Shown: one piece after another, positions 1 through 64,000 of the stretch
How positions within the stretch are numbered: position 1 is the stretch's first letter
Layout of the letters: each line of letters starts with the position of its first letter
Notes under the pieces: model-generated
What the model saw: the letters and a program-made list of their open reading frames with translations, nothing else
Told to the model about the DNA's origin: nothing
Databases searched by the model: none
Translations under genes and position numbers: made by a program
DNA from: Pholiota molesta
Taxonomy: Eukaryota > Basidiomycota > Agaricomycetes > Agaricales > Strophariaceae
Reading direction: 5' to 3'
NCBI GenBank assembly: GCA_014925825.1
Contig: JACGCK010000115.1
Coordinates: 1-64,000 of the forward strand
Length of the DNA: 64,000 nucleotides

Positions 1-887
1 TCGGTAACGATTATTAAGTGGAGAATTCTGAGTTTCCTCCATTAATTCTCTCAACACCGTTGTATTTACGGATGTCGTTTTATTCGGATCCTGCGATCCC
101 ACGTATTGAATCGAAGGGTCCTGTCGGTTATTATTTGCAGCCATTCCAAGTGTTGCATTGAAAGGCGCCCGCGGAACAGGCGCTCGAACTTCACCCGGAG
201 GCGTATCTGCTTTAATTCCCTCGTGAATTCTATCCATATAAAATTCCGGGGTCGGAACGTAGCGACTATTTACGCCGTCCTCATTTCTTCCAGTTATTTC
301 TGAATACATTCGTACTGCCAGCGCGACGCGTCTCATTACTGGGACGCAGTAATCCATATTGTTTGGATCACCAATTGGTAATCCCCGTGCCTGCCGCGCC
401 AGTATAGTACTAGTCACCGCTTCGCCTACTAATTCTGAGCGCCTATGGATAGGCACTTCATTCTCAGTGAAATCCTCCCAGAAGAGCATTAATTCCCGTC
501 CGAGAACCGAATCCAATGCGGCGATGGGTGTTTGTTCTCCCATTCCGTAGCGGCGCATTGCGTCATTGGCGCCCATGCGTGATCCGTGCCGCATTGCCGG
601 CTGTTCGGGCGCCCCGACCGATCCGGTCTGATCGGTCCACCGTGAGTCTTCGGACTGAAGTGCTGGCCTTCGGGGGAGGCCTTCCAGAGGAGTACCCCCG
701 CTCTTTCCTGGGAGGTAAATGCTCCATATACTGGTTGGTTCGCTGTGGGCGAGCCTGTTGTATATCTACCAACTCGGGTCTCAGGACCTTGCTCAGTTGG
801 TGCATCAGAGGCTTGATTGCTCAAGTGCGGTGATTGCGCGCTCGAGAATAAGCCCGGAGGACTTGGTACGTTGTCGTTTGTCGACAT
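1..887 (-). pseudogene. unidentified gag-like ORF, frame-broken, truncated by window edge
   Basis: On the minus strand a Pro/Ser/Gln-rich N-terminus starts at 887 (MSTNDNVPSPPGLF) and is open to 489. From about 600 down to position 1 a different frame stays open and looks protein-like (ANDAMRRYGMGEQTPIAALDSVL, then FWEDFTENEVP and an Arg-rich stretch), so the likely reading requires one frame change between about 530 and 620. I do not recognise the family. The low-complexity start and the lack of introns would fit a retroelement gag-type protein, but no protease or RT is visible because the sequence leaves the window. It could instead be a host gene with a small unseen intron. Confidence 0.35.
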
Positions 888-1170
888 CTCGCAGCCCTCA
901 CTGATGAGTGGAAAATTTTCTGGTTTTGTTCTTTTTTGTGCTTTTAGTTACTTCGTTCACAACTAGCAATATAGCTGTGGTTCAAAAAAGTGAAACGCTT
1001 TCCGTTCCGTAGTAGGTAGTCCTTAGGTCACTCGAATAGAACCAGCCAACCAATATATTGGTAGTTCTACGAAGTGATAGAATAAAGACTAAAGAGTGAG
1101 GGTGGTTGCGCGAGCCTTATATATGGGCCTCGCGCATTACGTAAGTACGATGTCGTATGTACCCGTTACA

Positions 1171-1276
1171 GATGCTGATGCTTGGAGAATGCAGCAGTGG
1201 TACGAGGGTAGGCGGTCAAACTCTGTGTGGGTCAAGGGTGGGTGGTAATACTCCAGTCTGAACAGGCGGCAGTTTA
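1171..1276. repeat. degenerate dispersed repeat, copy 1
   Basis: About 105 bp from gatgctgatgcttgg to ggcggcagttta. The same order of blocks recurs at 1972-2074: gatgctga, gcttgg, ggtcaa, ctctgtgtgggtcaag, ctccagt, tgaacaggcgg. The two are direct repeats 0.8 kb apart and roughly 80% alike by eye. They lie in the non-coding stretch 888-2582, where I find no convincing gene. Confidence 0.65.
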
Positions 1277-1512
1277 TATCTTCGGATATACGAACCTACG
1301 GTTGACTGGTTGTGGGTGATGGTCTGGTGATGGTCTCCTATGGTCTCCCAGTTTGAATAGGCGGAAGTTTATATTCTGTGGGCCCTGAGAACCTTCGGAA
1401 TGTGCGGTTGACCGGTTGTGGGTGATGGTGCTCAGTGGTGCCCCAGCCCAGCCCCAGTCTGAACAGCGGAGGTTTGTATTTTGCGAACCCCGAGAACTTT
1501 CGGAATGTACAA
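1257..1512. repeat. imperfect tandem repeat, about 2.5 units of roughly 100 bp
   Basis: Three successive units share the order (cag)ttTGaAcAGgCGGaagTTTATATT, then GAACC..CGGAATGT, then GGTTGTGGGTGATGG-like blocks. They begin near 1257, 1350 and 1459. The units overlap the tail of the dispersed repeat at 1171-1276. Small minus-strand open frames here are repeat-derived and not believable genes. Confidence 0.55.
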
Positions 1513-1971
1513 GTGGACAAGTGGGCTCAGAATGATATTCCATTGAATCCATTCACCGAATTAACGAGAATCTTGTCATGTGCGCATACGGTACAAACAA
1601 CACAATTACTCATTCCTCATAAATGTGGACTTTTTACTCCAGTCCTCATCGTCAGTGTCGATGAAGATAGTTGCCCCTTGCCTGCCACACTCATACGTCG
1701 CCCCTTGAAGTATATATCCCTTGGCTTGGATGCACTTTAACGCATTGATGAAGCATTGTAAGAACTGGGCCGCCTCATGTGGACCATCGTTCGTCTGCGT
1801 GATGCGTGTCCGCCCAATGTTGAAGACTGAAAGGGTAGGTAGAGGCTCATCTGGAACAGAAGGCTGAAATAGGTGAGGTGAGGTTTTAAACAAGTTTTAA
1901 AAACCATTATTCATGTGCGTACTAGATTGTCAATGGACATGATTATGGAAGGCGAATTCGCGTTCAAATGA

Positions 1972-2074
1972 GATGCTGACGCTTGGTGAATACAATGGTA
2001 TGGGAGTAGGTGGTCAAGCTCTGTGTGGGTCAAGTGTGGGTGTATAATGCTCCAGTATGAACAGGCGGAGTTTA
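1972..2074. repeat. degenerate dispersed repeat, copy 2
   Basis: Direct copy of 1171-1276, ending in the same tgaacaggcgg / gttta motif but without the downstream tandem units. The surrounding 2075-2580 holds nothing I can support as a gene. Confidence 0.6.
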
Positions 2075-2582
2075 GGGCTAGTTCGGCAATCATGATACGA
2101 GCGTATTATTGATGACATTCGTATTATTCGTAGCCCTCGACGAAAATTCATGAAATACACTATTCAAGTTTTCAAAGATATAAGATATAAGGTAGCGCTA
2201 CGTCGTCTGAAAAAGTGATCGACTGTGCATCATACTGTAAGGAGTCTGCAAAGGACTCAGGAGACTAATGGGCGCCTGGCTGTATTCGGGCCGGAGACAT
2301 TTGAAAAATAGTCGGCGACTTAATTTTAAACTCCGAGAGTTTGAAGGTCGCTTCATTCCTGTCAGCCCTCTACGTACTACTCTCAAGTCAGCCTCGTCGC
2401 ACTGAGACTGCCTATAAATCCACATGGATTCCTATGAAATCTTTTTTCAGGTCTGCTCCGCTGACTGTCATCTGTGTTCCCATATTTCTTGACATCAGTA
2501 ACACACTACCCCCACGCTCGCTACCTTCGCAAGCCCACACGGCAGACCACATTTCTATTTCCTATCCAACTTTCTCGGAACT

Positions 2583-4136
2583 ATGGGCTCCCTGCGAAGA
2601 CTTCGAATATTGATAATCACCGTTACACTTGTCAGCCATGCATATACCGGTATCGCACTTGCCATACCTGCGTCCCCAAAATCACTGCAATGGACGCAGC
2701 TCCAACTCCATTGCATCTTCGCTTTCTCACTCTTAGGGCTGACTCGGATACCGTCTCCACAGATGCAATGTTTGATTCATCTCCTACCACAGGAATCGAC
2801 GCAGAATCTGGACTTCCACCGATCAAGGAGGTCTTGCAAGCTATGATGAATCAGGCGGCAGCGTCTGCTAGTCTGAGCGACTCTAATTCACTGAATGGAC
2901 AGCCCACTCCTTCCCTATCTCCGGAATCACTGTCCGGTCAACCTGAAGCATCGATCACTGCTACTGCAGTCTCTCCTCTCGCTTCTTTGCCCAAGCAAGG
3001 CCCAGGGATCGTGCTGTTGTCATCTACTGTGCTCCCAGGCTTTTCTGCTACCAGTCAGAACCCAGAACCTACCTCCACAAATACCAATTCTGTGAAAAAT
3101 AACGGCAGCGTCAACTCTTCTCATAGAGTGCTTATCTTGGGCTCAGTTGTCGGCGGCATCCTCTGTGTGATGCTCTGCATCTTCTTCGTCCTCGATCCCT
3201 CAGTTTCTGCCAGGTTCTTGGCCTACTTCAGCTTGCGGAAATTCCGATCAAGTAAGAAAGACAGAGGCATCTCACATATGGCCGAGCCGTCCAGCTCCTT
3301 CATGGTCAATCGCGGTTCTCCAGAACGGACATTCGCCGGCATGAACACCTCGCGCTTGTCTCCCTCTCCAGAGAAGGGCGAAAAGGGCGATCGCTCCATC
3401 AGCAGTATCCAAGTCCAGCCATACTGTCCAAGTTCTCCATCTGCTCCTCCGACTACCTCAGTGCCTCGACGCGCGACTCCGCGATCACTTCGATCACCAC
3501 GGCCTCCGACGATATGATGTCGCACAACAGCGCCAGCGGATCCCCGCGCGTTCGTCCACGGTGACGTTCGCCGCGAATACGCGGCCCACGCGCCCACCGC
3601 GCCCGCCGACCGCGGACAGCCCCATGCTCTCGGACTCGGTGTACCTCGCGTGCTCGAACCAGCCGTACGTGATCGTCGAGCCCCCGGCGTTGAGAAGCGC
3701 GGACTTCACCGCCGCCGCCGCCGATCCACCGCCGAAGAAGATGCTCACGCCGAACGAGTTCTTCGCGCTCCATGTGCCGGGCATCATCTCCAGTCTCGTT
3801 GGGAACCACGCGAGCAACAACACCAGCGGCAGCGGCGGTGGGAACGGTAGCGGCAAGAGGGAGAGGGACCGCGCGACGATGGCGGTGCCGCACCAGCCGT
3901 CGGGGGTCGCGCGCACGGGGTCGCAGCACTCGCGCACGAAGAGTGCGCCGCTGCTGAGCTCGCTGCGCAGCGCGATGACGCGGGCAGCAGGACCGCGGCG
4001 GTGTCGGGGATCCGCAGGACGCGGCGGGGAGGGTGGGGACATTGCGGAGCGCGTCACTAAGCATCGCCGGAGTCGCTCAGCGTCTGGATGGGCGTACCCT
4101 GAACGACTGAGACCGAGGATGACTTTCATGCACTGA
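2583..4136 (+). CDS. single-pass membrane protein with secretory signal and disordered cytoplasmic tail (frame-broken)
   Basis: The protein starts MGSLRRLRILIITVTLV, a good signal peptide. A 50-bp intron (2650-2699, GT-AG) puts the frame into a Ser/Thr/Pro-rich ectodomain, followed by a transmembrane helix near 3130-3210 (LGSVVGGILCVMLCIFFVL) and a basic, Ser-rich cytoplasmic tail. The layout resembles the SKG6/Mid2-type or mucin-like membrane proteins common in Agaricomycetes, but no specific family is recognised. The good coding frame changes without plausible introns near 3411-3430 and again near 3545-3560, and then stays open to the stop at 4134-4136 (VYLACSNQPYVIVEPPALR region, then an RS-rich end). 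Either the gene carries two one-base indels or the sequence does. GC content and codon use stay gene-like throughout. Confidence 0.55.
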
Positions 4137-4666
4137 GCTATGGTTAGAGCTGGATTCGGAGAGCGGCGTTAGGGCGGGTGATGGGACGTGCATGACTATA
4201 TTTTAGATGCCTGTATTTTTGGGGGAATTCTCCTTTTATTTTTTCGGGGTTCATTCGCCTCTTCTTTTACTTTTCGATGTCAAATTATGCAGTTCAAAAC
4301 ATTCAACACTTGGTCAGGCGTATGTATACCGTGAAATATGTGTTGGAACTTGGAAGGCCCGTAGTGTCTACTTGCATGCGAATTTGTGTTTCACGGTGGA
4401 CCTTGACAGTTATAACATCATTATTGTCATCTAGTAACTGCACTTGAGACCTTCGAAAATGAATACAGGGGTCAGTACAGGTCAGTACTCCACGCCAATT
4501 GGCTAATTTTAGGGTCGCGACTGGTCGCGATCGATATCAATTCGGCAAGATAATCCGAGTCATCGAAGTTATTTTTAGCAGCTTTTAAGAGCGTCGTAAA
4601 CGTTTGTGGGCCTTTCTTCACCTCCACATCGAAACTACTCAAGAACTCAAGAGACAGCAAATCGAC
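4137..4666. other. intergenic, no gene seen
   Basis: AT-richer spacer between the membrane-protein gene and the histidine phosphatase. A 75-codon minus-strand open frame at 4472-4699 overlaps the phosphatase start and has no recognisable motif, so I do not call it. Confidence 0.5.
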
Positions 4667-5774
4667 ATGATCACAGTGACCTTCGTATGTTGTCATCAAA
4701 CACTCGTCTTCATGCGTTGATCCTTTGCAGATTAGACACGGCGAGAGTGAAGATAACTTGGTACGCCCTTTACTTGCTGCACACTAAATCAAAGCTGACT
4801 AGTGACTCTTCACAGAGGGCAGTATGGGCTGGATGGAAGGATTCTCCTCTATCCGAACTAGGTGAGAAAGATGAAATTACCTCAGTCCTCAACACCCTTT
4901 CCTGGTCCTAACATGTTCGGATTCTTCAAGGTAGAAAGGTACGTTCACACCCATCACTCCCAGGGGCCAGAACGCGAATCCGCGTTACTCACACACCATA
5001 GCAAGCCAATGCACTAGGCCAATACTTCGCCACAACCAGGATAACCCACTTGTACGCTTCCCCGCTCCAACGCGCACACACCACCGCGCAATTCGTGCAT
5101 CAATACCAAGCGGAGCCGAAGCCACCTCTCGTCGTTGACCCCGACCTGCGCGAGCAGCACTTCGGCATCGCCGAGGGCCACCCGTGGGTGTCTACCCTCC
5201 CCGACGACATCCCCGTGGAAAAGCTCTGGGAGAAAAAGGTCTTCCCGATGTTATTCGAGCGCGACGAGAGGTTCCCGGAGGGCGAGAGCCTGGATGATCT
5301 GGCCGCGCGTGCAGAGCGTGCCATTCAGAAGTGCGTGTTGCCGCACCTCGCTGCGGCCCATCAGGGGGGCGAGCAAGGCGTGCACGTCGCGTTGGCGAGC
5401 CACGGCCTGTGCATCGGGGAGCTGGTGGCGGCGGTCTTGCGTCTCGATCCCGAGGCGGACCATAGCGAGCTGTACACGGGATTGCAGAACACTGCGTGGA
5501 CGCGGCTGAAGGTGGGAGTGAGAGGCGATCACCAGGGCGTTATCGATCCCGCGAAGCCGCCGCCGTTGGAGGTCCGTGTAACGCACGTGAATCAGACGGA
5601 ACATCTCAAGCAACTTGTGCGTCTGATTTTTCTTGGATCGATTTTATCGCAGCTTTGACGTGCTCTCTTGGCTTACAGGCGGAAATTCCTCGTGTTCATG
5701 AGGGAATGGATGGTGCACATGCTGAGGCGCTCGCGTTTTTCGGTGGAGATAGGACCAAGACTGGACATATATAA
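4667..5774 (+). CDS. histidine phosphatase (phosphoglycerate mutase-like)
   Basis: Six exons: 4667-4684, 4731-4760, 4816-4861, 4931-4938, 5002-5616 and 5679-5774. They give 270 residues with all phases matching. Residues 7-15 read IRHGESEDN, the RHG signature with catalytic His9. SPLQRAHTTA carries the conserved Arg, and the second histidine is in ALASHGLCIGEL. This is the family that hydrolyses phosphate esters through a phosphohistidine intermediate. The substrate cannot be told from sequence; fungal relatives are annotated as phosphoglycerate mutase-like or fructose-2,6-bisphosphatase-like. Exon 4 is only 8 bp (gtagaaag) and is needed to rebuild the conserved LSELGRKQA block. The last intron (5617-5678) is inferred because it replaces a weak read-through tail with a family-like C-terminus. 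The start ATG is the only one that leads directly into the beta-strand before RHG. Confidence 0.9.
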
Positions 5775-6303
5775 TTGTCCTCTGACTTGGACTATGGTTT
5801 ACAGTTGCAAGTGTGACATAATGTTCTCTGCAGCGTCGCGAAGAGATGATCTTAAAGTCAACTAGAGTATATTGGGTAACTTTCATTCCTAGAAAATCAG
5901 TTTATGATGAAAACAAGCTGCCTTCATTGATTAGTCTCGTCGCTGTTGTCCTTGAGCTTATGGTTTCTTGGTCTAAAATATGCAATATCTCTAGAGTATT
6001 GAACGCATGTTCGATTTTCGAGATAAATGCTTCATAAATGCGCCAGCATATCAAAACTAAACTGGCCACAAACGGAAATCAGATTATAAGGTGCTGACAA
6101 TTTGGTAGTCAATGAATATTAATTATCTAAGATATGTATGGGTGCACACTGCTTGTATTCAATCCGAATGCTCAAGCCATTCCCAGCTGAGTCGAAAGCC
6201 TTGAACAGGAGCTTAGAGGGCTACGTTGATTGGGGTGCATCCAACTGCGAGAAGACCATCTATAATACGATACAGTTGTCAGCAGCCCTTCTCAAACGCA
6301 GTA
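5775..6303. other. intergenic, no gene seen
   Basis: AT-rich spacer between the convergent phosphatase (+) and hydrophobin relic (-). No conserved ORF, tRNA or repeat was recognised. Confidence 0.5.
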
Positions 6304-6672
6304 TCAAAAATAATGCAACGTACTGAAGTGGTTCTCGCTGCAGCAACTGGCTGGCTATTGCAAACCGAGCCTTGCCCAACCGCTCCAACAGAGATAGGAC
6401 TGCAAACCACCCCGACCTGTCCGGTGACGCCATTCAGGCTGATACCAAGGAGTTCAAACATCTGAGAAAACCCAGAAGTATTTGAGGCTGCCAGGGAGTT
6501 GCCTATGCGTCGAGAAAGGAATGTGAGCGAAAGATTAGAAAAGCGAGTATGGGAGAATACTGACAGCACTGGACCTTTCCGGTGTTGCAGGAGTGCTCCG
6601 TGCCGTCGTTAGAGGAGCAGCGACGAAGACAGCCATGGAGGCAGCAGTGAACAAAGCGAGCTTGGAGAACAT
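6304..6672 (-). pseudogene. class I hydrophobin pseudogene
   Basis: A secretion signal starts at 6672 (MFSKLALFTAASMAVFVAA). In a second frame CNTGKVQCC gives the first C-X6-CC signature. In a third stretch GVTGQVGVVCSPISVGAVG carries the next cysteine, with GQGSVCNSQP after it, and a further frame change yields SCCSENHF, the second CC pair. Hydrophobins are small secreted surfactant proteins that coat aerial hyphae and fruiting bodies; the class I cysteine order is clear here. At least two single-base frame breaks, plus an intron whose phases do not match, separate these blocks, and a TGA ends the last frame at 6304-6306 before the final cysteine. The locus therefore looks dead, unless the indels are sequencing errors. 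Confidence 0.8.
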
Positions 6673-7584
6673 TTTGATGTTTGGGGATATTAAGAATAGG
6701 TTATAAACCAAGGAATTAAGGAGTGAAGATGGGTGTTCGACTGAAAAACGAGGAGAAATTTCCAGCCCATCTTATACGTAGGACGATGGCTCGTGCGCCT
6801 GCCAGCAGGACTCAGTGCTCGAAACATATTTTATTGCCGTTGATCTGCAGGGTTATCAAGAAAGTCGAAAGTAACCTAAACCCAAAGAGGCTCGGCTATT
6901 GACCTTAACCCTTAGTCCCCCACCATTTGCGCCAGTTGCAAAAATCCCGCCACTGGCTGGCTCGTTCCTCTTGAAGCTTTGGGAACTTACACCAATAAAC
7001 AAATCTCGCTACCTTCCCGGTTTTTGGGCGAGAAATGGCTGTAGAAAGGTGGCCAGTTAGACATGATGGCCATGGCGGACATTTAATCTGCAGGCTAACA
7101 TTATCTAAATTTGGCTCGGGGACAGGCTTGCAGGGACCATTAGCTCAGGACGCCGGACCGCGGGGGCATATCTGGGCATGTCCACCGATTTGACAGTCTT
7201 TTCAACTTCAAGTCCCAAAAATGAGCGGCCCAGATATATAGCTTTTCAGCTACCTGAAAATCCAGCATATTTCTGGTGAGATTGATCAATTATTGGGTCC
7301 AATAGCAAACATGCGTGACACATGTGACCTGGGCGCTTATTTTTGAAGCGCTTAGATGTCAATTTCGTAGCCACCGGTTGAGAATCAACCTTTTTTCTTA
7401 GAAACAAAGTGTATCCGTAAGTTAACATATTACAGCTACTCTGCTAGAATCTCAAACGGAATGATAAACTTTGAGTACAGGGCGAACAAAGTGCGATTTA
7501 GCCGAAAACGTCACATTTATCTTTGGACACACATGTACATACTTGACAACAAATCAAGTTTAGCTACAAGTAAATCCGTCGACT
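6673..7584. other. intergenic, no gene seen
   Basis: About 0.9 kb upstream of the hydrophobin relic and downstream of the lectin gene. No conserved coding segment found. A 60-codon minus frame at 7246-7428 has no recognisable features. Confidence 0.45.
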
Positions 7585-8293
7585 TCAAGATAAAGAGTTC
7601 AATGACCAGGTTCCTGCGCTATTCTGTACAACCTCGCTGATAGTACCGGGTATTCCAGCACTTACGTGCCCTACGGCGATATTTCCTGCAGTATTGACGG
7701 CGGAATAGAGCTCCACCGTTCCTGCAGCAGAGGTAAATCCGTACTGGGTCAAACAAGCCGAGCAAGAGCGCCACCGCTCCACCCCCCGGACGCAAAGTAG
7801 TACTCGCTGACAACGCGGCTGCGCGAGAGGAAGTAGAGGTGGATCTAAGGCGCACAAAAAAAAACGCCCCCGTTATTCCTCGATACTAATCACAGAAACC
7901 TGTGTCGATATACTGACCTCGCCGCCGTTGTTGCTCTTCCACACGACTGATATCGGCGTGCCAGGGAGGACTTCAGCCGCAGGCACAAGCACGATGGGCG
8001 GTGCGATAGTGTGCCCGGACCCAAAGAAGCCGCTGAAGCTGTACTCTAAGATGACGCCGGTCGCATCCTGGTAGTAGAGGCGGCGGTCGCCGTCCTGAGA
8101 GGGGTTTGTGGCGGCGGCAACGTTTCCTTGCGGAGTGATGGGCGTGAAGGTGTCTGGGGCGGGGATTGCAACGACACCGCTGATGCATGCTGCGAGAAGA
8201 GGTGTGATGCACTGTTGAGATGATGTGGTTAGTGAGTGTTGTGGTCGAATCCGAGGAAGAAATACCAACCAGGAGGAGCTTGCAGAATGCCAT
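7585..8293 (-). CDS. AAL-like (fucose-specific) lectin fragment, one frame break
   Basis: Exon 1 is 8293-8270 (MAFCKLLL) and exon 2 is 8211-7918. After an intron at 7917-7845, exon 3 runs from 7844 to a stop at 7585. Joined products give blade-like repeats: RRLYYQDATGVILEYSFSG, then GEIHLYFLSRSRVVSEYYF followed by GGWSGGAL, then GTVELYSAVNTAGNI. The recurring (I/L)hLYY...ViSEY...W..G pattern is that of Aleuria aurantia-type fucose-binding beta-propeller lectins. Those usually have six blades and about 310 residues; here only about three half-blades are present. A one-base frame change near 7755 is needed to join the last blade, so the gene may be decayed. An alternative is another sugar-binding propeller family. 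Confidence 0.55.
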
Positions 8294-9828
8294 TGTGAAG
8301 TGTGCAGGTGCTTGTTTGGTTTGTAACTCAGAGTTGAATGAAGCTTAGAATTCTTGAAAAGCTCTGCTTGTTGGCTTTGGGACGTCCCTTCTCTTATACG
8401 AAATGAGGCCGTAGGATTCTACAAAGATATTGACAACGGAAAAACCAGCTCAATAATCAAACTTCTCTAGTCAGTTATTCCGTTACGTTGAACGTAGATA
8501 CTTGATGTTCCCGAGACATTTCTTGATGTGAATGGAAGGTGCCAGTGATAAATTCTATTGCTGATCATGATGGACCTGGACCAGACGGCTCGGAATTCAA
8601 TCGAAGGAGCATCTTTGAGTTCGGTACATGTGTCTCGGAAACAGTCAGAATCCGCATGTGCATTCCTAAAAAATTTACTGACCTCTGCGCTATAGAGTTT
8701 TGATGACTCCGATACCGACAACGACACATGTACAATAGCAGCCCTTGAAGCTAACATATGGAAGATCCATCCCACCGGGCTTCCGTGGCGTATGTATTGT
8801 ATGTATCTCAAGTATGACGGGCGTGGGGGCACCGAATACGCGGACACAAAAAGTGAAGTGCACATTCAAGCTCAACGATGAGCTTAGCATCCACCCGCCT
8901 CGCATAAAACGAGTGGAGAGAGCTCGTCAATTACCGTATGTTCGACGTCTGTCTTCTTCAGAGCGACACAGTCTTCTCCCGACCAGTGACATGACTTTAT
9001 TATATATTCTGTGCTCCTTCTCCCGGCAGACACGGGCCAAACATCTCTGAATTGACACGGAACTGGGCAGCGTATTTCAGGAGCGATGTCGCCACGCGAG
9101 CAATTGGCGAGTGCATGCACAGAGGAAGAACAGCACCAGTCGATGGTCGGTCTGTAGATCAAGTAGATTAAACCATATACTGTAACATGGATGTTGATCA
9201 GTATATAGTAGCTCTTCACGCATCCTCCTTTCCGAACCCATATGAGGCCGCCCCTAGATACTATGCTGTTAATTTCATGGCGGGAGCAGCACACTCGTTT
9301 GCCAAATATATCTTTCGAGGATCAATTCCTCGGGAGGAGATTTGAGTCCTGACTTAGAGAGCAAATGATCCACACAGTCCGGCGGACCCATGTGCATTGC
9401 GTCTGGGCCATGTCAGACTCACATGTAACCCGTGGATCGTCCCGGGGGGCGCCGCTGAAGTAGAACAACGTGAACAACAAATGAACGTCGCCTTCATCAT
9501 CACTGTGCAGCGCAAACATTATGAAGGCAGTTGATTGCGGATAAGATGTTGCTTCCCGTTTTAAATGATGTACACAGATGAAGAGAGGGACGGAGATATT
9601 TGCACTAGGAGGATATCGGGTGTAATGCATGATTATATATACGCATGAACGAAGAACGAGCAAGAACTATACAATAATATGTAAGTAAGTAAAAATGAAA
9701 ACAAACAAAAAAGTGTCCCAGGAGGTATACATCCCACACCCCAACACGAAACAGCGAACATTAAACGCCCAACCCCAAAAACCCAGACGCGCCACACACC
9801 CCACCGCCCACCGCCCACCGCGTCGTGG
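8294..9828. other. long spacer with unassigned minus-strand open frames
   Basis: Minus-strand frames at 8467-8865, 8690-8905, 8884-9294 and 9322-9663 are open for 70-136 codons, but none shows a motif I recognise. They could be exons of one unidentified minus-strand gene or its remnants. I do not call a gene. Confidence 0.3.
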
Positions 9829-11151
9829 TTACACCAGAATCACCGCGAGCAGCAGCGCCATCAGCACGACCATGAGCACGATGATGCACCACCCGCTGCC
9901 GCGCTCCTCCGAGTCGCGCAGGAAGCGCCGCATCCGGCGCACCGCGTCCCCCATCTTGCCGTCCGACGTGTCCACACCGCGCTCGAGGTCCGTGAGCATC
10001 CTACGTCACACCAATGCAATGTAGGCATCGCAATGAATGATACGGGGTCCCGAAAATAAGGAAGAAGGAAGCAACGTCAGCGTTCCGGGTGGTTGAAGGA
10101 GAGGAGAGGAGGAAGGGAAGAGGAAGGGCGCGGGAGCCCGTGCACGCACTCGTTGTGTTCCCCGATCTCCTGCCCCATCAGGCTCGCCTGCTGCGCGATC
10201 GTGCTCAGCGTCCCCGCGATCGAGTCCATCGCGTAGTCCTGGTCGCGCATCATCATCTACATAAATAAATGAAAGAGCGGGGAAATCAAAGTAAGCATCT
10301 GGCCGTACACCCAAACCAAACCAAAAACCAAAAAGGCCCCAGCCCGAGGATGAACTACGAATGAACCACAGAAAAAACGCACCTGCTGCTCCTCGCGCGC
10401 CCACACCGCCTGTGGGTCCTTATCGTCGGCGGGCGCGGGGGTGCCGTACCTCTCTGCGAACGGTGAACCGGGGCCTGCGCGCGGGGAGAGGAGGGGGAGG
10501 GGCGTACCGGATCCGGGGGGCGGGAGGTGGGAGTGGGGTGGGGCTTGGGGCTGTTTGGGGGGTGGTTGGGAGAAAGAGGAGGTCTGGGAGACGGAGGTGC
10601 GCATGGACTGCGGCGTATGGGGTGGTCAGTTATGTCGCACAGGAATATGCATGCAGAGACGATGCTATGTGGCGATAGGGAGAGGGTTTACGAGAGAAGG
10701 GGAGTGAGTCCGCACCTCTATCTCCTGCCGGACGTGGCTCACGTACCGGCGCCGCTTCTGCACCTCCGCGTCGTCGAGCCCGAACATCCGCGCGTCGGTC
10801 GACTCTACAATCCTGTGCAGACACGAACGTGAGTAGGCGGGCGGGGGCGCACAGAGCAAACGCGCACGGGCGCGGCGGCGTACTTGACGCTCTCCTCCAG
10901 GTCCTCCAGGTCGGCCTCCAGCGCCGCGAGTGTGGCTTTGAACTGGCAGCCGGCGCAGCGTCAATACCACGGCGTTCTGTGTGTGCGAATGGGAGGGAGG
11001 GTTGACGCACCTCGTTCCGCGCCCACATGAGCTCCTCGCTGTCCGGCCGCGCCATGCTGCGGATGCGGAGGAAGGAGGACTGCAGCTGCGCGGCCGTCTG
11101 CAGCGAGGTCTGGATCTCCTGCTGCACGGCGTGGTAGGGGTCCACAGACAT
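9829..11151 (-). CDS. TLG1: Tlg1/syntaxin-6-like Qc-SNARE
   Basis: Six exons: 11151-11011, 10942-10884, 10812-10716, 10607-10383, 10256-10150 and 10000-9829. They total 801 bp (266 residues) in phase. The N-terminus (DPYHAVQQEIQTSLQ) matches the syntaxin-6 N-terminal helical domain. A Pro-rich linker follows (about residues 100-170). The SNARE helix is MDSIAGTLSTIAQQASLMGQEIGEHNE... split by an intron, with the zero-layer Gln in LMGQEIGEHN. A C-terminal membrane anchor (CIIVLMVVLMALLLAVILV) ends at the stop. Members act as target-membrane SNAREs in endosome to late-Golgi retrograde fusion. The Pro-rich exon 4 contains a possible extra 33-bp in-frame intron that I left in the coding sequence. 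Confidence 0.9.
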
Positions 11152-13681
11152 ATTAGCGGAAATGCGCTGGTGTCTTTGGGATTAGGGTCTTCCCAGGCGG
11201 CGGTTCTCCTGAGCGCTAAGGACCGGGGAAGAAGGCAGGAATGAGAAGGGGATGCTCTGCAGAGAACGCGGCGGGTGGGAACACTGGCGAACTGGGGGCT
11301 TGCAGTGATGTTAGGGGATGGTGATGGTAGGGTGTTGGATGGTGGCTTTGCACTGTCGAGCGCCTGCTGCCACTTTGTTTGTTTCGCCTGCCAATGCCAT
11401 CGACGTGCGGCATCGCCGGAACACTCCGAGAAGAAATTCAAACCAACGTTCTGCCGTTCACTCACCACACTCACTCACACTCAGTACTCCGTATTCAGTA
11501 CTCAGTGCCCAACCCAGTGCTGAACAATACCCGGATTGATGGATGGTTGAACGTCCTACGGACGGTGTCAGTGTCTTTCCCAGGCGCGTGCGGTCTGGCT
11601 TGTACTGGCTGGTGCGATTCCTGGATTACCTTCTGAGCGCTGCCCGGTGACGAGGACAACGTCGGTGTTCTCAGTATCCAGCACTCCGATCGGGAATGTT
11701 CCAATCTTGCCAGCCATGTCATGCTGTCAATGTCCTTCCTTCCTTTCTTTGAAGATATTCATGCTTCTTTTTCTTCTTGGCGCCCACTGTGCGCGCAGCC
11801 AGCCGGGCACGGGTGTGGCAGGATGGGGCATATTTCGTCGGAGATCAGCACAACGCTGACGCGATCTTGGGCTTGCACTGTCGTCGTCGTCGAGCGCCTG
11901 CTGCCACCTTGTTCTGATTATATCGCCTTAGACTGGTCAAGTACAGACGCGTTGAAATACTCCGGCGAGCTTTTGCACCATCTCTGTCCTCCCCGTTCGT
12001 TCATCCAGTGCAGATCCTTCTATCTCTTGATCTCAACATGTGAGGCAGAGCGCATTCAAGTTGAAGATGACCCACTTAAAATAGCAACACCTGGAGTGAT
12101 GGATGGTTGAGGGAGGGGTGGAACCGGCAGGATGCTGGTGTCTTCGCTATGCTGTTTCTATTTGGCTTGCACTGGCCCGTGCGTTCGCTGGTTGACTTCT
12201 ACCTTCTACTACTTATACCTGGTTTTTTTGGTTGATGGTATTGCCGTCTAGCACGTTCTGAGATCGGGGCTGATGTCGAGCGCCGGTGTGTACTCGCAGT
12301 GCGGCCTATCCGATTCTCAGTAAGTATCCGTAGCAGAAAAAAGGCGCCAGCCATTCCACTGGCGTTGCACCTGCTGACGCCCGTCGCGCTCCATCTATAT
12401 TTGTTTCATGTGTTGAGATGCGTCTGGGTCCTTGACTTGGTCTCTTTTTTTTAACCTTTTCACCTCTCCTTTAATTTCGTCTGATGGTTCGCCTGTCTAC
12501 CTTGAGCAAGCCTTGAGCACGCCCGAACTCGGGCTTGCTTGTGGCTATGGCCATGGTCATGTATTGACAGTATTCGAGTATTCACCCGTCGCATTGACAT
12601 GGCGCAGGAGTGCAAATGCCCCATCTATCCCTAGATGCGGTCGGGTCCTTTCTATGAACGTCTTTGCTCCCTTGTTTTTGGCGCTTACTGTGCGCGCAGC
12701 CGGGCGCGGGCTGTGATAGGTGGTGGGCTATGGTCGTGTAGTCGGGTATTCACCCGTCGCATGGCGCAGGAGCGCAAATGCTCCATCTATTCCTAGTTGC
12801 GGTCTCTTTGCTCCCTTATTATTTTTAGCCCTTACTATGCGCGCAGCCGGGCGCGGGCTGTGGTAGGTGGGGCTATGGTCGTGTATTCGGTTATTCACCC
12901 GTCGCATGGCGCAGGAGGGCAAAAGCCCTAGTTTATCCCTAGATGCAGTCAGGTCCTTTCTATGAACACCTTTGCTCCCTTATACTTGGCGCTTGCTGTG
13001 GTAGAGTGGTGCATATTTTCGCGGAGATCAGGACAACGATGACGCCCCCGCGGCTGGCGGTTGTACAGTCCTTTTATCATATCAAATTGATTATCATTTG
13101 ATTTATAAGGCCTGTTTTAGGATAATCCACTGTCCAAGTCGAATCATTGATCCTCGATATATGTATGTCGGTGGTATTGTGCTATGCTATATATAAAAGA
13201 TCGTGTTATCCTGGCTTGTGCCAAAGCTATGCCACTTATCACTTGCAAGCGAGCCCACATTGTCGATAATGGATGTAACGCGAACGAATACCTTTCGGAG
13301 TGTGTGATGTCCTATGCATAACGCGTAATACCGTGTCAGTACCCTTTTACCCCACTGCAGATCTCCTCCTATGCAACGATAACTAAAAATTAGTTAAACA
13401 GTTCAGGGTTTTCTCAGCGCACACCATGCACACCATGCACATCTTCCATGGTCACGCACACCACTGGCGTCCATGCTCGGTCTCAGGCCTGTCATGTCAA
13501 TGGCGGTGGTACTTATAGATAGGGCAGTAATGCTAACTGATCCATTTGCCAGATAGCGTATACTTGGCTGCTACTCACCTCAGACTATCGTGTTGAAGCG
13601 TCTCTTTCTGAACCATAACGACCCTATTGCTATACGTAGTCTTTCTTCTGGGCTTGTTATCTTCACGATTAGGATAAGCCA
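11152..13681. other. repeat-rich intergenic region
   Basis: No believable gene. Holds degenerate repeats (11536-11640 resembles 12095-12200, sharing atggatggttgag.., ggcttg.actggc and gcgttcgctgg blocks) and the minisatellite at 12540-13010. A segment around 11780-11900 (gcgcgcagcc..cgggc..gg, cggagatcagcacaacg) is related to the dispersed family at 17.6-18.4 and 26.2-26.9 kb. Confidence 0.5.
12540..13010. repeat. minisatellite, three units of about 145-167 bp
   Basis: Three consecutive units contain, in order, ggctatggtc.tgtat, gtattcacccgtcgca, ggcgcaggag.gcaaa.gc, ctatccctag, tttgctccctta and gcgcgcagccgggcgcgggctgtg. The cacccgtcgca anchor falls near 12583, 12750 and 12896. Units drift by small indels. 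The tail of each unit is shared with the dispersed family elsewhere in the window. Confidence 0.75.
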
Positions 13682-16396
13682 ATGGACCCGCTTTCTATCA
13701 CGCTAGCAGTTATTACTTTGGCCACGGCACTCAAGGACATCATCGAAACGGCAGAAATCATACAAGACTCGTTTTCGAAGGTATGTTCATCTGTGACAAC
13801 GTATGAACATGTTCTTATGGGATTTGAAATCGATAGCTTCCGCAGAACTATCGAAATGCGAATCGACTTGCAGAAGAGGTACTCGAGACCTTGCATGGAA
13901 TGGAGCAGATATACGAGGAGCACGAGGAAACTTTCAACAAAAATGAATCCCTAAAAAAGGCTATTAAGAAATTACAAGAGTGGGTACTACAACGAAATAA
14001 TATATGACTTGGGCACTGAGACTATACGCTGCATTGCAGAGAAATGAAATCGGCCCATGAACAATGTGCTTGCCTGCTTCCACCCGTCTCCGAGAGGAAG
14101 AGAGATAGGTTCAAAATTGCCTGGTACTCGTTCTGGAGGCGCGGAAAGGTGGAGGAACGACTCTCGGAGCTAAAGAGCTGTGTCGATAGGTGCTCCCAAC
14201 AATTCCACGTCAGTGACCCTTTATCGATCTATCAATTATCATGATCGATGCGCAACCAGTTGCTGACCCATCAGCATACATGTTTTTACCAGTTCATGAG
14301 CAGTCTCCGAACGGAAGCACGCGTCATTGAATTGCACGATACTATTGTTCAGGCCACCTCTCACTGCGCTGCCATGGTCCACAGCCGCAATAGCCTCGCC
14401 GATACGGGCACATCGTACAATGAACTTAGAGGCAGAACCAATTCGCAACTCTGCGCATTCACCCAATCGACTCCTGCTGCAATGACATGGATGACAGATA
14501 CAATCCCCATATGCGACCTCTCTAATGCTTACCTTCGCCGTGAGGTCGGAAGGGTCAATCGCTCACTCCAATCGGTATTGGCCATGTGGTCTCAGAATCT
14601 TCTGGCAGATATGGAAATTCCTCCTTGGCTCGACCTTGTCTGGGATCTAAATTCATTACTTAGGCCCGTTACCATTATTCATCAGGATGCTGTGGTTGTC
14701 GCGTTCCAGTTACAATCCCTTCTTCAAGGCAGCAAATTTGATCACTGGTTGGACGACGTTCAAACTATTTTGTATAGTCTTACTGCCCATCTCTATGATC
14801 TAGACATGCACGAAGACTACCTTACCATCCAGACCTCAATAGCAACCATCTGGAGGAGGATAGCAAGATGGCATCCCCAACAACTTCCCGTCACCTTGCC
14901 GCATCCCTCACACATCTAGCTATTGCTTTAGCGAATGTGGGAAATATACGTCAGATGCATTTAAGAAGCGAAGAAGCCATCGAAATTATTTCGTCCTTGG
15001 CGGTGCACGAGTCTGCTGGGCAATCGACAAAGCAAGATATTAGAATCATTGCTGAAATTAGGATTCTACACGCAAAATTCGACGAGTCATCCCACAGGTC
15101 TCTCCGATTAGCGCTGGATGGACACGATATGCTCGAATTTGCTTTCAAGTTGGGGCTGGCGAACTCCGATCTGGGACACCCTGCTTTGCGCCTAATGTCT
15201 CCCTTCCCCTCTGGGGCCAGGTCATTCCTTTACGTTCACTCGACATCGTACTTGAAGATCAACAAATCTCAGACGACAATTTGGATAGGTATGCCCTGAA
15301 CCTTGTTCGCATTGCCAGGATACACAGACACTTCAAGTTGTCCACGTCATCGCGCAAATTAGCGAATTTAGCTTTGACCATTTTGAAACATCTCCTCGCG
15401 AGATACCCTGGGTCCGGAAGAATTCTCAGGCAACTTGAAATGGCATTATCTTGTCTTTTCGACGCTGGCATGATAATGATAAAGAGTACCCAGTCTGATG
15501 CTCAAAATCTAGAGGGAATAGAGCAATATGTGAATATTCTTCGACGATTGGCCCCCATCAATCCTCAAATTTACGTCGAACCTCTTGCACGCGCACTCTG
15601 GTCACAGAGGGAGGCCCTTCTTTCCTTAGGCAGATCAGCTGAAGCAGAAACTGCTTATGAAGACATTATTCGTCTGAAGGATCTAGTTGTTACGCCTGCC
15701 GAATCCGGTCTCCGAATCCCTTCTGAAACAGAAGCAGACTATTATACTCAACTTGCTTCGTACCATTATATTTCCAAACGTTTTACCGATGCCATCTATG
15801 CCGCTCAGCACGCAATTTCCCAGTACAACGCTCTCGACTTCATGGACCCTGGCCAAAGCCATCCAAAAAAATTAGTGCCCTTGTCAAACTCTTCTACTCA
15901 TTCTATGCTACACATCAATATGACAAAGTGCTATCAGAAGGATGCAAGGTGATAAAGCTGATTGACAACTCCAGTATACCCCCAGAATTCGGTTTTACTG
16001 ACTTTTTGAACGTCTTGATGGATGCTTTGGAGGCATCGTCACATCCGGAAGCACTTGCACAGGCGGCCGATCTCTACGCCCACATCCGGAGGTTCCTTCG
16101 TTCTAGAGAGCTAAAATTCAGGAAGGAGTTAGCCCCTACTTTAATTCGATATGCGGACCTGCTCCAGAAGAAAGGCATGGTTGGAGAAGCGGCCGTATTT
16201 CTCCGGGAGATGCTCAATGATTGGTGAGAAATTTTCGGGGATGAGAAAATACGACTGTGACTGAATTGCATATTAAATGCCTGCTAAATCTCTCACAGAC
16301 AAACGATGAGCATGGAGAGGTTGGAACAGCTCTGCGGTATAAGGAGGAAGCAAGATTTCTGATTGTTGGGCGGTGTTCCTGCGGATGAGGTCAGCG
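13682..16396 (+). pseudogene. HeLo/MLKL-NTD-like plus TPR-repeat protein, frame-broken
   Basis: Exons 13682-13780, 13837-13979 and 14040-14208, then a long one from 14260, are joined by normal 51-60 bp introns. The start MDPLSITLAVITLATALKD and the following helices (LAEEVLETLHGMEQIYEEHE) resemble the N-terminal helical bundle of fungal STAND/NLR-like proteins (HeLo or MLKL-NTD-like). The rest is alpha-helical, TPR-like (RHLAASLTHLAIALANVG; LLSLGRSAEAETAYEDIIRL; YISKRFTDAIYAAQHAISQY). No NACHT or P-loop is visible. The coding frame shifts without plausible introns near 14890, 15200 and 15870 (the last beside an A7 run). A final intron near 16226-16300 leads to a short tail whose end is uncertain. 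Roughly 750 residues if read through. Function in cell-death or self-recognition signalling is only an inference from the N-terminus. Confidence 0.6.
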
Positions 16397-18812
16397 GACA
16401 GGATTATTATTCGACGCGACGGGACATGACATCCGACGATGGCATGGCTGCAGATGCAATTCGCACGCGGTTTTGGGATCGCGTGTGGTGGAATGGCCTA
16501 TCGCAAAGCATGACTGAAGTCGATGTGGATCCTGCACCTGAGAGGCGCGACTGCGAGTCGCGGGAGATTTCGTCGGCAGAGACTCGGACAACGCCAGCAT
16601 AAATATCTGTATCAGTAGGATGTATAGTATTGTCAGCGAGCCAGTGAATGTTGTACTAGTAGGAATTACTGACGAATTGTATTTTTCTAGTGTCATCGTT
16701 CTGTGAGCAAGTTTGAGTACGAGGTTGAGTTATCTGATTATGTAAGTTGGACGCTGTGTCTTGACGTGGGACCGGGACCCCATCAACTGGCCCAGCACCC
16801 CAGACTCGATGATGCGTCTCTCTGCTCGTTCTCTTATACTCACCCAGTGCCGTTCGGGCTCTCGCACCCTAATGACCCTATGGGCGTCCATAGACGTGGA
16901 TCGCTTTAAAGATCCAAACCCGCATTGGTATATTCATCCCATTCACTGCACTTTCTCAGCTTGAACAAGTCTAGATCAACCTTCACTTTGGGCGATTGAC
17001 GATGGTGTGTTGAATACGTCGATGAAGTCTGAAAAGAAACAGGTTGGGCCAGACAGCATCTCTCTATGTATGGTATTGGCTGGTGCGATGCCTGCGCTGA
17101 CCTCGAAGATCTGATCCATGACGACCGGGTGATGGTAGTGGTCAGCACTCCGAGTCCAATAGGCGCCAGGTTGTGCCGGCCATTCCACACTATGCGAGTG
17201 CTGTAGTCACCGATCTTGTCGCCTGTGTATTTCTGTAGGAGGCCGCGATGCAGGCCAGGCGAGGGCCCAGCGGTGGTCCGGGCGCAATCACTTCAAGGGG
17301 TTCATTTGTTACTCACTGGGAAACAGTGTCGGTGCTGGTTGAAGAGGCCGCTGCCAAAGGACTGCAGCGCCGTGCAAAGTGCACGAGCCGCAGGAAGGAG
17401 GGTGTGCATCGCTGGTCAAAGGCTGTGTTTCTGGGAGTGGTGCCTCCGACTCATCGCAGGGTGGTTGACCGTATCGTGGGCGCGAAGGGAGGATGGCCTG
17501 CGATGTTACTGATTAGTGTCGAAGTCTTTCTGCCCCTGGATGGTTGGTGGAAGTGATCGATTAGTTCGATTTCTGGGGTATGGCCGAGGTCATCTCATTT
17601 CCATGCGGTGTTCGTGTCGTCGATGCTCAGCGACGCAGTCTGGGTATTCATCCGCACCACCAGCCGTTCGCTGGTGCTGCCGCCGAAGCTGCCCCCGTAC
17701 GCCGTTCCCGTCTATCCAGTTCTCTTTCTTTCTCGATTTCACGTTCATCTTTGTCCGTTGGTTTCTCGTTTTCGTTTGTCCGCCTGTCTGTGTTACGTTT
17801 GCCACATCTACGTAGCCGGGCTCGGGCTATAGCTATGGCTATAGACATGGATATGGATATGGATGGCCATGGCTTCATCGGAGATCGCAACGATGACGAC
17901 TGCCCCGCATGCATGCGGCGAACTACAGTCCCATTTGGTCGATGCTCCTTCCTCTCCTCGGCCAACTATCCAATCCATTATCTATATTGCTATCTGTGTT
18001 TCTGCCTGCCTGCACGTACCGCCTTCACTGCCATTTCTTAGTCTCGGACCAGACTCTTCTAACCATCCCAATTCAGATGCGACGGTGTCAGAGTCTGGGC
18101 TACAACCAACTTTATTATCTGATCAACCGACAGCAGGATGGTTTGGTCCGAGACTAGACATTTCTTGCCAGTTTGTCTCTCCTCTGACATGGACATACGG
18201 GCATTCAGTTATATTGCCTGTCAATTGACTGTTGCCGAACGCCTGCGTATGGCTAGCGCTTATTTACTGACTAGCCGTTGGTGGATTTTGCGCGATCGCA
18301 TTTTCAAACTGGCTATGCGATCATCATTGCACTCTATGCCACATATAGACAGATCATCAGCCAACCTCAGTCAATCACTATGCATCTAAGTGAGCATGAA
18401 GATCGCGGGCTTTGCAATGATGGCGCGCATGCTCTCTCCCCTCCTCCACCACATCAATGACGCCGCCGCTACGATTCAGAATCTTTACCGAGTTCTGCCT
18501 CTGGATTTTTCTTCGTAACCCACAATCACATACACTAGCATGTTTGCCTCAGCTCTCAACCTACAATGACATCTAGCAAGAAACATATTATATACATTGG
18601 AATCAGAGGGCTATTACCTAGCACCTGGCATTCGAGTTCGTCGCCTACAACATTTCCATCTCAGTGCGCACTCGGATGCGAACCTGCCATGTCCGCTAAC
18701 ACAAGAATCTAACATATCTGTTGGTTAAACATGGCTGATAGACAGATAACGACGTACACATCAGGGTGATGGTTTCAAAATTCTAATTTATCGAAGCCAT
18801 TTTGTCCAAGGT
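16397..18812. other. repeat-rich intergenic region
   Basis: No gene called. 17560-18300 carries a copy of the dispersed family, and 17815-17872 a short tandem run (ggctat / ggatat units). The open frames at 17580-18041 and 17863-18228 lie inside repeat DNA and show no conserved motif. Confidence 0.45.
17585..18300. repeat. dispersed degenerate repeat, copy at 17.6 kb
   Basis: Shares ordered blocks with 26228-26760: atgctcagcgacgc/atgctcagtgatgc, cgttcgctggtgctgcc, ccccgtacgcc, gccgggctcgggct, gacatggatat..ggatatggatgg, catcggagatc, gacgactgccc, ctaccgtccca, gtcgatgctcc. About 70% identity by eye with indels. Both copies have the same orientation. Confidence 0.6.
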
Positions 18813-20363
18813 TCAAAATTTTCTGGTTCCGAAATGATCTTGAAGGTAACATTCGACCTGTTTGATGTGTTTCCGAGCCATCGACGTTGTGAATTTTTTG
18901 ATACGCTCAAGCAAGGGATCTGAGGGTGGAATATCGAGGTTATTTACTAGTGCGATCCTTCGAATTGGGCATGCGGAATTGTCGAGATCCAACCATCTAG
19001 TCTGAGAGAAGAAGACATTGCGAATAAAGGTATCCAGCCTCTTTGCTGCCTCGTTATCACTGCAGTGATGAGTTGAGGGCAACTCGAGGCGCAGATGTAC
19101 CAGGTTAGGCACAAGACTCCAGATGGGCTGGATATCTCCAATCTCAGCGTATACCTTTGTGCGATATTCGCTGTCATCGAAACCGAAAAAATCAGCATCT
19201 TCGATGACCAGCTTTTTGATTGCTGGTGTGGACTGCAGCACCGTGCAGAGCTCGGTAAGGGCATGATGGTCTTTCCACGATAGCGCCTCAGAGCATAGAA
19301 ACAGAGTGCGGAGGACAGGCAGATGGAGGTCGGTCATGAGTGAGCTGAAAGGGAACTCTCCCGAATCACCAAAATCATCGCTCGGCGACCGAATAAACAA
19401 CGTAGAAAGGTGGGAAAGGGTGCACTTTGTAGGTTTTGCGCATTCCTCGATGCCAGTCAAATATTCAAATTCGAGATACACCCATTGTAGGTCTGGGAGC
19501 CCTCGCGTTAACGAAAACCAGAAATTGAGGGGGAACTTGCGGGTCTTCATTGCCAGATGGGTCAATGTAGACCAATGGTTTGGAATAGGAGTATTGTGGC
19601 ATGGATCATCCATGTCAATGACTAGACGTCGCAGCGCTGAGGGGGCATGTGTTTGTATAAGTCCTATAATGAATTGAGCATCATAGAAATGATATTCTAT
19701 GCCATCCTGTTCTCCAGATCCATATGTCACCAGAGTATGGGCGTTTGCGAGTGCAACCTGGTCTCCGATTTCGAATTTCCCATAAATTCGACTCCAGAAG
19801 AGCGGTGCAATGTCCAGGTACTGGGCCGATGACGCGTATTTCAGAATGACAGCCATTCCGTCTCCTTCCATTATAGGTGCCCAGTTGTTCGTGGAATCCA
19901 CCTCGATATCAAGGCGGAGAAACGGTGGAATGGAGCCTTGTTTATTTTTCCACCACAGAAGGAAGTCAATTTCTTCTTGGAGAAATGCGAACATTTCGAG
20001 TTCGTCATCGACGATGTCTGCGGTCATGCAATAGTATAGGTGGGACCATAGTGTAGGAGATTCGACCGCAGCCGTTCTCCAGGATGAACAGATTTGGCAT
20101 AGGAGCATGGGAGCAACCGTCGTGTCTGGCTGTTGAATCTCAAGAGGATGTCGCGGAAGGCAATGGATGAAAATTTCCCTAAGAACGTCATAGGGAATCT
20201 TGCTTATGGGACTCCTGACTGGACGTTTGGACATTGCTGATTCAGATGGCATCATCCTAGTTTGGGAAGTATCGAGCGTAGAAAGGCTGCGCAAGAACCA
20301 GACGAGAACAACTTGCGAGAACAGACAAGAACAAGAGAGTGCGACGATAGTTCGTCGCACCAT
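18813..20363 (-). CDS. F-box protein
   Basis: A single open frame of 516 codons. An F-box lies near residues 50-100 (ISKIPYDVLREIFIHCLP, then LLCQICSSWRTAAVESPTLW), the standard form in Agaricomycetes, followed by a long leucine-rich, alpha/beta C-terminal region typical of substrate-recruiting parts of SCF ubiquitin ligases. The first 36 residues are hydrophobic and unlike the family; the Met pair at residues 37-38 (MMPSESAMSK, near 20255) is a better start, or a short 5' intron is hidden there. No frame break and no intron inside the body. Substrate unknown. Confidence 0.8.
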   Translation of the reverse strand: MVRRTIVALSCSCLFSQVVLVWFLRSLSTLDTSQTRMMPSESAMSKRPVRSPISKIPYDVLREIFIHCLPRHPLEIQQPDTTVAPMLLCQICSSWRTAAVESPTLWSHLYYCMTADIVDDELEMFAFLQEEIDFLLWWKNKQGSIPPFLRLDIEVDSTNNWAPIMEGDGMAVILKYASSAQYLDIAPLFWSRIYGKFEIGDQVALANAHTLVTYGSGEQDGIEYHFYDAQFIIGLIQTHAPSALRRLVIDMDDPCHNTPIPNHWSTLTHLAMKTRKFPLNFWFSLTRGLPDLQWVYLEFEYLTGIEECAKPTKCTLSHLSTLFIRSPSDDFGDSGEFPFSSLMTDLHLPVLRTLFLCSEALSWKDHHALTELCTVLQSTPAIKKLVIEDADFFGFDDSEYRTKVYAEIGDIQPIWSLVPNLVHLRLELPSTHHCSDNEAAKRLDTFIRNVFFSQTRWLDLDNSACPIRRIALVNNLDIPPSDPLLERIKKFTTSMARKHIKQVECYLQDHFGTRKF

Positions 20364-20726
20364 GTGTCGCGACCATGTGATGTGATTTGTCTGAAATCTG
20401 AATCAAACTTGTGTAGAATATCATCATTGTAAAGATTCAAGTACTCACGCCCAGAGTAGGGTGCTGCATACTGAGAAAATCAACTGGGATATGAATTAGG
20501 TCTGATTCTTACTCCTAACTTTTTAATTCATGAATGGCCATGCTCACGCAATAATTTAGCGGTGGGCAATTGGTGGGCACTGTCAGACGCAGATATAGAT
20601 CATGATCGGAATTTGATCGTAATGCGGACGTATTTTTTTGTAATTGAGGATGTGAGGATAATGAAGATTTAAGTTGTTTATAACTATCATCTCTGGCCTC
20701 GGACAAATTACAATAAATAGAAAGGA
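20364..20726. other. intergenic between divergent-strand-neutral minus genes, nothing seen
   Basis: About 360 bp holding the promoter side of the F-box gene and the 3' flank of P450 copy A. No motif recognised. Confidence 0.4.
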
Positions 20727-22928
20727 TTAAGCCTCAACTTTGCAAGTCTCCAGAATAAGTTGCCCAGCCTTATCTGATCTGGGCGTTACTGAGCATTCGA
20801 AAGGATGTGGGTAACTTGAACATCCCATAGCGTCAGAGTGGAATGACTAGCATGATATAGAATGGTTGTTGGCGTACCAGCTAAGTCCAATTTCGGTGTA
20901 CCTGGCTTCCAGCGGCAATTCTTTACCCGAAGAATCCTTCTTCTTTCCAATGTCGAAAGTCGAAAGGATTGTAGCGATAGCCAGCCAAACCTATTTGGGC
21001 CAAGTCAGTATGAGCGATGGAAAAATGCGTCATTATATACCGAGGCGACGCCTAAATGACGACCAGGACAAACCCTATGATTTTGTAAATAAAAGGAATC
21101 AATCAACATAAGCCGTCAAAAACCGTGAATGATTCGTACCGTCTACCGAATCCAAATGCGAATCCAACGTCATCGTTATTTAGCTCCCCATTCTCGTCGA
21201 AGAATCGATCCGGGTTGAAGATCTCCGGCTCCTCGTATTTTTCCGGATCGCGCGACATTGCCCTGGAAAATATTGAGTATACATATCTGTGTATGGTATT
21301 ATTGCAATATACTCACCAGACATTGTAATGAACCGCGGTATCTGTACATATGGCAAAACAACTGCTGTTAGCCTCCAATATTCTGCGAAAACTCTGAAAG
21401 ACTTGCCTTTCGGGATGTAATATCCCTGGTATATGTCATCGTCCTTGCTGGCGTGTGGTAGTCCGAGGGGAACCATTGGCTTCCAACGAACTACTTCGCG
21501 TAGAATGGCTGTCACATATGGCAAAGATGATTGATCATCGTAATTTGGGAGTCGATCATTGCCAACGACATGGTCAATCTCGGATTGTGCCTTCTTTTGA
21601 ACATCCGGAAATGATATCATGGCGATGAAGAAATTCATTATCGTGGATGCGGTCTTTAATTCAGAATTAGCAGAAGTCTAATTTTGAGGTTTGAATGGGA
21701 TATTACCGTCCCGACTCCAGCTTTTTACGAAGAAAAGGATAAATAATGTCACCCGCTGCTGCATTCAATAGACACATACCGCCATATCCAGTTGCGGCAG
21801 CTTCCTTCAATGATATAACATCCGCTTCCGAGTGACACTTTTCCAAAAAGCTGGAGATTACAGAGAGGCGCGTGCTCCCTGATGCCTATTGATATCCATT
21901 AAAATCATATACCATCGCGGTTTATAGATTTGAATGTGAATCAAAACGTACCAACGAATCTGTGGTATATTTGAATGGAGCGTCGCGTTGCTCAGCGACC
22001 GTTTGTCTAATTGTGGATGCATAGTCTTTGAACTTATTCCCAGGGAGCCAACGCGGAAGATAGCGCAGGATCGGGAAGGTATTGATTATCCATTTAGGCG
22101 ATTGCCCAAGAGAAACAGCAGGGCGAATGCTTTCCAAAAGTGTAACCAAGTGGTCGTCCTTCGGCGCAACATCGTACCCGTAAGTCACCGACAGAACGAT
22201 AGCCCCGGCAAAGCTGGCGGTATTGCGATGATGGGAGTTGATTGAAAGGAACAATTCAATAGTAACTTCTGACTCACGTTTTAATATGGGCCTCAAAATC
22301 CTTCGGGTTCGTTAAAAGCCTATATAGCACGTCATGCATCTTTTGTGTTTGAGTCGGTCTGTATGCGAGGGCTGATTCGGGCTTGAAAGTCTGTTGGAGG
22401 ACCCGCCTATGCTGACGCCATTCAGGCCCGTATGTCTTCAATGCAGTGGAAAAGTTTAATCCCATCCTTTTGAAGGTATCGTGAGCAGTTTACAAGCAAG
22501 AGTCAAATAGTAACATGACATACAGATCGTACATGGGCGTAATTGGACGCGAAGAATAATTGTGAGACCGCTTGTCGAGAAGCTCCGTTGCATCCTTCAA
22601 GGAGTTGAGTATGACAACAGGCTTGTTAGAGACCCGCAAATACAAGATGTCCCCTGATCAAAATACATATTCATTGAGCACTCTTTGGAAATATGCAGCA
22701 GAAAAAGAAAATGGCACCATAGATTTTTGCCCACTCGGTACAAACACGCCACAGAAGTGGGACGGAGACATCAGCTTTATTCCCGGAGATAATGCCTTTA
22801 GAAGGCGGGCCAGGTGGATATGGTATTTTGCGCCAAGATGCCTGCATCGCGCGATTAAGCGCCCATAGAAAAATGGCGCCTACGCTTGCGAGCGACAGTG
22901 CAAACGCCGCCTGATAGGTACTGATCAT
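20727..22928 (-). CDS. cytochrome P450 monooxygenase, copy A (intact)
   Basis: Twelve exons: 22928-22718, 22653-22524, 22466-22278, 22213-21952, 21885-21780, 21720-21707, 21653-21407, 21341-21317, 21262-21140, 21074-21041, 20990-20878, 20814-20727. They sum to 1542 bp (513 residues) with every phase correct. An N-terminal membrane anchor (FALSLASVGAIFLWAL) precedes the proline hinge PYPPGPPSKG. The I-helix reads AGVGTT (300-305), the K-helix EVVR (357-360), then FNPDRF, and the heme loop FGFGRRVCPGRH with ligand Cys438. This is a fungal microsomal class II P450 that needs a CPR partner; substrate unknown. Exon 6 is 14 bp. Intron 7 has a GC donor (AAAG/GCAAGT). The promoter has a TATAAG at 23011-23016, 83 bp before the ATG. 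It is paralogous to 56736-58887. Confidence 0.93.
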
Positions 22929-23180
22929 GGTGACCTCGGTGCCAGTCTGTTATACGATGACGCTTTGGAGGGAATAGTGGGGCTTGTAGGAAACATCCAG
23001 CTGAATGCTTCTTATACCTAGCGCGTCACAGCTGAGGGCGTTCACAGGAGCTCTGTGGGAAGCAACGCCATGACCTCGGGGCATCATCTCGATCTGGCCC
23101 GTCCGTGCGGGGTCGCACTTCCGACCGACATCGGCCTCGAATTTAGTACGGAATACCACCTAATACCACGCACAGCCACC
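22929..23180 (-). promoter_or_regulatory. P450-A upstream region, duplicated with the gene
   Basis: Read on the minus strand, this segment shares ordered blocks with 56488-56735 upstream of P450-B: aggtggctgtgcgtggtatt, agtgcgac.ccgcacgga, gttgcttc / ctgcttctc, gtgaacgcc.tcagctg, then a TATAAG box and gcattcagctg. The duplication that produced the two P450 genes therefore included at least 250 bp of promoter. Confidence 0.65.
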
Positions 23181-25132
23181 TCAGCGTGGCTGACCATGTA
23201 CACATCTGTTAGTCATCGGCCCTTGAAGGACCTCCACACGCACTGTCGCCTTCAAAGAGCCAAGCCTGCCAGAGCAGGCCAGAGCCTGTACTAGCCAGCA
23301 CTCAAAGAGTGCCAGTGTCAGAACCGACGTCGATCATGGATTAAATAATTGATCCTTCGATATTATCCAACTAAGTGTTACTTAGTCAAAGAAAAAATCA
23401 AGTATTCTCAAAACCTGGTATCTGTTATATGTATATTGCGTTGTTAGAACAAATTTCGAAGGTTAGCGACCAATATTACGCGTGGAAATAGCCTTCGCTC
23501 GGTTATTGTGGATGCATACATACCACACGGATTCACGGAAGTTTTAAACTAGCCATTCCTGAGGCTGGGAGGATTCAGAAGTAACTAGACGTAGCGCTGC
23601 GCGCACATAACATTTATTAGCTGCTTGTGTTATTCACTATGACACACTCCGCCGTCGCTTCGGGTGCGTGCCCCAAAGGGCAGTTCGTCAAGGCAAGTAC
23701 ATGCGGGAAAGTAGTCCTGGCGCTTGTTGGTGTCCACTGTCAACGTATCTCGCTGAGCAGCGCCTGAGATGTGAAACGCTCGTTGCTCACATCCGCACCC
23801 CCAACTCTAGAGGCTTCGGCGATCCCACCACAGGAACAGGGAGGCATATGAGTACTGCGAGCGCCACAAGCACCGTTCATTCACCCCTCGCCCCTCCTGC
23901 TGTTGGCCTCGCGTGCGGGTGGAAAGAGTCCGCCCGCTGCTGGCGACCTGCTGCCCAACGGTATGAAACATGCTTCAGTACCGCAGTGAGTACCGCGGTC
24001 GCGGTGGATAGGGGAGTTGCGAGAAGTGGGAAGGTCCCGCTGCTGTGAACGATGAAGGCGCGGCGCGACGTAGGGTGAAGCAACGTCCAAATCGTCCTCT
24101 GGCTCAATCGACGTAGATACCGAGTTCGCTGATGCGGGGTAGGTAAGTAGGACCTCGATTTCGCGCACTTTCACGGATGTTTACCTATTTCATCCGTTTC
24201 TCTACAATGAGAAGCGCTCTGCCGTCCCAATCCTTGCTACTAGATATGGAGATGCTGTAAAGGAAGTATGATGATCATTTTATCTGATTTGGGAAGGAAT
24301 TCACTTGCTGAGAGGGGTTTTCTCCATATCTAGCCGTCCTCCGACCCCGTGGTGTTGAGATTTGGGCCCGTCGTCGCGGAAATCGCCAACGCTGGGTGGG
24401 TTCGTTTCGCGGCGACGTGGTCGTATGTTGGGGAGTTCATGTTGAATGCAAATGGCCCCGAGTCTGCTCGAGTTTATAATGGTTGGCTATAAACGCAGAG
24501 ATATTTGCTGAGGTCACAGGTGAGTAATGTCCCCGAATTTCGACAACGCTGGGTCGCTGTCGATGATATGAGCTCTTGGGACCTGTGAGCCATTTACGAG
24601 CAGAACAGGTAAGCATGGGCACTGTGGTGTTATGTTTGGAGTAAACGTACGTACTTTCTTCAGATCTGAATGCCCATGAGCACATCAGCCTAAAACCATG
24701 ATCGTCTTCTGCGAGCGTTATAGAAGCGCTGATGAGTGTCCAGCGCAATATTTGACAGGTTGAGGACGAAATCTGCCTGCCGTCGATGACCTTCGGGATC
24801 TCGCAGCTCCATGGTAGGGATCCAATGAGGGTTGGGCGTGGCGAGGGGTCGTAGGTGCTACCAACAGGACGAGATGCATCTCCAGGCCTTTAGATGCAGG
24901 AGTAGAGATGTGATGGCGCGGATTGAGGACATGATGCAGGCGGAGTGCTGTACTTTTGCGAAAGAAGAATGTTGAGCGCTAGGAAACGGAACGAGTAAAA
25001 AATCAGCAACCATCACTTGATACGCCTGCTGAGATTCCCGCGAAAGCGAGTATCAGAGCAGGCATTATTTTCTGAGCGCTCTGGAATCTCTCGAAGTGGA
25101 CGCCCGAGAATATCCCTCAGCTGTATTCAACA
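23181..25132. other. long spacer, no gene seen
   Basis: About 1.95 kb. An open frame at 23668-24048 (126 codons, no motif, basic/Cys-rich composition) and minus frames over 23877-24174 look like chance frames in GC-rich DNA. Nothing else recognised. Confidence 0.4.
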
Positions 25133-25203
25133 GCATTGATGGTGTAGCGGTAACATTGGGTCTTCCCATGGCCTAGCTCCGGGTTCGACTCCCGGTCAAT
25201 GCA
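25133..25203 (+). tRNA. tRNA-Gly (CCC)
   Basis: 71 nt, intronless. Acceptor stem gcattga/tcaatgc, D arm gtgt-agcggta-acat, anticodon stem gggtc/ggcct with loop ttcccat (anticodon CCC, U33 present), and T arm ccggg-ttcgact-cccgg with a standard TTCGA box B. Discriminator A. The box A-like stretch is tgatggtgtagcggta. A T-rich run follows from 25208 (cttttta..cttttt), as expected for RNA polymerase III termination. Confidence 0.93.
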
Positions 25204-25204
25204 C

Positions 25205-25225
25205 ACTTTTTACTTTTTCTTGTCC
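25205..25225 (+). terminator. RNA polymerase III T-run after tRNA-Gly
   Basis: Runs of four to five T residues directly after the tRNA 3' end (tttt at 25207 onward, ttttt near 25213). Confidence 0.6.
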
Positions 25226-25296
25226 TCTACATCTTCCAGTGCCACTCTCGAGTACTCCTAGAACATCGCCGACGTCTCGTTAAGCTTGCTGCACTG

Positions 25297-25875
25297 TTAG
25301 ATGCAGATATATCCCAAATCCACCCTCTGCGCCTCGTGCGCACACACCAACGAGATTTGCCATGTCGGAAAAGTCGAAAGGTCGCTCCTTGGTCGCTCCT
25401 CGATTTTGCGGCTGAAGTGGAAGACCCAAGGCCGACTTATATCCCGAGGTCGAGTTTGCTCTTTGTCAAAGCGAGGCCTTTGCAGGCATCGACGGCGGTG
25501 GGTTTGGAACAAGAATCTAGCGCGAAAGAGAGCCTGATTGGATGTTTCCGTACAGATTTTGCAGACGGTAGCTGATGTTAGGCCATAGCAAAAATGTACT
25601 CGATGCGCGTCCCTGACTGAAAACCATCTGAATGGCTGGACATCGCCTCTGCGCGTCGCTGGAGTGTTAATTAGCGTCGATGTAATGAAAAGCGAAGAAA
25701 GGCGAAAGGACGCGTCCGATGGGTTGGGCTTGGATGTCGTGCTTGAAGAAACCTGTGACCGCGGATTTGGCGACGTCGGAGTTTGATGGATAAACAACTC
25801 CGCGTCGTGCGAATGCCGAGGGTCTCCTCCATTCTCCAACCTTTCTCTCAGCGTCGCAATCACATTCTCATCCAT
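25297..25875 (-). CDS. hypothetical protein (doubtful)
   Basis: Open for 192 codons from 25875. The first 40 residues (MDENVIATLRERLENGGDPR) look like a real helical N-terminus, while the remainder is Arg/Phe/Ser-rich and unlike a folded protein. A candidate intron (GTTTCTTCAAG donor to a CTCCAG acceptor near 25660) would shorten it. I do not recognise a family. It could be a small conserved protein with a different 3' structure, or chance. Confidence 0.25.
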   Translation of the reverse strand: MDENVIATLRERLENGGDPRHSHDAELFIHQTPTSPNPRSQVSSSTTSKPNPSDASFRLSSLFITSTLINTPATRRGDVQPFRWFSVRDAHRVHFCYGLTSATVCKICTETSNQALFRARFLFQTHRRRCLQRPRFDKEQTRPRDISRPWVFHFSRKIEERPRSDLSTFPTWQISLVCAHEAQRVDLGYICI

Positions 25876-26227
25876 ATTCCATCGTTCCCAATTTTTTTAT
25901 GGTTCAGAATCCCATCTACTGATGTCCTGCTGAGGCATATCACCTCATTACATCACGCGGCATCTTCAAAACATTCCTACGGGTGGTGCATTTCCGTGCA
26001 AAGGCACACATCCAAATCGCAGGGCGGAAGATATGCAGCGCAAGACAGAGGGTGTGTTCTCCAGGCATATCAGGAGTGCATGCTCCCGAGCCGTTGCAGG
26101 ATGGAAGAGTGCCGCGCCGGGGAGTGGAGGATGGCGATCGACGTTATTGGTCTCTGAGTTTATCTGCTTCTGGCTCTGGCCTGCTAGTGGTGGCATAATC
26201 GACTTGACCCGATTTTTCACCCTTTTA

Positions 26228-26960
26228 ATCGCCATCGGCTCCGTGCGAGCTTCATTCGCCCAATGCTCAGTGATGCGGCCTGGATGATCTCCAACAGTCG
26301 TTCGCCGGTGCTGCCTCCGTACCTTCTTCCGCGCCCTGTGTCCGTGCATTCATCCCAAGGCGCGTTAGTGCGTCTGGCTCTGTTTCCCCTCCCCTCATTT
26401 CCGTCTATCTATCTGGCTTTGGTGTCTTCATTGCATCTATACGGCGGGGGGCCCTAGCCCTGGACATGGATATAAATATGGATATGGATAGGCCTTGCAT
26501 CGGAGATCCTCTCGACGACGACTGCCCACCGTAAAGGTGGCTACCGTCCCAGTCGATCGATACTCCTAGGTTGTTCAAAATACGGAGCTCAATCCATTAT
26601 CCATGTTGTTATATGTCTGTCTGTATGCACGTACTGCATTCTTTATCATCATCCATCGATTTCGCTTTCGTAATATGGGCGTATGGGTGTTCGTATACTG
26701 TCTGACAATGGACTGCCGTTGAACAGCTCTCATGCGCGACGAGGGCTTGCCTCGACGCCCTGTTTACGTGCATTTATCCCTAGGCGCGCTCGTTTGCGCG
26801 GCGTGGCTGTAGTCGACCACACTATTCCACCGGTCCTTTGGCAAACAATATGTCTTACGGCCTTCGTAGTTGAGCGGTCATATCAGCAAAACTCAGAGAT
26901 TTGTGATCGATATTCTCTTCCAAATGTTAGTGTTCAATTGTTAATGACGAGCGTGAAATA
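26228..26960. repeat. dispersed degenerate repeat, copy at 26.2 kb
   Basis: Counterpart of 17585-18300, with the same block order including the ggatat run (26463-26490) and the catcggagatc / gacgactgccc pair. It occupies much of the 25876-26979 gene-free stretch. Confidence 0.6.
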
Positions 26961-26979
26961 TATATGATCGTAAGCACGA

Positions 26980-28045
26980 TCAAGGATTGGTATGAGTATT
27001 ATCTTCAGCAGCGACGAGCCCCAACGTCTCGTCGGGTGTAATCAAAACGTCCATTTTCCAATCGTGGTCGCCAACAGGGACATCTCCAGCGGCGAACAAT
27101 TGCTCGCGCAACCCCAAGCCCACTGTATATAATATGTTAGAGGAAGTTGGGATGGGTGCCGAGACGCCAAAAGCGCGCAGCAGAATTAAACGCACCCAGT
27201 AGTGGTTTTGGTCTGCCAGAAGCGACGTATGATGAGATGAAGCGGTCGTAATAGCCTTTTCCGTGCCCTAAGCGCGAAAGCGAGCGGTCGAAGGCGACAC
27301 CTGTGGAAGCAGAACACAAGGAGGAAAACGAGGTGTCACACAAAAGAACTCAGAAGAAAGAAAGAAATAAAGCTTACCTGGAACCAGGATCATATCTAAA
27401 TTGATTTCATGCGTGCCCTGGACTGGGTATCGAAAAACCCCCAAAAAAGGCAAGGTCACGCTCCCGCAAACCAGTAAGTGGAGAATAAAAGGTCCTTACC
27501 GCTAGGCCGCCTTTTCCCCTCCCAAAATGCGTCGGGTTCCTTGATGCCCCATGTGCCGCTGGGGAGCGAAGCAAGATCCTCGAAGGAGTACACGCGGAGG
27601 AGGTCCATAGCGCTGTCGGTCGCTTGGATCTTGGGCACGAAGAGCGTCTTCTCTGTACGGGTCGGGGGTGTGTGAGCACGCACGCTGGTTTTGGGACGCT
27701 CTTTGCTGTTATGATCATACATACCTAATTGGAGGATAGACTCCGCGATGGCTGTAGTGCGCGCTTCGCCCGATGGCATGCTCAAGTAACAACTTATCGT
27801 GGAACAGCGCTTGAAGGGCGGCAAAGCGAGCACGCGGGTGGTTATAGCGCGTGCTGCAGTGATCATAAACAAAATTTTAACACATAGGCATGTACATCTT
27901 TTCGTAAGTAAATTGAGATACAGAGAAAAAGCTTACATTGGTCCTCTAGAACCGCCGGCGACAGCTCGCTGAGTGTGGCCGCCACCGCCCTGCGCAGGCT
28001 CTTTTTCTGCGCTTTGAGAATCTGGGCCGCAGTGGCAGTGGCCAT
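26980..28045 (-). CDS. FAU1: 5-formyltetrahydrofolate cyclo-ligase (MTHFS)
   Basis: Six exons: 28045-27937, 27853-27725, 27652-27500, 27422-27378, 27300-27196 and 27122-26980. They total 684 bp (227 residues), all introns phase 1. The N-terminal AQKKSLRRAVAATL, the central EKTLFVPKIQ and the signature SLSRLGHGKGYYDRF (nucleotide/folate loop) identify the 5-FTHF cyclo-ligase family. This enzyme uses ATP to turn 5-formyl-THF into 5,10-methenyl-THF, recycling the storage form of one-carbon folate in cytosol or mitochondria. Length is normal for the family. No organelle signal is obvious. Yeast FAU1 is the named homolog; the symbol is by family. Confidence 0.93.
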
Positions 28046-29650
28046 GGTTGTGTTCGGGATTCTGACAATAAGAAGGTGTCTTCAGGTTCCTGGATTCCGG
28101 TGGATGCACGCGGTTGTTTCGTGCACGCGCTCGAACGACTCAGAGCGTCGAAAGGCCTGCCAACGCAGAAGAAGAGGCGTCTATATGTTAGGGCCTTCGC
28201 GAGTGTAAGTCCACCTTCGGTGGATGTGATGATCTGACTGTGACCTCAAGTTTTAAGTACGAAAGACATCACTGATCATGCGATCGGTACATGAGAAAAG
28301 TAGAAACGGCTCACTCTAAGTATGATGGATTGATGATGGTGGCAGGAAATGGAAATGAGCACGACTTTTGAGAGTGCTATTTACAGCGCCTGTTCGGGCC
28401 GCCCGCGGCAACGTCTGCCGCCACGGCTTGCTTCTACGCTGGGCAAACGCTGGGTGACGCCCGACGAGAGACTGATAGTAAAATCCAGGTTGAATTCTGG
28501 GGCCATGCTGAAAGTACTCATAAGCATCAGCGTGGAGATCTACTAGCACACTGATTTACTTCTGCAAATCCTTGAAGGAATCAGAACAGCTAAATGATGA
28601 TTAATCGAGACAATCCGGCCGCATAAGAATGAGAAGCGTAAATCTCTCAACAAATGCGAATCACGCTCTTGCTGATGGATTCTATACTAGCTTAGTAGAT
28701 CCTGACTGCTGCACAAGTCAAGCACAAGCATCGATAAAGATTACGATTATCGTCACAGAGTCACAGACTCTAATCAATCTCTATTCATATCTAGCTATAG
28801 GGAAGTCTTTCCCTTCCGGTTTGATTTCGCAAAAAAAATCTATTGAGATCTAGGTCATGGTACAGATAGCGAACCTAAAGGAAATCGGTCATTTTAATTT
28901 CCTAGGGTGGTGCACTATATCTGTGGTGCGCTTTGCGTTTTTGGACCCATGGATTTTGTCCTTAATTCTGATAAATTTGGAAGTTTTACCTGTCACAGCT
29001 ACTGAAAAACCGTGCAAGACTTGTCTCAACTTGGTTAGCTACATCACGTGTGATTACAGGAAAATTGGTGGCGTTCACACGGATCCCTGAAAGGAAATAG
29101 AAAGGAATCCCGTACATTCAACACGTCCAACGTTCTCCGCGGCCTCCAGGTCGTGCTTCCAGTCGCTACCACGCTTCAGGACCACCTTCAGAGTGCAACC
29201 TTCTGCGCAGTTACCCCTCGTTTCTCATGATCACCAGCCCGTGACGCGTGGGCGCATTGGAAGGTTGCACCAGCCAGTTTTTCCAACTCATGTTCGTCAG
29301 TTACTGCTATCACCTCCTCTTTTGTTCCCCTGACAGCGCGTCTGAATTTTCTCTTCAGGCGATATTTGATATACAGGAGATTAAGCATTGGACGGGTTCT
29401 TCCTCTCACATCTAGGTGAGAGACGGACGGGTCTTTTTTTGTCGTGTTATCGTCTTATCCTATCTGGCTCAATCGTTCAGATATAGCTGACGTCGGGCCT
29501 CGATCTTTGAACCTTGTTGGATGATTTTGTACAGGACGTTTCAAATTCACTGCACAACATACGTTCTTTCTCCGCCACGTAAGTGGAGATTGTTCCACTA
29601 TGATACTACATGGTCTTGACGATGCAGTGCGGCACCGTGTCTAGTTAAAA
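28046..29650. other. long spacer, no gene seen
   Basis: Includes the upstream region of the MTHFS gene and of the zinc-finger gene. Minus frames at 28316-28549 and 29188-29409 have no recognised motif. Very AT-rich around 28560-28900. Confidence 0.4.
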
Positions 29651-32600
29651 ATGGACCAAGGCTTCTCGGCTATGACGTCGTACCCTCCCAGGCCTACAGC
29701 CGAGGTTCCCGCACGTATATCTACGCCACCTCCTCCTACCAAGGCCCATCACCAAGGGGTGGGCGCCCACAACACTTCCATGACCCACGGCCATATGTTA
29801 ACAACATCCAGCGCGCGGAACCACCCGCCCTTCTCCTCTCTCCAGCATCACGAATCCGCCCCCACCACCATTCTACATGATCCACCTCGATACCCTGAAT
29901 CTTCCCAGCGGACGTTATACCAGCATCACGACCATGCCCGCACCCATCATACCTACCAACCTGCCGCCCCTGTATATGTGGACCACCTTGACAGGCCACA
30001 ATATCCACCCATAGCGGATGCCACAGACGATCCATATCTTCCTAATTTCCACGACCCGTCTTTTCGATTCTACATTCGCCGTCGTCGAACTACCAGCTAC
30101 CGCCCATCACCTTGCATTTGCAACCCGAGCCACACGAAATATCAGACTATCGAAACTCTATGAGAACATATCATGATTTACAATCTAGCAACAATCCCTA
30201 TCGCCGCGCCTCGATCCAATCATCCCTACGACTCTCGCACAGCGTCCAGCATCATAATACAACACAGGACCCTAGACTCTACCTCGACGATCAGCCAACA
30301 GCAAAAATTGCCTCGCGGCGTGACTCAATCACCCCCGATCCACAGGCCTCACCCTCACAACTTCAGCAGCGGCAACACCCACAGCGCCTCACACCGCTGG
30401 TTTATGGTCCTATCGTCTCGCCTGTTGGGCATAGCACAAGCTATCCCAGCAGCTCAGGCGACAGTCACCGTAGCAGCCACAAGACCGCAGCAAGGACCAC
30501 TACATTTAGTAATGAATTTTACAGTTCATCGCATGCCTCGTCCTCCATTCCCATGAGTAACAGTCATGCGCATTCCACCAACAACGGCGCCCATGAACAC
30601 CGGCACAGTATTTCTACGCATTGTGCCCAAGGAGACGAGCACATGCAGTATACTTACTCTCGAGATTCGACCACGGATCTCGATTCGATTCCAACTTCGG
30701 CTCCAAGTAGGATTCTCTTTCCCGTACTACCTTCTTTTGGGCTTCCACTCACCTTCTCGTAACACTACCAGGCCTGGACTCCTTCTATCGATTCGACCGA
30801 CACGCCGACCTTCGCCTACGCACCCCTATTGAATCACAACATCCAGCGTCGACGATGTCTCCGTACCATTCTCCCCTAGGTACATCCGACAATGACTCCG
30901 TCATGGATAGCGATGGCGGCGCGCCCGACGACGACGAAGTGTCATTAAACACCGACCCAACGCTGAATTCCATTTTCCTCGACAGTCAGGGCGGCAAAAG
31001 GACGCCGACGAGTAGGGAGGACGGCGGCTGGGATGGCGCAGCTGGGGACGTCGCGAATGAGCAGCCGAAGACGAAGAAGAAGAAGAAATCCAAGATGCAT
31101 GAGTGCGGTGTGTGTGGCAAGAAGTTCCCCAGGTCAGTGATGTTCCGCTATTCTGGTCTTTTGCCCTTTTCCAGTGCCTACTGTTATTTCCGTTCCGTGG
31201 CAATGGGCACCGCTATAACCACGATGCCTTTGTTACCTGATCTATTGGGATATGTCCATTTTTTGGGGGGGGGTATTGCGCTGATACGTTCCCTGCACCA
31301 GGCCAAGCGGGCTCAAGACACACATGAACACGCACAACAACGAAAAACGTGAGTCTTGACACACCCGCTCCTGCCTGCCCCGCCGCGCGCTCCACTCATC
31401 AGCCTCCACGGTCTCATTTTATTCATACATAGCCTTCCCGTGCGGGTTTCCAGGATGCACCCGCACCTTCGGCGTGCGGTCCAACGCAAAACGCCATCTG
31501 CGCACACACGGTGTCGTGCCAGCCGCGAGCGACGCGCAGCCCCTGTACGTCGTCGGCTTCGAGCCGCCCGTGGTCCTCCCGCCCCACCTGGAACCGCGCG
31601 ACACCAACAGCAACGGCAGCAGAAGCAGCGACAGTGGCACCAACAATAATGAACCTGGCGCCCTCCCGAGTAGTGCATCAGGGGTGGGCGGCGCGGCGTC
31701 GGATGACCAGCTACCGGGAGGCGCAGACGGGCAGGCGGGCGGGGGCGCGGCGCAGGCGCCGGAGCCGCGGGACCACTACCAGTACCAGCACCAGAAGTCG
31801 GCGCGCGCGTACAAGATCAAGTGGATGCCGCTGAGCCTGTCGACGCGCACGAACGCGGCGTCGTTGCGCGAGGCGGTGGAGGTGGGGGCGGAGAAGAAGG
31901 GGCGTGGGGCGTCGGACAGGACGAGGAGGGGCGCTGGGAGGGAGGAGTATGAGCCGGGGATGGAGGAGGCGGTGGTGGCGGAGGAGGAGGAGGAGGAGGA
32001 AGGGTACGATGACGATGGCGAGAGGCGTGCGGGAGGGTTGCGGCTGCGGGCGCGCGTGGAGGACAGTGATTCGGAGGATACGGAGGATGTGGCCGTGGAT
32101 CATGCTGGCGGCCTGTACAGCGATATGGCCGCTGCTGCGCGTTTGAGCATCCCGCTTCGCCCTGTCTTCCCGTCGTCGGCGTCTGGTGTAGGTCTGCTAG
32201 ATGATGCCGTCGGCGGCGGCCGACCGGGGCGGATGAGCTCCTCCATGCTGGATGAGTCGATGGGGTCTGATGCGGATCTGGAGTGCCGCTACACGCCAAA
32301 ATGCCCGAGCGCTTCGTCAGGCTGCAGCAGGTGCCCGCTGTCACCGTCGTCGTCGTCGTCAGTCGGGCTCCCAACGCTCTCATCCGGTTCTTCAGCTACG
32401 TCGACTTTCATGACCCCCGCAAGTCCAGCGAGGATCTCTGCTGCGCCGTGGTCAGGCTCGCATTCGAGGAATACGCCGCTCGACCGAGGCAAATCGAGTT
32501 TATCCGAACTCGGCGAAGCTGCAGCAGCATCGGCCGCAGCCGCGGAGGTCAGCGGCGAGGAGCGGAACTCGTATCTGGGATTCGGATCGCATCCTTACCA

Positions 32601-32764
32601 CCCTTCGCAGGTATGTGTTCTCTTCCTCCAGTCCCGACTCGTGTTTTTCTGCAGCTGAGAAAAAGCCAGTGATGACTGAACTAACTTGTTTTCACCAGTT
32701 TCGCATGCTTCCTGGACCCGCGCCGACGAATGCTGTGGCGCCGCCACGGTACATGGTGGTTTGA
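29651..32764 (+). CDS. C2H2 zinc-finger transcription factor (one frame break)
   Basis: Exons are about 29651-30706, 30772-31132, 31302-31348, 31433-32610 and 32699-32764, with consistent phases from the second part of exon 1 on. A long Pro/His/Ser-rich N-terminus leads to an acidic patch, a Lys-rich segment (TKKKKKSKMHECGVCG) and two C2H2 fingers split over three exons: CGVCGKKF...LKTHMNTH, then CGFPGCTRTFGVRSNAKRH. After the fingers come ARAYKIKWMPLSLS, a Glu run (near 31980) and a Ser-rich tail ending PPRYMVV. It should be a nuclear DNA-binding regulator; targets unknown. Near 30060, beside a T4 run, the frame must change by one base (NFHDPSF to SILHSPSSNYQ). That is either a mutation in the disordered region or a sequencing indel. 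Confidence 0.8.
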
Positions 32765-33297
32765 AGATACACTGGAGATCCTGCAAATGAAAATCTCCCA
32801 TATGCTCAATGTCTCGCGCGGCTCGTAAAAGTGCACTACATAGGTCCTCTATCTTGGATAGTTTTGGATTCGGATAGGATCTTGCTGGATGATAAATTGT
32901 ACCATATATCGCTTCCACATTCTTGGCTATGACATATGCTGCTTTCTACTTATTTAATCGTTTATTTATTATCGTGCATCTTTCCTTATCTTCAGTCATT
33001 GTTATACCTATTCTCGAATGATTATGTTACAGTCGACATTATCTATCTGAAGAGTCAAATGGCAGTGAGATTGGGTATGAGAAATCTTATTTTATAAGTA
33101 AATTGGCTTCTCTGACTGGCCCTCAAATTATACTGGCATCTTCCAAACTTTTCAGCTGTTGAGACTTGGTCTTTCAATGTATTTGTGTTTGAATAAGATT
33201 TGATACTACAAGCATTAGACTAGTACTCTGCGAATGGAAATTTCGGAAGGGGACTTGCTCGATGTCAATTTGGGCAATTGGGTCTGATGTAACCTTC
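32765..33297. other. AT-rich spacer, nothing seen
   Basis: 3' flank of the zinc-finger gene and of the F-box pseudogene. A short direct duplication near 33260-33370 (gggacttgctcgatgtca..ttggg versus gggacttgctggatgtcagtttggg) is visible. Confidence 0.4.
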
Positions 33298-34598
33298 TCA
33301 AGAGTTGGATAGACGGGACTTGCTCAATGTCAATTCGAATGAAAGGGACTTGCTGGATGTCAGTTTGGGAAACTGGGTCTGCCGCCACCTCCTCAATTCG
33401 GGGTCCAGTCTGTCGTCAGATCTTTCATAGCTCCAGAAGATGATTTTGAGAAGAACACCCTGAAGCTTTGGCCACCCTGATTCCGTCAAGGCCGAGTCAA
33501 GGAGTCCCCAGTCATCTCCTCGCATGAAATCCACATTCGTGTTAACACAGACTTCGATTGTTATCATTTCGATGAGATTGTTGTTTTCCATTTTCACGAG
33601 CTCGATACAAAGGCCGCAAAAAGGATCAGTGCTTCTATTGCGCTGGCTTTGGCTGAAAACGGTCTTCACGCGAAGGTGTTTGAGCGTCTGCATTGAAGGA
33701 TATATCATTTGGGAAAGGTTGATTCGTCAAATTCACGAAGCCATTTATATCTATAAAGGGATAGAAAATAAGTAATCGGATAACTACGCATATGAGTGGG
33801 TTGTTCGTACTGTGAAAGTCCACTTGGACACTGGTAAGCTGTTTACAACGACTCAAAAACTCAAGTGATGCTTGAACCTCATCCCGCCTACGTGTTTTGA
33901 ATGTCAGCTCATTGAGGCAACTGAAATCAATAAATGATTTTCCACATTTGCGCCGGGCCGCATACATCTTCATGAGAGCTCCAATGTCTTTGAGACCAGC
34001 GAAGCCCTATCGGCGTTTCAGGCAAAACCGAGGTGATGGTCTCATTGACATCCAACACCGTAATACGGTCAAGGTCAAAGTGGCGTAGATTGATGCAGGG
34101 AGCCAGATCCGAGGTCACAAAATTATGGATATTAGAAAGGTGGAATTCGGTGAGTGTTGGAAGATGGAGCAAATAGAGCAGCGCTGGCCGGAGTGGGTTA
34201 TCATCCCATTCAAGCTTGTTTGGTCCCTGATAGTAGGGATTCAAAATGCGGAGAAATCTCAAGTGAGTGATTTTTCTGAAGGTTTGTACGTGCGAGGCAT
34301 CCGAAAGATCGCCAATTGAAACGTTGTATGTCAGGTTGCGAATACAATGTCCAATCTCTGGGGATGTATCGAGCAGTTCCTGAAGCCTAGGAGTGGTAGT
34401 GTTGATAACGCTTGTGAAGGATGGTGAAGATCGAGCATAACGATTGTTCACAGCAATGGTAGCAAATATATGCTTTCGACAGAGATGGTGGAAATCATGG
34501 CAGACGAGAACACAAGCTTTCATCGAGGAAAGAGATGGATCGTCTTGGGCCAGGAGACTGATGGTCGCTTCTGTGATTTCGAAGGGAAGTCTAGGCAT
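33298..34598 (-). pseudogene. F-box/LRR-like protein, decayed paralog of 39514-40799
   Basis: From the ATG at 34598 (MPRLPFEITEATISLLAQDD) the protein aligns along its length with the intact paralog: shared VCHDFHHLCR.HIFATI, DNPLRP.LL.LLHLPTLT, SDLAPCINL.HF, TDPFCGLC and QTQFPKLTSS. The frame breaks near 33990, after LPETPIGLR, and again near 33690, beside CCCAAAT, so no continuous product can be made. An intron equivalent to the paralog's (GTACG...TTTATAG, about 33811-33739) is still recognisable. F-box proteins of this type recruit targets to SCF ubiquitin ligases; this copy is probably non-functional. Confidence 0.75.
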
Positions 34599-34831
34599 GC
34601 TGAAATTCCTTGGTCTTAAATTTATATTAATCGGAATCAACTCCCCAGAGTACGTCCAGAAACCTGTCTGAGTGAGTTACAGACCTTAAAAGAAAATAAT
34701 TGAGTCAGTTGGAAGCGGGAGACAAGCGAGAGATGGGGGCCAGTCACACTCGCCAGCAGTCACACTGATGATGCCCCGCGACGTGTCGTCTCTTGTTTTC
34801 GATTTCGACGTCCAAGCTGAAAGATGCTTGT

Positions 34832-35499
34832 ATGGCACAGTCACCTGCCGATATTTTCCTAAACACTTCTCCTAGATCTCCCACTGCCCCATACCACTGG
34901 CCTCCGCAACCAGAAGAGCGCAGGAGTCGCGCACCCGAGTTCTACGGTTTCGTCGCGTGGACGTCCACCTACTTGCTATTCGTATTGTATATCTTATGGG
35001 CAGTACTGCCGGATGAGTGGATCGTCTGGATGGGGGTCACTTGGTACCCTAGTAGGTGAGATGCCCAGAGGTGGTTTCGACAGGGTTTTCCGTGCTGACT
35101 TTTCTCTTCTTTGGTAGAGAATGGGCGCTTCTTTTCCCCTCATGGTCTGTCATGGTCGTCATCCTGACGTACATCTCGTACTCCGCGCTGGCCATCAGAG
35201 CCACGCCAGCCTTCAACGAGATGAGCTCTATCACTGGTTCGGAAGATTCAGCTATCTCTGTCAAAGTTGACCTCGCTCATCAAACCCCACCGATAGATTC
35301 TCGCATTGCGCTGCCATCTCCTGAAGATGGGGACCACAACCCATATATGGCCTCAGCAGAAGACGATTTTATTCCAGAATTATACGATATACCAATTGGG
35401 ATGGTTAATCGCGTTTTATACCATGATACCCTTCGGAGGGCTTATTCCAAAGCCCAAGCGCAATACGAGTCGGACGGGAGTCGTCATGATTCGCCATGA
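34832..35499 (+). CDS. GPI19: PIG-P, subunit of GPI-GlcNAc transferase
   Basis: Two exons, 34832-35055 and 35118-35499 (201 residues, phase 2 junction rebuilding YPSREWALLFPSW). The core APEFYGFVAWTSTYLLF and the second hydrophobic segment (SVMVVILTYISYSALAI) are the two transmembrane helices of the PIG-P domain. The protein is part of the ER complex that adds GlcNAc to phosphatidylinositol, the first step of GPI-anchor synthesis. The cytoplasmic C-terminal tail (GMVNRVLYHDTLRRAY) matches the conserved end of the family. I chose the ATG at 34832 because the frame upstream lacks an ATG and the N-terminus is short in homologs. Confidence 0.9.
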
Positions 35500-35949
35500 A
35501 TTCCTTTCAGATGTTATGGCCGGGCATCGAAATTTAATGCTGGACGTTTCCATGACTGCTGGAACACGACGTGAGTGATTCATACAACCTGATTGCTTTT
35601 GCATACGGCTTAGGAACAGTAAAGAGCACATTATACCATGTTTTCGACTCTGGCCTCTATTATGCAGCTCTTCTGTCCATATGAAGTGATTGATTGACTC
35701 ATCATCAAAGCTCACGGAATATGGAAGTTTGACACGGGGAGACTAGTTTTGGAACCTCCTCCAATTAACCAAAAGTAAATAATTTATTCCTAAGTTAATA
35801 CAACGTAAATAATAGCGATAGCGTGGACAGCAATAATCAAAATCTCTTTAGCATCTTATCCGATGGCAAATTCAGCTCTCAACAGCAACTAGCGCACACA
35901 ACTGGAAAAAGGACTTGGTAAAGGCAACATGGAATAAAGATTTTCGAGC
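35500..35949. other. convergent 3' spacer between PIG-P and EXO1
   Basis: AT-rich, no gene. The EXO1 stop sits at its right edge; a GTAAGC directly at the stop (35951-35946) could be a last donor giving a slightly different C-terminus. Confidence 0.4.
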
Positions 35950-38900
35950 TTACCGGAACTGCTCCAGCCTGAGTTGCGCCTTGGAGAGTATTTCTACATC
36001 TTCCGCCGAAAACATGCTCGGTTTGGACCGCGGCGACACAGTCACGACCTCGTCCTCCTCTAAACCGTCAGACGACATCGTCAAATCCACGACCTGCCTT
36101 CCCTTCCCTTGCGTCGCATTACCTGCGCCTGCTCGACTCGTCTGCCTGACGGCGTCAAAGAACAACAAGCTGCGACGCGGTCTGCCTGCCTCCTTTGCCA
36201 CCCCACCGCGCGCCGAAACACCGCCAGCACCCTGCCCGCCGACGCTGAACTTGGGCGGCGCCGACCGCGGTGGTGCCTTCGCGAGCGCGTGGCGGCCGGC
36301 CGGCGTCACGTTCGTCTCGTCGCGCCTCAGCTGCACCGGCCGCGACCCCGGCGTCAGGCCCGTCCCGGACGCCCGCTCGCGCCGCCCACTGGGCGCGTTC
36401 GTCCGCGACGGCGCGGCGCCACCGAGCACGGGCGGGCTCCGCGCGGGCTGCGCGCCCGACTTCTTCCCAGCGGCCGGCGGCGCACGCGGCAGCGCCCACC
36501 GCTCGCGCCAGCCGCTCATCACCGCCTGCGCTCTGTCCGCGCCCGCCTTCGCGCGCTGCTCATCCTCGGTGCCCAGCTCCGCAAAGTCATCGACGTCTAT
36601 GACATCGATGACTCGTACGGGCTGTTGTATGTATGGCGCGGTGTCCGGCGTCTCTGGGGATGGGCTTGGAGGCGAGATGGAGCCCGACGTATCGGGGCCA
36701 TCAAAGTCGAGTTGATTCTCATCGAGGTCGAGCTCCGTCGCATCATCGCCTCCCAACATGCTCCGCAGATCCGGGCCGTGGTGGAAAGTGGGCGAAGGGA
36801 CGTTGTCTATGTCTGGGTAGATGCGGTTCTTGTGCGTCGTCGGCGTCGGCGTCGATCCGACAAGGTTGTCAGCGTTCTGACCGCCAGACGCGCTGTACCG
36901 CATAGGCGTTTGCAGTGGCCGTCTTCGGTCGAATGTCTTGGGGCGTTTAACGGAAATGGGGCTGGAGATGACGTCTGCGCCGAAGCTGTGTTCGTCCTCC
37001 TGCTCGTCGTCGCTTACGAGAACGCCGGTCTGTATATGGGCGGACACCTCGTCTTGCCGTCGACGTTTCTGACATCGAGCCCGAGACGATGATTGGCCGG
37101 GCTGCGGAGGGGAGGAGAGCTCCTGGGCTTCTTTCGAGTACGATGGCGATGGCGAGATGTACCCGTCCTCCTGTTCGACGACATCTGGGAACTCATCTGG
37201 GTCCAAATCCATCTCGTTTGCCCCCTTAGGATCGAAAATAGCGCGTAGAGAAACGTCGGAGGCGTCCAACTCTTCTTCCGAAGACTCTACAAGGTCGACA
37301 TAGTCCTCCTCCAGCGAAATGTTCTCCTTGTTCCGCACATCGTCCGACCGCGAGGGTCCAGCCACGGCAACACCGTCGCTGTGCCTGCGCTGGACACCGG
37401 AGGCGAAGAACTTGGACTGCGTAGCGCGGAGCGGGGAGTAGCTCTGGCGCGCTTTCTTCTTGCGGTCCATATCCTGGTCCATCACTTCAGCCAACGTGCG
37501 CTTCCCGCTGGCCTTGCCTGCGAGATTGGGCTTGGCAGCTGGGGGTGCTGGTGCGGGCGTTTTCTGCGTGGGTCGAGGAGGGATGATGGGGTTGGGGCCT
37601 GTGGAAGCGTAAGCAGGAATGGTCTATCGCAAAACAAAAAAAGTGAGATGCCGACCGAAGAAATTCATGATGCCCCCAGTTGGTTGTGCGCGTGGTCTGG
37701 ATGTTGGAGGAATTTCGCGCATCTTGCCTTTGGACATCAAAGATTTGATGGGACTGTTCGATACATGCACTAAAGGCTTGAGCGCGCGGGGCATAAATCC
37801 TTTGTTGATGTCTTGCATTGGCATATATGTGGCAGGATCAGCGTCTCCTAGCGCTATTTTCTTCGCCATAAGAGGATCCAGGTCGCTGAAGACCATCGTT
37901 AACATTTGTATATCGATCCAATAAATCAATAGAACGTACTTTCCAACGTAGGCGTCGAACTCGTCGTTCCAATCGTCGCCGACAGCAGTTAAATGCACTA
38001 GTCGCTCGGCATTGGGACAATAAACTCGTTGGTGCAAAAAGCACTTCTCCGCTAGTTGGAATAGCTCCCAGTAGCCTGGCGGAATCGACTTCTTTCCCTC
38101 CAGAGCGAGCGCTTTGACGACCTGTTGCGCACTCTTCCATTTGCGCAAAAGAGAGCACGCAGTTTTGAGGCCAATACCGGGTATGCTAGGGAGGTAATCG
38201 CAGCCGCTCAAAATACACATAGCGCGGAACTGTACGTCAGACCAGCCGAGGAGGGAAATGCCATTGGTATCTGTGGATGAGGCGGTGACAGAGCCGAAGT
38301 CTTTTCGTGATATAGATACCACCGTGTTCGCAACGGCATCCAGCTTGAGCAATACGTTCTGGCAGCCAAAGACGAGGAGGTCGGAGTCTTCGGTCAGGAC
38401 GGCGTCAACGATGCCCATGCGCTCGAGGTAGGCAAGTTGCGCGTCTGCTTCGTACGGTGCGACAACATATGAGACGGATTCTGCGCGCAGGGCCTTGATG
38501 AATTGGTATGCCATCTGCGGGGTAACGTCTATGCATTTGATGAAGCACTCTCGTGCCTGTGAGTGCTTGCCCTGCCGTTGGAATGCCTTCCCTCTGGCAA
38601 GGTTGTCCTCGCGCTTTTGCTTTCGCTCCTTTTCCGTGCCTTTCTTCGCTGGCAGAGGACCTCCGTCAAAGACGACGTATGGTTCAATCTTGTGATGGCG
38701 CAAGAGTCGGACGCGATGCATAGCGTAGTCTACATATCTATTGCAGTAAATGTCAGCGTCAGTCGGGTTGTCCAAATCCCCTATTGCGACTTCACTTACT
38801 TGTGGGTGTCCTTCCCCGTCGCTAGCTCCGTGGCGCATGAGTACACGCCTCTGTGCAGCCACACGTACGCATCCACCGCGACCGTTTTCCCAGAATATTC

Positions 38901-38960
38901 GGAGAGGTGCTTGGTGACCTGGATGGACTTGAGTGCTGTCAGTAAACCAGAAATGCCCAT
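35950..38960 (-). CDS. EXO1: exonuclease 1 (XPG/Rad2 family)
   Basis: Four exons: 38960-38800, 38737-37940, 37885-37656 and 37598-35950 (2838 bp, 945 residues). The start MGISGLLTALKSI is the family N-terminus. Metal-binding acidic residues are in place: Asp30 (VAVDAY), Asp78 (VVFDGG), Glu150/Asp152 (PYEADAQ), Asp171/Asp173 (LTEDSDLLVF) and Asp234 (LSGCDYLPSIPGIGLK, with the helix-two-turn-helix). It is a 5'-3' exonuclease and flap endonuclease in mismatch repair, end resection and meiotic recombination, acting in the nucleus. The C-terminal half is disordered. TQSKFF near the start of exon 4 resembles the MLH1-interacting (MIP) box of yeast Exo1; that is an inference. PIG-P is convergent with it. 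Confidence 0.96.
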
Positions 38961-39513
38961 ATTCTATGGGTGGGGCGACGTATGGGGCTGCAGACTGGGC
39001 AGCATAAAGGTATGAGAAACGGTGGGTTTTGCGATGGCTGGAATGAGCCCAAGCTTGGTACGCCGTTGTGACGTTTGTTTGAAGGAACAAACGCGTCGGT
39101 CACCTCACGTGGCATGTTATTAAAACAGTTGGCGCGGCGCGCGGCGCGCGCGTCGCCTCGCGTGAGCACATAGCGTTTGAAGACGATCCTAGGCACTGAC
39201 TAATTAGATGTGGGGGCTCAAAAAAACATAGGAAGTTATAAGAGGTTATCTCACCTTTACTGTTCGTCCTAAGGAGGCCAGCGACTCGGGCCGCTCTTTC
39301 CTTGGCAGATCATGTGTCTATTACGTGACTGTAGTGTCAGTGAGTCTTCTCCTGTCTTCTCATTCGATTTCCACCTCCGCAATCCGCATCGACTTGATTA
39401 TTTGCCCTAAGGTCTGTGGTCCGTTTAAATGGATTCCAGGGAGCTGATTTTGTCTATTATACTTCAAGACTTCAAGCACTCGAACACTGATATTCAGACT
39501 CGATCAAGCCTCG
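38961..39513. other. spacer between divergent EXO1 and F-box gene
   Basis: Contains a CG-rich palindromic patch near 39130-39165 (ggcgcggcgcgcggcgcgcgcgtcgcc) followed by AT-rich DNA. No gene seen. Confidence 0.4.
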
Positions 39514-40799
39514 ATGGCCACTCTTCCACTCGACATTACTGAAGTGATCATTGATCTCCTAGCTGATGATGAACCGTCTTCGATGAGGGTATGCGCTCTT
39601 GTCTGCCATGATTTCCACCATCTCTGCAGAAATCATATCTTTGCTACCATTGTTCTGAACAACAGTTATGTCCCGCCTCCATTGCCCACCAGAAGCATGA
39701 TTAGGACTACGGCTCCTAGGCTTCAGGGAATGCTCAATGCCTTCCCAGAGATTGCTGATTGTATTCGCCATTTGATCCTCAACATCTCAATTGACGACCT
39801 CAAGAACGACTCACTTTTACAAACCTTCAGACAAATTACTCGCTTGAAATTTCTTCGCGTTTCGAAGCACAACATCAATGGGCGCGGGTTTCAATGGAAT
39901 GATAATCCACTCCGGCCTGTGCTGCTTCATCTCTTGCATCTTCCAACCCTCACCCAGCTTTATCTTGCCGAAATCGATAATTTTATTATCTCAGATCTTG
40001 CACCGTGCATCAACCTACAGCACTTTGGATTCAGCCGCCTTACGGTGTTTGATGCCGACGAGACGGTCTCTTCGAAGCTGCCTGAAACATCGATACGGCT
40101 TCGCGCCTTGTCAGCTGGTACCGCAAGCGCTGCGCCTGCAGAAATGACGAAGATATGTGCGGCGTGTCGCGCAGACGGACAATCGTTGATTGATTTCAGT
40201 TACCTCAACAAACTATCAGTCAATCTATACAGACCAGCAGACGTTCAACCATCACTTTATGTATTCAGCCGTTGCAACCAGCTGACTAGTGTCGAAATAT
40301 CCATCGGTGGTATGAATATCCCACTCATACCAATACGATAATCCGGTTGTTCACCTGTTATTTCTTTATAGTCTCGCATGACGTTAAGGACTTGACTGAA
40401 ATTGGCCTTTTCAAGATGCTGTATCCTTCGATGCACACACTTCGACATCTTCAAGTGAACACCACCATTTTGAACGAAGGAAATGGAAGAACTGATCCTT
40501 TCTGCGGCCTTTGCAACGACCTCGAGGAGATGAAAAACAGAAATATCATCGAAACAATCACTCTCTGCGTCACTGTCGATCCGAATTCTTACTTCCTGCG
40601 AGACGACGAGTGGGGCCGCATCGACACAGTTTTAACGCAATCCGGTTGGCCGAACCTCCAGCAAGTCTTGTTAACGATCAGAGTTTGGAGCTTTCAGTTC
40701 GAGGGCTACGAGTTGGAGAGTGCACTGAGGAAGTTGCCTCAGACCCAATTTCCTAAATTGACATCGAGTAATTCTATTTCATTCAAATTTGTTCTTTAG
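39514..40799 (+). CDS. F-box/LRR-like protein, intact paralog
   Basis: Two exons, 39514-40309 and 40372-40799 (407 residues). The N-terminus MATLPLDITEVIIDLLADDE, followed by VCALVCHDFHHLCRNHIF, is a divergent F-box as found in Agaricomycete families. The remainder has leucine-rich beta/alpha periodicity and a conserved TDPFCGLC motif. It is predicted to be an SCF substrate adaptor; substrate unknown. The mirror-image copy at 33298-34598 carries frame breaks; this one is open throughout. The acceptor at 40371 restores the SHDVKDLTEIGLFKM block seen in the other copy. Confidence 0.75.
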
Positions 40800-41231
40800 A
40801 ACGAAAACTTTCTATACAATTATGCATCCTTGCATTTTGCGTCGCCTTGATGCAGTGGGGGAAAAACTCGAAAGGGACCTGGCTCCGAAGACAGTTCCAT
40901 TACTCCGTAGACCGAGGATGAGAGTAACAATATCATATGGGTCTCTAGAATCCTTGAAAACTGGATCCTTGTCCTACGTTGCCTGGATTCGGATCATTCG
41001 ATGGATATAGTCGGTCTGACTTCACTCGCTAGAAAAGTAGAACATTATATCAATGAGAGTAAAGTGACTTGGACAGTCCAACGCAAGTGCGGCGTAACGG
41101 TAGAGTTCGAATCATGAAAGATCAGCCGAACGGTCGATTCTGATGCAGATGAATTGACAGAGGCACTCTCAGTGAATATCGGAAGGTGTCTCCGAATGGT
41201 GGGCCTTCTATTTTGCTATTGCGGATGTGCC
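40800..41231. other. spacer, nothing seen
   Basis: 3' flank of the F-box gene and of the methyltransferase gene. A 73-codon plus frame at 40789-41010 has no recognised motif. Confidence 0.4.
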
Positions 41232-42334
41232 TCAAGCAGAAAGCCACTTGTCGGACCAACGTCCTATCCAATACCGACAATTATTTTTGCGTAACTGCAG
41301 AGCTTCTTGGTCAAGGGTGCTAACTTCTAGCGTCCCAAGCCATTTCTGGTCTTCATCTACATCGATTATTTCGTCGAAGTGTAGCCCAACGCTCCGTCCC
41401 TTCTGGAGGAAGTTATCGCAAACATGGGCATGGGTATAGTTTCCGGCCTTCCAATTCGGTTGAAAGGGTAAATGGGTGCAGGAGTAGTATGGTATTGGAA
41501 AGCCTTACCCCTACGTAAACTCTTGCGTCCTCTCTTTTGACCAACAGCTTCTCGATAGAAGAAACAAGCACATCATGTGAATCAAAGAAGTGGAGGAGAT
41601 CTGATAGGATCACGATTTCGTATCCTGCCATTGATTTCGTTGAATCCGTCGGTTGCAAAAGATTTCTGTTACAATCATACTTTAGAAAGAGAGGAACATA
41701 TATAGAACGCGGCCGAACCAATTGCACTCACAAAAGCTTCGACGTGTCTGTTCCCCATTCATATCCTTCGCACTTGACAACACAGCCTTCGGTTATGGCA
41801 CTTCGATTTCTTTCAACATTCTTCTTCAGATTGCCCAGAATACCTTCATCTGGATAATCTGTGACCACGATGAGCGCTGGTGGATTGGGCTGTGTGCTCA
41901 GTAGGAGCGAAGGCAAGGCGCTGCCTGCACCCAGTTCGATAACTGGAAGACTTCATCGTCAATTGGAGCTCGCCAATTGATGTTAAATGACCTTACCTGT
42001 CCTCCCATTAACATCCAGCAAGTTTCGTTCGATCCGCTCCGCTAGGTAAAGTGCAGGAGAAAAGAGATGATCTGCCAATAAGGTGTTCGCCTTGGATTAT
42101 GCTTTAGGATCGACATCATAGATTGGCTGATACTGAGCGCACTTTGCCTTCCTAAAAATATTCGTAAAGAATTAGACGAGAGTCGAGTTTACAATGAGAG
42201 TGCATTACTTTCGGTGCCAGCGTCAATTGCAGAGGTCCATATCTAATGATGGTGTCGTCAATTACTGGCTTGCCTCCTAGGAACTCGAGGGCATCGCTGA
42301 GAATGTCCTCGTTATCTAGATCGACGGCGGACAT
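41232..42334 (-). CDS. EFM7: EFM7/Nnt1-like protein methyltransferase
   Basis: Six exons: 42334-42209, 42151-42143, 42090-41997, 41942-41732, 41665-41509 and 41447-41232 (813 bp, 270 residues). All phases fit. Exon 2 is a 9-bp microexon coding Glu-Gly-Lys. Motifs: LFSPALYLAERIE, the SAM-binding VIELGAGSALPSLLLS (motif I), acidic VVTDYPD (end of beta-2) and ILSDLLHF (motif post-II), then THAHVCDNFLQKG. These are the marks of the seven-beta-strand Methyltransf_16 group. The yeast member Efm7 (formerly Nnt1) methylates the N-terminus and a nearby lysine of elongation factor eEF1A. Nicotinamide methylation, the older name, is less likely. Length matches yeast. Confidence 0.88.
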
Positions 42335-42515
42335 GAGGGCAGAGTGTTGAAGATGACCGTGAAGATGGGACGAAATTGTTTGCGATTGTATAGGCTCGTC
42401 CCCATCCGGCTCCGCCTGGCCCGTGAAGCACGTGGCTTGTGAGAGTAAACTCGACAAGAGGCGTAGCCGGCTGGTACATTCCGGGCGTGTTTTGGCGGAG
42501 CCTGCCAAATCCATA

Positions 42516-42645
42516 GGAGGGCACTTAGTAAAAAAAGTCGCCCGAGGTCAAAAAAAAGTCTCAAAATTGAGTATATAAAAAGTGATTTATTTTGTATTTC
42601 AAGTCGATTAAAGTATACAAATATTTTTCGAAATTTTGAAAAGGA
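42516..42645. repeat. left terminal inverted repeat of the DUF6589/RecQ cassette
   Basis: Reading in from 42516: GAGGGcACTT, A7 GTcGCC, A8 GT, CTCAAAATTG, AGTATATAAAA, ATTTCAAG, AAATATTTTTCGAAATT. The reverse complement of 48752-48885 gives the same blocks in the same order: GAGGGtACTT, A8 GTgGCC, A7 GT, CTCAAATTG, GGTACACAAAA, ATTTCAA, AAATATTTTTTTTTCGAAATT. Identity is about 65-75% by eye with small indels. AAAT at 42507-42510 may be a target-site duplicate. Confidence 0.75.
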
Positions 42646-42735
42646 CTTCGTCGTTGTTGACAGGCCCGTGCGCGAGAAGCGACCTGTCAAGCTTTCGATC
42701 CACGCCTATGAGTATCCACGCAACCTCCCCCGTTC

Positions 42736-45700
42736 TCACACAAAATCGAACGCCCCATCCTCTTCATCACTCTCCTCGCTCATATCCTCATCGTCGTCCT
42801 CGCCAGAGTCCTCTTCCAGATCCCAGCCATCCATGTCCAATTCGACGTCATATTCGTCTATGCGTTCAAGTGTCGGTGATGCCATCAAGAACGCGTCGCT
42901 TGCGTCGAATTCAAGTTCAATCTCTTCTTGATCAGCCTCTCCAGCGCTTTCATCTGCATCGCGGGCTTCATTTGTTGGTAAGTCGTTGTGTTCCGAAGTG
43001 TTCCCTGCTGACAGTGATTTTTGTACAGTCTTCATGGCATCTACTTGCACATTTGTGGCTGGCAAACTAGGACTGCCAATGTCGTGTTCATTCTCGAAAA
43101 CTGCGGTAAGTTTTCTGCGCTCGCGCAGACGATCGAATTGTTCGTTGAATTCTGCTATAGGACTCGTTGATTTGCCATGTGCGAGCTGTGCCATTCCAAC
43201 AGATATCACGTCCGGAACCGCGCAATCCAGCTTGTCGACCTCGCGTCCGTTTATGACTTTGTAAACGGAATGATGTGCCAGGCTCGTCATCAGCGATGAT
43301 ATATCTTTTGAAAGGTCAGGAACCGTATGCTTAGACCCTTGTTCCATGCCCAGCTCATGGTTAATCTTGGTTGACAGTTTCCGCAATATATCCACGCATG
43401 GCGAGACAAGAGCTAACCAATCCCAGGAATGTGACCCGCCTTCGGCTTTATAGACACGCTGTGAAATTTATATTCGGTGAATCACTAGCTTGTTGTAGCT
43501 TAACAAAAAATCACTAACCTTGATCCAAAAATTTAGATGTTCTTGTACAAGATCAATCTCAACGAAGGCATTCTCTTTTCCTGTCGGATTGAGGAGCCAG
43601 TTCTGGGTGACCACCTTTCTGCACACATTGCAAAGAGTCAGCTCCTCATTCTGAATTCCAGGTATATGCGTACCGAATTTCCTTTGTCCAGACATTGACT
43701 AGATTATGAAATAGGTGAAGCATCTCATGGGCATATTTTGAACGCCCGTTTCCACGAAAACTGAAGACCCAATGTTTCAGGACTAGAATTACAAGCCCAG
43801 AGTCTCCCGACTTGACGGCATCTGCAAATAGTCGGGTGAGAAGTGCATCGCGTAAGAACAAGCAAGCATTCTCGAAGACCATGTCTCCTTGAAGCTCGAT
43901 GGGTAATGTGCTTTTTGCAGATGGTCCCTTGTCGTCGCTGACTTCATCTTCACAAATAGGCTGCGATCCAGCTGCCCGATTTTTGTTCTTTGTCTTCTTT
44001 TGCACCTCCGCGCGTCTCTCAGCCTCCAAGCGTGGCTCTCGAAGCTCTTGGACACGGTCCGCACTGGCAAACTTGGTGAGAATCTCTAAAGAGTGCTCCT
44101 TGATTTCGCTCCATGTTGTGACATTTTGTGCATACGACTCTAGCGAATCTTCCTCGGAGACCAATAATAGGCAATGAAGAATTCGCGCATAGAGGGAGAC
44201 CATTATCAAGTCCCTGCAGATCCGAAATGATGGTAACGATGTCAGCACAATCGGTAATCGTGTGAGGCAGGTATTGTGGAAGGCGAGGCTGCCGGGGCTC
44301 TGGTTCGACGAGACACCAAAATGCATGAGAAGTGTTCCGTGGGTATCTGCGATCTTCGTATGGAACAGTCCTGTCACTAAAACAAAGTTCTTCCACATCC
44401 CTAGTCCGACTTCATGCCCTAACCGAATGCCAGTGATCGCTCGTTGACGTGCGATTGTCAATTGATCGCCTGCGATGATTTGGAGATGTTTTCCACGTTC
44501 AGGATCATCGTTCGCCAACTTCAGTTCTGTATTAATTGCTTCAATGATTTCGATGTTTCCTTTGATGGTGTTCTCGTCGATTTCCATTGATGGCAATGGG
44601 TGTAAACTGGACTTGTGAACAGCAATCGCCTCGCGGCTTCTCGGTGCGTTTGTTACAAGATCTCCTTTCCATCGTTTCAATGACTCGCCTCCGTAGTGGA
44701 CAATGACAGACAAAATCGTGTGGACAAGTGCATCTTCCATGAGATGAGACTCGTTTTCAGTGAGTAGCAAGTTTTCGAGCTTCAGAGGAGGCGCATTCAT
44801 TATGCCGTTATCCAGATGTCTTGTTTCGATATCTTCAAGCTTTGCATTATATAAAGGAATGACGGTTGCACATGTACCATTTTCTTGTGCGTCTGTGTCA
44901 TAAATTAGTAAGTCTTTGCATGAATATAAATTATGAGCCCCACTTTTCCGTCCGAGAACTTGCTCGGCCACTCGTATCATCATATTTATGTTGTCATACA
45001 CGGTTATGAACAAACCTGTGGATGCAATGTTTCGTGCAGTGTCACGACATGCATGCGACAAAAGGTGCAGAGTTCCCGGTGACTGATCTTTCTTTCGTTT
45101 AGACGTGGATTGCGAACTTGGAGCTGCAACTACACTGTTGTATGACATGCTGATTCCAAGGGAGGAAAATACAGTGAAGTGCTGCCTCTGGGAGCCAGTA
45201 GCCATCAGGTATGTCCCAATGACTGCTTGAGCATAATTATTGGTTCGACTTCTGCTTCTCAATAGTGCAAGAATGGCCGATCCCCGAACCTATTTACGGA
45301 GGTAAGAATCTTCACACAGTATAAGATACATCATTGATTCAGACCAATTCCTGTTTATGCAGTGATTTCTCCTTCAGCTCCCGCAATTGTCGTTTTGTGG
45401 TTGAAAAGGCATCGAACAAAGTGAAAGCCGTAGGCGCCAGCTCACGAAGCTGTTTCGTAAGATCTTCAAGGCTATAGTCTAGGAAGAAGTGCTCATTGAC
45501 GGTCATTGATGTCTTGCGTAGAATCTTGGATTCAGAGATGGTTTTTGACTCGGCACGGACTATTGTTTCTGCTTGGCTGACAATCCAGTCCATAATAAAG
45601 GTACGTGTCGTTTTGTTGTATTCTGCTGTAGTCCAGTAGCTGAAGATTTCTTTAACAGTTTCCCGGTGTTGAAAGAAGCCGCGCCATTTCCAGTCGAAGA

Positions 45701-46265
45701 TGTGATGTGCCTTGGGTTTGAAAACATATTGAAGAAATTCGGCAAGTGTTATTCCCGCCTCTTGAAATACAGCAAGCACTTCATCAAATATCCTCTCTCG
45801 TGTGCGTTGTTTCTGCAGCTTTTCCCCTTCTTGCATTGTTGACTCTGTTTCTTTGTTTTTTGAATAGGTTTCAAGCCGCTTTTGAGTAATACGACTGCGC
45901 TGAAGTTTTCGTTCTGTTGTTGGTGTAAACATGATGCTGTCGCTCGAGGCCATTCGGTTTTGGAAGGGACTGGTGGGACTTGGGAGTGACGAGCTTCGTG
46001 GGCGGACTGGTGAATGATTATGACCACGAATTATAGAAGCGAGTGGGATATCATCGGAGGAGGGCGCTAGATAACGGTCCAGAGGTATATCATCCGAGGT
46101 AAGAAAGGGGTTTTCTTCTGTTACATCCTCTGAATTCTGATAATCATCTGTTCCCTCTTCAGGCGGGTCCGACGGAGGAAGATTTTCGAGATCCAGAGGA
46201 TCGTTATCTGAGGAAAATACCACTGGACGGCGAGAGTAAAGCAAGCCGCTGTAACGGACGGACAT
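42736..46265 (-). CDS. DUF6589-family protein, candidate element-encoded nuclease/transposase
   Basis: Four exons: 46265-45345, 45289-43674, 43618-43519 and 43458-42736 (3360 bp, 1119 residues, no frame break). The body matches the DUF6589 pattern expanded in Agaricomycetes: RGSAILALL..R near residue 310, VYDNINMM near 405, AGDQLT near 582, LVTGLFHTKIAD near 617, HEMLHLFHNL, then NWLLNPTGKENAFVE...LVQEHLNFWIK across two introns. The N-terminus is Ser/Asp-rich and disordered; the end is a long acidic tail (EDDDEDMSEESDEEDG). The spaced acidic/His motifs would suit a metal-dependent RNase H-like fold, but that is inference; no function is established as far as I know. It shares a 64-bp divergent promoter with the helicase, and both lie inside terminal inverted repeats. 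Confidence 0.85.
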
Positions 46266-46329
46266 CGATGTTTCGGTATGTGATTGTCTCGATCAGTTTT
46301 CCTTTTTTGTCTTTGTGTCTTACCACAAC
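46266..46329. promoter_or_regulatory. 64-bp divergent promoter region
   Basis: Only 64 bp separate the start codons of the DUF6589 gene (minus) and the helicase gene (plus). Any core promoter must serve both directions or overlap the coding regions. It contains a pyrimidine-rich run (cagttttccttttttgtctttgtgtcttacc) on the plus strand. Confidence 0.6.
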
Positions 46330-48737
46330 ATGCCAGCCACTTCCTCTCAACCGCCTAGAGGCACTCGCCACAAACTCAAAACACTCAGAAAGTCTGTCAA
46401 AAAATCTCTAGCTGAAAAGCTTGCAGCCCTCGAAAAAGAGCTTGAGCAGCTTCCAGGTCTTATCAAACACAAATTCAAGAAGTGGAAGAATGGAGCACGC
46501 GATTTCCAGCTTGCTTGTATGCGAGCTCAAGTCCTCCGAAGAGATGTTCTCCTGCAGGCAGCAACTGGTTCTGGGAAGACTGGGATTGCTGCCGGGCCGC
46601 ATCTTCTGCCTTCGAGCAAGGGCAAAGTAACATTGCTCGTATCGCCATTGTTGGCTCTTGAAGAGGAACAGGTATGTGTCTTCCAACTTGATTTACTCCT
46701 ACATACCTGACAGAAACGAAACACATTCAGGTAACCACGTTCAAAACCGAGTTTGGGCTTAAAGCGATCGCAATCAATAGCGAAAATGGTGGCTGCTCGC
46801 CATCTACAATGGCGGTAAGTATTTTTCTGTTGAATTTGAACATTGGCTAATCCTGATTTTCTAGCAAATTGTGGCTGGTGAATGGCAGATTGTGCTGTTA
46901 TCGCCTGAATTGCTGACCGGACGCAAGTTCATCGACCAAGTCCTTCGAAAACCGGCTTTCGGCCCTCGTTGCCTGTCAATTTTTATTGACGAAGCACACT
47001 GCATTTCACACTGGGGCGCATCTTTTCGCAAGGCGTACAGCTCTATTGGAATTGTCAGAGCATTTCTACCGCGAGATGTGCCTATCATCGCAGTGACAGC
47101 AACACTTACACCACTCGTCAAATATGATCTACTCAGCAAACTGCAATTTGACCGTACTCAATACCTTTTCGTCAATATTGGGAATGATCGTCCCAACGTT
47201 TCTCAAGTGGTCCGTGCGATGGAACATCCCGCGAACACCTTCCACGACCTTGACTTTCTTATTCCGACCACAATCTCGTCACCAGCTGATATACCAAAAG
47301 GGTTCCTCTACTCCGATGACATCAAGGCCGGCTCTTTGATAACAGATTATCTGAACAATCGTGTCGACACCCAGTACCGCGAGCTCGGACTTATACGTCC
47401 ATACAATGCAACAATGTCCAAGATATACCGCAAGCAGGTCATGAAGTTGTTTCGAGATGGAAAGATTCGCATTCTTGTTTGTACAGATGCAGCAGGCATG
47501 GTATGTAGCTACTTTCCAATTCATATTATGATACTTATTGTTTTCTTCCTACAAGGGCTGTGATTTTCCTGACATCGACATCGTAGTTCAATGGAAAGTC
47601 CCTGACACGTTGTCTTCGTGGGTCCAGCGGGCTGGCCGGGCTGCACGTGGAATTGGCCGTCAAGGACTTGCTGTGATGATCGTTGAAAAACCCGCGTTCG
47701 AAATTGCAGCATTTCCCCAGCAGTTGGATCCCCATCATAGTCAAGGAAGGGGACGTGGACGAGGACGAGGACGTGGATATGGGGCAGCTTTGCAGGGCCA
47801 TGCTCATGGCCATGTGGCAGTCTCGAAACATGGTGTCGAGTATGCAATTGCCCATGGGCTGAAGCGCGGGATGTCGGGCGGGAAGCATGATGAAAAATTG
47901 AGTCTTGACGAAACACATATCTCATCAGATATGCTCCGGAATGCTAAAGGTGAAGGTATATATCTTTATATTCAAACGACCCATTGTCGGCGGCAAGTTT
48001 TGCATACTGTATTTGAAAATACGCCATCAAGTAAGTGGGTTGACTCTATTCTGGGAAATATATTGACATGCTACGAAGATATCGACCCATTGCTATGCTG
48101 TGATCTGTGCAATGCAAAGTTATTCAACCAAGTTCGCCCCAGTCCACCTCAACAGATCACACGCCAACATGCTCCCCGACGTGTTGCACCTGTTGATTCA
48201 GTCCGGACGGCACTTTATGGATGGCGGCGCCAAATGAAAACGACATATTGGCCACGCGGCCTTTGGGCGCCACAAGGAATTCTCAACGACGAAACTTGCG
48301 AGCTACTGTCGTCAATTGGACCAGTGGAATCTCAGGAGGCTTTGGCATTGGTTCTCGAGGGTAGTTGGGAATGGTGGGACAAGTTGGGAAGTGAGTTATA
48401 TTCCTTTCTTCATTCCTGCGAGATCCCTTCTCTGCCACCACGGGTCTCAAGAGGAGTCAAACGGCATCCTTTGCAAGAAGATCAAGGCTGTGGCCCCTCA
48501 ACATCCGAAAGCTCGCCGACGAAACGGTCTCGCACATCAAATCAGACCAGCAATCCACCAGCTCTCTCGCAACCTATATTTTTGGCACCTTCAGCACTGT
48601 CAAGTGCCTCAAATACCGTCCAGGCAATAGGAAGTTCTCGAAGACGACGAGGAAAGGAAGCAGTCACAGTGTCATTCCCACCGTCATCATACGATACATT
48701 CTTTTCTCAACTTAGTACCAGTGCTCCGGCGAAGTAG
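46330..48737 (+). CDS. RecQ-like DNA helicase
   Basis: Four exons: 46330-46671, 46731-46814, 46865-47500 and 47556-48737 (2244 bp, 747 residues, no frame break). Motifs in order: Gln before motif I (ARDFQLACMRAQVL), Walker A ATGSGKT (78-84), LLVSPLLALEEEQ, DEAH box IDEAHCISHWG (184-187, the RecQ-style extension), VTATLTP, LVCTDAAGMGCDFPDID (motif V) and SWVQRAGRAARG (motif VI). An RG array (GRGRGRGRGRGYG) and a CDLCN pair follow, and the C-terminus is Ser/Pro-rich. It should be an ATP-driven 3'-5' DNA helicase. It is shorter than cellular RecQ helicases and has no evident HRDC domain. Placement next to DUF6589 inside inverted repeats suggests an element gene. A telomere-linked RecQ relative is an alternative. 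Confidence 0.9.
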
Positions 48738-48751
48738 TCTGTAAAAGTACA

Positions 48752-48885
48752 AGTCAATTTCGAAAAAAAAATATTTTTTTAAACCATCTCATTGAAATCT
48801 ACGAGTGAAAAAAACCATCTTTTGTGTACCCAATTTGAGCACTTTTTTTCATGTTGTGGCCACTTTTTTTTGATGAAGTACCCTC
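48752..48885. repeat. right terminal inverted repeat of the DUF6589/RecQ cassette
   Basis: Inverted counterpart of 42516-42645, beginning 15 bp after the helicase stop and ending CCCTC at 48885. It is followed by gtatg and then AAAT (48890-48893), the same 4 bp found just outside the left repeat. Polypurine/polypyrimidine runs make the ends AT-rich and slippage-prone. Confidence 0.75.
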
Positions 48886-50247
48886 GTATGAAATGGCGGG
48901 GAAATCAGCTATCACCAGAAATAGCCCCGGAATGGCCCAGTCCGCTCGCGAGCTCGCCCCCTTCTTGTCATGTGCTCCTGTCACTCTCTCTGTGACTAGA
49001 GCTCGCGAGTGTGACTGGCTGGCGAGTCTAGCGATTGTATCAACCACAAGGCGTTGAACTATGTCACATGTGTGTTTGACAATGATGACCGCGACCCCGG
49101 AGCCTTCTTCTCGACTTCCATGATCTATCTCAGCACCTCCTGAAACTTCTATCCCTATGGGACTTTCGGAAATCGATCAAGGATGAGTGAATATTTGAAC
49201 CTCCAGTCTATGAATCATCCGGCGCTTTTGCGCAGGGCCCAGGCGTCTCATCAATTCAAAAGAATCTGGTTGGAACTTGGCAATACCAACTCCAAGCCTT
49301 TCGACAGGCGCAGTCTCGCATATCACTACACTTTCAAGCTTCTGCCTCTCCGAACCACCCACTAAATGCTCCCTACACTCGATACCCTCACGGCTGTATC
49401 TTTGTCTACATGCCTACGCGGTTTCTAGATTTGCAAGCCCACCTAAGTTCTCTGTATCTGATACTGCACGTCAAGATAAGACTTTCTGTGCCAAGGAAGT
49501 CCTGAACTCCTGCTCATGACCAAGGTTCTGTTGATATTCAGACCTTGGTTCCCTCGATTCAAAGTTGCCTGGCGACAGTTGACGACTCGGCCCGCACACA
49601 ACAGCACTAAGCGCTGGATATTATCATCTTGTTTGATCCTGTTGGACCTTTGTTCACGAGGCTGATCCAAGAAACGTCCGTGGTGTCCAGCTGTGCCCGG
49701 TTTATTCACTCAATGCTAGGCTCTCCTGAAAATTTAGATGTTCTTCATTGACAACCAAATTTACGCCAATTTCTGATTCGATTTCACCTCCACGTTCAGT
49801 GGTTGTAAGATATCCCGCGTTCAATACTCTAAAGCTTCTCTACCATTTCACAATGAACACCACTGCCCGTTTCTAAAGGTGGTTTTCGTCAGGCGTCAAT
49901 CCATCAACAGAGTCCGTACATCGGTCTCCGCCAAGGCTGCCCAGCGCCGTCCTATACTTGTACGTACGTAGTCCCGCCAAGCGGCCAAGTTCTGGCCTGC
50001 ATATTTCAGGGACTGATAAAAAGCGGCTCCTCATGTCGACAACGCCCATTCCCTTCTGTTCTTCCCTTGCTCCGGACTCTTGCTGACTTAGGGTTGATTA
50101 CCTGAGTTTTTTAGTTTGTTTTTATAGGCGCCAGCTTCGCCTCATTTTTTATTTTCGTTCTAACTGTCTTCCTTTCTTTTGCCTACTCTTTCACTCTCAC
50201 TAACACTCTCCTTATTCGCGGATTGTTTCTCTCTTTTCGTTTTGAAA
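48886..50247. other. spacer with possible decayed coding remnants
   Basis: From about 49190 to 49506 a plus frame is open with protein-like composition but no start (EPPVYESSGAFAQGPG; YPHGCIFVYMPTRF), and after its stop another stretch reads DIIILFDPVGPLFTRLIQE in the same region. No family recognised; probably a relic. The 50050-50247 segment is pyrimidine-rich and is the likely promoter/5' UTR of the carbonic anhydrase gene. Confidence 0.35.
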
Positions 50248-51718
50248 ATGCATGCATCAAGCTTCGTGTTTCTCACCCTAGCGGCCATCTCCTCCGTCTT
50301 TGCCCACCCCATTCATCACGCGGAATTGCGCATTGTTGGTCGCGCACAATCTGCAAAGTTTATCAGATCTGAAGCCGCCGCCGTGACGAATGCTACTGGG
50401 TTTGAAGTCCTTTCCGGTGGGAACAAAGCATTCCGCCAGAACATCGCCAATACGGACCCCAAGCTCCTTCAGACGCTGGCAGATGAGGGCCAGAGTATGT
50501 GTCTTTCATCGTTGAACAAAGAACGTCTTTTCAAATTCCGTCATGTTACAGCGCCCCCTTTCATGTTCATAGGATGCTCCGACAGCCGCGTGAGCGAGGG
50601 TACCGTTTTCAACGCAAAGCCCGGTACCCTCTTCACCCAGCGTAATATTGCCAACCAGTTCCAGAGCGGTGATGCCAACGCGTGAGTTTTCCTCTGCCTC
50701 ACAAACTATTACGTCCATTCTTAAGTATGTTTTCCCTTCTTAGTCAATCAGTGTTGTCGTACGCCGTTGCGGAGCTCGGCGTAAATCATATCATTGTCAT
50801 GGGTCACTACGGCTGCGGTGGTGTCGCGGCGTCAATCGCCTCCCCACCCGTGAACCAGATTGATGCGGCCAATGGCGCTGTGCAGAGTTGGATTGAGCCT
50901 ATCAGAGAGATCTTCCGCAGTTCCAATAGGTATGTTGGTTCTGAGCATCGTGGTGATTGTTCTGAGAAGACGATATGTATTTACCTCGGATTTTTGTAGG
51001 TCGGAAATCGTGGATCTTCGCGCAAAGATTGAAGGACAGACTTTGATTGAGGAGCCTGATATCAAAGAGCGTACGTCTTTTCGCGTTTAACATGGACTAT
51101 GAGCTTCGGGGAATTTACGTTCTTTTACTTAACCAGCTGGTTTCCGTGCTCTCGTCGAAGAGAACATCAAGGTTGGAGTGCGGCGCATCGCAACTAGTTC
51201 AGTCATTTCCAACGTACGCTGCCCAACCACGCCCCTTTCGAGCCGTTCGAGCTAACATTATCATCTGCTTTCACTAAAAGCACTACGCTGCTCTAGCGGC
51301 TCTCGGGTCCAGCGGCGAAAAGGCGCGGCGTGCTAGTCACCACGCAGACGGCGCCCTCGCCGACGTCTTCATACACGGATGGGTGTACGATATCGAGAAC
51401 GGCGAGGTCCACGATCTCGGGGTCTCCGTCGGCCCCCCTGGCAAGGCCATCCCTGCTGCGCCCTTCGAGGCTGTCGCGAAATCCGCGGCAGAGTCAGTAG
51501 ACGCGCATGGGAGTTCCGAGTCGGCGCCTACGTCGTCTTCATCTGCTACCGCCACAGCCACCTCTACGGCGAGCGCGGAGAGTAAGTTGGGCGAGAGTAC
51601 CGGCGCGACGACTGTGGCTGCGTCGACGACGACGGAGGTTGTGCCAGCTTCCACGATCTCTGGTACCAGTTCGAATGCTGGTGTACACGTCGTTGGCCTC
51701 AAGATGAATCCAGCTTGA
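50248..51718 (+). CDS. secreted beta-class carbonic anhydrase
   Basis: Six exons: 50248-50494, 50552-50681, 50744-50929, 51000-51070, 51137-51213 and 51281-51718 (1149 bp, 382 residues). A signal peptide (SSFVFLTLAAISSVFA) precedes the domain. Zinc ligands and the Asp-Arg dyad are clear: Cys91-Ser-Asp93-Ser-Arg95 (IGCSDSR), His147 and Cys150 (GHYGCGG). It interconverts CO2 and bicarbonate. Most fungal beta-CAs are cytosolic or mitochondrial, so secretion implies extracellular pH/CO2 work. After DGALADVFIHGWVYDIENG, which closes the fold, there is a Ser/Thr/Ala-rich tail of about 110 residues, probably O-glycosylated and wall-associated. No GPI signal is evident. Confidence 0.93.
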
Positions 51719-52270
51719 GGGAAGAGCATTATATGATCATTGATCATGAAGTACAGATTGGGGTAATTATGTAGATCTACATCAGCTTTTATTTTTCATG
51801 GACTTTTGTGCGGTAGTAAGGTTTTGGAACTCAGGATAATGGGATTATTTCACAAACTTCGGGAGCGACATTGATAAGACGTTGAAGTACTTTAAATCGG
51901 CTTACTGGCGTGTTATTGGGTGCAATTTTACTCAGAAGGGCGATACCTGAACAGATAACGAGTTGATAACGAGCTGATGGTTTGGATTGCTTGTTTTCCC
52001 GAATTTCAATACATTTGCGATATGAACATTGAAGCGCCTTCGCCGATTCCGGGGGAGGTGCTATTCAGGTTTGATTCAGGCGCTATTTATGATGATGTCC
52101 TTCATACTCACTTGCGTCTTTTGATGCTTTCCACATGGGTCATAATACTCGAGTCGCATTTTCGGTACCGCACCAGTAGGAGGTATCATATATTTTTCCT
52201 TCATGAAGTGAATGTATAAAAGGACAGATAGGCTGTTTCTAACCTGTTCAGCCAATTCTGACTATCAAAT
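51719..52270. other. spacer, nothing seen
   Basis: 3' flank of carbonic anhydrase and promoter of the GNAT gene. No conserved element recognised. Confidence 0.4.
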
Positions 52271-52963
52271 ATGTCAACCGTACCACAACCACAGCTCGTC
52301 ACCATACGCTCGCGCTCCCCAGCAGCGCGCATTTTCCTTCGCTCGCCCATTCTTAGCGACTCGTTCTCCTTCACCGCCCGCGCACACGACCCCCTCTGCA
52401 CCGCATTCCTCCCGCACATCGCGAACCCTAAAAATCCTATCACCGTCGCTTCCAACGAGAAGCAGATACAGAGTTGGCGCGCCGAGTCAGGCGTGGGCGG
52501 ATATTTCCTATCCATCGTCTGGCTTCCGAAGGTCAGAAGTGAACAGGCAGCTGCAGGACTTGTACCCAAGGAAGGGGAGGAAGAGAATGATGTATGGCAG
52601 ACCATCGGCGATACAGGCCTCGGGCCTCTCGACCTCACCGCCAAAACCGGCGAGACGGGGCTCATGCTCAATAGTGGACCCATAACACGGCGCAAAGGAT
52701 ACGCTGTGGAGACACTCGATATGATCTTTGCGTTTGGATTTGATCATCTAGGACTTGAACGAATCAAATTTGGGACGCATGAAGATAATGTAGCGATGCG
52801 CGGATTATTGGAGAAGAAATTTGGGATTCCAGCACGGTGGAAGGAGGAGAGCAAGGATTGGGCGTTCGAAGTTACTCCTCAATGGTGGAAGACTCGGCAA
52901 GATGCAGCAGGGGAGAGTCGGGTCGTTGTTGATGTTGAACCTCTTGACGAGGAAAAGAAATAA
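52271..52963 (+). CDS. GNAT-family N-acetyltransferase
   Basis: Single exon, 230 residues. An RimJ/RimL-like (Acetyltransf_3) layout: an N-terminal RSPILSDSFSFT substrate part, a central beta strand (GGYFLSIVWLPK), then the acetyl-CoA loop region TRRKGYAVETLDMIFAFGF, followed by LGLERIKFGTHEDNVAMRGLLEKKFG. The R-x-x-G-x-A/G loop is present as RRKGYA. It would acetylate a small molecule or protein N-terminus; substrate unknown. The ATG is the first in frame after a stop-rich leader. Confidence 0.85.
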   Translation: MSTVPQPQLVTIRSRSPAARIFLRSPILSDSFSFTARAHDPLCTAFLPHIANPKNPITVASNEKQIQSWRAESGVGGYFLSIVWLPKVRSEQAAAGLVPKEGEEENDVWQTIGDTGLGPLDLTAKTGETGLMLNSGPITRRKGYAVETLDMIFAFGFDHLGLERIKFGTHEDNVAMRGLLEKKFGIPARWKEESKDWAFEVTPQWWKTRQDAAGESRVVVDVEPLDEEKK

Positions 52964-53093
52964 AATGATATCTTCTGGATCCTCTTTATTATTTCGAATG
53001 TTTGATTCAAAGGGAATGATCTGTACTTTTAATGTGGTGGCCGTAGTACGTGATGATGGCGTCAAGAAGAGAAATTGAAAGGCGAGTCATGCC

Positions 53094-54463
53094 ATGTTGT
53101 CGCTATCGATCGCTCGGGTTCTTCGCCCGACGTGGTCAATCTACAAGACTCCTCTTTCCCGCTCCATCATGTCCCCAGCCCGAGACCAAAAGATCCTTGT
53201 GGCCGTCGTTGGCGTCGGGCTCGTGGGATCCGAGTTGATCAATCAACTGTTGTCGATCCCACCACAAGTATCCCCGTTCAAACTTGTTTCGCTCACATCT
53301 TCTTCGCGTTCGCTCTTCACCGGCAAGGCCAACCCAATCCAACCTAATGCGCCATGGAAGTCGCAGCTGGCTGCGTCCTCGGATCCTGCGGACTTGAAGG
53401 CGCTGACGGCGCGACTGACCCAGCTGGTTGCTGAGAACGAGCGGGTCGCGTTGGTGGACAACACCTCGTCGGATGTGGTCGCCAATCTGTACCCCGTTTG
53501 GTTGAAGGAAGGCATCAACGTCGTCACTCCCAACAAGAAGGCGTTCTCTGGCGACGCGGAGCTGTTCGCGAACATCCTGAGCGCCAGCCAGGAGAGCGGC
53601 GCCAGGTTCTTGAATGAGGCTACCGTCGGTGCTGGATTGCCCGTGATCGCTCCGCTGAAGGAGTTGCTTGCAACGGGGGACAAGGTGTGTAATGTAGTTT
53701 CATTTACGAGATGCAAAACCAACTTCGGTAGATCATCAAAATTGAAGGTGTCTTCTCCGGGACGATGAGTTACATCTTCAACGACTTTTCAACTGGCAAA
53801 CCGGACGGACCCTCATTCTCTTCCGTTGTTTCCATTGCAAAGGAGAAAGGCTACACAGTGAGTACTCATGCGGCCACTCTAATAATGATGATTCGAACCA
53901 TCTACAGGAACCCCATCCAGCTGACGATCTCAATGGCTTCGATGTCGCTCGCAAATTGACCATCCTATCACGCCTGATCTCTTCCGCGCCCTCCGCAACG
54001 CCTTCTACTCTCCCCTCTCTCCAATCCTTCGCCTCCGTCCAAACCGCCTCCCTCATCCCCCCTGCCCTCGAAGGCATCTCCACGGGCGACGAGTTCCTCA
54101 AGCGACTCCCAGAATTCGACGAAGAATTCAACAAACTCCGCGTCGACGCGAGCAAGGAGAACAAGGTCCTCCGGTTCGTCGGCGTCGTTGACGTCGCTGG
54201 CGGCGAAGTCCGCGCCGGGCTCGAGAAGTGCGTCATTTCATCATTTCATCTGCCCCTTCCTTTCTTGCGGACGTGTGCGCTGATACTGTATTCCCAGGTA
54301 TCCTATTGATCACCCTTTTGCGACGTCCCTTGGTGGTTCGGATAACATTATCATGTTCCATACCGAGCGATACAGTCCTCGTCCTCTTATTGTTCAAGGT
54401 GCGGGTGCTGGCGCGGCCGTCACTGCGATGGGTGTACTGGGCGACCTCCTTAAACTTGCCTGA
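53094..54463 (+). CDS. HOM6: homoserine dehydrogenase
   Basis: Four exons: 53094-53684, 53732-53857, 53908-54227 and 54298-54463 (1203 bp, 400 residues). The NAD(P) Rossmann motif is [52 protein letters not shown] (the family signature) and a C-terminal block ([30 protein letters not shown]) confirm monofunctional fungal HSD. It reduces aspartate semialdehyde to homoserine for threonine and methionine synthesis. The first ATG adds about 25 basic/Ser residues before [14 protein letters not shown] (ATG at 53169), which is where homologs begin. The longer form could be a weak targeting extension, or 53169 is the true start. Confidence 0.95.
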
Positions 54464-54998
54464 GGGGTTGGATTCTCTGAATGCGAATATATGTTTGGAC
54501 TTGTTCAAATTTCAGAATACTCAAGGTTTGGAATATCCAAGTGCTAGCAAATATGCGTTATATTCCTTCGAATCTCATGGGCGCATATCTCCTTGGCATC
54601 GTCAATATCAATGCTCTATCCTATGATTCACCATTGCTTGTCTCTCAGCAAGTCCGTCCAACATCAGTCGCCTAAAATTAATCATCTCTCAATTACAGGT
54701 GGCATTTGAATATGATATGTCATGCCATAATTAGTATACAGTAGCGCTAGAATTCGCTACTTAGTGAATAGGGCTAGCTTGAATATTGAGTATAGAAGAT
54801 GTCAGATGGATCGGCTTCTAGGTTACTTTCTATTTCGGCCCTTATCAATGGTGTCCCATTCAAAAGCGCAAGTTTTATCTGATTTTTGACGGATAACGTT
54901 AACGTTCCACACCATTCAGCACGATGATCATGCCACAGCTCCGAAACCTTGCGGCGACGGCATAACATTGGGTCTCTTCTCTCATCATCAGTAGCGCT
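54464..54998. other. spacer with a flanking repeat
   Basis: 54690-54870 shares ordered blocks with 58990-59215 (gatatgtcatgc, cagtagc, ttgctac/cagctactc, agaaga..ggatcggcttcta versus agaagacgcggacttgcttcta, ttcggcccttatcaatggtg versus tgcggccacttatcaacgac). The two bracket the cis-prenyltransferase relic and P450-B. Confidence 0.45.
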
Positions 54999-56051
54999 AT
55001 GAATATTATGCTGAAGACAGTTTCAACGGGACCCATGCCTCGACATATAGCTTTCATTATGGATGGCAATCGACGTTATGCGCGCATGCACGGCATTCCC
55101 GAAAGTCAGGACACACCAATGGATACTATCAACTGAACTACGTGAGTCCGTCATGGATTTCGAATGATTCTCTTATTGATGTGAAACTCGCCTTCTTGAT
55201 ACTTTCGTGTATTATTTCAGCTCATGAAACATTGGCTCAACGGTACCAAAATTGAATGCGCGTCAATGTATGGCTGGTCTATTCTCAATTTTGGACGGAA
55301 AGAATCAGAAGTTGCAGACGCTATGAAATTGATGGAAGAAACCCTCAAAGATTTCTTGAATTGTGCGTCTGTCAGTCCGTATTCAATCGCGTTTCAAGCT
55401 GAAGATGTATCACGTTATAGGGACGACCTCGAAACACATGGCGTCCGCATCTCCTTCGTTGGAAGAATTGACCTACTCCCGTTGTCAATTCAAAAGGGTA
55501 TTTCGGAGGTCCACGAAAAGACCCGCAATTACAATCGGTGCGTGGTGTCCAGGGTCCTTCTATACTTATAACATATTTTCGCAGTCGTTTTATGAGTATT
55601 TACGGCCCATATACCTCAAGCGACGAGATGGCTAGGAGCATCGAAGCCTGTGTCAACGCCGCGATCAAGGACGGGCGAAGGTAAATGTTTCTAAAGTATG
55701 TTTGAGATAAGCTATATTTCTGACCGAGGGCTTGCATTTCGTATTCCAGCATAGAACCCCAAAAGATATTGAGTTGCATTTAGACACCTTCCAAGGCAGC
55801 GACGCGCTATGCCACCCGTTGACATTCTCATTCGAACAAGCGGGGCCAGCGTTTCAGTGACTTCCTCTTTGGCAGGTAAAGTCTGTCTGTTCTAAAATGA
55901 GGATTGGGGTTTTACTCATACTACGACGTTATTATCTTCGTTTAAGGCATGTAATAATACCCAATTACAGTTTGTGCCGACTTTGTGGCCCACATTTGGA
56001 CTGTGCGACCTTCTCCCCATCATACTCGACTACCAACGAAGTCAGCGATAG
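54999..56051 (+). pseudogene. cis-prenyltransferase (dehydrodolichyl diphosphate synthase-like), decayed
   Basis: Clear family blocks lie in order but in different frames: PRHIAFIMDGNRRYARMHG (the catalytic Asp loop), GHTNGYYQLNY after a one-base shift at about 55105, YGWSILNFGRKESEVADAMK, DDLETHGVRISFVGRIDLLP, YTSSDEMARSIEACVNAAIKD, VDILIRTSG, RFSDFLFGR after another shift near 55850, then VP.LWPTFGLCDLLPIILDYQ with a stop at 56049-56051. Introns between blocks look normal. The enzyme family condenses isopentenyl units in cis, normally for dolichol in the ER. The breaks argue for a dead copy, so another functional gene should exist elsewhere in the genome. Confidence 0.8.
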
Positions 56052-56487
56052 CTATACTCTTGTGAACTATGATGGCATATTGATAATGTTTGAGGAGCGC
56101 AAGCTACACAACCCTGTCATCTATAATTCCTTCAAGAAATGGCTATTTTTAGGTACAGTAGTGTGAAGGCAGTAATTTCACACGCATCATTCTGGTGAGC
56201 GCTGAGCTTCGAAATGCGTTCTAGAGGCGCACTGGCCTCTACTGAGTCTGACATGTTACATGAATGTTACACGACTGGTATTTCCGGATGGAATCGAGTG
56301 AGCCGACTTCCTTGTTTTGCTAGATGATTGGAATGATTACTGGTTAATGATCGACGACCGTTTCTGCAGACGTTGGGTAGCTCTCCGTCGGTGGCAGGCA
56401 GGCTTGCTCTTAAAATGCGGCAAAGTGGAAGTCCTCCATCCGATAACCAACCAATGTGTATATGGTCAGCCGAGCTCCTGCTGGTCC

Positions 56488-56735
56488 CACAGGTGGCTGT
56501 GCGTGGTATTCGAAGCATCGAATTCGAGATGGAATTGGACGGAACCGGGAAGTGCGACTCCGCACGGACAGACCGGTCAGATAGAGACTTTGCACTGAAG
56601 TTCAGTCATGGTGCTGCTTCTCGCCGAGGTCTTGTGAACGCCTCAGCTGCGGTATATTTAGTATAAGTAGCATTCAGCTGAATAACCCCAGGCTCCTCGC
56701 CTCCATCGTGTCAACTCACAGGCACTGAGCCCATC
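56488..56735 (+). promoter_or_regulatory. P450-B upstream region, duplicated with the gene
   Basis: Shares ordered blocks with the P450-A promoter (minus strand of 22929-23180). A TATAAG box at 56662-56667 lies 74 bp before the ATG and is followed by the shared gcattcagctg. Confidence 0.65.
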
Positions 56736-58887
56736 ATGACTAGTACCCTCCAGGTGGCATTCGTATTCGCGGGCACCGTTTTTTTATGGGCGCTTAATCG
56801 CGCGATCCAGACATCTTGGCGTAAAATACCATACCCACCTGGCCCGCCTCCTAAAGGCATACTCTCCGGGAATGAAGCGGATGTCTCTGTTCCGCTGCTG
56901 TGGAGGGTTTGTGCCGAGTGGGCAAATATCTATGGTGCCATTATTTGTGCTGCCTCAGAAACGTGCTCAGTGTATATTCATTTCAATTAGGAAACATCTT
57001 GTATTTGCGGGTTTCTAAGAAGCCTGTCATCATACTCAACTCATTGGAGGACGCAAACGAGCTGTTTGAAAAGCGGTCTCACAATTATTCTTCACGACCA
57101 GTCACACCCATGTACAATCTGTACGTCATGTTGATAACTACCTCTTCCTTGTATATTGATCACAATACTTCCAAAAAAAGCATGGGGTTGACTTTTTCCA
57201 CTGCATTGAAGACATACGGCCCTGAATGGCGTCAGCATAGGCGAATACTGCAGCAGACCTTCAAACAAGAGTCATCCCTCGCATACAGACCTACCCAAAC
57301 CCAAAAAATGCACGAAACGCTATATGGGCTTTAACGAACCCAATGGACTTTGAGGGCCTTATCAAGACGTGAGTCGGCCTCTTTAAACTATTCCATTTAT
57401 TCAACCTCAGTCTTCAAAACGCCGCAAGTTATGCAGGGGCTATCGTTCTGTCGGTGACTTACGGGTACGATGTTGCGCCCAAGAACGATCACTTGGTTAC
57501 CCTTTTGGAGAGCACCCGCCCTGCTTTTTCCCTAGGAACATCGCCTAGATGGATGATTAATACCTTTCCAATCCTGCGATACATTCCACGTTGGCTCCCT
57601 GGAACCGGGTTCAAAAACTATGCGTCCTCTGTCAAAAAGGTGGTCACTGAGCAACGCGAGGCTCCATTTAAATATACTGCAGATTCGTTGGTATGTTTTC
57701 TATTCATAATTCAACATAGGGATATATGACTTCAATGGATACCAATAGGCATCAGGGAGCACCCGCATCTCTGTGATCTCCAGCTTTTTGGAGAATTGTC
57801 ACTCGGAAATGGATGTGAAAATATTGAAGGAAGCCGCCGCAACTGGATATGGTGGTATGTGTTTGTAATGCAGCAGGGGATCTACCAGAGCTTTATTCAT
57901 TATTTTCTTCGTGAAAAGCGGGAGTTGGGACGGTAATATTCTCTCAGACATCAAACTCAGTCTTCTGCTAATTTTCGCATCCTAGACTGCATCCTCGATA
58001 ATGAATTTCTTCATTGCCATGATAACATTTCCTGATATTCAAAAGAAAGCACAGTCCGAAATTGACCGCGTCATTGGCGGTGATCGACTCCCGAATTACG
58101 ACGATCAACTGTCTTTGCCGTATGTGACAGCCGTTCTGCGTGAAGTAGTTCGCTGGAAGCCACTGGTTCCACTTGGACTACCGCATGCCAGCAAGAATGA
58201 TGATATATACCAAGGATACTACATTCCGAAAGGCAAGCCTTTGATATTGACCTTCAGCAGACTAAAGTTTTATTTGTTCAGATACTGCACTTCATCCCAA
58301 TGTCTGGTAGGTGGTTGTAATGATATGAGAGATACATATGTACTCAATATATTTTGCAGGGCAATGACGCGCGATTCGGAGAAATACAAGGATCCAGAGG
58401 CCTTCAACCCGGATCGATTTTTCGACGAGAATGGGGATTTAAATAATGATGATATCGGCTACGCGTTTGGATTCGGTAGACGGTACGAATTATTCATAGT
58501 TGTTCTACGGCTCATATTGACAGATTCCCTTGATTTAGGATTTGTCCCGGTCGTCATCTAGGCACCGCCTCGGTATACTTTGGATGATGCATCGGACCGT
58601 AGCTCACACTGACTTGGCTAAATAGGTTTGGCTGGCTATCGCTACAATCCTTTCGACTTTCACCATTGGGAAAGACAAGGATTCTTCGGGTAACGAATTG
58701 CCATTTGAAGCCAAGTTCACCGAAACTGGGGTTATTAGGTAGGCAGACAACGATTGTATTAACCTTTCCGCTCTGATATTGTGGATATTCAAGTTATCCA
58801 CTTCCTTTCAAGTGCTCAGTGACGCCCAGATCAGATAGGGCTAGGCAGCTTATTCTGGAGGTGCGCGAAGTTGGGGCTCAATACTGA
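56736..58887 (+). pseudogene. cytochrome P450, copy B (one-base deletion)
   Basis: Same 12-exon architecture as copy A: 56736-56934, 56991-57120, 57181-57368, 57429-57690, 57749-57854, 57919-57932, 57986-58232, 58282-58306, 58360-58482, 58539-58572, 58626-58738, 58794-58887. Exons 2 and 4-11 have exactly the same lengths as in A. Exon 3 is 188 instead of 189 bp. At about 57330 copy A has GGCTTTTAACG where B has GGCTTTAACG, which gives a stop (TAA) after ETLYGL. All later motifs are kept: AGVGTT, EVVR, FNPDRF, FGFGRRICPGRH. Either a very young pseudogene or a homopolymer sequencing error; if the latter, it encodes a second full-length P450. It sits in inverted orientation to A, 34 kb away. Confidence 0.88.
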
Positions 58888-59222
58888 ATTGTTTTTCGTT
58901 TGATTATTCAATGTATCTGCGACCATGAGTCAATCCTTGTAAATTAGTGTAAATTAGTGCCAAGAATCTGTCTATTTCTGCCTTTTCGTGATTGACACTC
59001 AGATTGGAATACGATATGTCATGCACATGTCATACGGTGCCATCTTTCTGCTTACCATTAGTGCAGATCACTCAATTCATATATAGCAGTAGCTAGTTCC
59101 CGAATCAGAATCAGCTACTCAATAGTCTAAAGCCAGTCAGAAATTGATTCCAGAAGACGCGGACTTGCTTCTAGTTCCCCTTTCTTGCGGCCACTTATCA
59201 ACGACATTCTACAAAAGAGCAT
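58888..59222. other. spacer between P450-B and the DIRS-like element
   Basis: Contains the second copy (about 58990-59215) of the flanking repeat seen at 54690-54870. No gene. Confidence 0.45.
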
Positions 59223-59452
59223 TCTATGCTGCGCTCGGAAAGGGAAAGGAGAAAACAGAAAGGAGAAAAAGAAAGACAGAAGGAAAGAATGAGAGACAAG
59301 AGAGAATGAGCTAGAGCTCACGTTCGTATTTTGTGTGGACAGTCAGGCGTGGGTTTGCGGGCAAAAATATAATTTCTTGGTCGCCGAAAATCTCTCTTGC
59401 TCGGCGCCGCCGGCAACCCGAAGGAAGACGGCAGGCAGACCGAGCTCAAGCC
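59223..59452. repeat. direct repeat B2 of the DIRS/PAT-like element
   Basis: 230 bp that appear identical, base for base, to 59857-60086 (offset 634 bp). Begins tctatgctgcgctcggaaag and ends gaccgagctcaagcc. It forms one part of a split direct repeat at the 3' side of the element (which reads right to left). Confidence 0.9.
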
Positions 59453-59573
59453 GGACACAGGCGAGTAGTAAACTACGAAGACAATGTGTAAACAAAGAAA
59501 AGAAAAAGCAAAGAAAAAGGAAAAAGGGACAGTGGTAAGGGTGGGTGAAAAATGAAATGAGCTCGAGGCAGAG

Positions 59574-59672
59574 CCTAACGAGCGACGGACGATGTGGTTA
59601 AGAGGACGTCCACTTCTACAGAAATGTCTAATGCATACCTAACGAGCGACGGACGATGTGGTTAAGAGGACG
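59574..59672. repeat. 35-bp duplicated segment inside the DIRS spacer
   Basis: cctaacgagcgacggacg... (35 bp) occurs at 59574-59608 and again at 59638-59672, 64 bp apart, within the A2 segment between the two long repeats. Confidence 0.85.
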
Positions 59673-59856
59673 AGGGAATCGTACTACGAGCTACGGTTTA
59701 TATATCTAGAAAAAACAATGGGAATGCCACAAGCCCCAGGAGGACTTGGGCCCATTGCAGAATGAAAGCGCGACAAGCGCGTCTATATCTAATCTAATCA
59801 AAAATGAAAGCGTCCTCGCTAACATAGACCGGGATCAAACTTGTTTGATCTTATCA

Positions 59857-60086
59857 TCTATGCTGCGCTCGGAAAGGGAAAGGAGAAAACAGAAAGGAGA
59901 AAAAGAAAGACAGAAGGAAAGAATGAGAGACAAGAGAGAATGAGCTAGAGCTCACGTTCGTATTTTGTGTGGACAGTCAGGCGTGGGTTTGCGGGCAAAA
60001 ATATAATTTCTTGGTCGCCGAAAATCTCTCTTGCTCGGCGCCGCCGGCAACCCGAAGGAAGACGGCAGGCAGACCGAGCTCAAGCC
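59857..60086. repeat. direct repeat B1 of the DIRS/PAT-like element
   Basis: Identical partner of 59223-59452. Its right end overlaps the last codons of the tyrosine recombinase ORF (stop at 60080-60082), so the repeat boundary lies within or at the end of coding sequence. Confidence 0.9.
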
Positions 60087-61080
60087 ACGGGGAGAGCCCA
60101 GGGGAGAGCCAGCGGGTCGGGAGCTGGGAACGGAGCGAGGGCCACATGAAGGCGAGAAGAGAGCTGGAGTGTCCTATCGGGGGGCGTATCGATGTACAGC
60201 TTGTAAGCGTCGCTGCGCCAACGCCCCAGTAGTTGGATTTCGTAATCGTTGTATCCTACTGTAGCCGCTGAAGTAGCCGCGCCGCGACGGAAGCTGTGGC
60301 CAGAGTATAAGGAGTGATCCAGATTGAGGGACGCGAGACGGGTTTTTAAGAGGGATATGAAGGGATCTCGGGAGAGCGCCTTTCCGGAGGCGTCACGGAA
60401 AAGAGGAGCTAATGGATTGGGTTCGGGCCACCGCTGGATGTAATGCTGCATCGCAAGAACTGGGCAAGTTAACGCGGCATCGGCGGGCGCGCGCGCAATC
60501 AAAATCGTGGTGCCGGTACGGAAGGGGTCGGTCTTCGATCCAGGGAGAGAGAGGCGCATGTGCGTGGGCTGGTTAAAGGAAGGGATGAACTCGATGGAAG
60601 AGCGCGAGAGATGGATAGTGGAGTTGAAATTGGAGGCATTAGGGACAGTAAATTCGCCGCAGCGTAGAAAACCAGCCCAAGCTAATTTAATTGCAGCATC
60701 AAAGACAGCATTTTCGAACAAGAATACATCACCTGAAATGCGCGCTAAGCTTTGGAGAATCGCGAGCGTGATGGGGAGCTTGGGTTTGCGAGCTGTTCCG
60801 TAAATGGCTTTGATACCGCGGTAAATTCGCTGCAAGGTGGGAGAATAGCAGGACGCGGCTGAGAGACCAGCATCGACGTGGAGGGAACGAACACTGGAGA
60901 GGTAGCTTTTAATTGTGGAGTGCTTGAGACCCCGATCTGCGAGGAACGAGATCCACTCAGCGAGTGCAGTAGTGGTGGCAGGGAGGACGAGGCCGGGTTC
61001 AGACTGGAGGGAGGGATTAACTGCGATAAAATCGAGGAAGGATCGTTGGCCAGATCCGTATGTTTTGCGGGTACTAGACG
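60080..61080 (-). CDS. tyrosine recombinase of the DIRS-like element
   Basis: The frame is open from about 61080 to the stop at 60080. The N-terminal core-binding part (STRKTYGSGQRSFLDF, then HSTIKSYLSSVRSLHVDAG) lies upstream of the first ATG at 60835 and overlaps the end of the RT ORF in another frame. The catalytic domain carries FLRCGEF (first Arg region), SGHSFRRGAATSA (H-x-x-R) and LGRWRSDAYKLYI with the nucleophilic Tyr. It would integrate a circular cDNA by site-specific recombination. It probably needs frameshifting or a non-AUG start for full length. Confidence 0.88.
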
Positions 61081-62883
61081 CGAGACCATGCCAGAGGTAG
61101 AAGGCGGTTCGACGAGAGAAGTGAGCATGTGTTTGATACCAATAATCTGGGACTTCGTTGATGAGGAGATTCTTCCGAGCGTCGGATCCAGCTGGAAGAG
61201 CTTCGAGTACTGGAAACGGGAGGCAGCGTCAGCGAAACAATTTTCTTCGGAAGGAATCCAGACAACGGAAAAGGTAAAATTCAGCGCCGCCGCCATCATA
61301 GGAATTAGCCGCACGAGACGCATAGAAAGTGGGGACCGACAGGTGCCCGAGGATAGCCAAGCGACCACAGCTTGATTATCACAGTGAAATTTAATGTGCC
61401 GGCCTCGCCAGCTATCAGCCCAGCAGAGGATCGCATGCAGGATCGCGTAGATTTCCTTGAACTGGATATCACGGAGACGGAAACGGCGCGGAACACGTGC
61501 TGAGAACCAAGCCTGACCGGAGAAGCCGCCAAGACCTTTTGATCCGCTCGCATCAGTGTAGATCGAGATCTCGTCACGCTGATCCGTCAGAACCCTGACA
61601 CCGTTCCAAGGACGGCTAAAGATAGTCCACCAGCGAAGATCAGCGCGCACCCCGGAGGGAACATGGAGGCGCTGGAAGGGAGATGCAAACTTCATTGAGA
61701 AATCAATGATGCGACGGATGAATGGGCGAGAGCGAGGGATAACCTGAGATGCAAACTGCAAGAATCCGCACAGCTCCTGGACTTCACGAAGAGACGCGCG
61801 GCACTTAGACGACCATGAGGATAGAAGCTCGATGAGGTAAGAGAGCTTGTCTGTGGGTAGACGCGCTTCCATGGAAATCGAGTCAAGTTCGAGTCCGAGG
61901 AACTCGAGACATGTAGTCGGCCATTCCGTTTTCGAATCTTGGAAGCAGAGGCCGAGATTCTGGCCGAGGCCCATTACCCAGTGAACAGCTTGGGTGGGGA
62001 GCTCGGAGCCAAGCGCAGGTGAAAATAGGAGGAAGAAATCGTCAAGGAAATGACGCAAATGGGCAGGAATATGGCGTTGAATTATCCAATGAAGAGCCTC
62101 GGAAAAGAGGTTAAAAATGTAAGGCGCAGACCTGAGACCAAAGGTCAAGACAATGCAGTAATAAAACTTGCGACGCCAGGAAAAACCCATGTGATGCCAG
62201 TCCTCTGGACGGATCGGGACATGACGAAAAGCTTCTTTCAAGTCAAGCTTCGCCATCAAGGAACCGGGACCCGAACGAATGAGATCTTCCACCGCGCGCT
62301 CAAACATATCATAAGATATGAAAGCCTCGGAGTCTGGAATACCGTCGTTAACAGATAGCCCACGCGGCCACGAAAGGTGGTTGATAAGCCGGCGCTTATC
62401 AGGATTGCGCTTCCGCGTCACTGAACCTAAAGGTGAACAGCGAAAAGACGCTAAGGGAGGGGCGTTGAATGGCCCGTGGACTTGGGATTTGGCACACAAA
62501 CTAGCCACCGCCTCGTCCATAAATTCAGGCTGCTCAAGCGCTGAGGGCAGATTCCGACTCGGACGAATGACTTCGGGACCGGCAAATCCAATATTCGCAC
62601 CAAAACGCATAATATTGATCAGCGAGAGTACAAATTGGCGGTCGGGATACTCTGCCAAGTAGTGTTCCCACGCTTTGGGCACCAAGGGGGTAGAGACTCG
62701 AGGTGTAGTTGGGGAAGGAGAATGAGAATGTATAGTATCAAGGGAAAGATTAGGGGATAGGGTAGATATGGAATTACAACGAGGGTTTGAGTTGGGACGG
62801 GGAGGAGGAAGGGTGAAAGAAGGAGGAAATAGGTGAGAGTAAGGTAAAATGGAAGGGACAAAGGTAGAAGAAAGGGAAGACAA
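60745..62883 (-). CDS. reverse transcriptase-RNase H of the DIRS-like element
   Basis: 712 codons. After a Pro/Ser-rich start, RT blocks appear: RRLINHLSWPRG, LMAKLDLKEAFRHVPI (first catalytic Asp), FGLRSAPYIFN and HFLDDFFLLF (FLDD in place of YxDD). The RNase H part has IYTDASGSKGLGG, FKEIYAILHAI, FHCDNQAVVAWL and ENCFADAASR, giving the D-E-D-D set. The last 110 codons overlap the recombinase in a different frame and look poorly constrained (Ser/Pro-rich). No protease or DDE integrase is present, as expected for DIRS elements. Confidence 0.92.
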   Translation of the reverse strand: MSSLSSTFVPSILPYSHLFPPSFTLPPPRPNSNPRCNSISTLSPNLSLDTIHSHSPSPTTPRVSTPLVPKAWEHYLAEYPDRQFVLSLINIMRFGANIGFAGPEVIRPSRNLPSALEQPEFMDEAVASLCAKSQVHGPFNAPPLASFRCSPLGSVTRKRNPDKRRLINHLSWPRGLSVNDGIPDSEAFISYDMFERAVEDLIRSGPGSLMAKLDLKEAFRHVPIRPEDWHHMGFSWRRKFYYCIVLTFGLRSAPYIFNLFSEALHWIIQRHIPAHLRHFLDDFFLLFSPALGSELPTQAVHWVMGLGQNLGLCFQDSKTEWPTTCLEFLGLELDSISMEARLPTDKLSYLIELLSSWSSKCRASLREVQELCGFLQFASQVIPRSRPFIRRIIDFSMKFASPFQRLHVPSGVRADLRWWTIFSRPWNGVRVLTDQRDEISIYTDASGSKGLGGFSGQAWFSARVPRRFRLRDIQFKEIYAILHAILCWADSWRGRHIKFHCDNQAVVAWLSSGTCRSPLSMRLVRLIPMMAAALNFTFSVVWIPSEENCFADAASRFQYSKLFQLDPTLGRISSSTKSQIIGIKHMLTSLVEPPSTSGMVSRLVPAKHTDLANDPSSILSQLIPPSSLNPASSSLPPLLHSLSGSRSSQIGVSSTPQLKATSPVFVPSTSMLVSQPRPAILPPCSEFTAVSKPFTEQLANPSSPSRSRFSKA

Positions 62884-63024
62884 GGAAAAATGGGGTGAGG
62901 GAGAAGAAATAGGTAGTGGAACAGGTGAAGTAGTAGAGATATTAAAAGAGGAAAGGCTCGAGCGAGCTGAAGAATCAAAATTGGAAGAAGAATAAATAAA
63001 TTGGGGGCTCGCTCTACCGAGTCC

Positions 63025-63972
63025 CTAGGCCTTGGTGCAGGCGAAAGCGCCGTGAGCGGCAGAATCGCACTTCTGGCATTTATGAATGCGGCCGGCGGGG
63101 CACGTCGCGCCCGTGCATGTGCCTTTGTTAAAGGGGAAGCACGTTTGCGAGGCGACAGGCGTCTTCGCCGACGAGGGGGAGGTGTTGCTAGCAGAGGATT
63201 TGGTTTTGGGAACGTTTGAAGCAGCGGGGGTGCGATAGTGGCCGACAAGGTAGATCCCCATGAGAGTTAAATCTGGGGAAGCCCATTCGGAATAAATTCC
63301 TCGAGCCATCTCTTTGGAGCGCTTGAGGAAGAATTGCTTGTGGTACTGGATGATGGCGGCCCAGGTGTAGTTGCGGTAGAGCGTGGAGAGGTGCGTGCAG
63401 TACGCCGCACTGCCGCGAAAAATAGTGAGGGTCACTCCGATGTTGCCAGAAGAAGCTGCGTAGCTCCCGAGGATCTCGAAGTAAGTCAAAAGTGGTTCAA
63501 GAAGGGAGGCGAAGGTGGGGTAATCCTTTGGAGTCCCAGTGCGTTCGCGGATGGTGAAATGGCCGTCCTCGATGTCCATGGTGTTGCGGGCATCGGTGGC
63601 TTTCTCCTGCGCGACGGGATCGAGCTTGTACAGATTGAGGGGATGGAATTCGAAACGGACAATTTCCAAGATGGTGGCGCGGGGGACGAAAGGGAAATTA
63701 TCAAGCAAGGACTCACGCGATGGGGTTCCAGTGGCACCGGGGGCCACAAAGACGGGAATAGTTGAATCAGACGCGTTCGCGACTTGCGCGGCGGGGGTGC
63801 CACTGGCGCCGCCGGGTGTAGTAGTCGGAGGCGCCGCAGCGGATGCCAATTGACCCATGATGGTACGGAAGAGGTCATCGGTCATCGTGACCATATTGAC
63901 CGTCGCGCCGGCCATTGAAGGAGCGGAAGACGCGTCGGCCGAGGTGGAGGATGAGGAGGGCATATCTCCCAT
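63025..63972 (-). CDS. gag-like protein of the DIRS-like element
   Basis: 315 codons. An Ala/Ser/Thr-rich N-terminus, a helical middle (FEFHPLNLYKLDPVAQEKA; LLTYFEILGSYAASSGNIG) and a Cys/His-rich end (CFPFNKGTCTGATCPAG, HKCQKCDSAAHGAFAC) that resembles the zinc-binding tails seen in DIRS and related fungal gag proteins. It presumably packages element RNA. The start ATG at 63972 is 28 bp from the window edge; the element's terminal repeat would lie beyond. Confidence 0.8.
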   Translation of the reverse strand: MGDMPSSSSTSADASSAPSMAGATVNMVTMTDDLFRTIMGQLASAAAPPTTTPGGASGTPAAQVANASDSTIPVFVAPGATGTPSRESLLDNFPFVPRATILEIVRFEFHPLNLYKLDPVAQEKATDARNTMDIEDGHFTIRERTGTPKDYPTFASLLEPLLTYFEILGSYAASSGNIGVTLTIFRGSAAYCTHLSTLYRNYTWAAIIQYHKQFFLKRSKEMARGIYSEWASPDLTLMGIYLVGHYRTPAASNVPKTKSSASNTSPSSAKTPVASQTCFPFNKGTCTGATCPAGRIHKCQKCDSAAHGAFACTKA

Positions 63973-64000
63973 GGTTGTAAGATCAATGGTTGATAAATTA

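Follow-up and report, generated by a model that had tools for sequence, protein, structure and literature searches.

On a contig of the mushroom Pholiota molesta, a gene of the family DUF6589 and a gene for a RecQ-family helicase stand head to head between inverted repeats, which raises the question of whether they are host genes or the coding content of a transposon and, if the latter, of which kind. The window, that is, the whole 64,000-nucleotide stretch that was analysed, belongs to contig C19 (150,857 bases) of an assembly of 65.6 Mb and 625 contigs, and labels of the form C plus a number denote contigs of that assembly throughout. We consider the feature very probably an intact AcademH-type DNA transposon (class II); the AcademH label is assigned by described features rather than by sequence, because no Academ reference sequence entered the comparison.

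Borders, target duplication and the empty site

The complete transposon spans 42391..49030 (6,640 bp, 5'-TAGGCTCG...CGAGTCTA-3') and is flanked by a perfect 9-bp target site duplication (TSD), GCGATTGTA, with the same letters at 42382..42390 on the left and 49031..49039 on the right. These borders were set by the copies on C25, C13, C322, C430, C456 and C618, by their TSDs and by an empty site. The termini read TAGRCTCG and belong to imperfect terminal inverted repeats of about 270-290 bp each, at 42391..42663 (plus strand), which aligns to the right end, and at 48739..49030 (minus strand), which is common to other copies. The initial annotation had recognised the inner parts of these repeats, 42516-42645 and 48752-48885, and they do align better than shuffled sequence (local alignment score 46.5; maximum 26.5 in 300 dinucleotide shuffles). 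It had, however, let the similarity break off outside GAGGG and taken AAAT for a 4-bp target duplication. The similarity in fact extends to 42391 and 49030: the full ends score 69, while none of 300 dinucleotide shuffles exceeds 26.5, and in aligned genomic copies the conserved sequence extends as far as 5'-TAGGCTCGTCCCC at the left end and 5'-TAGACTCGC at the right end. The GAGGG ends and the AAAT duplication were rejected because the outer sequence is common to the copies and a 141-bp copy that lacks those inner ends keeps a perfect 9-bp TSD.

An empty site, the existence of which had been suggested as a check, was found on C285, the sole place in this genome matched by both 1-kb flanks of the element. 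C285:26767-27767 matches the left flank and 27759-28751 the right, with an overlap of 9 bp, such that a single GCGATTGTA stands between the matching flanks (...AAATTGTTT GCGATTGTA TCAACCAC...); the 9-mer occurs there once, at C285:27759-27767. Over about 3 kb per side, C285 is 96.8% and 95.5% identical to the flanks in the window. It is the predicted pre-insertion site of the window element. We read C285 as the other haplotype, or possibly a segmental duplication, and on either reading the two contigs differ at the site by one insertion. A 154-bp part of the left flank is found also at C45 and C201. When the flanks are joined across the element, a single frame, of 71 aa, crosses the junction, and no gene is clearly interrupted.

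Full-length copies, miniatures and other DUF6589 loci

Besides its own locus, the element's left end had six matches in the genome and its right end five. Pattern searches recovered eight exact left ends, seven of them with a right end, and perfect 9-bp direct repeats lie outside all seven pairs. Next to the window copy, these comprise a second full-length copy of 6,638 bp on C25 (TSD GATATATTT), short copies within a 746-758-bp class on C13 (TAGATATCT), C322 (TTCTTCTAC) and C430 (CAACTAATA), a miniature on C456 (CGACATAGT) in which a nested element has shifted the right end away, and the 141-bp copy on C618 (CAAGAATCC), which has the outer ends only and none of the repeats first described. 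The anticipated further copies thus exist, with target duplications, but end neither at GAGGG nor with a 4-bp TSD. On C53 the pattern searches found an exact left end and no right end, and at C240:7487-7675 both motif ends are present with 9-mers that do not match. One-ended near matches occur on C14, on C378 and at C334:74345.

The C25 and window elements share 68-81% DNA identity in three blocks; dS (NG86) was returned as -1, taken as saturated, in 12/12 comparisons, and codon-position differences were therefore used instead, for the C25 pair only. The non-coding short copies have the same outer ends as the window element and, because the C618 copy consists of outer ends only, the outer ~70 bp at either end would seem to be the cis-acting part. 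A 6,019-bp element interrupts the C456 miniature at position 658 of the latter. This element has ~200-bp inverted repeats (97.5% identical), duplicates 9 bp of the miniature (TCAGCCCAG) and, once the boundary is shifted by one base, has the termini TAGACC...GGCCTA; the unbroken miniature copies represent the empty site for this insertion. The nested element encodes its own DUF6589 protein (PF20231, E 2.6e-75), only about 23-25% identical to that of the window, and a helicase (DEAD, E 1.3e-8; Helicase_C, 0.0034, below Pfam's cut-off).

Across this genome, PF20231 gave at least 61 exon matches, grouped into at least 36 loci, as against no match in 14 control genomes. A motif-free scan, which looked for inverted ends with perfect 9-mers on either side, delimited elements at C136:45398-51232, C46:399140-404658 and C603:128651-134163 (20/20 inverted matches each), C180:20099-26616 (15/20), C257:99167-105148 and C257:119637-126101 (C257a and C257b, 12/20 each), and C334:153787-159529 and C147:59089-64831 (10/20 each), every one of which starts with TAG. 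In 200 random window placements the maximum was 12/20, reached by 10 placements; C136, C46, C603 and C180 lie above this control, whereas the C257 pair (12), C334 and C147 (10) and C25 (8) do not, the score alone being weak for them, and they therefore rest on other evidence. C257a and C257b are one element with identical ends at two sites with differing TSDs; the pair shows 0 mismatches in 5,982 aligned columns and 3 gap positions, with one copy lacking 486 bp within the helicase gene, and its sequences suggest very recent activity. C334 and C147 are 98.7% identical along precisely the 5,743 bp inferred for the element and have different TSDs, and the ends of C25 are exactly those of the window family. 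For the window, all 64 kb entered the scan, which is why its own element did not rank within the first six of 3,098 9-mer pairs; the borders of that element rest on the TSDs of the family copies. An element of 10,462 bp on C55, with TAGTCTCGaACCAAAC at 40046, TAGTCTCGGACCAAAC inverted at 50507 and CAAACAGAG outside both, was missed by the scan, its left end lying beyond the first stretch scanned. Altogether, both ends and a perfect 9-bp TSD were found at 12 of the 15 coding DUF6589 loci examined, out of the 36 in the genome; no complete end pair with a TSD was found on C40, where the left end is tandemly doubled and a right end lies at 31001, nor on C36 (left end at 16023) or C613 (left end at 158309).

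The predicted transposase and its helicase partner

The two genes are divergent, as initially described, with starts 64 bp apart (46265 on the minus strand, 46330 on the plus strand), and both are open under spliced models. The DUF6589 gene (42736..46265, minus strand; predicted exons 46265-45345, 45289-43674, 43618-43519 and 43458-42736) encodes a predicted transposase of 1119 aa, and the RecQ-family SF2 helicase gene (46330..48737, plus strand; exons 46330-46671, 46731-46814, 46865-47500 and 47556-48737) a protein of 747 aa. The 64-bp interval between the starts (46266..46329) is, by its position, presumed to be a bidirectional promoter. The initial identification of both genes was borne out by a Pfam DUF6589 match of E 7.3e-94 with one exon and by DEAD/Helicase_C matches. 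The database models of the same genes, P0001 for DUF6589 (961 aa) and P0074 for the helicase (731 aa; matching the WRN helicase at E 1.1e-29), differ from those of the window chiefly in predicted introns.

The predicted structure of P0001 displays an RNase H-like fold, with Hermes, the P element, Tn5, ISCth4 and RAG1 as best structural matches; in this fold search the matches alone were used as evidence. The closest solved fold is Hermes, and a helical insertion interrupts the RNase H core ahead of the final E. The D, D and E residues are conserved among DUF6589 sequences, the proposed triad being D302, D461 and E714 of P0001, and a C/DxxH motif between the second D and the E is seen in at most 2 of 45 of them at any column. 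We infer that the DUF6589 protein is a DDE transposase, as its modelled fold would predict. At E <= 0.01, P0001 matches DUF6589 and no other Pfam family; no MULE match was found at that threshold. Animal relatives are not among the best 120 of 138 profile matches, where the named matches are from Agaricomycetes, and no name, in these or in 73 DUF6589 matches, says transposase, names being often abbreviated. In the literature searched, DUF6589 goes unmentioned and PF20231 occurs only in an unrelated optics text; seemingly, DUF6589 has not previously been annotated as a transposase.

Of the 36 DUF6589 loci, 34 have a helicase match no more than 6 kb away, where about 0.34 would be expected under independent positions; none was found within that distance of the loci on C135 and C223. 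The partners are on opposite strands in 34/34 paired loci, eight of them head-to-head, the arrangement of the window's group, and the other 26 tail-to-tail, and a further 12 helicase loci (best E 6e-12) are without a DUF6589 match. A search for such pairs had also been suggested for other Agaricomycetes, where 25/73 DUF6589 proteins (the window's P0001 included) are on a contig equal in size to that of a listed helicase match, the best 120 of 1,544 helicase matches having been used, of which 119 entered. The smallest contigs so shared have 7,141, 8,132 and 22,502 bases.

We propose that the DUF6589 transposase would bind to the long inverted repeats, excise the element by means of the conserved D-D-E triad on its RNase H fold and insert it into the target with a 9-bp stagger, from which host repair would produce the duplication. 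A likely co-factor is the RecQ-family helicase, which would most likely either unwind the transposon ends or assist in repairing or copying DNA at the donor gap, and the non-coding copies would have been moved in trans. DUF6589, a family of unknown function that is recorded as 'hypothetical protein' in many mushroom genomes, would thereby gain a proposed function as a DDE transposase. If true, most of the ~36 DUF6589 loci here are transposons or their remains, the RecQ-like helicases at 34 of them are likewise transposon-borne and not host genes, and the numbers counted for RecQ and 'TE-host fusion' helicases in fungi may be too high as a result. We know of no eukaryotic cut-and-paste element for which transposition dependent on helicase unwinding is established; the intact element with its empty site, the 141-bp miniature and the near-identical C257 pair would make a role of the helicase in cut-and-paste transposition directly testable.

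Relationship to known transposons

AcademH is reportedly a lineage of the Academ superfamily going back to Kojima in 2020 (Mobile DNA 11:15), and the nuclease of AcademX is of the XPG type. According to excerpts of PMC10045372, AcademH leaves 9 or 10-bp and AcademX 3 or 4-bp duplications, a difference tied to helicase versus nuclease. The initial annotation knew of no such gene pair in any described element, a statement overtaken by that account of a helicase-encoding AcademH with 9-10-bp duplications. Excerpts of PMC10799480 record AcademH from Basidiomycota, Ascomycota and Mucoromycota, and those of PMC8290104 report, for the mushroom Marasmius oreades, putative Academ elements that are non-autonomous; PMC9674265 has no mention of Academ, TSD, helicase or 9 bp. 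In Basidiomycota, AcademH is reportedly low-copy.

The window element resembles AcademH in combining a DDE-type transposase with a helicase and 9-bp duplications. Such TSDs flank 7/7 two-ended family copies and 12/15 coding loci examined; the helicase is of the RecQ family in the window and recurs at 34/36 DUF6589 loci; a DDD/E transposase is indicated by the predicted fold and the conserved D, D and E, its catalysis being predicted; and the host, one of the Agaricomycetes, falls within the fungal range that includes Basidiomycota. As helicase, 9-bp TSD, fold and fungal host all match and KolobokH fails, we file the element as AcademH. It may differ in that its predicted transposase is Pfam DUF6589 and that the window's group is head-to-head whereas the other paired loci of this genome are tail-to-tail. 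AcademX, by hypothesis of the same superfamily, differs in its nuclease in place of a helicase and its 3-4-bp duplications. What is added beyond AcademH seems to be DUF6589 as a transposase, two gene layouts, and copies, miniatures and an empty site.

It is unlikely that the element is instead a non-Academ DDE transposon with a RecQ-family helicase, from an unrecognised superfamily in which DUF6589 is unrelated to Academ transposases. The likeness to AcademH is known from published descriptions rather than from reference sequences, and both the silence of the searched literature on DUF6589 and the want of a transposase among the listed, often abbreviated, names would suit such a superfamily; yet the AcademH features that were looked up are all present. 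There is correspondingly little chance that DUF6589-RecQ forms a DDE superfamily of its own, outside Academ, in which a RecQ-like partner is nearly obligate, genes stand in two opposite architectures, activity is very recent and transposition depends on unwinding.

The window element is very improbably a member of KolobokH, hAT or MULE. The Kolobok target is TTAA, whereas the 9-bp TSDs here vary in sequence; hAT provides the closest fold in Hermes, whose RNase H core also holds a helical insertion, and to our knowledge carries no helicase. Helitron, with its Rep/Pif1-type protein, was set aside on the terminal inverted repeats, the 9-bp TSD and the RecQ-family protein. In excerpts of PMC9587614, KolobokH encodes a RecQ helicase, downstream of its transposase domain, and is found only in fungi, and both hAT and Kolobok have the C/DxxH motif; hAT usually leaves an 8-bp TSD, with 5-, 6- and 7-bp groups (excerpts of PMC12730594), and MuDR and IS256 4-10-bp TSDs (excerpts of PMC10045372). 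The window element shares the RecQ helicase and the fungal host with KolobokH, and its TSD length falls within the range of MULE/MuDR; all three were nevertheless rejected on TSD and C/DxxH motif, as 9 bp is not the usual 8 bp of hAT and the motif expected of KolobokH, hAT and MULE is absent here, at most 2 of 45 DUF6589 sequences having it at any column, and P0001 has no Pfam match other than DUF6589 at E <= 0.01.

The claim of an autonomous mobile element stands on copies with 9-bp TSDs, the empty site, the transposase-like predicted fold and the conserved pair, with its mobilisation by both proteins presumed. Two host genes, or a segmental duplication lying by chance between repeats, are practically untenable: databases name both proteins hypothetical or P-loop NTPase, but C285 is a precise empty site that refutes this reading unless it is an artefact, 9-bp TSDs flank every two-ended family copy, miniatures included, and the near-identity of C334 and C147 stops exactly at the inferred termini, with differing TSDs.

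Further DUF6589/helicase loci in the genome

Two elements carrying both the DUF6589 gene, which encodes the putative transposase, and the gene for the RecQ-family helicase lie on one contig of the same assembly (C257:99167-105148 and C257:119637-126101, loci L018 and L019), and this pair is a very recent transposition. Comparison of the two copies reveals zero mismatches, yet their target site duplications (TSDs) differ; the helicase gene of one copy lacks a stretch of 486 bp that is found at C257:121885-122370 in the other. A further DUF6589/helicase element (C55:40046-50507, loci L037 and L038), flanked by the TSD CAAACAGAG, spans 10,462 bp, which is about 4 kb above the size of the other such elements. 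On another contig, C400:131837-139809 displays two mutually inverted DUF6589/helicase pairs whose best profile scores are equal; the helicase matches are spaced by about 500 bp, and the arrangement is possibly a palindromic duplication.

The left end and flank of the window element

A hairpin-like stretch, TTTGGC..GCCAAA, is found in the left inverted repeat (window 42491-42509) and is common to the other copies with small changes. The AAAT that the initial annotation placed just outside the ends overlaps this stretch. Outside the element, 154 bp of the left flank (window 41885-42038) recur at C45:18784-18937 and C201:1947-2099 with 96-97% identity.

A miniature element and other genes in the window

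A miniature element of 118 bp (window 18039-18156) features inverted TAGTCTCGGACCA at both termini, which match the ends of the C55 DUF6589/helicase element, and the 9-mers outside it, GCCATTTCT and GACATTTCT, are a near match with one mismatch. Two results count against it: its pattern, allowing one mismatch, is not commoner in the genome than the backward control (9+5 vs 9+9), and for the complete sequence there are just two relatives, both weak and partial.

AcademX carries an XPG nuclease. An XPG-family nuclease gene is found at window 37627-39099 (XPG_I, E 4e-22); it lies outside the element, about 3.3 kb away, and is probably one of the host's own genes. Close to the window's right border, an open frame (60748-63024) with a reverse transcriptase (RVT_1) match and a weaker RVT_3 match is probably a retroelement.
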